From IMG/VR virus record IMGVR_UViG_3300018080_008431, positions 1 to 37,014 of that record: a stretch of DNA of 37,014 nucleotides. One strand, given 5' to 3'. The notes beneath the pieces are model-generated. The model worked only from the letters and a program-made list of their open reading frames with translations. It was not told the DNA's origin and ran no database searches. Position numbers and translations under genes: made by a program. The stretch comes from a virus. Positions 1-37,014 of this stretch are shown one piece after another. The number at the start of each line of letters is the position of its first letter. Position 1 is the first letter of the stretch.

Positions 1-1131
1 AATCAAAAAGTCAATCTCTAAGTCAAGGATAGATACCGACTCTGTGATACTTAGAATCTCATCATATACGCTGACATAGAGTTCGGTAATTACTGGAGTA
101 ACATCTTCAGTAATAGATAAAATTTCTTCATAGACATCAACAGATGGCGCACTAAACAGCCAATCGTAATCCTCCTCAATAGTAACTTCATCATAGACTA
201 AGAAGTCAATCTCCAAATCAAGCAGTTCAACATTCTCGGTAATACTTGTAATATCGTCATAAACCGAAGTATGAAGAACATCAAGATTTATAGTAATATT
301 TTCCTCGATACTAACTTCCTCATACATCAGAAAATCTATTTCCAAATCAAGCAGACTTACAGATTCAGTAATAGATAATATCTCATCATATACCGATACA
401 TAAAGCTCAGTTATGACGGGAGTAATATCTTCCGTTATTGATAAAATTTCCTCGTAAGGAGTAATATTAAGTGCAGTTATTAACGGAGTAAAATCCTCGG
501 TGATAGATAAGATTTCATCATAAACAGAAACATTAAGGACATCAAGTACGGCCTGAATATCCTCTGTTATGCTTGTAATCTCATCATAAACATTTATGGA
601 TGAAGGAATATCTAAAGTGATATCCTCCGTTATCGATAAAATTTCCTCATATACAAGAGGAAGATTTATATCAGGAGTTACAGTATCATATTGAAAGTCC
701 TCTGTGATACTCGTAATTTCTTCATAAACCAAAAAGTTTTGAGAGTCTAAATAAGCATCTGTCCACTCGCTTATCGAAGTGATATCGTCATAGACATCAA
801 CATTAAGGACATCAAGAGATACAACCAGACCAGTTGTATCATCAATACTTATATCGTCATCAACTACTCCTACTTCCACCACTAAATCAAGAATAGAAAC
901 TGATTCAGTAATACCAAGTATTTCATCATAAACACTAATATTAAGCACATCGAGAACGGGAGTAACATCCTCCGTTATACTTAATATTTCATCATATACA
1001 TCAACACTCGAAGGAATATCAAGCTCAATATTTTCTGTTATAGAAAGTATTTCATCATAAACATCTACTGGGGAAGGAATATCAAAAGTTACATCTTCAG
1101 TTATTGAAGTTATACTCTCATAGAGAGTACC
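1..1131 (-). repeat. About 17 coding repeats, consensus VYDEILSITEDV
   Basis: Successive units carry VYDEILSITE, VYEEILSITE, VYDDITSITE or decayed forms such as MYEEVSIEEN. Linkers between units recur in classes: LDVLNVS, LDLEIDFL, DIPSSVDV and PVITELYVS. The two-unit block at about 1-140 encodes nearly the same roughly 40 residues as the block at about 340-470, but the DNA differs at many third positions. The repeats are therefore old and kept at protein level. Confidence 0.85.
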
Positions 1132-1791
1132 GCCATCACCTAAGTTGATATCATTTACTGCAGAGGTTACTTCAGCAGTATAATCATAAGTACCAAAAGC
1201 CGTTCCTTCATAATAGCACCGAAAATAATATGTAGTACCATCGCTTGCATTACTATTAAGCTCAACACAAAAACAATGTTCGGTATAATTGCTTCCCGTA
1301 TGAGTAAATTTAGCTGATTCATCTGATACATCTACGGAATATCCGTTCATCCAAGTTTCTGATTGTGAGCCTAATTTCTGGGTTGATACATTTTGAGCTT
1401 CCGTGATAGTACCGGCTACTATATTGGCAGGATTAGTAGAGCCATCAGTTGTTACCTGAAATTCCTCACCTGAAAAAGCACCAGTAGCACTACCATAAAC
1501 TCTTGCGTGAATATTCCTATAATCATTACCCGAAGTTTCTCTTGCCTGAAATCGTAAAATAAAACCTGTATCTTTAGCTTGATTTAATCTTGCGCTATCT
1601 ATCGTATAAGTATTATCATCTGGGTCAGCGTTGCTATCATCTGAGTGTCCGTAGTGAGACTGTACCATTACTGGGTCACCACCGACAAAGTAAGGCGGTA
1701 TCGGTAAGTTATGCTCTCTAAACCACCAACATAAGTGAATAAATTTAGGTACCCGTTTTAATCTGTTATGTACTCTTAGAAATAAATTCAT
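1..1791 (-). CDS. Repeat-rich virion protein, likely tail or receptor-binding (partial, C-terminus off the window)
   Basis: The frame is open for 597 codons from the ATG at 1791 to the window edge, so the end is missing. Residues 1-220 look like a beta-rich phage structural domain, with a stretch reading ILRFQARETSG and later EHCFCVELNS and TYYFRCYYEG, as in virion surface proteins. From about residue 221 the protein is about 17 repeats of 20-25 residues built on VYDEILSITED. The composition is strongly acidic. It overlaps the upstream Cys-rich gene by 26 bases and starts inside it. No enzymatic motif is visible. A tail fibre, tail tip or head decoration role is inferred from the repeats and the nearby structural genes. 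Confidence 0.75.
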   Translation of the reverse strand, partial: MNLFLRVHNRLKRVPKFIHLCWWFREHNLPIPPYFVGGDPVMVQSHYGHSDDSNADPDDNTYTIDSARLNQAKDTGFILRFQARETSGNDYRNIHARVYGSATGAFSGEEFQVTTDGSTNPANIVAGTITEAQNVSTQKLGSQSETWMNGYSVDVSDESAKFTHTGSNYTEHCFCVELNSNASDGTTYYFRCYYEGTAFGTYDYTAEVTSAVNDINLGDGGTLYESITSITEDVTFDIPSPVDVYDEILSITENIELDIPSSVDVYDEILSITEDVTPVLDVLNISVYDEILGITESVSILDLVVEVGVVDDDISIDDTTGLVVSLDVLNVDVYDDITSISEWTDAYLDSQNFLVYEEITSITEDFQYDTVTPDINLPLVYEEILSITEDITLDIPSSINVYDEITSITEDIQAVLDVLNVSVYDEILSITEDFTPLITALNITPYEEILSITEDITPVITELYVSVYDEILSITESVSLLDLEIDFLMYEEVSIEENITINLDVLHTSVYDDITSITENVELLDLEIDFLVYDEVTIEEDYDWLFSAPSVDVYEEILSITEDVTPVITELYVSVYDEILSITESVSILDLEIDFLI

Positions 1792-2125
1792 TTCTCTTAT
1801 CCCTCACTCGTCTTATCATACCCTTTTTACTTCCCACAATACACTCAAATTCTAAATTGCACCAAGCATTACAGACTTCAGGCGTAGGATAAACAGCACA
1901 ATGATATGGCTTATCTCGCCTGTCATTGCCAAGATGCAATCGACACTCCCCTTTATCCCGTAACAACATCGCACAATTACCGCAACAATACAATCTGGAT
2001 TCCCGAGGACAAGTATCACATCCTTTAACTTTAATCCAGACATCACCCTCCTCATAGACATTTAAGAAAGCTATCGGAGTCGGGTCCTCACAACTTAATA
2101 CTACTGCTTTCTCTTTGGTTATCAT
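1766..2125 (-). CDS. Cys-rich hypothetical protein
   Basis: This is a 119-residue soluble protein with 11 cysteines, at 12, 36, 39, 47, 48, 51, 61, 76, 85, 89 and 95. The order CxxC, CC, C and a later spread of Cys and His (H64, H75) suggests metal binding. It resembles zinc- or iron-chelating proteins of the YkgJ type in general pattern only. It starts with ATG just downstream of the 63-residue gene and its 3' end overlaps the start of the repeat protein. Its function is unknown. The absence of a signal peptide suggests a cytoplasmic role rather than a virion part. Confidence 0.6.
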   Translation of the reverse strand: MITKEKAVVLSCEDPTPIAFLNVYEEGDVWIKVKGCDTCPRESRLYCCGNCAMLLRDKGECRLHLGNDRRDKPYHCAVYPTPEVCNAWCNLEFECIVGSKKGMIRRVRDKRNEFISKST

Positions 2126-2133
2126 TATTCCTC

Positions 2134-2325
2134 CTATCCGCTATAAGCACTTACAACTTCATCCCAAAGCTCTTGCTTGTCGTCCAATAGCTCGGGATTC
2201 TCAGTTTCAAGCCGTGATATCTCGATATCACAATTAGCTTCGTAATTAGTTTTACCTAATTGCTGTGCCCGGTACTTTTCGTGTAACCATTTTTGATAAT
2301 AAGCTACTGTTTCTGGACTTGCCAT
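2134..2325 (-). CDS. Small hypothetical protein, 63 aa
   Basis: This is a 63-residue charged protein, probably helical, with no membrane segment and one Cys. The ATG at 2325 is preceded by a full AGGAGG at suitable distance, so the gene is very likely translated. It lies between a 42-codon ORF and the Cys-rich gene in one tightly spaced run. I recognise no family. Confidence 0.6.
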   Translation of the reverse strand: MASPETVAYYQKWLHEKYRAQQLGKTNYEANCDIEISRLETENPELLDDKQELWDEVVSAYSG

Positions 2326-2335
2326 AATCTACCTC

Positions 2336-2464
2336 CTAATATCTACTAAAACCTACTAATTTAGTATTCAGCCCTAAAATAAAACAAGGAGTCCACCAGT
2401 TTCCTGATAGACTCCTTAAACCAAATCCAAATGCCCCAAAAATATAAAAAACGGCTCGATGCAT
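2336..2464 (-). CDS. Possible tiny hydrophobic protein, 42 aa
   Basis: This is a 43-codon ORF beginning MHRAVFYIFGAFGFG. Its ATG has GGAGG six bases upstream, as good a site as any in the window. The product is rich in aromatic and hydrophobic residues and could insert in the membrane. Its stop lies just before the Shine-Dalgarno of the next gene. The caution is that the start region sits in a stem-loop followed by a T-rich run, so the segment could instead be an intrinsic terminator with a chance ORF. Confidence 0.4.
   Translation of the reverse strand: MHRAVFYIFGAFGFGLRSLSGNWWTPCFILGLNTKLVGFSRY
2376..2417 (-). terminator. Second hairpin with T-rich 3' side
   Basis: AAGGAGTC (2386-2393) and GACTCCTT (2410-2417) form an 8-bp stem with a possible inner CAG/CTG pairing. 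On the minus strand it is followed by GTTTTATTTT. It lies inside the 42-codon ORF, so either the ORF is not real or the hairpin is incidental. Confidence 0.4.
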
Positions 2465-2493
2465 AACTGTCCTCCTTACGCACTTAGCCGTTT
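2436..2493 (-). terminator. Stem-loop plus T-rich tail, enclosing the RBS of the 42-aa ORF
   Basis: AAACGGCT at 2449-2456 pairs with AGCCGTTT at 2486-2493. An inner ATGC (2459-2462) and GCAC (2480-2483) can add four pairs. In the minus-strand transcript the structure is followed by TTTTTTATATTTTT, like an intrinsic terminator. The loop holds AGGAGG, and the ATG lies at the loop edge. It could act as terminator, attenuator or translational switch. Confidence 0.45.
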
Positions 2494-2587
2494 AATTCAG
2501 CTTCTCACAGGGCGTTCCCAAAATACCATATAGGTTACTTGGTTGCCTTTCCGCTGTCAGAATCAAACGATAATAATTAAGCTGCCA

Positions 2588-2800
2588 TTATTGTTTCCTT
2601 ACTATAATCACAACGGGCAATCCCGTTTCTTCGGTTAATTTCCACGCTACACTCATTATTCTATCACTAATAGCGGGGTCAGTCAAATGTAAAGTGGCTG
2701 CTACACCTTTCGGTGGTTTCTTGCCTTTACCGAAGATTTCTGACATCTTCACTCTATCTTCTACTCTTACACTTAATACTTCTGGTTGGTCGCCACTCAT
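2588..2800 (-). CDS. Hypothetical protein, 70 aa
   Basis: This is a 70-residue protein with a basic middle (GKGKKPPKG) and a hydrophobic beta-like end (GLPVVIIVRKQ). Its ATG overlaps the stop of the upstream glycosyltransferase as ATGA (2797-2800), a sign of translational coupling. It is therefore probably expressed with the glycan genes. No family is recognised. The 2465-2587 stretch after it holds no clear gene. Confidence 0.6.
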   Translation of the reverse strand: MSGDQPEVLSVRVEDRVKMSEIFGKGKKPPKGVAATLHLTDPAISDRIMSVAWKLTEETGLPVVIIVRKQ

Positions 2801-3594
2801 GGATACATCCTCCCTTGTTCATCAATATGCTTACAGAAGATAGAAGTATCACAAATAAAAGGATATTTCTTCTTCTGATGCTCGGGCCATCCTGCCCTCT
2901 CTAAATACTTACCTGACATCACTCTATCACACCAGAAAATATCTTCTGTTCCTGTCTTTGACTGGTATCTCTGCTGTTCTGGGTCAAACCAAGCGTGCCG
3001 AGGAGTCTCAAATACTCTCCTTACCACTACTGGCCCTGCCAGAGTATTCAATGTATAAACCTCTGACTCCTGATACATAAGCTTAATGATACTGCCGTGA
3101 ATTAAAGTACAGCCCATCGGAATAGCATCTACTTCAACCTTATCCCCCATTTCCCAATCGTCATAGAAAGAATTACCTCTACCCCTAAATAACAATGGCT
3201 CTGGATGGCTACCCTTACAGTAATAAAGTCCGCTCATCACAGGAGTATCTTTCTTCCTCATATATTCAGTAAGTTTGATGAATGTATCGGGTGGTAAGCA
3301 AACATCGTGGTCTAAAAAGAATAACCACTCGTGGCCTTGCGACATAAAATACTCAACACATACATTTCTTGCATCAGCGACAGCGTGGCCTAATGGCGAA
3401 TACTGGCTGAAATATTGGAACATATCACTATGACTCCAATTTACTGGGATTACCTGACCAAAACGGGCCATCATCCACTCTATTCTCACTAAACCCGTAG
3501 CCGGTACTGCGATAAGGATTCTTTTCTTCCAATCACCCCAATCGGCTGCCTTCGGGGCCTGCATATCTAATTTGGCTGTGGCTTCTTTATTCAT
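2797..3594 (-). CDS. GT-A type glycosyltransferase
   Basis: This 265-residue protein probably transfers a sugar from an activated donor. Residues 25-100 form the nucleotide-binding half: an ILIAVPATG strand, the conserved ARN at 75-77, then WLFFLDHDVCLPPD, where DHD (95-97) takes the place of the metal-binding DxD. This layout matches phage-borne GT-A enzymes usually annotated as glycosyltransferase family 2-like. There is no membrane helix, so it acts in the cytoplasm. It starts eight bases inside the preceding methyltransferase gene. Donor and acceptor cannot be read from the sequence. A virion protein acceptor is inferred from context. Confidence 0.75.
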   Translation of the reverse strand: MNKEATAKLDMQAPKAADWGDWKKRILIAVPATGLVRIEWMMARFGQVIPVNWSHSDMFQYFSQYSPLGHAVADARNVCVEYFMSQGHEWLFFLDHDVCLPPDTFIKLTEYMRKKDTPVMSGLYYCKGSHPEPLLFRGRGNSFYDDWEMGDKVEVDAIPMGCTLIHGSIIKLMYQESEVYTLNTLAGPVVVRRVFETPRHAWFDPEQQRYQSKTGTEDIFWCDRVMSGKYLERAGWPEHQKKKYPFICDTSIFCKHIDEQGRMYP

Positions 3595-4192
3595 CTTTAC
3601 CCTCCTCTTTTTCTTCTGACTTATCTGGCTCTTTTGGAGTAATTTGAGGAGTCTTAATCTTCTCGGCTTCTTCCTCCGTCATCTTAGATAAAATTACTTC
3701 CATATTCCCATTTTCCCACCAAGCATTTCTTTCAATCCTCCAAGGTTTAGGCCTATAAATTGAATATAAGAATTGAGTAGGGTCAAAATAAGCCCAAGTA
3801 GCCTCATTACAAGGATTACAATGAGTAGGGTCTTGATAAAATCCGAAACTCCTGCCGTAAGGTGCTGATATCAATAGTTGTCCGTTTGGCTTTAATAGCC
3901 TCCACCACTCGTTCATCACATCTACAAAGTTCTTCGGGCAAATATGCTCGACTAAGTGGCTCGCTAATATCTGAATACAACACTCATCGGGTAAAGGATA
4001 AGGCACAAGCTCAACATCGTGGACTATCTCTACATTAGGTAATGGCCTGATATCTAACCCGATATAGCCTTCCTGCTTGTTAGAGCCACAGCCCATATCT
4101 AATTTTATGCCTTTATTTTCTTCGATTAGTTTGAGTAAATCTTGAGGTTTTGAGTAGTAGTCTTTTGCTTCAGGACAGTTACATTTGGTCAT
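3587..4192 (-). CDS. Class I SAM-dependent methyltransferase
   Basis: This 201-residue enzyme has the SAM-binding motif LDMGCGSNKQEGYIGLD (31-47), the acidic residue of motif II in D47, and SHLVEHI (78-84) before the post-I segment, as in Methyltransf_11 proteins. NGQLLISAPYG (103-113) is the usual strand near the active site. The last 30 residues are a highly charged E/K tail. The start ATG is preceded by AGGAGG. Methylation of a sugar in the surrounding glycan pathway is the likely role. A protein or small-molecule target cannot be excluded. Confidence 0.75.
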   Translation of the reverse strand: MTKCNCPEAKDYYSKPQDLLKLIEENKGIKLDMGCGSNKQEGYIGLDIRPLPNVEIVHDVELVPYPLPDECCIQILASHLVEHICPKNFVDVMNEWWRLLKPNGQLLISAPYGRSFGFYQDPTHCNPCNEATWAYFDPTQFLYSIYRPKPWRIERNAWWENGNMEVILSKMTEEEAEKIKTPQITPKEPDKSEEKEEGKDE

Positions 4193-4214
4193 TTGGTTTT
4201 CCTCCTTTTGAACC

Positions 4215-4242
4215 TTAGCCTGTGGAGTTACCCACAGGCTAA
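4215..4242 (-). other. Perfect 11-bp stem-loop between the virion gene and the methyltransferase
   Basis: TTAGCCTGTGG (4215-4225) and CCACAGGCTAA (4232-4242) are exact inverted copies around a 6-base loop. It lies 15 bases below the stop of the 153-aa gene. On the minus strand no T-run follows, only the Shine-Dalgarno of the next gene. It may be a terminator without a U tract, an mRNA 3'-end protector or a processing site. Confidence 0.6.
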
Positions 4243-4256
4243 AGCGTTATTTTAAC

Positions 4257-4718
4257 TTAGCTGAAACGCAACTGATAAGTCGCATTTACATTCTGGTTTG
4301 AAGCCCATTGGCTTGTCGCATAGGTAGTACCACAAAGAATAGTACCGCCTGAAGTAGTATTTGCCAATGCTACATTCTTAATGGTGCAAGTATCGCCCAT
4401 ATCTGAACCTGCAAATTGGCAAGTACATTGTAAAGTTTTGGAAGCTACTGCTGAGTTAGAGGTAGTAACTCTATCCCCAGTCTCGCCCTCCAAAGAAGTA
4501 GCGGCTGCACCTGGCTCGGTACCAGTACCGAGTGCCATAGCACTAACCTGTTTGCTACCTGCAACAGCTCCGACACTACCAACAATGTAATCTTGGAAAC
4601 CAAGATTAACAACTTGGTTACGCATCCAACCGCTGTCACCGACTACTCTGCCAGTCTCGGCATCTGTAATCTGCAGGCGCATAAACCCTTTAACTTTTAC
4701 CATGTCTCCGTGCTTCAT
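4257..4718 (-). CDS. Putative small virion structural protein
   Basis: This 153-residue protein is rich in Gly, Ala, Thr and Ser and probably all beta. The N-terminus reads LQITDAETGRVVGDSGW, then MRNQVVNLGFQDYIVG, followed by ALGTGTEPGA. Such openings occur in phage surface or tail-associated proteins, but I cannot assign a specific family. Four cysteines lie in the C-terminal half. The gene has its own promoter-like sequence, a strong AGGAGG and a stable hairpin after it, as expected for an abundant product. This makes it a candidate head decoration or tail-fibre-associated protein and a possible acceptor for the glycan genes. Confidence 0.5.
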   Translation of the reverse strand: MKHGDMVKVKGFMRLQITDAETGRVVGDSGWMRNQVVNLGFQDYIVGSVGAVAGSKQVSAMALGTGTEPGAAATSLEGETGDRVTTSNSAVASKTLQCTCQFAGSDMGDTCTIKNVALANTTSGGTILCGTTYATSQWASNQNVNATYQLRFS

Positions 4719-4760
4719 TATTCATGCCCTCCTGATTTTAGGCCCGAAGAAACTCACTAA

Positions 4761-4794
4761 TACTATTATATCATAATAGTAATTAACTTGCTAA
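4761..4794 (-). promoter_or_regulatory. Promoter with palindrome over the -10 box
   Basis: On the minus strand TTAGCA (4789-4794) and TATAAT (4765-4770) are 18 bases apart, and TG one base before the -10 makes it an extended -10. The -10 lies in an exact inverted repeat, TACTATTAT-ATC-ATAATAGTA (4761-4781), which could be an operator. The same 12 bases CTATTATATCAT recur in the promoter upstream of the protease gene. Confidence 0.55.
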
Positions 4795-5094
4795 CTTCTT
4801 TTTAACCGTTATCGATATGTCTTTAGTAGATAATCTGGTTGAACCATCTGTCAAAACAATAGCTCCTATGAAGTTACCGGGTGAGTCAAAATCACCCAAC
4901 TGTACTGTGTATTTACAGGTACCCGCATTAGCGTCAACGATAGTACAGTCAGCATTAAGCTCATTTCTATAAGTGTCTGCGTGTGCTATCTGTAATTTTA
5001 CTGTGTAGCCTGTTAATACTTGAGGAGTCTCACCATCGCTTTGATAGACGGTAAAGTTAATATCATATCCATAATCTCCTGCTCTAATATCCAT
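4783..5094 (-). CDS. Putative baseplate/tail beta-sandwich protein (BppU N-terminal-like)
   Basis: This 103-residue protein is predicted all beta. It opens MDIRAGDYGYDINFTVYQSD, continues with GYTVKLQIAHAD, then CKYTVQLGDFDSPGNFIGAI, and ends KDISITVKKKLAS. The order of a polarised-input strand, an Ig-like core and a closing ISITV strand is typical of the N-terminal domain of phage baseplate upper proteins (BppU/DUF2479-like) and similar small tail proteins. It stands alone without the long C-terminal part of BppU. It may be an adaptor that anchors a fibre. Its neighbours are a 39-aa ORF and the 153-aa virion protein. Confidence 0.5.
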   Translation of the reverse strand: MDIRAGDYGYDINFTVYQSDGETPQVLTGYTVKLQIAHADTYRNELNADCTIVDANAGTCKYTVQLGDFDSPGNFIGAIVLTDGSTRLSTKDISITVKKKLAS

Positions 5095-5095
5095 C

Positions 5096-5215
5096 TTAAT
5101 CCTCCACTATTACATCAACATCGTGACTTTCTTTGTTTAATTCTGCTGTTACTACTTCTGGAAGAAGGGTAACAGGTATATCTAAGTTCTGCATTTCAAA
5201 TGTAGCATCAGGCAT
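5096..5215 (-). CDS. Small acidic protein, 39 aa
   Basis: This 40-codon ORF starts with ATG at 5215, six bases after GGAGG. It overlaps the end of the glycosyltransferase by eight bases and stops one base before the next start. The product MPDATFEMQNLDIPV... is acidic, with no membrane segment. The spacing and ribosome site argue that it is real. No family is recognised. Confidence 0.5.
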   Translation of the reverse strand: MPDATFEMQNLDIPVTLLPEVVTAELNKESHDVDVIVED

Positions 5216-5930
5216 TTTCACCCTCCTTGTTTGTAATTAAATCTTCCACCATCTTTTGTCGCCTACGCTCATTTTCCATCAGCGTTCCATTTATAAAATC
5301 GTAAGTATATTTTGAGTGAAGTAACATTATATCTTTTCTATTTAACGCCTTATCCTTATCATCTAAAATTTTTGTAGCAAAGAGTAAATCCGTATCAGAA
5401 CAATAAGCCGTTTTCCACCTTGACCACTCAAATCTACACCACCACTCTATCTTAGGATTAAACGGGAATCTCCCGTCAAATAATCCTACCTCATTAAATA
5501 CTGCCCTGCGTATCAGAGTAAAGCATAAACCCGAGAACATATATTTTCCGTAAGGCGGTACTATCTTTGTCGCCTCTAACTTAGCTTCAATTACACCTAT
5601 CTTATTATCGATAGTATAATTCCACATCTTGTCAAGCCACATCCTATCTCTAATTAGGATATGAGGGTCAACTATCAGTACCCAAGGATAACGGCCTGCC
5701 CGTATTCCCTGATTCAATGCTACTGCATTTCCTAAATTCCTATCATTAAGAATACAATGCTCGGCTTTCTCGGTTATCCAATTACGGGAAGCATCTTCAG
5801 AATTATTATCAACAATAATCAAGTTATAAGTGCCGTCAATGTTTTCTCTAATAGCTGCTACGCAGGCCTGTAAATAACTATCATTATTCCTATTGACAAT
5901 AATAATATCGATAGCTTCCGCTACTCCCAT
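5208..5930 (-). CDS. Family 2-like glycosyltransferase
   Basis: This 240-residue GT-A enzyme has an N-terminal IDIIIVNRNN strand, the donor-binding loop IIVDNNSEDASRNW (38-51), the ribose/diphosphate segment NLGNAVALNQGI (65-76) and VLIVDPHILIRD (84-95). DPH stands where most relatives have DxD or DPD, a common variant. The second half has WWCRFEWSRWK. It is cytoplasmic, with no transmembrane segment. It resembles the other GT2 gene at 7795-8478, so the two may add successive sugars. The acceptor is unknown. Confidence 0.8.
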   Translation of the reverse strand: MGVAEAIDIIIVNRNNDSYLQACVAAIRENIDGTYNLIIVDNNSEDASRNWITEKAEHCILNDRNLGNAVALNQGIRAGRYPWVLIVDPHILIRDRMWLDKMWNYTIDNKIGVIEAKLEATKIVPPYGKYMFSGLCFTLIRRAVFNEVGLFDGRFPFNPKIEWWCRFEWSRWKTAYCSDTDLLFATKILDDKDKALNRKDIMLLHSKYTYDFINGTLMENERRRQKMVEDLITNKEGENA

Positions 5931-5934
5931 TATA

Positions 5935-6555
5935 TCACCCTTTTACAAAAGCTCCCATCCCCATTTTCTCACCCAACTTTTTATATTCTGGCCTGATACT
6001 CCTAAATATATTCATAGCATCAGTTACTTCTTTATTGGGATAATCGTGTAATACAATTATTCCTCCCTTAACCAACACTTGAGAATACTTAAGTATATCC
6101 AGTAAACATCCGTGAGTACAGTGGTCACCGTCAATAAATATAAATGATGTCTTGCCTATTGTCACAGTAGGAACATCATCACTATATCCTTGAAAAAAGA
6201 CTACCTTCTTATCACCACAGAATTTCTTAATATTAACTTTAGTTTCATCAAGAAAGTCTGCTCCGAATTTCATATCCCTTAAAGTAAATGATTCTTTATA
6301 AGGCCTTTCCTCACCTGCACCCGAACCAGTCTGACAACCGTATTTAAAAGTATCACATAAGCATAATGTACCAGTAATATTATATTTCTGCATACCCAGT
6401 AAGGTAGTACAAGCTGACTTTCCTCTGTGAGTTCCTACCTCTATTAAGTTTTTATCCTTATGCTCCTCGGGTATCTTCCCCACCATTTCCATCAGGAACT
6501 CTAACTCCTCAATAAGACAATGACCTTTAACATTTTTTACATCTTCAAATTTCAT
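5935..6555 (-). CDS. Methyltransferase of the Methyltransf_24/TylF-like type
   Basis: I take the ATG at 6555, which forms an ATGA overlap with the upstream stop, rather than a TTG 27 bases earlier. The product has 206 residues. NLIEVGTHRGKSACTTLLG (36-54) is the SAM site. TSFIFIDGDHCTHGCLLDI gives the acidic metal-binding IDGDH typical of sugar O-methyltransferases, and GGIIVLHDYPN follows. The closing GMGAFVKG resembles the end of the adjacent fusion protein, which suggests duplication of this domain. Its likely job is O-methylation of a sugar in the virion glycan. Confidence 0.75.
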   Translation of the reverse strand: MKFEDVKNVKGHCLIEELEFLMEMVGKIPEEHKDKNLIEVGTHRGKSACTTLLGMQKYNITGTLCLCDTFKYGCQTGSGAGEERPYKESFTLRDMKFGADFLDETKVNIKKFCGDKKVVFFQGYSDDVPTVTIGKTSFIFIDGDHCTHGCLLDILKYSQVLVKGGIIVLHDYPNKEVTDAMNIFRSIRPEYKKLGEKMGMGAFVKG

Positions 6556-7802
6556 TTCTTTATTATAGCTCCTATCCCGCAAGGATGTACCTCACCAAAA
6601 TAAGTAGCATATCCCTTATGCTCCTTCATAGCGAGTACTTCCCTCCAAGCTTGACCGACCTCTGGCCCTATTATATCGTGGAAGATTATCAGCCCGTCTG
6701 TTTTAACCAATTCTTTATAATTATTATAATCGTTCATTACATACTTATATCTATGGTCGCCATCTATAAAGAAAAAATCAAATTTACTTGCTCCAATTAT
6801 TCCTTTTACTTCCCTAATCGTATCTGTCTTTTGTGAATCACCAATAATAAGATGAACTCTCTTATCATCCTTATATTGTTCTCGCAATCCCTCAATATAT
6901 CCCCTCTCGCCTGAATCTACTCCGACTAATAGGCCCTCCCTCTTATCTAATAGCTCATGCCAGAACCTAAATGTACCACCCCGAAATACTCCTATCTCTA
7001 ACCCTCTAACTATATTACCTCTATGAGCCTTAATAAAATTTAGTAAATGCCAGAGTTCGTGTACGTGCTGTGATGGGCCGAATTCCTGATGAGCGAATAA
7101 ATCATTAAACTTTTCCTTAGTTAGCTCTTGCTTCACATTCCATTGTCTTAATATCCTATTATTTATCAGAGAAAAATACCTGCTATCAAAACTTTTCCTC
7201 TCGGGAAAAACTATCACCGGCTCTTTGGTATTGTAAAAGATAACCATATTTTGCATATACCACCAACACTTATTACGGATATCCGTTTCCTTATCCCAAA
7301 AGTATGGCCTGATATCATATAATTTATATCCGAACTTCCCGAATATCTTAATCCAATAACTAAGATACTGCTCGTTAATATGGCCTCTCCCGCCCTGATA
7401 AGGTATGGCTGATGAAAACAATATCGTATTACTTAACTCTGTTAAGCCTTGCACAAATGATTCTGCCTTCTCAGGCGGTAAATGCTCTGCTACTTCTAAA
7501 CAGAGAGCTAAATCGTACTTATCATGATTATCATATCTCAATGGCTCGTTTAAATCTCTAACCACGAATTTATCTTGAGGTATTCTTAATTTATCAACCG
7601 GTACCCAAGAGCCATCAACTCCAACATAATCCTCTATCCCGTAAGTCTCAAAGACACGAAGCCAGTCACCCAGACCGCACCCTACATCTATTACTGAGCT
7701 GATAGGATACATCCTATCAAGAATAATAGGCACGGCCTCCTTTGCGAACTCTCTTGTAGTATCGCCGAATAAATCCCAATCTTTTTGTTCGTAATCACTC
7801 AT
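6552..7802 (-). CDS. Two-domain methyltransferase fusion
   Basis: I place the start at the ATG at 7802, overlapping the upstream stop by eight bases. Upstream TTG (7856) and ATG (7853) starts would add up to 18 residues. The 416-residue product holds two SAM domains. Domain one (about 30-200) has SVIDVGCGLGDWLRVFE and LCLEVAEHLPPEKAESF. Domain two (about 265-416) has RGLEIGVFRGGTFRFW, FFFIDGDHRYKYVMNDY and LIIFHDI, the Methyltransf_24 pattern also seen in the next gene. Both sites look intact. It may methylate two positions of one sugar chain. Confidence 0.75.
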   Translation of the reverse strand: MSDYEQKDWDLFGDTTREFAKEAVPIILDRMYPISSVIDVGCGLGDWLRVFETYGIEDYVGVDGSWVPVDKLRIPQDKFVVRDLNEPLRYDNHDKYDLALCLEVAEHLPPEKAESFVQGLTELSNTILFSSAIPYQGGRGHINEQYLSYWIKIFGKFGYKLYDIRPYFWDKETDIRNKCWWYMQNMVIFYNTKEPVIVFPERKSFDSRYFSLINNRILRQWNVKQELTKEKFNDLFAHQEFGPSQHVHELWHLLNFIKAHRGNIVRGLEIGVFRGGTFRFWHELLDKREGLLVGVDSGERGYIEGLREQYKDDKRVHLIIGDSQKTDTIREVKGIIGASKFDFFFIDGDHRYKYVMNDYNNYKELVKTDGLIIFHDIIGPEVGQAWREVLAMKEHKGYATYFGEVHPCGIGAIIKK

Positions 7803-8478
7803 ACTCTGGTAAATTCTTTCCTGTCCTTTTCTCAAATAATGCTCGGTCAGCATCAATTACTTTCTTTCTGTTTTCCTTCTCTGAACCAAACAATGTAGTA
7901 CCACCCCACATATGAACACACTTAGCTGAATCAACTTGAAGGCAGTTTAGATTTGTTTTCTCGAGTAGTCGGTCAGTAAATAAAGTATCATCAAAGAACA
8001 TTTTAAAGCCCTCATCAAATAATCCTACTGCCTCAAAGCACTCCTTCCTGATTAAAGCAAAGCATAAGCCCGTCTTAAACCCGCCTTGGTCATGGTAAAA
8101 AGAATAAACTTTAGCATAGAATATACCTACCGTCCTATTGGCTATCATATGATTCCACATTCTTTCTAATGCTCCGTTCTTGGTGATAAATACATCACTA
8201 TCAAACAGAAATACATTATCATAATTACCGCCATTTAACTCTTTTGCTTTTAATACTATCTGATTTCTGGCAGCAGCTATTCCTTTATTTTCCTTATTCT
8301 CAATCAATATATCATCCTCGCCTAATTCCTGCTTTAATAGCTGTACAGTGCCATCGGTTGAGCCATTATCAACTGCTATCACAGTCTTTTTTGTTTTACA
8401 AGATTGATTGAGGAAAAAGAAGAAAGGCCTAACTAATTCTGCATTATTACAAAATAATACGCCTACATTTAACTTCAT
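7795..8478 (-). CDS. Family 2 glycosyltransferase
   Basis: This 227-residue GT-A enzyme has VIAVDNGSTDGTVQLL (33-48), the classical GT2 donor loop, NKGIAAARNQ (64-73), and VFLFDSDVFIT (89-99) with the DSD metal motif. A later LFDEGFKMFFDDTLFTDRLL matches the region with the catalytic base (an ED-like acidic pair). No membrane helices are seen. It sits between the GT8-like gene and the methyltransferase fusion, with overlaps on both sides, and is part of one translation unit. Donor specificity is not readable. Confidence 0.85.
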   Translation of the reverse strand: MKLNVGVLFCNNAELVRPFFFFLNQSCKTKKTVIAVDNGSTDGTVQLLKQELGEDDILIENKENKGIAAARNQIVLKAKELNGGNYDNVFLFDSDVFITKNGALERMWNHMIANRTVGIFYAKVYSFYHDQGGFKTGLCFALIRKECFEAVGLFDEGFKMFFDDTLFTDRLLEKTNLNCLQVDSAKCVHMWGGTTLFGSEKENRKKVIDADRALFEKRTGKNLPEYE

Positions 8479-9380
8479 TGTTCCTCCTTCATACAGCAGG
8501 GGTGAACCCTGACGCCCTTTAATTCTGTTTTACAATTACAAGCTTTGAATATCTCTATCAATTCAACCTGAACCCTCTTATCCAATTTGTAAAATACATC
8601 CCAGAATACACTATCATTTACAAAGTGTTGCTTAAATGAATCAATATAGATTTTATGCTCGGGGTCTTTACATAATACTTCCCATCTACCCTTTATCCGT
8701 GAGTGGCCTAAATGTAGGCCGTGATATCTAAAAAAACTGTGCTGTGGATATTGAAGTCCTGCCAGAGATATCAGAACCCAAAGTGCGTGCTGATTATCTG
8801 GTCGCTTCCAAACCTCATTATTGAACTCGGGAGGCATACCATCCTTTAGTATCTCTGAGTATTTAGTCATTACGGGGAGCATCAACCTCAAATAGGGTTC
8901 TACCATGAAGAAATGTAAGCCCGTCATCCGATGGCCTCTGGTATCTGGCGGGTCTATCTTATCTGTATTTGAATAAGAAGTCTTATATCTTTTACAAACT
9001 CTCATATGCTGAGTAAATATATCCTCTTTCTCGGGAGTAAAGAGAATATCTATATCACCGATATAAACACACTTATATTGAAGAAATATCTCTGGTGAAT
9101 AAACCCAACGCAAAGTCTTGATAACATTACTATCAACTGGATAATCTGCGAACACTCCCTCTTTAATTGTTACCTTATCTTTCGGGCATCCGATAACCTT
9201 TAATACTTCTCTATTAAGAGTTTTTAATTCTTCCGACAACGAGCCTTTTACTAATATCAGATAGTCATATTCAGGATAGGAGCTTAAAGCACAATAAAGA
9301 AAGATAGGAATATACTGCTGATAATACTCTCCCATCACAAACATTGTTACCAATAAATTCTTCTGGTTTAGCATATTCAT
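8475..9380 (-). CDS. GT-A glycosyltransferase, GT8-like
   Basis: This 301-residue protein has an N-terminal LLVTMFVMGEYYQQYIPIFL, a middle VIKTLRWVYSPEIFLQYKCV, then YIGDIDILFTPE, where DID (109-111) is the metal-binding DxD. TGLHFFMVEPYLRL and NEVWKRPDNQHALW follow, as in GT8 and related enzymes that move sugars from UDP or GDP donors with retention. It overlaps its neighbours by four bases on both sides. The C-terminal tail contains four Cys. The acceptor is unknown, and the GT8 placement is by pattern only. Confidence 0.65.
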   Translation of the reverse strand: MNMLNQKNLLVTMFVMGEYYQQYIPIFLYCALSSYPEYDYLILVKGSLSEELKTLNREVLKVIGCPKDKVTIKEGVFADYPVDSNVIKTLRWVYSPEIFLQYKCVYIGDIDILFTPEKEDIFTQHMRVCKRYKTSYSNTDKIDPPDTRGHRMTGLHFFMVEPYLRLMLPVMTKYSEILKDGMPPEFNNEVWKRPDNQHALWVLISLAGLQYPQHSFFRYHGLHLGHSRIKGRWEVLCKDPEHKIYIDSFKQHFVNDSVFWDVFYKLDKRVQVELIEIFKACNCKTELKGVRVHPCCMKEEQ

Positions 9381-11134
9381 CTATTTATTTGCTCAAACTC
9401 CATTACTATTAAATCTAATGCTCCCTGCCTTAATATAGAGTGATGCCTGATACCCCACAAATGCATCTTCAATTTCTGATAGTCATCGCCTACTGGTAAT
9501 GATACAACTATTCTACCATCTGGCTTACATACCCGCTCAAGCTCTTTTAAGCCTTCAGCCATTGATGGAATATGCTCGAGGACTTCACCGCACATTACAG
9601 TATCAAATGAATTATCTGGGAAGGGTAGCTTTCTGACATCGGCATATTGAGCCCTGATGCCTTTCTTCTTCATCCTCTCTATCCGTATTTTAGAAACCTC
9701 GGTTGCCGTTACTGTATATCCTCTTTTCTGAAGTACCTCGACACAATAGCCATCACCGGCTCCCACCTCAAGTACAGTCTGGCCTTTAACTCTTGACATC
9801 ATAGTTTCAATTCTATCGTATTGCCAAGGACTGGCTTTATAATGCTTTTCGTCAAGCACTAATTCAAGAGCAAACTTTTCATTAACATCTGACTTATCAT
9901 ATCTGGGAATTTTCTCCATAGGTTTTTGCTTAAGAGCCTTTTGAATAGCTTTATAAACTATATCTGGAGTAATGCTATTCATACAAGGAACGGGGTAAGG
10001 CTTTCCCTTCGGACACTCCCTCCACCACATATCAGTAGTCCACCAACAATCTTTACAATCAGTTGTCGGCTCTACATTAACATTACATTCATATTCAAAG
10101 AATAGTCTTGAAGTAGGCCCAAACAAAACAACACTCCTTGTCGCCATCGCTCGAGCAATATGTACTAATCCTCCCTCGGAATCAATATGCAATTTAGCTC
10201 TGGCCAGAAATGCGGCCGTCTGCTTAATAGTACTTCTTCCTGCCATATTTATAGCACCCTCTATTGGTTCTTCACAGGAAGCACCTAACTGTATTACCTT
10301 TATTCCGTCTTTCTTTAATTTAGATACTAATTTTGTCCAATGCTCTGCTGACCAACACTTAGTCTGCCTGCTGACATCTGCTCCATTGTGTATTGTAATA
10401 TAATTATCACCCTCAAGGAGAGCGAGCATATCATAATCTCGGTCTTTCATATTGATAAACATATCATCTGGACTACCTACCAGATTAGCTGATAAGAGCA
10501 TCAAATCATACTCATTTAATTTAAATGTCTTGGGTATCTCGTTATTAGTGTAAGGAAAAGTATCATATAGGTCTTGATATTGCTTAAAAATATCATCTGT
10601 TATCTGCTTATCTTTGGCAAATGCCTTGTGGTCTTTATAATATACCTTAGTCATATACCGATTATCATAAACAATATCATAATCTTTGGTTAATATTGAG
10701 CGTTCAACAAAAGTAGCCCAAACTTTATTACCCACCTGAACCACTCTATTTACGTCAGGATGGCCTGAAATAATATCAGCACCACTCTTATCCCTGATAT
10801 ATAAAGTTATAAAAGACTTTGGATATTTTCTCTTAATAGCAGTAGCCAAACCTGCGAGAATAAGCGAGTCACCGATACCGCCTAATCTTATCGCAGCTAT
10901 TTTAAGATAGCCCTCGGGTGCGTGAAGTACTGGAGCAATAGATTCTGCTGTGTCCTTGTCAAGTTTATCTGGGAGTGGTAAGGGTGAAAGTGGAGTAACT
11001 TCTTCTGCTACTTTAGCGGTATGTACTAAATAATAAGCGAGATTATAATCTACATTATATTCTTTACCCGCTTCAAAATTTCTGTCACCGCATCCGTAGC
11101 TTCCAGTTTTATTTTTGAGTCTTATTTTTGGCAT
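9377..11134 (-). CDS. Family 9 glycosyltransferase fused to a SAM methyltransferase
   Basis: This 585-residue fusion has three parts. Residues 1-45 (IRLKNKTGSYGCGDRNF, KEYNVDYNLAYYLVHTAKV) look like a small phage head-associated fold. Residues about 78-400 are a heptosyltransferase-like GT9: IAAIRLGGIGDSLILAGLA, YITIHNGADVSRQTKCW, LHIDSEGGLVHIARAM, VVLFGPTS. Residues about 430-585 are a class I methyltransferase: TVLEVGAGDGYCVEVL, TVMCGEVLEHIPSMAEGL, GRIVVSLPVGD. Many Cys lie between the two enzymes (DCKDCWW). It is the first gene after the capsid gene. GT9 enzymes normally use ADP-heptose or similar donors. Here the acceptor may be the capsid itself, which is inference. Confidence 0.8.
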   Translation of the reverse strand: MPKIRLKNKTGSYGCGDRNFEAGKEYNVDYNLAYYLVHTAKVAEEVTPLSPLPLPDKLDKDTAESIAPVLHAPEGYLKIAAIRLGGIGDSLILAGLATAIKRKYPKSFITLYIRDKSGADIISGHPDVNRVVQVGNKVWATFVERSILTKDYDIVYDNRYMTKVYYKDHKAFAKDKQITDDIFKQYQDLYDTFPYTNNEIPKTFKLNEYDLMLLSANLVGSPDDMFINMKDRDYDMLALLEGDNYITIHNGADVSRQTKCWSAEHWTKLVSKLKKDGIKVIQLGASCEEPIEGAINMAGRSTIKQTAAFLARAKLHIDSEGGLVHIARAMATRSVVLFGPTSRLFFEYECNVNVEPTTDCKDCWWTTDMWWRECPKGKPYPVPCMNSITPDIVYKAIQKALKQKPMEKIPRYDKSDVNEKFALELVLDEKHYKASPWQYDRIETMMSRVKGQTVLEVGAGDGYCVEVLQKRGYTVTATEVSKIRIERMKKKGIRAQYADVRKLPFPDNSFDTVMCGEVLEHIPSMAEGLKELERVCKPDGRIVVSLPVGDDYQKLKMHLWGIRHHSILRQGALDLIVMEFEQINR

Positions 11135-11148
11135 ATTGGATTTTAGTA

Positions 11149-11189
11149 ATCAGGGAGTAGGAGAAGCTTGGCAACTCCTACTCCCCGAT
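11149..11189 (-). terminator. Strong hairpin just after the major capsid gene
   Basis: GGGAGTAGGAG (11153-11163) and CTCCTACTCCC (11175-11185) form an exact 11-bp stem with an 11-base loop. Flanking ATC/GAT can lengthen it. It lies 10 bases past the capsid stop. The minus-strand side has no clean T-run. It may reduce read-through into the glycan genes or protect the capsid mRNA end. Confidence 0.6.
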
Positions 11190-11198
11190 AATTTCTAA

Positions 11199-12155
11199 TT
11201 AAGCACTATGTTTAACATTAGTAGCCTTAACTGCTGCTGTTTCTTCTTCAAGTTTAACATCGGCTCTTAATGTCATAGTAACCTCTATAATTCTCTTGCG
11301 TGGTTGACGCTGGAATTCATACGTAATATCCCTGTGAATACCGAACACGATATTCTTAGGATTGATTAGAAGGGCCTTACTACCATTAGTAGTACCAGTA
11401 CCTTCAGTAATGGTTTCAGTAACGATGCCCGGCACCTTAACTACTGGAATACCATTATAGGCAGGCTGTTTAGCTTCAATGAGGTAACGAACAAAAGCTT
11501 CGTTAACACCCTTATCTGCCAAGGCCTTAACATAATCTAATCTTGATAAATGAGATACATAGAATCTCATCTTTGACTCATCGACATCGATGTACTTACT
11601 TGGCATCTTTTTCAAGATTTTGTTTAGTACTGTGTCACTCATTGTAGCTGCAAGAGCATCATAAGTGTAAGTACTAATTTGCTTAAAGACACCATCAAAG
11701 ATGTCTAAATAAGTGCCTGTAGCACCTGCTGAATCACCATTAAGAATTAGCTTATCCAACTCAAAAGCTACCTCTTTATTGGTTAAATTAAGGATGGTCT
11801 GGAATAGGCCATCGCCTTCTATATTATCTTCAAGTGCGTCATAACCTAAGTCAATCGCACAGATAATCTCTTGTGCATCCAAAGTAACTTTGGATGTGGT
11901 TGGTTTTGAAGTGGTTGTCGGCACAACGCCAACAGCGTTTGGAATTTGTAAGATATCACTTGCATAAGTGATTTTATCTATTTGTCTTTTGTTTGCCTTC
12001 ATTGGCTCTCTACGACACTCTGGCAGTATTATCGAATTGTCTATGACACCCTGAACAAACTTCGCAGCTTGGTCTGGATTCAATAGACCACCAGTTAAGT
12101 CGGAGGTTGTGAAGGCTTTTTCTAAAATTTGGTCAATTGTCAATCTATTTTCCAT
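11199..12155 (-). CDS. Major capsid protein, HK97 fold
   Basis: This 318-residue protein is the probable shell subunit. It follows the protease and scaffold genes, has the length of HK97-type capsid proteins, and carries typical stretches. These are an N-terminal helix, then ITYASDILQIPNAVG, then a DLGYDALEDNIEG helix, ELDKLILNGDSAG, a central FYVSHLSRLDYVKAL spine-helix region, YNGIPVVKVPGI, and the P-domain end ITYEFQRQPRKRIIEVTMTL. A good RBS (AAGGAGGAATTGAG) precedes the ATG. The N-terminal 50 residues may be cleaved by the upstream protease, which I cannot show. Confidence 0.85.
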   Translation of the reverse strand: MENRLTIDQILEKAFTTSDLTGGLLNPDQAAKFVQGVIDNSIILPECRREPMKANKRQIDKITYASDILQIPNAVGVVPTTTSKPTTSKVTLDAQEIICAIDLGYDALEDNIEGDGLFQTILNLTNKEVAFELDKLILNGDSAGATGTYLDIFDGVFKQISTYTYDALAATMSDTVLNKILKKMPSKYIDVDESKMRFYVSHLSRLDYVKALADKGVNEAFVRYLIEAKQPAYNGIPVVKVPGIVTETITEGTGTTNGSKALLINPKNIVFGIHRDITYEFQRQPRKRIIEVTMTLRADVKLEEETAAVKATNVKHSA

Positions 12156-12199
12156 TTCTCAATTCCTCCTTGTTCTCAAAAAATTATGCCTTCGACTAA

Positions 12200-12670
12200 T
12201 TAGCCTCTAACAGCTTTGCCGAACGGGTCTTTCTTAACCTTGTCTGTTGACTCCTCCTCGCCTTCAATAGAGGTTCTCACCCCGTACTTCTTGCCAAGAG
12301 CATCAATGATTTTCTTGAAATGACCTGTTATGGTCTCGAGGTTAGCAAATCTCTTTTCGAGTGCTTCCTCTTTCTCTTTCTTTTGGGCTTCGATTTCCTC
12401 GGCTTCCTTCTTTTGCTTTTCAGCAAGTTCGGCTGCTTCGGCTTCCTCTGCCTTTTTCTTTTCGGCTAACTCGGCTTCTTGAGCTTCTTGCTCCTCCTTA
12501 GCCTTTTTCTCAGATTCAATCTTTTCAGCTTCAATCTGAGCTTTTTCTTCCTCTGTCAATAATAGTTTGTGTTCTTTCAGAGTTGTCTCAATTAAATTTT
12601 GTTTTTGTGTGATTACTTCGACAGAGGCAGATATTGTCTGAAGTTGCTCTAAAATTTTTTCCAATTCCAT
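12200..12670 (-). CDS. Probable nested scaffold protein from an internal start
   Basis: Within the preceding gene and in the same frame, ATG at 12670 (Met249) has AGGAGG eight bases upstream, as strong as any start in the window. The product would be 156 residues, MELEKILEQLQ onward, almost wholly coiled coil. This mirrors lambda, where the scaffold Nu3 is made from an internal start within gene C. Use of this start is inferred from the RBS and domain boundary. Confidence 0.5.
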   Translation of the reverse strand: MELEKILEQLQTISASVEVITQKQNLIETTLKEHKLLLTEEEKAQIEAEKIESEKKAKEEQEAQEAELAEKKKAEEAEAAELAEKQKKEAEEIEAQKKEKEEALEKRFANLETITGHFKKIIDALGKKYGVRTSIEGEEESTDKVKKDPFGKAVRG

Positions 12671-13414
12671 CGTACTTGCCTCCTGTTTACTTTTAGAATA
12701 TCTTGCTTCAGCTTCTTCCGTCATCTCTGATAGCAAGGTGATAGCTTCTTTTAACTTTTGCAGGCGACTGCGGGATATAATTCTGCCTGCTTTTTCAACC
12801 TGAAACTCCCGCTTATTTGCGATTACCTCATCAACATTATCAACGATAAACTCTTGGAATTTATTGCTGATACCAGAGATAACCTTATCTGGCTCTTTCA
12901 AACGATTATAGCTCGTCATCACGTAAGCCATAGCCGCCTTCATATACGAAAATGATTCATAGATAGCAGCAACGCTCAAGCCTCGGGCAAAAGGCTTCAT
13001 TATTTCTTCTTTAGTGAGTTTCTGTTCTTCGGCATCTTCCTGCTTCTCTATTGACATCTTCGATAGTACATCTATCAATATGGATTCAAATTCACCAAAA
13101 GATGATTTTAAATCCTTAATAGAAATCGTTTCGTATAGGGCATCCCATACTTTTTCTTCTAAAACTTCTACTGCAGCTTGAGTGGCTTTATAAAGAAAAG
13201 CCTCCTTAAAGCTGAAGGTAACAAGTTCTTTCTCGTAGTATTGTTCGACTACTTGGTATTTTTCAATATGTTCTGGAAGTAATTTATCAATTACTTCATC
13301 GTTTCGCCTCTTGAAGATAACCATCTGAGCATCAGGCACACAAGGCCTGTCAACAATAGCTATCCTATCAACTTTTGAAGCGTGTAATCTGTGTTTTGCT
13401 TTAGGTTTGGACAT
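12200..13414 (-). CDS. Prohead scaffold-like protein with XkdF-like N-terminus
   Basis: This 404-residue protein has three parts. Residues 8-36, HRLHASKVDRIAIVDRPC with VPDAQMVIFKRR, match the start of phage head maturation proteins (XkdF-like). Residues 45-240 are helical. Residues 250-360 are a long E/K/A-rich coiled coil, the hallmark of internal scaffolding proteins. The short end KKDPFGKAVRG is basic and could touch the capsid protein. No catalytic set is visible here. Protease activity more likely belongs to the preceding gene. A strong internal start at codon 249 would give the coiled-coil part alone. Confidence 0.7.
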   Translation of the reverse strand: MSKPKAKHRLHASKVDRIAIVDRPCVPDAQMVIFKRRNDEVIDKLLPEHIEKYQVVEQYYEKELVTFSFKEAFLYKATQAAVEVLEEKVWDALYETISIKDLKSSFGEFESILIDVLSKMSIEKQEDAEEQKLTKEEIMKPFARGLSVAAIYESFSYMKAAMAYVMTSYNRLKEPDKVISGISNKFQEFIVDNVDEVIANKREFQVEKAGRIISRSRLQKLKEAITLLSEMTEEAEARYSKSKQEASTMELEKILEQLQTISASVEVITQKQNLIETTLKEHKLLLTEEEKAQIEAEKIESEKKAKEEQEAQEAELAEKKKAEEAEAAELAEKQKKEAEEIEAQKKEKEEALEKRFANLETITGHFKKIIDALGKKYGVRTSIEGEEESTDKVKKDPFGKAVRG

Positions 13415-13434
13415 TACTCCTACCTCCTAAAAGG

Positions 13435-14205
13435 TTACTCGTCCTCAATCGGTGTCCTCACACCTGATATGCGAACAGAGAAGGCTTTATATTCTCCCGA
13501 GAGTACTTTATCCCATACCTCGGTATCATGGATTTTTATTGCTCCGAACCAAGTGCCTTTTTCTAATTCAGTACCATAATAATTTAAGCCATCTTCCCAA
13601 GCAATAGATGATTCTACTATCTCGGCCTTAATTATATTTTTGTGCATTTCATCAATAGTGCGATACTCAACAAGGAATTCGTGGGCTACCTTTTCGATAT
13701 CATCTACTGATATAACATCACCATCGTGGTCTGGCTTTTCTGGTACCAAAAATACACCATAAACTATTTGCTTCTGCTTGTCAATCTTTAGAAGTGACAT
13801 TTCAGATATTTTTTCTTTAGGCTTAATTCCCATAGTGAACTCCTCTATTTCTTTTGTCAGTACGAATTCACCCGACTCCTGACTTATATCAAACTTTTCA
13901 GTAGTACCTTCATCACCTTTATAAGTAGCCACTACTCCCAAGATAAAAGGCTCTTGGTCTACTTCTAATGGCTCAATCTTTTCAAGGGATTTAGTATGCT
14001 CTGATACCCACGCTTTTGCCTTCTCCATAGTCCATCCTTTAGATTTGGCAAATAAGTAGGTAATTATTTTCTTGTCATCAACACAATAAAGGCCTTTTAT
14101 ACCTTTTTCTTTTGAAACGATGATAGTGCGGATTTTATGGTTTGAATGTTTACCTTCTTCACCGCTTACAGGTACTCGAATATTTTTGTCATTTTGTTCT
14201 GGCAT
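13435..14205 (-). CDS. Prohead maturation protease, XkdF-like
   Basis: This 256-residue protein has a C-terminal domain (about 136-250) that matches the XkdF putative phage serine protease family (Peptidase_S78_2). It reads QIVYGVFLVPEKPDHDGDVIS, the DEMHK motif with H188, IVESSIAW with S199, KGTWFGAIKIHD and the closing YKAFSVRISG. The first 130 residues are a less conserved charged extension. It would trim the scaffold and capsid protein during head maturation. H188, E198/S199 and S243 are the candidate catalytic residues. The gene has its own promoter-like sequence and precedes the scaffold and capsid genes. Confidence 0.8.
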   Translation of the reverse strand: MPEQNDKNIRVPVSGEEGKHSNHKIRTIIVSKEKGIKGLYCVDDKKIITYLFAKSKGWTMEKAKAWVSEHTKSLEKIEPLEVDQEPFILGVVATYKGDEGTTEKFDISQESGEFVLTKEIEEFTMGIKPKEKISEMSLLKIDKQKQIVYGVFLVPEKPDHDGDVISVDDIEKVAHEFLVEYRTIDEMHKNIIKAEIVESSIAWEDGLNYYGTELEKGTWFGAIKIHDTEVWDKVLSGEYKAFSVRISGVRTPIEDE

Positions 14206-14223
14206 TTTAATCTCCGATATTCT

Positions 14224-14253
14224 ATTATATCATACAATATTATAAACGGTAAA
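14224..14253 (-). promoter_or_regulatory. Extended -10 promoter before the protease-scaffold-capsid genes
   Basis: On the minus strand TTTACC (14248-14253) and TATAAT (14224-14229) are separated by 18 bases, and TG precedes the -10 by one base. It shares CTATTATATCAT (top strand, 14222-14233) with the promoter at 4761-4794. It lies in the 55-base gap after the minor head gene and would boost capsid output. Confidence 0.55.
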
Positions 14254-14260
14254 ACACTTT

Positions 14261-15229
14261 TTATTCACCCGTCCAAGCTTCCGACTCCTGAATCTCCCGA
14301 GAAACAATTGGTACTTCTGAACACCTGCAACTAATGACTTCGCTTGCAGGAGCATTACCATCCATCGGATACATCATAGCAATACCCATTACATCAAAAG
14401 GTTCGTTAATGCCTACTATCTGCCCATCTGCATATTCGTGTGATGGCCTTGTCCTTTCATCTACCAATGCCATCCATTGTTTAGCATTAACTCCGTTTTT
14501 TGAATAAGTTTTGTGAGCCACAATAGATTGTGCTACTCCTGTTTCCGTTCTTGCTATCGTCATAGCCCGACCTTTATAAGTATCATCAAATAGGCCGTTA
14601 ATACGCTTTTTGACTTCATAGGGCGATAATCCCTGCTCCATATAACTTTGATAGAGTATTTCTCGGAATCTATTTAAAGTATTCTGCGAAATACTCCCAG
14701 TTATCCTTGCTCCTCTATTTGCTAATTCTCGGAGTAGGTCTGCGTTCTTCAGATGAAATGCCATATTAACACCAAGAGTATTTAGGGCCTGATTACCGCC
14801 AAGATTACCTGCCTTCTCATTCCAGTACATCATTACTTCTTCTATCTGCTCTGGTTTTACATCCCTTTCCCATCCTTGAATAAATCTATCTATCATTTCC
14901 CTTTCTTTCTTAGATAGCTTTTTCTTTTCATAATTCTGTGGGTTCTGGGAACGAGCATAAGCATCTAATCTTTCAAGAACTTTTTTCTTTTCAAAGAACT
15001 TTAATAAAGCTTTACCCTGTCGTCTGAACTCTTTATATACTGCTTTGTAATAGCCCGAGATTATTTTCTTAGCTGCTACTGTATCTCGATTACCCGAGCC
15101 TATTCTTCTTTTAGCTCGAATAACATACTTCTTAACACTTTTACTCTGCGTCCTCGGGATTATCACTTGGCTGTGGCTCGGGTTCAGGTTCTTCTTCTTT
15201 ACTTTCGTCAATGTATCTGTCTTTTTCAT
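14261..15229 (-). CDS. Minor head protein, MuF / SPP1 gp7 type
   Basis: This 322-residue protein has a basic, helical N-terminal 110 residues followed by the phage Mu protein F-like domain: RAMTIARTETGVAQSIVAHK, QWMALVDERTRPSHEYADGQ, and the closing SEVISCRCSEVPIV with its paired Cys. Proteins of this family sit at the portal vertex and help head assembly or DNA ejection. It follows the portal gene directly, as in SPP1. Its ATG lies 89 bases inside the portal gene, but GGAG six bases upstream supports this start. Confidence 0.85.
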   Translation of the reverse strand: MKKTDTLTKVKKKNLNPSHSQVIIPRTQSKSVKKYVIRAKRRIGSGNRDTVAAKKIISGYYKAVYKEFRRQGKALLKFFEKKKVLERLDAYARSQNPQNYEKKKLSKKEREMIDRFIQGWERDVKPEQIEEVMMYWNEKAGNLGGNQALNTLGVNMAFHLKNADLLRELANRGARITGSISQNTLNRFREILYQSYMEQGLSPYEVKKRINGLFDDTYKGRAMTIARTETGVAQSIVAHKTYSKNGVNAKQWMALVDERTRPSHEYADGQIVGINEPFDVMGIAMMYPMDGNAPASEVISCRCSEVPIVSREIQESEAWTGE

Positions 15230-16595
15230 CTATTGCTCCAACGGGAGTTGAAGTTGACGGTACATAAAATACATCGCCACCTTCGTAAGGGTCTAACCCT
15301 AATTCCCTTCGAGCCTCATTAGGAGTTAATACCCCGCTCTTAACATATCTATCTAAAATTTCTGCTTGCTGTTTCTCATCATTGATATTGATATCTTCAA
15401 AGCTGAAAGTCCATCCTGTAATCTCTAAACCTCTCTTGATGATTAACTCATTGATAACCCAAGCAAAATCAGCCTGTCTGGGATTGATTACTGAATCAAG
15501 ATATATCCTGTCTGACTCTGAAGCAACATTACCGCCTAACTGGCCTTGCTCAACAATACCTACACGATAAGGCGGTACCTTATGAGCAGCCAAGACAGAC
15601 TCTCGATTCATTTTCTTATATACCTTGAAACTGGCCTCTTTAGTATCTACATTTAACTTTTCAAACTTTAGTGTGGCGTTCTTAGGCGAGGATAGTACCA
15701 GAGTCTTATGGTTACTATTCTTTAGGGTTACTTCAAAATACCTTTCTATTTCTTCGATGACATCATTATTCAAAGTAGCACCTTCAACAATAATAGCATA
15801 AGCAGGTACTCCAAAGTTGGTGAAGAAGTCTATATTGTATTCTGTTTCCTTCATATCACCGAACATATTGTAAAGTGAGGGCAACCACTCAGGCAAGCCA
15901 TAAACAGCTGACATCCAAGTATATTTGTTTATGACGATTACTTCATTAGCAGCTTTGTCTGGGTCAACACGCTTTACAAAGTTACCGGTCTCACGATTAA
16001 GTATCTGCTCCTCTCCAAACTTCTTAAAATAAACATACTTATCGCCTACCTTTTGAAGAAGCTTCTTCTTATCCTTATGCCACCGCATAGTTGTAGCATT
16101 GATATGAAATAATGCAGAAACAAGCCCATCAGGCCCTCTGGCAACCTCAATATAGCCATTACCGCATCCTTCATAATCAAGAAATACTTTGTGAAGCACC
16201 ATCAAAAGACTTTCATCTGGATTAACGAGGTTGAAGAATTCTATTAACCTATCATAATTTGTATCATCAGTAGCTTGTGTTTCTTCATTTTCTTCTGCTA
16301 AGTCCTCATCCATTTCCAGATTATACCCGATACCGACAGAATCTTGAGCTTTAACACGAACACAAGAATTATGAATTACATTTGCGTTCATCCAAGCCAT
16401 CAACTTTGTCAAATCGTAAGGAGGCTCGATTATGCTTGGTCGCCAAGCATCACCCGCCGTTGATACGCTTTTTGATTGAAGCGATGTTTCGTATGATTTA
16501 AGAGTTTCAGCAGTAACTACTTTACCTCTATCAGTAACAACTGCTTGAATCCCTTTTTCTGCACCCACTATTCTGCTAATCTTTTTTCTACTCAT
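15141..16595 (-). CDS. Portal protein
   Basis: This 484-residue protein would form the dodecameric portal at the packaging vertex. Typical stretches are LMAWMNANVIHNSCVRVKAQD near residue 70, VGIGYNLEMDE, YIEVARGPDGLVSALFHINA, NIDFFTNFGVPAYAIIVEGA, KNATLKFEKLN, and the wing and stem-crown part VNPRQADFAWVIN-like followed by ILDRYVKSGVLTPNEARRELGLDP. The latter is shared with PBSX-type phage portals. The C-terminal tail is a Pro/Glu run (EEEPEPEPQPSDNPED). It lies between the large terminase and the MuF protein, in the canonical order. An RBS GAGG precedes the ATG. Confidence 0.85.
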   Translation of the reverse strand: MSRKKISRIVGAEKGIQAVVTDRGKVVTAETLKSYETSLQSKSVSTAGDAWRPSIIEPPYDLTKLMAWMNANVIHNSCVRVKAQDSVGIGYNLEMDEDLAEENEETQATDDTNYDRLIEFFNLVNPDESLLMVLHKVFLDYEGCGNGYIEVARGPDGLVSALFHINATTMRWHKDKKKLLQKVGDKYVYFKKFGEEQILNRETGNFVKRVDPDKAANEVIVINKYTWMSAVYGLPEWLPSLYNMFGDMKETEYNIDFFTNFGVPAYAIIVEGATLNNDVIEEIERYFEVTLKNSNHKTLVLSSPKNATLKFEKLNVDTKEASFKVYKKMNRESVLAAHKVPPYRVGIVEQGQLGGNVASESDRIYLDSVINPRQADFAWVINELIIKRGLEITGWTFSFEDININDEKQQAEILDRYVKSGVLTPNEARRELGLDPYEGGDVFYVPSTSTPVGAIDEKDRYIDESKEEEPEPEPQPSDNPEDAE

Positions 16596-16613
16596 ATCGC
16601 ACCTCGTATTATA

Positions 16614-18389
16614 TTATACTACCATTGCCCTTAACTGACCACTATATTCTTGATTCTCTATTATGTTATGAACAACTCCACAAACAGCATCGCAAACATC
16701 CTTCGAGCCTTTCGGTGGATGGTCAACCTTCTTACCTTCTATCTCCTCTAACCGCATAGCTTCCTGAACATACACTTCCGATGCAGTTGGATTATCTGGG
16801 TCATTAACATTTTTTACATAATAGTAATCTATCCTCTTTTCATTAACAGCTGCCTTCCAGTTATTGTAAGGCAACATCGTTCTATCTACTGATAAATACT
16901 CTGCATTATATCCTTTCTTCTGAAGTAACTGCATAGAATCCGTACTCTGAAAGCCATCGAAGGTTATTAGATTTATTTTAAATCCTCTCTGGGTAAGTGC
17001 GTAAATATACTCCCTTACCTTTGCTATCTGGACTGGTGCTTCCTTACTGCCCTGCATACGGAGCATAAGGTCTATGAATACGATAGCACTTCCTTCTTCG
17101 GTGTAACCTGCATTATGGCCCATTGCGAACCCGCAGGCATCACCCGAGATAGCAAGGTCAATATGTATCGAGTGAAAAGCATCCCTATCTATCGGTCTGA
17201 ACCAATCCTTAAACCTTCCCATACTATCTACTGGTTCTTCTTTCCGTAGCTGATTATGACTCTCAAGCATTATTCGAGGATTTTCCAAGAAAGCTTGTAT
17301 TGTTCCTGATGGATGTGCGCCAAAATCTCTAAACGCTTTCGTGACATTAGCTCTAAAGGCCTTCCACAAGAAAGGCACTCGAGGTATTTTGACTATCTCT
17401 GTCATATCGGCAGGAGGCCCGTCAAGTATTTTCCTCTCTACTCTATCAACATAAAAAAACTCACCCGACCAGTCTGAATACTTAGCATCCCAAAGTGTTC
17501 TTCGTCTTGAATATACTCTTGAATCAGGCTCATCGCCTTCGTGTAGCTTCTTTTCAAGAAAATCATTTTCATATAAAGGTGAACCTGCAAGGATAAGTGC
17601 GCCCTTTTCCTCAAACCTTGAACCTAATCGTCTTTGGAGTGCGTGATAAATATCTTCTGCTTGGTCTGAGTTATCTGTGGTACGGTACGAGCCTGCCTCA
17701 TCCATAATACCGACAACGATATTATATCCGACAGCAGTTCGCCAAGAAGATGAGCCGGGGATTATAAAGGTATTATTTTTAAATCTTAATTCAGATAAAC
17801 AATTAGGGTCAGGTACTCTCGCATCAGGCCTATCCCAAGGCCGTTCTTGAAACCATTGACAAGAGTTAATCTTCGACATTATTTCTGAAAAGATAACTTT
17901 CTTTGCGTTCTTTTCAGAAATAGACATATTCATTATGGCTATTTTTGAAGATTTATCTACACCGAAATATTCTTGAGGACACCTTAAACAAAGTAAAAGG
18001 TGCTGAAAGTATGTGGCTATTATTGAAGTCTTAAAAGATTTTCCTGAACCGATACCCTCGCAGAAAGCAGCCTCATCGTAAAATCTATCCCAAGGATTAT
18101 CGTCTTTAGTCTTAAAAAAATTAACGATATCCTCCATTACCGAAGCCCTGATGACTTTCGATAAATTAAGATACCGTTCACCCGTTATCCACTCTTTAAT
18201 ACCAACTGGAGCCCAACGCCAAACATCAGAATTAAGGCCCATACCTTCAAGGAGAGCAATGTTAAATCTCTCATCAGCAACCGTATCTTCAAATGTAACC
18301 TCATCCGAAGCCTTAACATCACCATCTTCAGGTATTTTATCTGGCTTTAATTCTTCTTCAACCTGCTCAATTAAGTTCTTTTCGTTCAT
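16614..18389 (-). CDS. Terminase large subunit
   Basis: This 591-residue packaging motor and nuclease has Walker A GIGSGKS at 112-118, Walker B VVGIMDE at 226-231, and the coupling segment ALILAGSPLYEND at 264-276. The nuclease domain shows HIDLAISGDACG with D411, ITFDGFQST with D478, and GSKDVCDAV with D564/D567, an RNase H-like acidic set. All key residues are present, so the gene looks intact. It starts 23 bases inside the small-subunit gene and is followed by the portal. Which packaging mechanism it uses (cos, pac or headful) cannot be told. Confidence 0.9.
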   Translation of the reverse strand: MNEKNLIEQVEEELKPDKIPEDGDVKASDEVTFEDTVADERFNIALLEGMGLNSDVWRWAPVGIKEWITGERYLNLSKVIRASVMEDIVNFFKTKDDNPWDRFYDEAAFCEGIGSGKSFKTSIIATYFQHLLLCLRCPQEYFGVDKSSKIAIMNMSISEKNAKKVIFSEIMSKINSCQWFQERPWDRPDARVPDPNCLSELRFKNNTFIIPGSSSWRTAVGYNIVVGIMDEAGSYRTTDNSDQAEDIYHALQRRLGSRFEEKGALILAGSPLYENDFLEKKLHEGDEPDSRVYSRRRTLWDAKYSDWSGEFFYVDRVERKILDGPPADMTEIVKIPRVPFLWKAFRANVTKAFRDFGAHPSGTIQAFLENPRIMLESHNQLRKEEPVDSMGRFKDWFRPIDRDAFHSIHIDLAISGDACGFAMGHNAGYTEEGSAIVFIDLMLRMQGSKEAPVQIAKVREYIYALTQRGFKINLITFDGFQSTDSMQLLQKKGYNAEYLSVDRTMLPYNNWKAAVNEKRIDYYYVKNVNDPDNPTASEVYVQEAMRLEEIEGKKVDHPPKGSKDVCDAVCGVVHNIIENQEYSGQLRAMVV

Positions 18390-19161
18390 AAGCTTTAACA
18401 GCCATCATCTTAGCTAACTTTCCAAATACCCGCTTACGAACTCCCATATCCGTTACTTCCTGCTTAACTACTGCTACCATATTAACCATAGTTTGCCGTA
18501 ACTCTGTTATCTGGACTTCAACATCCACCCCACCTGACAAGATAACCTTAACGGCCTCATCACCCGTCAAGCCGAATTTATCCCAGACTTGCAGAGTCCT
18601 TGATACTTTATCATCTAACAATTTCAAACACATCATTTGTCTATCGTGTATTGATAGTACCACTTTAGCGGCCTCAACAGTACTACTCGGTATGGCGATA
18701 TTCGTATTAGGATTAGCTTTTATCTGGTCCTCTAACCTTCTTACTATTGTCCTGAAAGTATTACCATCAGCTTCAAGCTTATGGTACTTATCCCAAAGAA
18801 TTCTCGTCTGATGTTCTATCTGGATGAGTAAATCTACCATATGACCGAGAACCTTTTTATTTGCTTTCAAATCCTTTTTGATTTGAACAAGTAGCTTCTG
18901 GCGTGCTTCATTTATATCTTGGTAGATAGTTTTCTTTGCCAAGCCTAATTGGTCAGCTATTTCGCTGACACTCATCTTAACAGAAAAGTAGTACCGGGCA
19001 ACCCGAGTTACCCGTGCTTCTTTCTTATCACTTACCATTTCCATCATATAAACAAGCTCACCCTTTGTTAAGTCAAAAGGTACTGTTATATGAATTTCTG
19101 GCTCAACCTGAATAGGTATATGTATATTCCACCTATCAATTTTAACATCTATCTGCTTCAT
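18367..19161 (-). CDS. Putative terminase small subunit with helix-turn-helix
   Basis: This 264-residue protein has a clear helix-turn-helix at about 64-90 (VSEIADQLGLAKKTIYQDIN, then EARQKL) followed by long helices (about 95-200) that could oligomerise. A DNA-binding protein of this form directly upstream of the large terminase is most likely the small subunit that recognises the packaging site. The first 40 residues are beta-like and unusual for the family. The alternative is a transcription regulator. It starts immediately after the Cys-rich gene, sharing base 19161. Confidence 0.65.
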   Translation of the reverse strand: MKQIDVKIDRWNIHIPIQVEPEIHITVPFDLTKGELVYMMEMVSDKKEARVTRVARYYFSVKMSVSEIADQLGLAKKTIYQDINEARQKLLVQIKKDLKANKKVLGHMVDLLIQIEHQTRILWDKYHKLEADGNTFRTIVRRLEDQIKANPNTNIAIPSSTVEAAKVVLSIHDRQMMCLKLLDDKVSRTLQVWDKFGLTGDEAVKVILSGGVDVEVQITELRQTMVNMVAVVKQEVTDMGVRKRVFGKLAKMMAVKAYERKELN

Positions 19162-19355
19162 TAACTCCTCGCTTCAAAGTCTTTACACCTTATCTGACAT
19201 TGAACGGCTTTCTTTCTATGATTACATATCAGAATAATAGATGCTATTCCCATTTCACCAAAAGGAATAGGAGCTAATTGTGTATGCTTACAATCTAAAT
19301 CACACAATTTTCCCGCTCCCTCTAATTCAAAATCTACACTTAAACAATGTTCCAT
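19161..19355 (-). CDS. Small Cys-rich protein, paralogue A
   Basis: This 64-residue protein has LCDLDCKHTQ, a middle hydrophobic segment ending LICNHRKKA, and QCQIRCKDFEARS. The CxxxCKH, C(N/K)xxKK and Cx(D)(F/Y)E pattern is repeated in the next gene upstream. A small zinc-ribbon-like metal site is likely. It begins at the last base of the preceding stop region (shared base 19355) and abuts the terminase genes. Its function is unknown. Confidence 0.6.
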   Translation of the reverse strand: MEHCLSVDFELEGAGKLCDLDCKHTQLAPIPFGEMGIASIILICNHRKKAVQCQIRCKDFEARS

Positions 19356-19543
19356 TAGTAATCCTTCTTTCTCGGCTCGTAATCATCACACTTAATATTT
19401 TTCAGTACTAATTTCTTTTTCAGCTTACAATGTAAAGCAACGATGGTATGACAATCACCTGTCATTTCTGCCTTAGTCGGCTTCGAGTGCTTACAATTTA
19501 AATTACAGTAATCACCCGTATATGGCGTTTCTTTGTTTATCAT
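19355..19543 (-). CDS. Small Cys-rich protein, paralogue B
   Basis: This 62-residue protein has YCNLNCKHSK, then GDCHTIVALHCKLKKK, then IKCDDYEPRKKDY. It lines up with the following gene over CNLNCKH/CDLDCKH, HCKLKKK/ICNHRKK and CDDYEPR/CKDFEAR, so the two arose by tandem duplication. Six cysteines suggest metal binding. The start overlaps the end of the 47-aa ORF. Confidence 0.6.
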   Translation of the reverse strand: MINKETPYTGDYCNLNCKHSKPTKAEMTGDCHTIVALHCKLKKKLVLKNIKCDDYEPRKKDY

Positions 19544-19655
19544 TATATTTACTTAAATTCTCCAATTCAATCTTGTTCAATCCACTTTGCCACTTAATAC
19601 AAAATAAATCCCATCCAAACTTTAATGCCGTAAAAAATAATTTAATATATCTCAT
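19512..19655 (-). CDS. Small hypothetical protein, 47 aa
   Basis: This 48-codon ORF, MRYIKLFFTALKFGWDLFCI..., overlaps the upstream stop as ATGA (19652-19655) and has GAGGAG eight bases before the ATG. The N-terminal 20 residues are amphipathic or membrane-seeking and the rest is polar. It fills an otherwise empty gap in the operon. Confidence 0.55.
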   Translation of the reverse strand: MRYIKLFFTALKFGWDLFCIKWQSGLNKIELENLSKYNDKQRNAIYG

Positions 19656-19912
19656 AATCCATACTCCTCTATATAACTTAATTTGTCATCAACTAATACC
19701 AGTATTTGTAAATGCTCTTTCCATCCATCACCCCAAAAGGCCTTAGCAAAATCAAAGTCAAACAACATAGCAATATAAAGGCCGCAATCAAGAAGATAAC
19801 TCATAATATATTGGTCAACATCCTCGTCAGCGTGAGAACACTCCCATCCATTATCGGTAGCTTTTTTAATAGCACACCTTAAAATCCTCTCCTGTCTTAG
19901 CCTGTCTAACAT
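19652..19912 (-). CDS. Hypothetical phage protein, 86 aa
   Basis: This 86-residue protein has MSYLLDCGLYIAMLFDFDFAKAFWGDGW and ends with HLQILVLVDDKLSYIEEYG. The segment F-x-F-AKAFWG followed by HLQ and a D-x-L-x-Y-(I/L)E end is one I associate with small conserved phage proteins of unknown role. Its position between the ParB-like gene and the Cys-rich pair fits an early or regulatory cluster. No enzyme motif is present. Confidence 0.6.
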   Translation of the reverse strand: MLDRLRQERILRCAIKKATDNGWECSHADEDVDQYIMSYLLDCGLYIAMLFDFDFAKAFWGDGWKEHLQILVLVDDKLSYIEEYGL

Positions 19913-19942
19913 CAGTTACCCTTTTTACCTTCTAAGTCCTTC

Positions 19943-20746
19943 TCACTCAGCAGGTTCTAAACCCACCTGTGCTGATTCACTCACCCCTGCATCTTCCTTC
20001 GGTGTTTCTTCCTCTGGCGGTGGTTCGTGAGCACCCATTATACCTAATACATCCTGAGCCATTAGCAATAGGCACTTTCCTCTTTCTTCGTCTATGTCTA
20101 CCTCGGGTGGAAGAAAAGCTTTCATCTTAGTCAAAGCACGGTCGATTACATCCCTATCCTCGGGATATATAGCAAAGCTTATGATAATAGGGTCTTTCAT
20201 TTTAGGGAACTTTTCGGGGTCACCCGCATCGCTGAAAGGCGGTATTTCTGGGTTCTCTAACTCTGGAAGCTCCTCAAAGGACATATAGCTTTCTATCCGA
20301 TTCCGTTTCATACCTGTTAAATCCTCTATATCCTCAATAAGCATACCATCTTCAAGGGCTAATCTCAATGCTTGGCCCATCTTGATAGCGTTTTCCTCAC
20401 CATGCTGAAAATTATAAGCAACAGTTGATACTATTGCCTCTTTTCTGGTTAGTCCTTCACCGCTTGGCCCTTTCATCATAGCACAGAGTATTTCCTTTTC
20501 ATCTGGGAATACTTCCATAAATGCCCTGAGTCTATGCTCGCCATCTACCAATACGTAAGGAGTATCTTGAGGGTCGCCTAATTCCTTATTAGTTACCCTT
20601 ATTTTTAAGGGGTCTGTGAATCCTACACTCCTGATATGATTCACTAAGCCTTTGTATTTATCCTTCGCCATTTCTTGCGGGTTATAATCATTTGGCGATA
20701 GGTCAACAATTTTGATTTTCTTTAAATCTGGTTCTGGTAATCCCAT
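19943..20746 (-). CDS. ParB-like (ParB/Srx fold) protein
   Basis: This 267-residue protein starts with IKIVDLSPNDYNPQEM, has the HIRSVGFTDPLKIRV segment and the family signature VLVDGEHRLRAF (65-76), then a helix-turn-helix-like region (about 137-157, IEDIEDLTGMKRNRIESYM). This is the ParB N-terminal domain, which in plasmid ParB binds CTP and in phage relatives may be a nuclease or DNA-binding regulator. The C-terminal third is acidic and Pro-rich. No ParA is seen. It lies close to the terminase genes, where ParB-like proteins are often found in phages. Confidence 0.8.
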   Translation of the reverse strand: MGLPEPDLKKIKIVDLSPNDYNPQEMAKDKYKGLVNHIRSVGFTDPLKIRVTNKELGDPQDTPYVLVDGEHRLRAFMEVFPDEKEILCAMMKGPSGEGLTRKEAIVSTVAYNFQHGEENAIKMGQALRLALEDGMLIEDIEDLTGMKRNRIESYMSFEELPELENPEIPPFSDAGDPEKFPKMKDPIIISFAIYPEDRDVIDRALTKMKAFLPPEVDIDEERGKCLLLMAQDVLGIMGAHEPPPEEETPKEDAGVSESAQVGLEPAE

Positions 20747-20758
20747 TATTCATCCTCC

Positions 20759-20893
20759 TTATTTCTCGGTTATCTTAATTACCGCTACTGGACACTTATT
20801 ATCCTTGTCATACTTTACTTTCGGCTTTACCTGTGCCCTGACACATCCTACTAAAGCTACAATTATCGCCCATATCAAAATAAACTTTCTCAT
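20759..20893 (-). CDS. Tiny lipoprotein, 44 aa
   Basis: This 45-codon ORF begins MRKFILIWAIIVALVGCVRAQ: a basic n-region, hydrophobic core and an LVGC lipobox with Cys17. After lipidation only about 28 residues would remain, of which one is Cys. AGGAGGG lies seven bases before the ATG. Its stop overlaps the RBS of the ParB gene. Size and form recall outer-membrane spanin subunits, but the context is not lysis. Confidence 0.6.
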   Translation of the reverse strand: MRKFILIWAIIVALVGCVRAQVKPKVKYDKDNKCPVAVIKITEK

Positions 20894-20903
20894 AATACCC
20901 TCC

Positions 20904-21047
20904 TTATGCCTTACTAAAGGTCATCCAGATTAAAGTACCAATGAGTATCATCTTGATTAAAATGTAGACCATATACAAGCAGGCAAGAGTCATCAAGACT
21001 TTAAATACTCTCCAACTCCACTTATTGTATCTATCCATACAATTCAT
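20904..21047 (-). CDS. Small membrane protein, 47 aa
   Basis: This 48-codon ORF, MNCMDRYNKWSWRVFKVLM..., has one long or two short hydrophobic segments (about 14-43). I chose ATG 21047 because GGGAG is five bases upstream. An in-frame ATG at 21038 is the alternative. Both starts lie within the inverted-repeat array, so expression is probably controlled there. It could be a holin-like or inhibitor peptide, with nothing to decide between them. Confidence 0.5.
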   Translation of the reverse strand: MNCMDRYNKWSWRVFKVLMTLACLYMVYILIKMILIGTLIWMTFSKA

Positions 21048-21094
21048 TGTATCTCCCTATACAATTTTTGTATGTTACCCTACAATTTATTGTA
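21024..21094 (-). promoter_or_regulatory. Array of inverted repeats ATTGTAT-N6-ATACAAT, operator candidate
   Basis: Two units are exact (21024-21043 and 21046-21065). A third is imperfect (21067-21086), and a half site ATTGTAT follows at 21089. Unit starts are 22, 21 and 22 bases apart, about two helical turns. Read at the junctions, TACAAT-TC-ATTGTA and TACAAT-TT-ATTGTA are also palindromes. The array covers the RBS and start of the 47-aa gene. A repressor site in DNA, or RNA hairpins holding the RBS in the loop, are both possible. Confidence 0.65.
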
Positions 21095-21114
21095 TTTTTA
21101 AATTTGTAAGGTAA

Positions 21115-21360
21115 CTAACAGCAACCACAGCCACAACTACGAATACCCTTACTGCTTTCTTTCCAAGAAGCAAAATCTTGACACCCCTCTGGAGTCATCT
21201 TTGATATCTCCTCTCTTTGAGGCCCTGTAAGGTCTGTTACTTCACAACAAACCTTCATCTTTAAATCAGAGTGTCCTTTAATATATCCTGCTCCGAACGC
21301 AAAATAGAATTCAACTATCATTGCTATGATGAAAACAATTACTATTATCGCTATTACCAT
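21115..21360 (-). CDS. Membrane-anchored Cys-rich protein, 81 aa
   Basis: This 81-residue protein has an N-terminal transmembrane helix (about 2-24, VIAIIVIVFIIAMIVEFYF) and then a polar domain with CC at about 38-39, one Cys near 60 and the final CGCGCC. The Cys pattern hints at metal or disulfide chemistry in the polar part. It starts at the last base of the upstream stop. Function unknown. With the tiny lipoprotein downstream it might form an inner/outer pair, but this is weak. Confidence 0.55.
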   Translation of the reverse strand: MVIAIIVIVFIIAMIVEFYFAFGAGYIKGHSDLKMKVCCEVTDLTGPQREEISKMTPEGCQDFASWKESSKGIRSCGCGCC

Positions 21361-21587
21361 TACTCAACCTCCAACGACTTTCTTACTTCGGACTCTATTG
21401 CTTTGGCTAACTTATTTGGTGCATAATCTCCTGATAATCTTACTATCTGTTTATTAGGATAGGGATGAGTAAATTCATAAGCTGTTAACGATACCTCTTT
21501 GATTATCTTTTCTATCTGTTCTACACTTAACAACCTCTTGGCGATTTCGGATTTGTAAAACTCTTTTAACAAATCTTCGCTTTCCAT
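21360..21587 (-). CDS. Hypothetical protein, 75 aa
   Basis: This is a 75-residue charged, helical protein with a central YEFTHPYPNKQIVRLSGDY. It shares its start base with the stop of the radical SAM gene and so is coupled to it. No family is recognised. It might be a partner of the radical SAM enzyme or simply a co-transcribed early gene. Confidence 0.5.
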   Translation of the reverse strand: MESEDLLKEFYKSEIAKRLLSVEQIEKIIKEVSLTAYEFTHPYPNKQIVRLSGDYAPNKLAKAIESEVRKSLEVE

Positions 21588-23539
21588 TACTCAACCTCCT
21601 GTACTACTCCCGTTAAATTCTCTTTACCGAAATAATCCTTTCTATTTCCACAAACACCTTTCTTTGCTACATCAGGCATATTCTTTATTATACCGCATTG
21701 ATGGCAATCGTGATTACATCCTGAAGTTTCCTCTGCCTTCCTTGCCTTCTCATATTCAGACCAGAAGTACTCTTTATCTGTTCCGATATCAATTATATCC
21801 CAAGGAAGTGGGTCATCATATTTTAATTCTCTTAGCGTATCATCAATATTATACCCGTGCTTCAACTGCATATAAGTCTTAACGCCAGTCCACAGCTTAG
21901 AATTTGACTCACCCCAATCCTGCTGTGAATATATGTTATATTTAATAATAGTCTTTATCATAGGAACGCAGAACCTACGGTCTGACCTATCGAGTAATGC
22001 TTCCAACTTACGGCCTGCCGGTGAACCTTTAACATTTCGCCATCCTTTTACCACATCCTTTTTCAGCTTCTCATCCCAAACTACATAAGAGCCATCATTG
22101 AATTTATCGTTATATATCCTCACAAAATCAGCCATCCAAGGACTCTCTTTATACTCGCACCATTGAAAGGGAGTATGAGGTTTTGGAATAAACGGATTAA
22201 CGGATAACTCAATAGAGGACATAGGCCTTATTTCTCGGCTTACCTTCCACATTTCATCCATTAGATTATGCAGGTCTATTACATCTTGCTGAGTCTCAAA
22301 CGGCAACCCAACCATACACATTACTTTCGTTCTGATAATGCCCTCTCGAATAGCCATTTTAAAAGCATCCCAGAACACCTTACTACCTAAATGCTTATTA
22401 ACTACCCTCCTCATCCGAGGATTAGCTGCTTCAAGAGCAAAACAAACTGAACGCTTACGCCTATGCTCATTCCAAGTCCTCTCGAATTGGTCTATCCGCT
22501 CTGAATACCCGTCATACTGAATACCCAAGCTGATAGCATAATCTCTGGCCTCATTGTATCTTGAATAGTCGGTAGGTGTCAGGCCCATCATCCTTACTGT
22601 ACCCATATCTTGACGAGATTTAATAGCATCTAACACGCCTTGAAAGTTTCGTTCTCTATATGGTTTATACCAATTAAAAGGCGCACAGAAGCGACAACCG
22701 TGAACACATCCCCTTGTTACCTCGACATCCTTTGTCAAATATAATCTGTTTCGGGCAACATTTTTATTATAATCGGTAATAGTATAATTATATTTAGGGT
22801 CAGAGATATCAACCTTCTGAAACTGAACCCTATCTGGCGCACCTTCCCAAAGTTTTTTCATCCCTGCATAGCGTTTAGTCTCGGGGTCAAAAATATTTTC
22901 ATAGAATCGGGGTACATAGCAGCCGGGGATTTGTGCTATCGCCTTGAGGATTTCTAATTTCTTCTTGCCCTCTTTCCTCATATCCCGAATTGTCCTGACG
23001 ATAGCGGGCGCACCATCCTCACCTTCACCGATAAACATTACATCAAAAATTGGTGCAAGTCCTTCTGGTGCAGTATTTAACACTCCTCCTGCGACAAGGA
23101 TAGGCCATCTTTCATCCTCTCTTTGTTCTGCGAGGAAGGGAATTTTAGCATACTTGAGTATCTGAACAGCATTACAGACATTGGGAGTAAAGAACATACT
23201 CAATCCGAGGACATCAAATTCTCGGAGCGGTATCTTTGTTCCATATCCGAATAACGGTATGTTATTACTTGTTAATGCTTTTCTTACGGCAGGTTCGGGT
23301 AAGTAGCAATAGTCAACGCAGATATCTTCGATATGAGTTAAGACATTATGGATAATATGAACACCCATCATGCCTGCTCCCGTAAAGTAGGGAACGCAAT
23401 GTACCAGAGCTACCTTAAAATCAGAGTCCTTACAGGGAGTATCAACATCGAACATCCCTTTAATAGCATCGTCAGTTCTATCACCTTGTAGTTTATGACC
23501 TTTAATTACATTTTTAAAAGCTCTTGCATCTATTCTCAA
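21587..23539 (-). CDS. B12-binding radical SAM enzyme, TIGR03960-like
   Basis: This 650-residue enzyme starts at a TTG with AGGGG five bases upstream. Residues 42-180 form a cobalamin-binding-like domain (KVALVHCVPYFTG, VLGLSMFFTPN, VAGGVLNTAPE, FIGEGE) without the DxHxxG motif. The radical SAM core (about 265-460) has C278, C282 and C285 in VTRGCVHGCRFC for a 4Fe-4S cluster. The C-terminus PLPWDIIDIGTDKEYF then C608, C612, C615 (CNHDCHQCGI) matches the end of the TIGR03960 family of unknown bacterial radical SAM proteins. The reaction is unknown. RNA, protein or nucleobase modification are all possible. Confidence 0.8.
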   Translation of the reverse strand: MRIDARAFKNVIKGHKLQGDRTDDAIKGMFDVDTPCKDSDFKVALVHCVPYFTGAGMMGVHIIHNVLTHIEDICVDYCYLPEPAVRKALTSNNIPLFGYGTKIPLREFDVLGLSMFFTPNVCNAVQILKYAKIPFLAEQREDERWPILVAGGVLNTAPEGLAPIFDVMFIGEGEDGAPAIVRTIRDMRKEGKKKLEILKAIAQIPGCYVPRFYENIFDPETKRYAGMKKLWEGAPDRVQFQKVDISDPKYNYTITDYNKNVARNRLYLTKDVEVTRGCVHGCRFCAPFNWYKPYRERNFQGVLDAIKSRQDMGTVRMMGLTPTDYSRYNEARDYAISLGIQYDGYSERIDQFERTWNEHRRKRSVCFALEAANPRMRRVVNKHLGSKVFWDAFKMAIREGIIRTKVMCMVGLPFETQQDVIDLHNLMDEMWKVSREIRPMSSIELSVNPFIPKPHTPFQWCEYKESPWMADFVRIYNDKFNDGSYVVWDEKLKKDVVKGWRNVKGSPAGRKLEALLDRSDRRFCVPMIKTIIKYNIYSQQDWGESNSKLWTGVKTYMQLKHGYNIDDTLRELKYDDPLPWDIIDIGTDKEYFWSEYEKARKAEETSGCNHDCHQCGIIKNMPDVAKKGVCGNRKDYFGKENLTGVVQEVE

Positions 23540-23582
23540 AACAACCCCTATTTAATTCGGGAGGCAGAACCCAAACAATTAC

Positions 23583-23611
23583 ACTATATCACAATATATT
23601 ATAACAATCAA
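23583..23611 (-). promoter_or_regulatory. Sigma-70-like promoter for the radical SAM gene
   Basis: On the minus strand TTGATT (23606-23611) and TATAGT (23583-23588) are exactly 17 bases apart, in the 77-base gap after the 145-aa gene. The predicted transcript start is near 23576, about 37 bases before the TTG start, which supports that start. Confidence 0.6.
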
Positions 23612-23616
23612 GAGAA

Positions 23617-24054
23617 TTATTCTTCTTCTGAATCAGAATCACCTGCTCTACCAACTCTCTTGTCGTGTTCAGACTGAGCTGCATCGAGCTTCAAAGTAAC
23701 CCTCTTTATCATTTCATTATATTGAGGCATTGGTACCTGCTGATTCCAGTATTTCATAAGAAACCTAAAATCTTCAGCTTCAACTTTAACATTCTCGGTT
23801 GAATCAGCTTCTATTGCTTGATTTAATGTATCTCTTAAAGCCCACAACCTTCTTTGCTCCCGCATTTCTAATCCCTTCTTCCTTTCCTGACATACAAGGA
23901 AGAAAGATTGCTCAACCAAATTCATAAATCCTTTTGCGGGTGTCATTTCTTTACCATCTTTTCCCTTACCAACTGCGCCCTGTAAGCCCTCTAAATCTAT
24001 ATTCATATCGAGATAAAAAGGCTCACTATCTAAGTTTTTCTTTTTCTTTGACAT
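23617..24054 (-). CDS. Hypothetical protein with acidic tail, 145 aa
   Basis: This 145-residue protein begins MSKKKKNLDSEPFYLDMNID, has a helical middle (FFLVCQERKKGLEMREQRRLW, then FRFLMKYWNQQVPMPQYNEM) and ends with DSDSEEE. No enzyme motif or Cys cluster is present. The basic start and acidic end suggest protein-protein or nucleic acid contact. It overlaps the end of the RusA-like gene by 29 bases and ends just before a promoter. No family is recognised. Confidence 0.55.
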   Translation of the reverse strand: MSKKKKNLDSEPFYLDMNIDLEGLQGAVGKGKDGKEMTPAKGFMNLVEQSFFLVCQERKKGLEMREQRRLWALRDTLNQAIEADSTENVKVEAEDFRFLMKYWNQQVPMPQYNEMIKRVTLKLDAAQSEHDKRVGRAGDSDSEEE

Positions 24055-24598
24055 TTTTCCCTCCCATATCTAATAATTCTTTGTGAGGAGTTAAAACATT
24101 TTTAAGTTGAGATAAGAAGTCACCCGAAAATACAAGGCGATGCTTCCTAATCGTAACCCGCAACTCCTCGGCCTGATTTTTGTCATCAACTTTAGTTACA
24201 GCCCAACATCCTTTAACATACTTAATCCTATCATCTGGCCACGCTAAGCCATTTAAAGCGTCATTTACTCCTTTGATTAAATTATCCACATCTATCTTCC
24301 TGTGAGTACACAACTGAAAATAATAATAAACAAATACTGGCTCAGTAAAAGTATAACCACATTGTTCCCGATAAGTCATTGCCACTAAATCTTTCCAAGC
24401 ATACCAATTTTCAACTATCGGTCTTTTCTTCCAGACATCGCTACGCACTAAACGAGGTTTTGACCTAAGTCTTTCAGTAATTATTCTGAAAGTGACCTGC
24501 GATGGATTCTTCTCCATCCCTCGATGAACTCCCAAATCTTTTTCTCCTCGCCTTGTAATTCTTCTGGGTTTAGCTTTCCGTCTTTTACTAACTGCCAT
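24026..24598 (-). CDS. rusA: RusA-like Holliday junction resolvase
   Basis: This 190-residue nuclease would cut recombination or replication junctions. The core shows KIDVDNLIKGVNDALNGLAW (101-120) and PDDRI, with D103, D105, D113 and D122/D123 as the metal-binding Asp set of RusA. SKPRLVRSD (46-54) matches the N-terminal strand. The first 27 residues are very basic and overlap the HNH gene by 118 bases. An alternative ATG at 24517 (Met28) would give 163 residues, nearer the usual size. The upstream GGTGG at 24598 keeps the long form possible. Confidence 0.8.
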   Translation of the reverse strand: MAVSKRRKAKPRRITRRGEKDLGVHRGMEKNPSQVTFRIITERLRSKPRLVRSDVWKKRPIVENWYAWKDLVAMTYREQCGYTFTEPVFVYYYFQLCTHRKIDVDNLIKGVNDALNGLAWPDDRIKYVKGCWAVTKVDDKNQAEELRVTIRKHRLVFSGDFLSQLKNVLTPHKELLDMGGKNVKEKEKLR

Positions 24599-24825
24599 AC
24601 TCTTTCCACCTTCCTTGCCCTCTCAAAATAAGGCTTAAGATATGTATATTTGCATAAAAAAGCTGCGGGCCCAACCTGATGAATTTCTGAGTGGTGATGC
24701 CGACATAAGTTTATTCTATTCCAAGGCCCGTCACTACCGCCTGAACCTCGATGAACAATGTGGTGGCCCTGTCCATCACGCCTACGCCAACAACCCGTGA
24801 TTGCACAAACAAGCCACTTACTCAT
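24481..24825 (-). CDS. HNH endonuclease-like protein
   Basis: This 114-residue protein has an HNH core: C7 and C12, then GHHIVHRGSGGSDGPWNRIN (20-39) and LCRHHHSEIHQ (40-50) with H22, N37, C41, H44/H45 and H49. The two Cys pairs suggest a structural zinc beside the catalytic metal. The remaining half is helical (ERARKVERVWQLVKDGK). Its place between RusA and repair genes, far from the terminase, suggests a recombination role or homing nuclease rather than packaging. The 3' end overlaps RusA. Confidence 0.75.
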   Translation of the reverse strand: MSKWLVCAITGCWRRRDGQGHHIVHRGSGGSDGPWNRINLCRHHHSEIHQVGPAAFLCKYTYLKPYFERARKVERVWQLVKDGKLNPEELQGEEKKIWEFIEGWRRIHRRSLSE

Positions 24826-25079
24826 AAACCAATCTTAACTATAAATTCTAATATTGATATAATGCCACTCCTCACTATTAACCTAACAAGCTCCTTTTCA
24901 CCTAACCCTATCTCTTTACAATATCCTCTAACTAAATCAAAAGTAACGGCATCAGCACCATCGAGAGTGATATCTTTCATTATCACCATCTTTTTAAATC
25001 CATCCGCACCAGTCACAGGGTATTGCGTATTAAGATTTAAAACAGATTTAATTAGTTTCTCTAATTCGGTTTTATCCAA
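24822..25079 (-). CDS. Hypothetical protein, 85 aa
   Basis: This 85-residue protein starts at a TTG, nine bases after GGGGAG. It overlaps the methyltransferase stop by eight bases and the HNH start by four (ATGA type). The pattern is an amphipathic helix, then a GADGFKKMVIMKDIT strand, then helices ending with a hydrophobic SIILEFIV-like segment. No known motif is seen. The TTG start makes the exact N-terminus uncertain. Confidence 0.5.
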   Translation of the reverse strand: MDKTELEKLIKSVLNLNTQYPVTGADGFKKMVIMKDITLDGADAVTFDLVRGYCKEIGLGEKELVRLIVRSGIISILEFIVKIGL

Positions 25080-25629
25080 CCCTTACCACTCCCCATAACT
25101 GCTCTTTCTTTTTGCCGTAATATACAGGTAACACTTTAAACTCTTTACCACTCCATAAAGTAGTTACATGACGAAATGCCTCTATTTTATATTCGAGATT
25201 AACCAGAGATAAATCCTCAATAAAGTAATATCCACCCACCTGAAGATGAGGTAATAAGTAACTCAAGCTAACCAACTGATGATGAAACCTATGGCTACCA
25301 TCATCTATTATCACATCAAATCCAGTATCAAAAACATTACAAACTGATTCAAGAAATGGTATATCTTCCTGCCTTCCTATATGAACAAAAACTCTGGGCT
25401 CTGCATACTCCCTACACTTTTCACCTAAATCTATACCGTGAATAATACCTTTCGTAAAATATTCTTTCCAAATTTTTAGCGATACTCCCAGACCAATACC
25501 CAACTCAAGTAATACTATTTCCTTATCTCGCAAAGGAGCTAAATACTTTTCATATTCAATCATATAATCATGCCAAGGTGCTCCTTTTTCGTTATCATAC
25601 TTAATTGATAGTTCGTCTAAATTCATCAT
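25072..25629 (-). CDS. SAM-dependent methyltransferase, CmcI-like
   Basis: This 185-residue enzyme has VLLELGIGLGVSLKIWKEYF (SAM site), GIIHGIDLGEKC, FDVIIDDGSHRFHHQLVSL and GGYYFIEDLS. The IDDGSH and YFIEDL motifs are those of sugar O-methyltransferases related to cephalosporin hydroxylase CmcI and to rhamnosyl 2'-O-methyltransferases. It is separate from the main glycan cluster and sits among DNA repair genes. It may serve the same glycan or modify something else. A second ATG lies three bases inside. Confidence 0.7.
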   Translation of the reverse strand: MMNLDELSIKYDNEKGAPWHDYMIEYEKYLAPLRDKEIVLLELGIGLGVSLKIWKEYFTKGIIHGIDLGEKCREYAEPRVFVHIGRQEDIPFLESVCNVFDTGFDVIIDDGSHRFHHQLVSLSYLLPHLQVGGYYFIEDLSLVNLEYKIEAFRHVTTLWSGKEFKVLPVYYGKKKEQLWGVVRVG

Positions 25630-25641
25630 AGTTTAACTCCT

Positions 25642-26106
25642 TTATAAATCAACCAAAAACTGTACATATTCTTCTTGATTAAAAATACCCACCTTAATCA
25701 CCTCTATCTGATTAACATCCATCCTACCTTTAGGCCATACATTAGGAGGAATAATTTTACCAATTCCAAATAATGCCTTAGAATAATCAACCTCATCAAT
25801 AGCATTATCACTTATAATAATAAGATAAGCAGGTATTCTTAACTCAAATGATAATCTGGCATATAATTCTAATTGAAATCCATTATTCAAACTAATAAAA
25901 TGTGTTACCACATCCTTAATTGTTTTAAGACTACCTATTACCCGCCGACACTCTAATAATGCTACTGGTTTACCTTTACGCCACTCTATCCAATCTAAAT
26001 CTGAACAGTAGCAATCTCGTCTTTGAGATATCTTCGGAAAACACTCCCTTCGCCATAAAGAATACTTCTGGTCGTGACCGTGTCCTTTATCAGTATGTAC
26101 CATCAT
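25642..26106 (-). CDS. PD-(D/E)XK-like nuclease candidate
   Basis: This 154-residue protein has CSDLDWIEWRKGKPVALLEC (35-53) followed by R54. D36 or D38 followed by E52-x-R54 after a strand fits the D...ExK arrangement of PD-(D/E)XK nucleases, with Arg for Lys. QLELYARLSFELRIPAYLIII (78-98) fits the usual following helix and strand. It starts with an ATGA overlap at the end of the Rad50 C-half gene (26103-26106), suggesting work with that complex. No helicase is fused. The assignment rests on motif reading only. Confidence 0.5.
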   Translation of the reverse strand: MMVHTDKGHGHDQKYSLWRRECFPKISQRRDCYCSDLDWIEWRKGKPVALLECRRVIGSLKTIKDVVTHFISLNNGFQLELYARLSFELRIPAYLIIISDNAIDEVDYSKALFGIGKIIPPNVWPKGRMDVNQIEVIKVGIFNQEEYVQFLVDL

Positions 26107-26723
26107 TTTATCTCAATGCTATTATCAGAAAACCTCATCAATTCGTTCTTATGACTTACCATTATAATCTGCCTACCTATCCTATCAGCCAGAGCATTTA
26201 AAAATGTACCGGCTGCAGGTAAATATTGTCTGGATAAATGCTTAAAACTTTCATCAAGTATCAACGGCCCTTCCACTCTCGGCCTACTTATATTTAATAT
26301 AGCTGTCCTAAGAGCCAGAGATACAATATCTACTACACCGCCACCCGAGGTATCCATTGGATTATGCGGTTCGTTATATGCTTTGGATTTTATCTTAAAA
26401 TTGACCTCTTGAAGATTTCCTCTCCTTCCGAAGTCTAACTCAAAACTATAATCTGGTCCTAATATACTTTGTAAGGCATAAGTTACTATTGCTTCAAACC
26501 CGTGCTGAGTCTTAATCCTTACTGAACTCTGGGCTATTGTCAAAACCTCCACACATTTAGAGTAAAGCTCCTTATTCTTACTGTGCTGTTCGAGTTTATC
26601 TTCACTGTCCTCTACCTGTTTAACCAATAGTTTTATCTGTCCATTAAGAGAGTCTTTCCGTGACTGTAAATCGTTAATAGATTTTTCTACTGTACCTAAC
26701 CTTGCTTCAAAATACTCTCGCAT
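26103..26723 (-). CDS. Rad50/SbcC-like ATPase, C-terminal half
   Basis: This 206-residue protein starts with about 60 residues of coiled coil. It then has the ABC signature TSGGGVVDIVSLALR (125-139), Walker B GPLILDESF (152-160) and the switch His in IIMVSHKNE (H191). No Walker A is present, so it needs the separate N-half at 29357-30478 to form one ATPase head. GAGGAG eight bases before the ATG supports independent translation. The N-terminus (FEARLGTVEKSI) resembles that of the 78-aa coil gene just upstream. The expected role is end-processing of DNA with the Mre11-like nuclease. Confidence 0.8.
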   Translation of the reverse strand: MREYFEARLGTVEKSINDLQSRKDSLNGQIKLLVKQVEDSEDKLEQHSKNKELYSKCVEVLTIAQSSVRIKTQHGFEAIVTYALQSILGPDYSFELDFGRRGNLQEVNFKIKSKAYNEPHNPMDTSGGGVVDIVSLALRTAILNISRPRVEGPLILDESFKHLSRQYLPAAGTFLNALADRIGRQIIMVSHKNELMRFSDNSIEIK

Positions 26724-26932
26724 TTCTTTAGCTCCTCGTTAATAGCCTTTTCCTCATTAGCCAACCACTCATCAATCTTGTCAATATCAATGTTATGCTC
26801 TGCTAATTCTTTCTGTGCCTTTTCCCTCTCTGAATGTAAATTACTCAACCTCTCCTCGAGTTTAGCTTTATCAATCTTCTGCTGACCTACTGTCTTTTCA
26901 ATAGTCTCAAGTCTTTCTTTAAAATCACTCAT
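26696..26932 (-). CDS. Coiled-coil protein, 78 aa, next to the Rad50 C-half
   Basis: This 78-residue protein is nearly all coiled coil (MSDFKERLETIEKTV, then KLEERLSNLHSEREKAQ). AGGAGG lies four bases upstream. It overlaps the Rad50 C-half by 28 bases in another frame. Its beginning matches that of the C-half, so one may derive from the other. It may form part of the coil arm, making the ATPase a three-gene assembly. Confidence 0.65.
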   Translation of the reverse strand: MSDFKERLETIEKTVGQQKIDKAKLEERLSNLHSEREKAQKELAEHNIDIDKIDEWLANEEKAINEELKKCESILKQG

Positions 26933-27873
26933 GCTACCTCCTGACTTTCAAACCTCTGTATTCTTTCCACTATATTATCAACCACTTCCTTATCTATACC
27001 CGCCTGAGTTCCTGCGAGAGATTTAATTATATTAGCTAAATTAAAACCCTGAACCTTCGCTGACTCTAAACTCTGAACAAATGATTCTATCGATGCTTCA
27101 AGACTTTTATTTTCCTTGACCTTCGCTAAGTCAAATACTTCTTCTGGTTGTTTATAGGGTACTGGAATAATCTTCATCGAGGTAGGATTTGTATTTATAA
27201 ATACCATACTTATCGGTCTTTCAATATCTGATTTGGCTACCGTCATACGAGAAAACCCACCAATATTAACATAAGTCGTATCTTCTATCTTCGCTATCCC
27301 GAAAGGTGAGTGGTTATGAGCTACCAACACCAAATTATAATCACTTTTTATATCTTCAATATTTAAATGAGGTATCTTTGGATTTATCGGCCCGTGAGTT
27401 AAGAAAGCGTGAACTACCGCTATTGCCTTAACACAATTTCCCGAGAATAAGCCCTTTTCTCTTATTTCTTCCTCTATCCTGTGATGGTAATCATATCCTT
27501 GAATATACAATTTTTCATCTGGGTAATAATGCTTATCTAAATGCTGTATCAATCCAGACCGCCTGAATATATGGTCTAAGATAGATGCTCCCGATAGATT
27601 TGGATTATGACCTATCTCATCGTGGTTACCTCTAACTACCTTCCAAGGAATACCCGCCTCCTCTATCATATCTACTATCCTGTCGCATAAATTTAAGCTG
27701 ACTAATGGCGAATCGAAAAAATCCCCTCCGTGAATTACCATATCAACAGTGTTATCCTTACTATACTTAATCACAAATTGTAATTTCTCAATAACATCCT
27801 CAAGATATGAACCCGTCCGAAAGGCAGGATTCACTCCCTTAATATGAGTATCATTGAGATACAGTAATTTCAT
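26929..27873 (-). CDS. sbcD: Mre11/SbcD-like nuclease
   Basis: This 314-residue calcineurin-like metallophosphoesterase shows all usual metal ligands: D8 and H10 (LNDTH), D51 (HGGDFFD), N83-H84-D85 (RGNHDE), H155 (VVHAFLTHG) and H186-N187-H188 (VAHNHSP). The C-terminal 90 residues are the capping or partner-binding part. With the split Rad50 halves it should form an SbcCD/Mre11-Rad50 type complex that trims DNA ends for recombination and replication, as T4 gp47 does with gp46. It overlaps the glycosylase gene and abuts the coil gene. Confidence 0.85.
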   Translation of the reverse strand: MKLLYLNDTHIKGVNPAFRTGSYLEDVIEKLQFVIKYSKDNTVDMVIHGGDFFDSPLVSLNLCDRIVDMIEEAGIPWKVVRGNHDEIGHNPNLSGASILDHIFRRSGLIQHLDKHYYPDEKLYIQGYDYHHRIEEEIREKGLFSGNCVKAIAVVHAFLTHGPINPKIPHLNIEDIKSDYNLVLVAHNHSPFGIAKIEDTTYVNIGGFSRMTVAKSDIERPISMVFINTNPTSMKIIPVPYKQPEEVFDLAKVKENKSLEASIESFVQSLESAKVQGFNLANIIKSLAGTQAGIDKEVVDNIVERIQRFESQEVA

Positions 27874-28444
27874 TATAAAGCTCCCTTACTGGCTCTACTA
27901 CATTATTATATTTCTCTTTCAACTCTGGCCTATAAGTCAATACTGCTGATGGATGAGGAAGTATTACGGCCTTACAATTCTTTTCTGGTATATCTTTAAT
28001 CTTCCCCGTCTGCTCTAAAAACGGAGTTAATCTCTCACCAAACACACCCCAGTAAGCGTCAGCTCCTAAAACAACTATCATTTTCGGCTCAAGATATTTC
28101 AACTCAAGATGAAGCCACACTCGGGAACAGACCAGTAACTCAGCCATCTCTGGAGGCCTGTTACTGGCTGTATGGCATTTCAGCACATTTGTTATATAAC
28201 ACTCCCGTCTTGGTATATCACACTCCATCAACCAAGTATTTAAAAATCTTCCCGACCTCCCGACAAACGGAATACCTACCTCATCCTCATCCCTGCCAGG
28301 ATTACGGCCTACAATTACTACTCCGTTTTTCCTTTTAGGCCCTATCGGGAAAACTGGTTGAGTTGATTCAAGGGTAGCTTTACACCCTTTACAAAACTCT
28401 AATTCATCCAGAAATCTCATCTTTTCTATCATCTGTGTAATCAT
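27851..28444 (-). CDS. Uracil-DNA glycosylase, family 4-like
   Basis: I take the ATG at 28444, preceded by AAAGGA, rather than the TTG six bases earlier. The 197-residue protein has Cys pairs for an iron-sulfur cluster (near 18 and 21, then near 90 and 106), motif 1 GRNPGRDEDEVGIPFVGRSG and the closing motif ILPHPSAV. Motif 1 has GRNPG where typical family 4 enzymes have GExPG, so the usual catalytic acidic residue may be replaced. The enzyme should remove uracil from DNA. Its place beside Mre11 fits repair. Confidence 0.75.
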   Translation of the reverse strand: MITQMIEKMRFLDELEFCKGCKATLESTQPVFPIGPKRKNGVVIVGRNPGRDEDEVGIPFVGRSGRFLNTWLMECDIPRRECYITNVLKCHTASNRPPEMAELLVCSRVWLHLELKYLEPKMIVVLGADAYWGVFGERLTPFLEQTGKIKDIPEKNCKAVILPHPSAVLTYRPELKEKYNNVVEPVRELYNEITVSQ

Positions 28445-28955
28445 CCTCAATCCTTTCTGTTGCTATCTTTTTATGTTTTTCCTCAAAATAATCTTTTCGC
28501 TTATAAGTCAACTGCTCATACCTCTTACACCACCCTTTATCATAATCAGGACAACCCCGATATATTTTTTTCTTCTCTTTGGTTCTTCCTAATAATTTCT
28601 GTGATTTTAGGGGTACTCTTATCCACTTAACTCTTATTAACCTTAAAGGTTCACATTTTTGATTATCACAAGGACACCCTACATATACATTTAACTTCTT
28701 TCTTATCCCTATTTCAATTCTATCAAGCTCTTTCTCAATTTTAGATAACCTATCGTGTTCCTTCTCATCACCATCACGATAAGCCTGTAATAATTTTTTA
28801 AAGTTAGCGTTGTAGGCCGCACTATTATTAACCAACTCAATAACAGACGACATATCATAATCTTTACCTCTTAATAATTCTATTACCCTATCAACCGTTA
28901 GACCTCTATTGACCTTAACTTCATCTTTAATTAAATTAGAGTTAATTATCTCCAT
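28404..28955 (-). CDS. Hypothetical Cys-containing protein, 183 aa
   Basis: I use ATG 28955 instead of one at 29099, because the longer form would overlap the whole Cys-rich 61-aa gene. The product starts MEIINSNLIKDEVKV, is helical and charged (YRDGDEKEHDRLSKIEKELD), then has GCPCDNQKCEP and RGCPDYDKGWCKRYEQL, two Cys clusters that could hold a zinc. The end is highly charged. No family is recognised. The longer start cannot be excluded. Confidence 0.5.
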   Translation of the reverse strand: MEIINSNLIKDEVKVNRGLTVDRVIELLRGKDYDMSSVIELVNNSAAYNANFKKLLQAYRDGDEKEHDRLSKIEKELDRIEIGIRKKLNVYVGCPCDNQKCEPLRLIRVKWIRVPLKSQKLLGRTKEKKKIYRGCPDYDKGWCKRYEQLTYKRKDYFEEKHKKIATERIEDDYTDDRKDEISG

Positions 28956-29127
28956 TTTCTTCAAGGCATTTTGCGAGTCTATAAATTCTACCTCTGCTAT
29001 CCCTCTGAAGATATTTCTTATAGAGATTACATCTGTACTTCTTACCTGATGAATTTCCTTCATCAACAAACATACAAGGACATTTATTACATAATTCATC
29101 TATCCCCAAATCAATTTCTAATCTCAT
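28942..29127 (-). CDS. Small Cys-rich protein, 61 aa
   Basis: This 61-residue protein has LCNKCPCMF, then YRCNLYKKYL, then LAKCLEENG. It shares the layout Cx2-3C, C-N/K-x-x-K-K, final KC with the tandem pair at 19161-19543, so it is probably a distant third copy. ATGA overlap (29124-29127) with the upstream gene and a GGGAAGG site support it. Confidence 0.55.
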   Translation of the reverse strand: MRLEIDLGIDELCNKCPCMFVDEGNSSGKKYRCNLYKKYLQRDSRGRIYRLAKCLEENGDN

Positions 29128-29357
29128 CCTTCCCTCTCAAGTCTAATGTCTTTAAATTTTAAAGAGTCTAATACTAAATACTTAGTAGCATCCTCATAAG
29201 GTTTAACGCTACGCTTGGCTACATAATTTATAAATGCCGCACAGGTCATAGCTAAAATTTGGAAAGGCATTTTAACATCGTGCTTAAGCCCAATATCACC
29301 CTTACCGTCTTGAGTAATTTTAATTCTAAATGTTACCGTATATTCTTCAGTTACCAT
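29124..29357 (-). CDS. Hypothetical protein, 77 aa
   Basis: This 77-residue protein has an N-terminal beta part (EEYTVTFRIKITQDGKGDI) and a helix (FQILAMTCAAFINYVAKRSV). No known motif is present. It shares its start base with the stop of the Rad50 N-half gene and its end with the Cys-rich 61-aa gene, so it is co-translated with the repair set. Confidence 0.5.
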   Translation of the reverse strand: MVTEEYTVTFRIKITQDGKGDIGLKHDVKMPFQILAMTCAAFINYVAKRSVKPYEDATKYLVLDSLKFKDIRLEREG

Positions 29358-30478
29358 TATAATTCTATCTCCTTTAAGATTTCATCCGTGATTTTACTGT
29401 GACAAGTCGGACACCGCTGATACTCCTTGAGTATGCTTTTATATTCCTCTGTATTCTTCTGTACTTCCCCTGTAATGCGTTTAATATCCTTCTCTATATC
29501 TACATATACCTTATTGATTTCTTTTACCTTACCGACCAACTGTGCTGCATTTCCGTACCTTTCAATAGATTTCTTGACCGATAATAAGTTATCAGGCCAT
29601 TTTATACTATCTAACTTCTTATGAATAGCCCTTATTTCTTTATCAAATGACTTAATCTGCTCTGCTAACCCCTTAACTATACTGAATACCTCTATCCTGC
29701 CTTTAAGGCCTACAAGTGTTAATTTATCTGGTATCTTAATCTTAGCAATGTCATCCTCTAACTGCCTACTATCCTTCTCATAAGCAACCATCCAATCTCT
29801 TAATTCTGCTATATCAAAATAAGTAGAGTTTCTGGCCTTAGCTTTAGCGTAGGCCTCTTTTGCATCACCAAGCTTACCTTTAATCTGGTCTAACTCTGCC
29901 GTAATATCATCAAGCGTTCCCATCTTCTCGCTGACATCAGCCAATAACATTTTACTTTCTCGGCTTATAGCAAGAATATCTTTATTATAAGACTGCGAGA
30001 CAGCATCGAGAATATCATTACCCGTGAGCTTGTTAAATACTTTCATCCTAAAGGTAGCCGGGGAATCGAGCAGGAAAGGAAGGGAAATTTGAGGCGAAAT
30101 ATTTAAAATCAACTGCTCTTTATCAACTGCCATAGGAACGATGCCTAACTCCTTAACAATATCCTCGGGTACTGTCTTGCCGATAGCATCATATCTTTTT
30201 TCCTCACTATCCTTTATTAAAATATAAGCATTAACCGTATCACTTTTCTCTCTTTCAATAATTGTTCCATTATCCAAAAGAATACGAACTCGAGTAATAT
30301 CCGTATTATGCTTACGGATATCATCACCCCGATTATACATTATCCACTTAAAAGCCCTAACAATAGCAGACTTGCCTGCATCTGTTTCACCCAAAAGTAC
30401 ATTAACCTTTGAAGTAAAGTTTGCCTTAAACTTTTCGTGTTTTTGAAAATTAACTAATTCTATTCCTTTAATCCACAT
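29357..30478 (-). CDS. Rad50/SbcC-like ATPase, N-terminal half with zinc hook
   Basis: I take ATG 30478 (AAGGA upstream, MWIKGIELVNFQKHEKF, the true domain start) rather than ATG 30544. The 373-residue product has Walker A GETDAGKS (30-37), the ATPase N-lobe to about 170, a long coiled coil, and then ends 15 residues after C356-P-T-C359, the zinc-hook motif at the arm tip of Rad50. The C-lobe with signature and Walker B is missing here and found at 26103-26723. The break at the hook is too neat for a random mutation. Confidence 0.8.
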   Translation of the reverse strand: MWIKGIELVNFQKHEKFKANFTSKVNVLLGETDAGKSAIVRAFKWIMYNRGDDIRKHNTDITRVRILLDNGTIIEREKSDTVNAYILIKDSEEKRYDAIGKTVPEDIVKELGIVPMAVDKEQLILNISPQISLPFLLDSPATFRMKVFNKLTGNDILDAVSQSYNKDILAISRESKMLLADVSEKMGTLDDITAELDQIKGKLGDAKEAYAKAKARNSTYFDIAELRDWMVAYEKDSRQLEDDIAKIKIPDKLTLVGLKGRIEVFSIVKGLAEQIKSFDKEIRAIHKKLDSIKWPDNLLSVKKSIERYGNAAQLVGKVKEINKVYVDIEKDIKRITGEVQKNTEEYKSILKEYQRCPTCHSKITDEILKEIEL

Positions 30479-30494
30479 ATTTTCCTTTAATAGT

Positions 30495-30530
30495 GGCAGG
30501 TGAGAAAGGAGATTACCAAACTCACCTGCC
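30495..30530 (-). other. 10-bp stem-loop before the Rad50 N-half
   Basis: GGCAGGTGAG (30495-30504) and CTCACCTGCC (30521-30530) are exact inverted copies with a 16-base loop. It lies between the ssDNA-binding-like gene and the chosen ATG at 30478. A further GGGG/CCCC hairpin can form near 30553-30568. No long T-run follows. Attenuation or mRNA processing is possible. Confidence 0.5.
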
Positions 30531-30569
30531 GTAACCTTGAACATCCTGTAAAGGGGATGTGCGACCCCT

Positions 30570-31127
30570 CTACCAATCTACATCTGTCTTAGGCCTTACC
30601 GTTGATGCTTTTGCTCCTGCCGTTGATGCCTTTTCTTCTTCCTTAATCTCAAGAAGTGGTTGTCCTCTGGATGCTAAATATACATTTATTTTTTCCTTTA
30701 ACTTAGGATAAGCTCCCTCTGGTCCTATGCCTTCACCCTTCTTAGCTGTTCCCTCAAATAACTCGCTTACATTTCTATGAGGAGGTTTGCCTTCATCCTT
30801 GTTTTTCTTGTGCTTAATCGAACCTTTAACTCTATATTTAGCCATCGCAAGTTCTTCGGTTGAGCCAGTCTGTCCTAACTCTATCCCGCCCTGAAGTATT
30901 GCTAATGTCCTACCAAAATTATTCCCTACTGTCGGAACTGCTGCTGTAATCATTGAGCAACTTGAGCCTGCATATTCTTTTTGCGATGGAATATCTGCTA
31001 TTACCCAATGCCATCGATAACTCGGGCCAAACTCACCTTTCTCTGAATACTCTATCCAAACTAAATCCAGAAAATAAGCATCTGGCGGTGGAATTTTAAT
31101 TCCTTCTTCAACTTTAAATTCTCCCAT
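30570..31127 (-). CDS. Possible single-stranded DNA-binding protein
   Basis: This 185-residue protein has a beta-rich N-terminal part (DAYFLDLVWIEYSEKGEFG, then RWHWVIADIPSQKEYAG), FGRTLAILQGG, a basic segment KHKKNKDEGKPPHR, and a flexible Ala/Ser/Thr-rich tail ending TDVDW. An OB-like core followed by a disordered linker and an acidic tip with a final aromatic is the design of phage ssDNA-binding proteins. Its place between DnaE and Rad50 agrees. Direct sequence similarity is not evident to me. Confidence 0.45.
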   Translation of the reverse strand: MGEFKVEEGIKIPPPDAYFLDLVWIEYSEKGEFGPSYRWHWVIADIPSQKEYAGSSCSMITAAVPTVGNNFGRTLAILQGGIELGQTGSTEELAMAKYRVKGSIKHKKNKDEGKPPHRNVSELFEGTAKKGEGIGPEGAYPKLKEKINVYLASRGQPLLEIKEEEKASTAGAKASTVRPKTDVDW

Positions 31128-31177
31128 AATTTTTTCTCCTTCTTTTACCTCTTTGGGTACCTTCGGGTTTCTGACCC

Positions 31178-31474
31178 TTAACTTTGTTTCATCGCTTCCA
31201 AGTGTCTGTCGATGTCATCACCTACTAACTTTTCAACCATACCTTGCTGTCTTGCGGCCTTGGTTAACAAAGCCTCTTTACTGATGTCATCTGGTAAGGT
31301 TTCCGCTATCCGCCGAGTAAACTGCTTACTCTTGTAATTAGCACTCGGTAGATTCTCCATGTACATTGTTTCAAGAATCATTTTCCTCTCACCTCCTTCA
31401 TCTGTTAAGACTTGTCGGATATAGCCCGCCTTATTGCCTATACCCAACTCAACTTCTTTTAATATTTTTCTCAT
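31178..31474 (-). CDS. Hypothetical protein, 98 aa
   Basis: This 98-residue protein begins MRKILKEVELGIGNKAGYIRQ and is helical after residue 40 (FTRRIAETLPDDISKEALLTKA). No Cys or catalytic motif is seen. It overlaps the upstream 165-aa gene by four bases (ATGA), so the two are probably made together, between polymerase and ssDNA-binding genes. Confidence 0.55.
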   Translation of the reverse strand: MRKILKEVELGIGNKAGYIRQVLTDEGGERKMILETMYMENLPSANYKSKQFTRRIAETLPDDISKEALLTKAARQQGMVEKLVGDDIDRHLEAMKQS

Positions 31475-31968
31475 AAATTATTTAGTGGCCCTTGGGCTAC
31501 TAATCTGTCACCTACCTTTTTAAGTGCATTTATTACTTCTTGAACCGAATTAACTGCTGATTGTAATAACATAGCTTTTCTTTGTTTTGCTGCCTCATCT
31601 TCCCGATAAGCATATATTGACTGCTCCGTTATAGCATCACAATATTTATCAGATATAGGAGCACCTTTAGGCCCTTTCTGATTCTGTTTATTCTGTGACC
31701 AGTTAGTAGAGTGATGCCACCTTCTTTTATTGGTTGACTGCGTTGCCTGATATACGGCTTCAGCCCATAAGGAATTTACAAACATATTTATAGATGCCAG
31801 TTTCAAAAAATCTGCCTGAATATCATCTATCGCAAAGTCTAAAATAGCCTTTCCGTCCACCGTAGCATATTTGGACACTATCTCAATAGCCTCACTAACG
31901 GCATCAGTTTCCTCAACCTCTTGATATGCCTTCTCTAATCTTGCCTTCGCCTGCTGTATTCTGTTCAT
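31471..31968 (-). CDS. Hypothetical helical protein, 165 aa
   Basis: This 165-residue, largely helical protein begins MNRIQQAKARLEKAYQEVEE and has a basic polar middle (STNKRRWHHSTNWSQNKQNQ) with helices on either side. The basic loop might contact nucleic acid. AGGAGG lies upstream and a TATAAT (minus strand, 31983-31988) is close by, but no clear -35. No family is recognised. The gene follows the polymerase and is co-translated with the 98-aa gene. Confidence 0.55.
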   Translation of the reverse strand: MNRIQQAKARLEKAYQEVEETDAVSEAIEIVSKYATVDGKAILDFAIDDIQADFLKLASINMFVNSLWAEAVYQATQSTNKRRWHHSTNWSQNKQNQKGPKGAPISDKYCDAITEQSIYAYREDEAAKQRKAMLLQSAVNSVQEVINALKKVGDRLVAQGPLNNL

Positions 31969-32015
31969 ATGCCTCCTAATATATTATAGCCACTATCTCT
32001 GAAAATCACCACCGA

Positions 32016-35000
32016 TTAACATAATTTTTGAGGTTTCGGTAACCCCTTATCCTTGTAATTTAAGAACACAATATAGTCTGATTTACTCACATCAATAGCT
32101 AATTTATTCCTGCCCTCAAGCCGTCTGGCCCTTATCAATATCGGGTCGCCTATCTTGAGCATATTCTTATAAGTCATCCAACTATTATGCCAGAGATTTA
32201 CTGAATAATTAGTAATACCCGATATATCCATAAAACACATTTCACCCGTTTTAGATTCCCAAGTCTTTAGATTCTCGACTACTCCTATTGCCAGAACTGT
32301 ACCCCTCTTATCGCCATTAGCCAGACCTTTTGATATATCAATACCTAAACCCTCAATGACATCCTTATATAAAAGTATCGGATGGCCTGTCAAGTAAAAC
32401 CCGAGAACATCCTTCTCTCTCCTCGATTTTTCCTTATCCTCCCACTCCTCACCGCTAAATACAAAGTCCATCTTAGATTTACTCTTGCCTTTCATCGTCT
32501 CAATAGCATCAAATATCGGCTTTCTTCCTTTCCCGAAGCAGTCTAAAGCTCCCGACTGAGCCAGAGATTGCATCGCTCCCTTATTAACCTTCACTCCCGA
32601 TATATTGTTTATAAAATCAATAAAGGTCTTAAACGGCCTTTTAGCTGCTACTTCTGTAAATCCTTTTATAGAAAATTTCTTTACCATACCAAGACCACAC
32701 CTTATTGCCTCACCCTCTTTAATAAATCCCCACTCCGATATATTGATATCGGGAGGAAGTATCTTTATTCCATTACTTATAGCATCATCAATATATTTCT
32801 TTAACTTCTCATCATCACCGACCTGAACGGTTAATTCAGCCGTTGACCAATTCACAGGATAGTGAACCTTAAACCACATAGACCAATACGAGCATAAGGT
32901 ATAAGCTATTGCGTGTGACCTATTAAATGAGTAGTTAGATGACTTCTCAATTATCTTAAACAACTCTGCCATTATCGCTTCATTATGGCCTATCGCCACT
33001 CCACCCTTTATAAAATCAGACCTAAGACCAGACATCTTAGCTGCTATCTTCTTACCTATCGCCTTCCTTAAATCATCTGCTCGTTCTAAACTGAACCCTG
33101 CTATCTGTACGGCAATTTCCATAGCTTGTTCTTGGTATAAAATTATATTCCTTGTATCTTGTAAAATCGGCTTTAGGTCTTTCATTATCGGCTCATAATT
33201 ACCCCTCGCAAACAAATCTATAAAATCATACGCACCGGGCCTAACTAATGCCGTAATGGCTGCCAGTTCCTCAAAGTTTCTCGGCTTTACTTTAAGCACC
33301 GTATCTATACCCAAGTCACTTTGAAATTGGAATATATCTCGACAATTACCCTTACAAAATTCGTCAAATACTTTTTTATCATCAAGAGGAATCTCACTTA
33401 ATCTCTTTATTCCAGAAAGCTCCTTAACTATCGCTAAAGTGGTTTGTGTCTTTGAACCCAAGCAGTCAACCTTCAATAAACCAAGTGCATCAGAGTCCTC
33501 CATATCTGCCTGAATAACTGGGTCACCTGAACCTCCACCCGATAATCTCAATGCTACTGTTTCTTGAATAGGGTTATCAGATATAATCATACCTGCGGGA
33601 TGGATGCCTTTAGTCTTTACTCTACCCTCTAACCTTCTGGCTATCTTAAACATCTTGGTATATTGTTCGTAAAAGTCTTTAAATATAGGCTCATTTAATA
33701 TAGCTCTATCTATCGTCATATTACTGCTTTGTCTGGTAACAAATGATTTACTGATAGTTTCAGCCGTAGCGTAAGGTATTCCACAAACCCGACAGCAATC
33801 TTTTATCGAACCTCTACCCTGTATCGATATATAAGTAGATATTTTAGCCGTTTTCCATTTACCCTGAATATACTCTATTACTTCATCCCGTCTTGAGGCG
33901 TCAAAATCTACATCAATATCTGGCGGTGTCTTTCTGGCAGGATTTAAAAATCTCTCAAATAGTAAATTATGCTTGATAGGGTCAACATCCGTAATTCCGA
34001 ATTCATAAGCCACCAAGCTACCCGATACTGAACCTCTGCCCGCTCCGACTTGTATGCCTTGTTTCTTAGCCCAATTCACAATATCACCTATCAAGAAGAA
34101 GTAATCCTCAAAGCCTAATTTCTTAATAACTGATACCTCATATTTAAACCTTTCCCTATATTCTGCGGGCCTGTCAAACTTCAAATATTTTTCAGTCATT
34201 TCGTCAAGACTTTTATTCATCTTCGGACACTTGAAATCATACTCAATATCAAAATCCTCAACCTTATCTGCTACCTCTTGAGTATTCATTATGGCCTGTT
34301 CGTAATCCTGATACTGAATCAAAGGATGGTACTCGGCAAAATGGTTTTTCATATCATCCTTACTCTGCATCCAGTAATCCTCTGAATCAAAGCCCGGTGA
34401 CTCTGCCAGAGTTTTCTTTTTCTGAATACCCAGTAAAGCATTATGAGCCAGTAAATCTGATTCCTCAAGGTAGTGCATATCACAAGTAGCCACACATTTA
34501 ATTTCCATTTCTTTAGCTAACCGAATTAGTTTAGGATTTATTATTACATACTCCTCTAACTCATCTGGCTGTATCTCGATATAATAATCATCCCCGAATA
34601 AATCTTTCCACCATTTCATTTCAGCCCGTATCACCGATTCATCTTCTTCTTTTAAAATCATATAAGAAATTACACCCTGTAAACAGGCCGAAAGTGCTAT
34701 CAAGCCCTTACTATGTTTCTTTAAAACCTCTCGGTCTATTCTGGGTACATAGTAAAAGCCCTCTGTATGAGATATCGTTGATAAGGCCAGTAAGTTTTTA
34801 TATCCTTCTTCGTTCTTGGCGAGTAATATTAAATGGTTTCTATCCCGAGTCTTTTCTAATCTATCTTTCGCTATATAAAATTCACTACCTATTATCGGCT
34901 TTACTCCCACCTTCCTGCACATCCGATGAAATTTATGAATACCAAATAAATTTCCGTGGTCGGTTATAGCCAGAGCGTTCATCTTCATACGCTTAGCTTT

Positions 35001-35429
35001 TAAAACTAATTCCTCTATATGCCCGAACCCGTCAAGTAGTGAAAATTCTGTATGTACGTGAAGATGAACAAACCCGCTTGAGTCTATCTTGTAATCTGGC
35101 GTTGTTCCCCAGTAAAGTTTAGGTAAGATTAACTGCCTGCCGTGTTCTCCATATTCTTCTTCAACTCCAAATAGTTTAACGGTCTCAAAATCCGTATAAA
35201 AATCTTCATTAAAGAATACATCGTGAATATGAAATATCCTTACCCCTCTTTTCTCAAGCTCATCAAGTAACTCTTTATCTATTCCCCACCCATTGTGCTG
35301 AAAGTGAAGATGCTCCTCTGCGGTTCTCTTTGAGGCATAGACCTCGCCCTGTATCGAGCCAGTTACTGTCGGGGATTTGTCGCTCTGGTACTTAAATACC
35401 TTATTGTCTTGAATCTTGAATTGTATCAT
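32016..35429 (-). CDS. dnaE: DNA polymerase III alpha subunit (DnaE type) with N-terminal extension
   Basis: This 1137-residue family C replicative polymerase begins with about 118 residues of unknown kind. A PHP domain follows: HLHVHTEFS (122-130), ITDHGN (155-160), GSEFY (181-185), CDMHY (316-320). The palm has GAGRGSVSGSLV (462-473) and the catalytic PDIDVDF (503-509, D504 and D506) plus LKVDCLG further on. Fingers, helix-hairpin-helix and an OB-like end (GTVLAIGVVENLKTWESK) complete it. It looks fully active and would copy the phage genome. The ATG lacks a Shine-Dalgarno, and TATAAT sits five bases before it. Confidence 0.92.
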   Translation of the reverse strand: MIQFKIQDNKVFKYQSDKSPTVTGSIQGEVYASKRTAEEHLHFQHNGWGIDKELLDELEKRGVRIFHIHDVFFNEDFYTDFETVKLFGVEEEYGEHGRQLILPKLYWGTTPDYKIDSSGFVHLHVHTEFSLLDGFGHIEELVLKAKRMKMNALAITDHGNLFGIHKFHRMCRKVGVKPIIGSEFYIAKDRLEKTRDRNHLILLAKNEEGYKNLLALSTISHTEGFYYVPRIDREVLKKHSKGLIALSACLQGVISYMILKEEDESVIRAEMKWWKDLFGDDYYIEIQPDELEEYVIINPKLIRLAKEMEIKCVATCDMHYLEESDLLAHNALLGIQKKKTLAESPGFDSEDYWMQSKDDMKNHFAEYHPLIQYQDYEQAIMNTQEVADKVEDFDIEYDFKCPKMNKSLDEMTEKYLKFDRPAEYRERFKYEVSVIKKLGFEDYFFLIGDIVNWAKKQGIQVGAGRGSVSGSLVAYEFGITDVDPIKHNLLFERFLNPARKTPPDIDVDFDASRRDEVIEYIQGKWKTAKISTYISIQGRGSIKDCCRVCGIPYATAETISKSFVTRQSSNMTIDRAILNEPIFKDFYEQYTKMFKIARRLEGRVKTKGIHPAGMIISDNPIQETVALRLSGGGSGDPVIQADMEDSDALGLLKVDCLGSKTQTTLAIVKELSGIKRLSEIPLDDKKVFDEFCKGNCRDIFQFQSDLGIDTVLKVKPRNFEELAAITALVRPGAYDFIDLFARGNYEPIMKDLKPILQDTRNIILYQEQAMEIAVQIAGFSLERADDLRKAIGKKIAAKMSGLRSDFIKGGVAIGHNEAIMAELFKIIEKSSNYSFNRSHAIAYTLCSYWSMWFKVHYPVNWSTAELTVQVGDDEKLKKYIDDAISNGIKILPPDINISEWGFIKEGEAIRCGLGMVKKFSIKGFTEVAAKRPFKTFIDFINNISGVKVNKGAMQSLAQSGALDCFGKGRKPIFDAIETMKGKSKSKMDFVFSGEEWEDKEKSRREKDVLGFYLTGHPILLYKDVIEGLGIDISKGLANGDKRGTVLAIGVVENLKTWESKTGEMCFMDISGITNYSVNLWHNSWMTYKNMLKIGDPILIRARRLEGRNKLAIDVSKSDYIVFLNYKDKGLPKPQKLC

Positions 35430-35444
35430 ATAGTATTATAGCGT

Positions 35445-36062
35445 TTAAACCTCTGCTTCTTCATAGGCCTCAACTATCAACCCGTAAGCTTTTCTTATCC
35501 TCTTTATGTTCCCATAAGCTTTAGGTATAGATACTCTCAATATCTTTGCTATTTGTTTTGTGGTCTTTTCTTCGGATAGTAAATCTAAGGTCTGTAAAGT
35601 GGGTTCTCTATTACTCTTATCTATCGCCATTTCATTTATAGCACTCTGTAAATCTTCTATTAAAAATCCTGCTTCATATACCTCTGGGTTTCTTGGTTCG
35701 GGTATCTGAAAATCGTTGGTTATAAATTGTATTGTGGCCTCTATTGTTTTAGTTTTCCTATATCCTTTTCTCAATATCGGGTGCCTTCTTCTTACTTCTT
35801 TTCTTATCCAACTTCTCGTAACCGACTTAGACCTATTAAAGGCCCAAGTCTCAAAACTGGCCCTTTCTGGATTATATTCTTTAAATTTTTCAAATATGTT
35901 TATCAAAATTTCCTGTTTTAAATCTTTACTATCGTGTTCTTGGAGAGTCTTTCTTCTGGTATGTCCTTCTAACCTTACTTTCTTTTCCCACTCGGTTATC
36001 AACTCATTAAAAAATCTTTTGTCCTCCTTTGTTTTGACAGCCAGTTTTGTGAGTTCCGTCAT
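35445..36062 (-). CDS. Sigma-70-like RNA polymerase factor
   Basis: This 205-residue protein has a region 2-like segment (about 46-95: KQEILINIFEKFKEYNPERA, SFETWAFNRSKSVTRSWIRK) and a region 4-like helix-turn-helix (about 158-192: LLSEEKTTKQIAKILRVSIP, KAYGNIKRIRKAY). The size and lack of region 1 and 3 are like ECF sigma factors. It could direct host RNA polymerase to phage promoters, such as the extended -10 sites at 4761-4794 and 14224-14253. The link is inference. It has a strong AAGGAGGGG site and a clear promoter upstream. Confidence 0.75.
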   Translation of the reverse strand: MTELTKLAVKTKEDKRFFNELITEWEKKVRLEGHTRRKTLQEHDSKDLKQEILINIFEKFKEYNPERASFETWAFNRSKSVTRSWIRKEVRRRHPILRKGYRKTKTIEATIQFITNDFQIPEPRNPEVYEAGFLIEDLQSAINEMAIDKSNREPTLQTLDLLSEEKTTKQIAKILRVSIPKAYGNIKRIRKAYGLIVEAYEEAEV

Positions 36063-36117
36063 AACCCCTCCTTCCTTTCTGTTTGCCTCCGCCTCTTTTT
36101 ATATATCCCATATCTCT

Positions 36118-36145
36118 AATATAATATATCATATGGCAAAGTCAA
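36118..36145 (-). promoter_or_regulatory. Sigma-70-like promoter for the sigma factor and polymerase genes
   Basis: On the minus strand TTGACT (36140-36145) and TATATT (36118-36123) are 16 bases apart, five of six matches to consensus in both boxes. The predicted start is near 36111, leaving a leader of about 50 bases before the ATG at 36062. It is the best promoter match in the window and is probably used by the host polymerase early in infection. Confidence 0.7.
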
Positions 36146-36177
36146 CAGATATTCAGAAAAAGTTATCTATACTCACC

Positions 36178-37014
36178 CTACATTTTTTCAGATTTAATGT
36201 TTTTCAAGATTTCAAAAATTTCATTTTCTAAAAGTGGAACATTAAATCCTAATGCCTCAATTTTTTCAGTTGACAAAATACAATTAGAACGACCTGCCTT
36301 TAAACCTGCCAAAACTTCTTCAGCTGGAGCTGTAATATACTCTACTGGCTCGATTAACTGGTACATCCGTAAAATTTCCTCAACATCCATAGCTCCTTTA
36401 TTCACTACATTAAAAGTACCAGTACATCCTTTCTCGGCTAAAAATTTAATAGCTTCACAAAGTAGTTTAAGAGTCGTCATTGAATTTTTCTTAACAAGAA
36501 GATGTTTGCCCTCTTTAGCATACTTAACCACCTTAAATATGTAACACCTATCACTTAACTTTTCATCAATAGGCATCCTGATACGAAGTACCAGAGCTTC
36601 AGCATATTCTTCAAGAATCTCTTGCGACCAACATTTAGTCTTTGAGTAAAAGCTTCCTGTAAAGTTAGCTATATCTTCTTCCGACCAATGTTTCTCGTAA
36701 CCTGAATAGATGCATCCCGAGCCGATATGAATCCAGTACCTCTTTAGCTTCTGACATACCTCTGCTATCATTACTGGTAGGCCGACATTACCGCCGAAGG
36801 TTTCTGCCTTATGGTCCTCGCACCAATCCACATTAGGCCTTCCCGTCTTTCCTGCACAGTTGATTAAAATATGACTTGGGTATTGCTCCTTTAATAAATA
36901 TTCCAAGTCGTTCTCGCTGTAAATATGCCCTATTAACATTTTACAGTTAGGTAAATTCCTATGTAAATACTGGCCTACATAGCCCGCTCCAAGTACCAAA
37001 AAATTTAGAGCCAT
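36178..37014 (-). CDS. RmlD-like NAD(P)-dependent sugar nucleotide reductase/epimerase
   Basis: This 278-residue short-chain dehydrogenase-type enzyme has the Rossmann motif NFLVLGAGYVGQYLHRNL (4-21), ILINCAGKTGRPNVDWCEDH near 50-70, WIHIGSGCIYSG around the catalytic Ser/Thr, and FYSKTKCWSQEIL, which holds the Y-x-x-x-K pair. The family reduces or epimerises dTDP- or similar sugars (RmlD, dTDP-rhamnose synthesis). It could make the donor for the glycosyltransferases in this phage. The ATG is at the window edge, so a longer N-terminus cannot be excluded. Confidence 0.75.
   Translation of the reverse strand: MALNFLVLGAGYVGQYLHRNLPNCKMLIGHIYSENDLEYLLKEQYPSHILINCAGKTGRPNVDWCEDHKAETFGGNVGLPVMIAEVCQKLKRYWIHIGSGCIYSGYEKHWSEEDIANFTGSFYSKTKCWSQEILEEYAEALVLRIRMPIDEKLSDRCYIFKVVKYAKEGKHLLVKKNSMTTLKLLCEAIKFLAEKGCTGTFNVVNKGAMDVEEILRMYQLIEPVEYITAPAEEVLAGLKAGRSNCILSTEKIEALGFNVPLLENEIFEILKNIKSEKM

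Follow-up and report, generated by a model that had tools for sequence, protein, structure and literature searches.

The virus record analysed here at its whole length of 37,014 bases (the window) encodes a B12-type radical SAM (rSAM) enzyme which, as judged by sequence comparison, is a relative of the TIGR03960 family that forms a separate deep viral branch and is not a curated member; we consider this identity and family assignment close to certain. The best overall explanation that we can offer, and a tentative one, is a phage-specific class B rSAM enzyme that belongs to a deeply branching viral lineage within the TIGR03960 group and would act on a substrate in the translation apparatus.

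The rSAM gene and its phage locus

The window is a genuine tailed-phage record, with genes for terminase, portal, head morphogenesis, protease and capsid proteins. The terminase, portal and capsid proteins share about 30-35% identity at best with those of known phages. Other genes encode a 1137-residue Pol III alpha, SbcC/D-like proteins, a UDG-superfamily protein, RusA and a sigma-like protein. Positions 1-1791 (minus strand, open at the contig end) encode a low-complexity protein in which (V)YDEILSITEDV-like repeats occur many times; it is probably a tail or other structural component. Genes for glycosyltransferases and methyltransferases follow one another at 2797-11134 (minus strand) beside the capsid genes, and 9377-11134 encodes a fusion of GT9-like and methyltransferase domains. 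The rSAM gene and the features around it are as follows.

16614..18389, minus strand: large terminase subunit, which marks the window as phage
19943..20746, minus strand: ParB-like protein, a conserved downstream gene with 60-67% identity in relatives
21115..21360, minus strand: 81-residue open reading frame with a hydrophobic N-terminus and a CGCGCC end, not found in relatives
21360..21587, minus strand: 75-residue open reading frame that overlaps the stop codon of the rSAM gene, with no counterpart found in relatives
21587..23539, minus strand: B12-type rSAM gene, 650 residues, assigned from domains, profile and model, with purifying selection among relatives
23583..23611, minus strand: candidate sigma-70-type promoter TTGATT-17-TATAGT, assigned from conservation in aligned upstream regions
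23617..24054, minus strand: 145-residue protein of unknown function, encoded ahead of the rSAM gene in all relatives (29-34% identity)
24026..24598, minus strand: RusA-like Holliday junction resolvase

On the minus strand the rSAM gene spans 650 codons without interruption, and the plus strand there is stop-rich. Its TTG start is plausible because the relatives start with TTG or GTG at the equivalent position, after purine-rich sequence. The first-pass annotation had described an intact enzyme of this length with a B12-type domain, a CxxxCxxC motif and a C-terminal CxxxCxxCG, and this is confirmed by Pfam and by the minus-strand frame. The parts of the protein are encoded as listed.

22910..23425, minus strand: N-terminal Rossmann B12-type domain, residues 39-210 (PF19864 at 59-210), from Pfam, model and structure match
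22160..22744, minus strand: radical SAM barrel core, residues about 266-460 (PF04055 at 272-426), from core alignment to MgmA, CysS and TsrM
22685..22708, minus strand: CVHGCRFC, the radical SAM cluster motif, residues 278-285 (C278, C282, C285)
21692..21718, minus strand: C-terminal CNHDCHQCG, residues 608-616 (C608, C612, C615)

In Pfam the protein matches PF19864 (Radical_SAM_N2, E 1.6e-37) and PF04055 (Radical_SAM, E 8.9e-15, 55.7 bits against a gathering score of 29.5), and the latter match contains the CxxxCxxC motif, which places the protein in the radical SAM superfamily. PF02310, the B12-binding family, scored 19.7 bits and thus fell short of the 32.1 bits set as its cut-off. The N-terminal domain contains GGVLNTAPE..FDVMFIGEGE. 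The C-terminal CNHDCHQCG is probably a second metal site; a further cysteine lies beyond it at position 630, and similar clusters occur in many bacterial relatives, so the cluster is not specific to phages. C278, C282 and C285 are among 27 residues that are invariant across 53 phage and cellular relatives (alignment A5). The enzyme had no match in PHROGs or among the defence-system families of PADLOC.

Whether the gene occurs in other phages had been posed as a check, and it is present at the same locus in four of them. Alignment-based scans of 2.9 million viral contigs found it in five further contigs, two of which (L003 and L004) represent a single virus (99.9% over 32.5 kb); three such scans gave only these five and one bacterial-looking 4-kb contig. 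Below, the five phages are the window phage and these four. The rSAM gene lies downstream of the RusA, HNH and 145-residue protein genes and, where the contig continues, upstream of the ParB-like and terminase genes; L004 ends within the rSAM gene, and in L089 and L090 additional sequence separates it from the 145-residue protein gene. Identity to the window copy is 71-77%, the highest of all shared proteins (59-61% for Pol III alpha, 61-66% for terminase, 66-74% for capsid). Between L002 and L003 the rSAM gene has a dN of 0.076 and a dS of 1.45 (dN/dS about 0.05), and the gene is under purifying selection, with strong constraint among the relatives.

The gene had been placed among phage recombination genes. 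This describes its upstream side, with RusA, SbcC/D-like and HNH genes, and not its downstream side, which has ParB-like and terminase/portal genes. Modification of nucleotides or of bases in phage DNA would suit the DNA metabolism genes nearby (RusA, SbcC/D-like, UDG, Pol III alpha) and the ThyX encoded in L002. However, no known base hypermodification genes were found among the proteins scanned, and the bacterial relatives have no link to DNA modification in the contexts examined, which makes such a role quite unlikely.

The proposal that the gene has its own promoter fared differently at two levels. In the window sequence alone the candidate is no better than chance, as a single-sequence scan gave 15 sites where 12.3 were expected. 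In the aligned upstream regions, by contrast, all five phages have CTTGAC(A/T)-like and TATAAT-like hexamers 17-18 bases apart, which read TTGACA-17/18-TATAAT or TATATT before the rSAM gene in the four other phages. The strict pattern has only one other match in the window, at 36118-36145 (minus strand), and more in some relatives; this match precedes the gene of a sigma-70-region-2 protein (35445-36062). No Rfam riboswitch match was found before the rSAM gene, and the leader folds no better than its shuffles.

The promoter also bears on a role in small-molecule or glycan chemistry, such as C-methylation of a sugar displayed by the virion or by the envelope of the host. The phage has several genes for glycosyltransferases and methyltransferases, some of them common to the relatives, and L003 has a nucleotidyltransferase. 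The rSAM gene, however, is separately promoted and lies about 10 kb from the glycosyltransferase cluster. In bacteria, its relatives are associated with DUF2344 and, in the case examined, with ribosomal genes. We regard a glycan or small-molecule substrate as unlikely.

Several other features were observed in the related contigs. The SbcC-like ATPase of L003 (1198-3207) has an intein-like insert (PF14890, 46.3 bits), and a second intein-like insert lies in the C-terminal part of the L002 terminase (11537-13480; 31.1 bits, below cut-off), adjoining an HNH endonuclease gene; the window copies of both genes are without them. Upstream of the rSAM gene, L089 (5136-5220) and L090 (9120-9203) carry tRNA-like genes (RF00005, 43 and 47 bits), found in these two viral contigs only. 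Their anticodon arm is some 15 bases over normal length; the inserted core GGGATGCNNGCTATAAACTCGGAA is conserved, and the acceptor stem varies on both sides.

Placement among radical SAM families

TIGR03960, a hypothetical equivalog domain of NCBIfam, matches residues 39-620 of the window protein over profile positions 26-600 of 605 (E 2.8e-92). The score of 310.2 bits does not reach the curated cut-off of 462.3 bits, and the L089 homolog scores 310.9 bits. This is almost six times the score of the next-best family, TIGR04013 (53.5 bits against a cut-off of 251), and no better match to another radical SAM family was found; TIGR04013, BchE, RimO, HpnR and others were rejected at about 53 bits or less each.

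In the phylogeny that had been proposed as a check, the phage and cellular sequences group against TIGR04013 and its relatives with support of 100/99, on long branches. The phages form a single clade with a stem of 3.0 changes per column. The earlier term TIGR03960-like therefore holds for the wider group, but the phage protein remains below the curated cut-off on a separate deep branch. Cellular sequences fall into a half linked to DUF2344 (PF10105/TIGR03936) and a half of paralogs. In the free tree the phage clade stands beside the DUF2344-linked half (95/85), while the alternative with the paralog half has an AU p of 0.275, so that the phage clade may belong with either half and its grouping with the DUF2344-less paralogs is neither shown nor rejected.

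True DUF2344-linked TIGR03960 proteins share with the phage enzyme full-length homology, PF19864 and PF04055, the CxxxCxxC motif and the 27 invariant residues, and they often have a C-terminal cysteine cluster as well. They differ in that the phage protein scores 310 rather than 462.3 bits or more, has 24-32% identity to them and has no DUF2344 in the phage records.

A search of 84,980 bacterial and archaeal species by exact motif patterns, which could miss relatives without those patterns, gave no homolog more than 32% identical to the phage enzyme among the best 80; there is therefore no sign of recent host origin. It is very improbable that the gene was captured with host DNA, came in as contamination or persists as a decaying passenger. 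Some viral-looking isolated contigs with TIGR03960 and DUF2344 do look bacterial (L091 and the faecal scaffolds L006-L008), and one phage copy (L090:9956-11931) is broken by two one-base frameshifts, which may be sequencing errors or decay. Against this stand the shared syntenic place in five phages at 71-77% identity, the low dN/dS and the lack of any cellular homolog above 32% in the exact-motif scan, and the possibility that this segment is host DNA, raised at first pass, was rejected. Separately, positions 1-10735 of MW495066.1 (L005, "Microcystis phage MaAM05") look more bacterial than viral, with trpS, mqnC, ispG and, at the end, a cyanobacteria-type TIGR03960 paralog.

Fold and predicted chemistry

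The AF2 model of the rSAM enzyme has a pLDDT of 83.6 and a pTM of 0.87. Its top match by VIA is MgmA (PDB 9ccb; Z 19.7, rmsd 3.7, 366 aligned residues, 17% identity), followed by CysS (16.7), TsrM (15.4) and TokK (15.0), with MiaB and RimO at about 14.5; the top ranks in Foldseek are OxsB, TokK, TsrM and CysS. The model aligns across both domains to MgmA, CysS, TsrM, TokK and OxsB, which assigns it the N-terminal domain of the class B enzymes. On the basis of this model the phage enzyme would probably carry out class B, cobalamin-dependent methyl transfer, most plausibly to an RNA or a protein. It may instead use other radical chemistry, since MiaB, AprD4 and RimO share much of the fold. The class is not new to phages, because B12-type rSAM proteins of uncultured phages are present in BFVD (A0A6J5LGQ4, A0A6J7XS70 and others); these share the broad fold class and a viral origin with the enzyme described here, but are other COG1032-type proteins with 11-15% identity to it.

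In the proposed reaction, a [4Fe-4S] cluster on C278, C282 and C285 would cleave SAM to give a 5'-deoxyadenosyl radical, and the radical would abstract hydrogen from an unreactive carbon of the substrate. Methylcobalamin in the N-terminal Rossmann domain would then donate the methyl group, and the second metal site held by the C-terminal cysteine cluster would serve structure or electron transfer.

The comparison with MgmA raises the question of a protein substrate. MgmA (TIGR04014), the methyl-coenzyme M reductase glutamine C-methyltransferase, has the same combination of B12-type Rossmann domain and radical SAM barrel; cobalamin sits in its Rossmann domain, and a cleft accommodates an extended peptide (PMC11796369). 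It differs in being archaeal with a known protein substrate (PMC11796369), and the phage protein scores 21.2 bits on the MgmA profile against a curated cut-off of 360. A protein methylase like MgmA could C-methylate a non-ribosomal protein of phage or host, such as a virion protein or the 145-residue neighbour, whose gene precedes the rSAM gene in every relative. MgmA is the best match by structure (Z 19.7 against 16.7 for the next) and by profile as well (E 1.2e-18). However, the class B fold does not fix the substrate, as CysS, TsrM and TokK score next and act on others, and the low conservation of the 145-residue protein (29-34%) is not what a fixed target site would show. We consider such a protein methylase somewhat unlikely.

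DUF2344 and the candidate substrate

DUF2344 is adjacent or fused to TIGR03960 in 38 cellular loci and three faecal scaffolds, and the proteins above the TIGR03960 cut-off are mostly those adjacent or fused to it. Several genomes (G011, G014, G016, G019, G021 and others) carry both a DUF2344-linked copy and a shorter, sub-cut-off paralog without DUF2344, and this division into linked and partner-free copies explains the TIGR03960 cut-off. Because the paralogs coexist with the DUF2344-linked copy, the TIGR03960 group may hold more than one function. These paralogs (from Desulfobacterota, Vampirovibrio/cyanobacteria, Chloroflexota and others; 326-437 bits in those tested) resemble the phage enzyme in scoring below the cut-off and having no adjacent DUF2344. 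DUF2344 was absent from the six phage records, all of which may be fragments, in searches with Pfam and with our own HMM at maximum sensitivity, and by hhalign the 145-residue neighbour is not a divergent DUF2344.

In a Sporomusaceae genome (L019) the gene order is rodA-like, TIGR03960, DUF2344, RNase E/G, L21, Prp and L27. The DUF2344 protein of this locus was modelled.

L019:7751-8473: modelled DUF2344, with 32 further DUF2344 proteins in alignment A8

The model has a pLDDT of 96. Its first 26 Foldseek matches are TruA, PUS1, PUS3 and PUS10 enzymes together with related mitoribosome assembly proteins, and the best rows from VIA reach Z 13-15 over about 205 of 233 residues. All 50 structure matches listed are pseudouridine synthases or relatives, and the predicted fold of DUF2344 is thus that of a pseudouridine synthase (TruA/PUS) over its full length. 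DUF2344 may bind RNA as a relative of these enzymes without being an active synthase, because its loop matching that of TruA has no conserved counterpart of the catalytic Asp, in a weak, short alignment with uncertain loop assignment. The literature searched did not name TIGR03960, described no role for DUF2344 beyond incidental mentions and held nothing on a split of the TIGR03960 family into DUF2344-linked and partner-free copies.

The predicted pseudouridine-synthase-like fold of DUF2344 and the RNase E/G, L21 and L27 neighbours point to RNA as a reasonable target for the TIGR03960 family in bacteria. By analogy, we infer that this RNA link may extend from the bacterial pair to the partner-free phage enzyme. 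Its substrate would then be a macromolecule of the host translation apparatus (a tRNA, an rRNA or a ribosomal protein), and the enzyme, expressed from the phage's own promoter, would modify it in the infected cell. That the substrate belongs to the translation apparatus is possible, at somewhat less than even confidence. Several observations stand against this explanation: the nearest solved structure is a protein methylase and not an RNA enzyme, the phages are without DUF2344, the score is under the cut-off and the stem is very long. A more specific proposal is that TIGR03960 and DUF2344 form an unrecognised RNA-modifying pair, in which DUF2344 would be a PUS-like guide without the catalytic Asp, and that the phages have a free-standing, strongly conserved version that would remodel host tRNA or rRNA in the course of infection, either borrowing the host DUF2344 or independently of it; we hold this extension to be rather doubtful.

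As the best-conserved gene shared among these phages, the rSAM gene encodes a product that matters to the phage, and it provides a second, partner-free system to assay. For the bacterial pair, the PUS-like fold predicted for DUF2344 raises a concrete question, namely whether TIGR03960 and DUF2344 may place a B12-dependent methyl mark on RNA.

What the first reader, a model, noticed from the sequence alone, without database searches (positions are those of the whole stretch)
26103..30478. Rad50/SbcC split at the zinc hook into separate genes
The N-half ends just after CPTC, and the C-half with signature and Walker B is a separate gene about 2.6 kb downstream, preceded by a 78-aa coil protein with a similar start. 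Mre11, a glycosylase and a PD-(D/E)XK-like protein lie between or beside them. The ATPase head must assemble in trans, an architecture unlike the single-chain T4 gp46 or bacterial SbcC.
Basis: partly seen in the sequence, partly recalled or inferred. Interest (0 to 1): 0.7.

Follow-up and report, generated by a model that had tools for sequence, protein, structure and literature searches.

The report
Phage Rad50 split at zinc hook
A diverse group of phages and phage-like plasmids makes the DNA-repair ATPase Rad50 as two separate proteins cut at the zinc hook, accompanied by a small helical-hairpin protein and the Mre11 nuclease, whereas every full-length Rad50 compared here is one continuous chain.

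Summary
Confirmed and much broader than first seen. The window encodes an N-half (29357-30478, minus; P-loop, arm, CPTC hook 14 residues from its end) and a C-half (26103-26723; signature, Walker B, H-loop) of a Rad50/SbcC ATPase as separate genes. Mre11 and a 78-aa coil protein lie between them. This is not an error: about 75 non-redundant loci (IMG/VR, cultured phages, Bacillota chromosomes, megaplasmids) have the same split. No ORF carries both halves, and 70 of 73 N-halves end just after a CxxC. Where the halves are not adjacent they lie tens of kilobases apart in the same genome. N-halves and C-halves match, respectively, the N- and C-fragments of solved Rad50/SMC heads. In trees, all 55 split systems fall on one side of a fully supported branch from 13 single-chain Rad50s, which fits one ancient fission. 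The small coil protein is a conserved fourth component, usually directly upstream of the C-half. Likely mechanism: the halves assemble in trans into a working Mre11-Rad50 nuclease, with the zinc hook carried by the N-half alone. Trans assembly and activity are inferred, not shown. I found no description of it in the open-access papers searched. New variant of a known kind.

The parts
29357..30478 (-). Rad50 N-half, 373 aa: head lobe I, arm, terminal CxxC hook
   Evidence: all 54 N-halves scanned hit phrog_16465
30368..30391 (-). Walker A (P-loop) GETDAGKS
   Evidence: G30, G35, K36 invariant in alignment A5
29402..29413 (-). zinc-hook CPTC (residues 356-359), 14 residues from the C-terminus
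   Evidence: C356 invariant and C359 at least 90% conserved in A5
26929..27873 (-). Mre11/SbcD phosphoesterase, 314 aa
26696..26932 (-). 78-aa helical-hairpin protein, conserved partner directly upstream of the C-half
26103..26723 (-). Rad50 C-half, 206 aa: long helix 2-88 plus head lobe II
   Evidence: all 78 C-halves scanned hit phrog_15167
26337..26348 (-). ABC signature core SGGG
26250..26264 (-). Walker B LILDE (D157 and E158 invariant in 78 C-halves)
27851..28450 (-). uracil-DNA glycosylase family protein lying between the halves (not conserved at this position)
   Evidence: not part of the conserved quartet
25642..26106 (-). 154-aa gene overlapping the C-half stop, possibly PD-(D/E)XK-like (weak)
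   Evidence: no Pfam or PHROG hit; motif by eye only

Best explanation
This is a phage Mre11-Rad50 (SbcCD) DNA-end-processing nuclease whose Rad50 is made from two separate polypeptides cut at the zinc hook. The N-half carries lobe I, the P-loop, the arm and the hook cysteines. The C-half carries a long helix and lobe II (signature, Walker B, H-loop). Together they rebuild one ABC head, and two heads plus an Mre11 dimer sandwich two ATPs, so each ATP site draws on three chains: Walker A (N-half) and Walker B (C-half) of one protomer, and the signature (C-half) of the other. The hook cysteines sit only on N-halves, so zinc would join two N-halves. The small hairpin protein most likely packs on the arm or on the C-half's long helix as a structural subunit. 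Shown here: separate genes, complementary folds, motifs, conservation, co-occurrence, absence of a single-chain copy in complete relatives. Inferred: trans assembly, zinc binding, the hairpin's place, and nuclease function in recombination or replication.
For: Motifs and order. Profile matches. AF2 C-half pLDDT 94.8 and N-half 87.1; Foldseek puts them on complementary fragments of Rad50/SMC heads. 80+ loci, no ORF with both halves. Gene orders N-Mre11-hairpin-C in 34 loci and N-hairpin-C-Mre11 in 18. CxxC near the end in 64/65 N-halves plus 6/8 remote ones, against a central position in 13/13 single-chain Rad50s. Halves far apart in one genome, e.g. 0.3 vs 94 kb in phage Magritte and 19 vs 127 kb in Tunturi_5. 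Tree: split systems one side of a branch, 100/100, and for each half alone. N and C distances correlate, Mantel r 0.86, 0/2000 permutations. Mre11 fused to the N-half in L023, pGspE55-1 and pSC2, C-half still separate. An intein sits in the P-loop of one N-half.
Against: No complex could be predicted with the tools (single-chain folding only) and I know of no biochemistry. The arm of the N-half (129-346 aa) is longer than its possible partners (about 60 aa of C-half coil plus a roughly 80-aa hairpin), so the usual antiparallel arm cannot run its whole length. The window record is a 37-kb fragment, so a second Rad50 in this particular phage is not excluded. A few N-halves lack CxxC (L036, L092, L096).
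Confidence: 0.87

Rival explanations
1. The two genes are decayed or independent remnants: a broken rad50 whose halves no longer work together, or two unrelated ABC-type proteins.
For: Gene fission by mobile elements is known in phages (PMC2988022), and the halves are sometimes far apart in the genome.
Against: Catalytic residues stay invariant down to about 16-25% identity. N- and C-halves co-occur across the loci. Correlated divergence, Mantel r 0.86. One group with deep diversification.
Confidence: 0.04
2. The N-half and C-half do not form one head: the C-half works as a standalone dimeric ATPase or regulator and the N-half with Mre11 is a separate machine.
For: C-halves are stably about 205 aa with their own long helix. 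Mre11 is fused to the N-half in several cases.
Against: The C-half lacks a P-loop and the N-half lacks Walker B and signature. Foldseek places them on complementary chains of the same head.
Confidence: 0.05
3. The pieces are joined into one chain after transcription or translation (split intein, trans-splicing).
For: Inteins occur in the family: L006/L007 carry one in the P-loop.
Against: N-halves stop 2-28 residues after the CxxC with no intein fragment, and C-halves start with an ordinary Met and helix. The L006 intein is contiguous, not split.
Confidence: 0.02
4. Gene-calling or assembly artefact.
For: None beyond the metagenomic origin of the window.
Against: Same split in isolated phages (vB_BboS-125, Mvi-JY20), complete plasmids and cultured bacterial genomes, with different genes in between.
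Confidence: 0.005

Closest known systems
Rad50/SbcC with Mre11/SbcD (including T4 gp46/gp47)
   Same: Head motifs, arm, CxxC hook, Mre11 partner encoded nearby
   Different: T4 gp46 (560 aa, CxxC at 288), E. coli SbcC (1048 aa, CxxC at 506) and 11 other phage Rad50s are single chains with a central CxxC; here two chains, hook at one terminus, plus a hairpin subunit
P. furiosus Rad50cd crystal constructs (1F2T, 1F2U, 9A9J chains A+B)
   Same: Head deposited as separate N- and C-terminal chains, the same division as the natural halves; that they were co-expressed fragments is from memory
   Different: Laboratory constructs of a single-chain protein, trimmed of coil and hook
Mre11/Rad50 fusion of Bacillus phage 0305phi8-36 (Yoshida et al. 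2011, PMC3175470)
   Same: Very probably L023 here: a 218,948-bp record with a 769-aa Mre11 + N-half fusion. The paper noted that one P-loop NTPase segment was missing
   Different: The missing segment is present as a separate C-half gene 1 kb downstream, with the hairpin gene between; identity of record L023 is inferred from size and content
PHROGs phrog_16465, phrog_15167, phrog_18563
   Same: N-half, C-half and (part of) the hairpin families respectively
   Different: Labelled exonuclease, ATPase and unknown; not linked as parts of one Rad50
Genes-in-pieces phage enzymes (Aeh1 NrdA, phage 25 gp43A/B, T4 topoisomerase; reviewed in PMC2988022)
   Same: One enzyme encoded by split genes that reassemble
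   Different: Those splits are associated with mobile elements or untranslated spacers in single phages or small groups; this one is clade-wide, at a structural landmark, with an added subunit

Membership tests
Rad50/SbcC | ABC head lobe I with Walker A | tested here: met
Rad50/SbcC | Lobe II with signature, Walker B, H-loop | tested here: met
Rad50/SbcC | CxxC zinc hook at the end of the arm | tested here: met
   70 of 73 N-halves; zinc binding itself not testable
Rad50/SbcC | Single chain with both lobes, CxxC central, two antiparallel arm strands of like length | tested here: not met
   13/13 single-chain references do have a central CxxC. Hence filed as a split variant, not a canonical member
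Rad50/SbcC | Partner Mre11/SbcD encoded with it | tested here: met
   Mre11 within the locus in most cases
Rad50/SbcC | ATP-dependent nuclease or tethering activity | not testable with these tools
   needs protein
Mre11/SbcD (26929-27873) | Phosphoesterase motifs and similarity to solved Mre11 | tested here: met
   (3qg5_C E 5e-10)

The most novel reading that the evidence does not exclude
A Rad50 that is obligately a three-piece ATPase: the hairpin protein is an essential subunit that supplies the missing partner of the hook-proximal arm, the N-half arm folds back on itself, and the open chain at the hook and head lets DNA enter or leave by a route closed to single-chain Rad50. Evolution has fused Mre11 to the N-half but never rejoined the two halves in any locus seen, which hints that the break is useful.
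Probability: 0.35. Interest if true: 0.8.

Novelty: new variant of a known kind. Interest (0 to 1): 0.66.

Why it matters
Single-chain folding, with the arm doubling back at a hook or hinge, was shared by all 13 Rad50s compared here. A clade-wide natural break at the hook suggests that the two arm strands need not be covalently joined, gives a ready-made way to tag, swap or remove each lobe separately, and names a new conserved candidate subunit. It also offers an explanation for an oddity noted in 2011 (a phage Mre11/Rad50 fusion lacking one ATPase half) and re-annotates families now called 'exonuclease', 'ATPase' or 'unknown'.

Tried and rejected
Literature searches for a split Rad50/SbcC found no description, but only open-access PMC papers are held. 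The idea that the hairpin simply replaces the missing arm strand was tested by length: N-half arm length does not rise with hairpin length (Spearman -0.48), which argues against a simple full-length replacement. Common descent of hairpin and C-half coil: in-register profile match, but the coil controls are too strong to conclude. Second Rad50 in complete phages: none found. A profile of diverse N-halves could not be used for a collection scan.

Full report
The observation. On the minus strand the window carries, in order, an N-half (29357-30478, 373 aa), two small ORFs, a 231-aa protein, a uracil-DNA glycosylase (27851-28450), Mre11 (26929-27873), a 78-aa coil protein (26696-26932) and a C-half (26103-26723). 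The N-half has P-loop GETDAGKS and ends CPTC plus 14 residues; the C-half has TSGGG, LILDES and the H-loop histidine. Neither half has the other's motifs.

What the halves are. Profiles of each family find Rad50 first among solved structures, and the third protein finds Mre11. AlphaFold2 gives a confident C-half (pLDDT 94.8: helix 2-88, then lobe II) and a good N-half (pLDDT 87.1: lobe I to about residue 152, helices 154-246, 252-290 and 296-353, then a hook-like end). Foldseek places the C-half on 1f2t_B, 1f2u_B and 9a9j_B and the N-half on 1f2u_A, 1f2t_A and 9a9j_A, the two separate chains of Pyrococcus Rad50 head structures, among other SMC-type heads. Those chains are, from my own knowledge, fragments co-expressed in the laboratory. 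If so, nature's break is one at which a head is known to reassemble.

How widespread. A C-half search returned 80 viral loci (98 stretches confirmed) and five cellular ones (Moorella, Brevibacillus, Ammonifex, Fenollaria and a MAG). Cultured examples are Bacillus phage vB_BboS-125, Microcystis phage Mvi-JY20, Microbacterium phage Magritte and Tunturiibacter phage Tunturi_5. Bacillota plasmids carry it too: pSC2, pGspE55-1, pB6464 and p3 of B. velezensis. No ORF in any locus matches both halves. The orders are N-Mre11-hairpin-C (34), N-hairpin-C-Mre11 (18), Mre11-N-hairpin-C (2), one Mre11=N fusion, and partial loci. In Magritte, Tunturi_5 and several large contigs the N-half lies tens of kilobases from the C-half in the same genome. 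The search was seeded with this family's C-half, so it says that this clade is always split, not how common splitting is in Rad50 overall.

The break point. A CxxC lies within the last 36 residues in 64 of 65 N-halves (some near-duplicates) and in six of eight remote ones, a median of 9 residues before the end. In 13 single-chain Rad50s (T4 gp46, E. coli SbcC, T5-like, Staphylococcus, Listeria, Vibrio and others) it is central. A tree of concatenated heads puts the 55 split systems on one side of a 100/100 branch, and each half alone gives the same (98 and 99). Long branches, and a reference set made mostly of phage proteins, call for some caution. Distances in the two halves correlate (Mantel r 0.86).

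The fourth component. A helical hairpin of about 77-99 aa lies within 1.5 kb upstream of 65 of 77 C-halves, overlapping or within 20 nt in 41. In six of the other twelve the same profile hits elsewhere in the locus. Part of the profile was built from manually chosen upstream ORFs, so the 65/77 figure is partly circular; the remote hits are not. Its constant length, while the N-half arm varies from 129 to 346 residues, suggests that it is not simply the lost arm strand.

A literature puzzle. Yoshida et al. 2011 (PMC3175470) reported an Mre11/Rad50 fusion in Bacillus phage 0305phi8-36 lacking one ATPase segment. L023, a 218,948-bp record (the phage genome is given as 218 kb), has such a fusion, ending in CPTC, and the missing half as a separate gene just downstream, with the hairpin gene between. 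That L023 is this phage is inferred. The same fusion plus separate C-half is in pGspE55-1 and pSC2.

Mechanism. The best reading is a Mre11-Rad50 nuclease assembled in trans, with zinc-hook contacts between N-halves only, probably serving recombination, end processing or degradation in phage DNA metabolism; RusA-like resolvase and DNA polymerase III genes lie nearby. Assembly, zinc binding, the hairpin's site and activity are inferences. Single-chain folding was all that the tools allowed.

Noticed in passing
L006:4482-6491 (also L007): The N-half P-loop is interrupted by an intein (Pfam Intein_splicing E 5e-12) with an HNH-like stretch; insertion at the Walker A motif suggests an essential, active N-half.
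   Followed up: partly
L023:4672-6981; L112:2121-4526; L113:1962-4487: Mre11 fused to the Rad50 N-half while the C-half stays separate.
   Followed up: yes
L092, L096, L036: N-halves without a terminal CxxC (Magritte-like and one other), possibly hookless variants.
   Followed up: no
window 29410-29800 (N-half arm) and L003, L008: The arm looks built of repeated helical units of about 44 aa separated by xP turns, varying in number; L008 has a nearly exact tandem duplication. Which way the hook then points is unclear.
   Followed up: partly
L006:6817-7785: Mre11 motif I reads YCSH instead of the usual DxH, a change of a metal ligand.
   Followed up: no
window 21587-23539: A 650-aa radical SAM protein (Radical_SAM_N2 E 1.6e-37) in a phage genome.
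   Followed up: no
window 36178-37014: An RmlD/epimerase-like sugar-nucleotide enzyme at the contig end.
   Followed up: no
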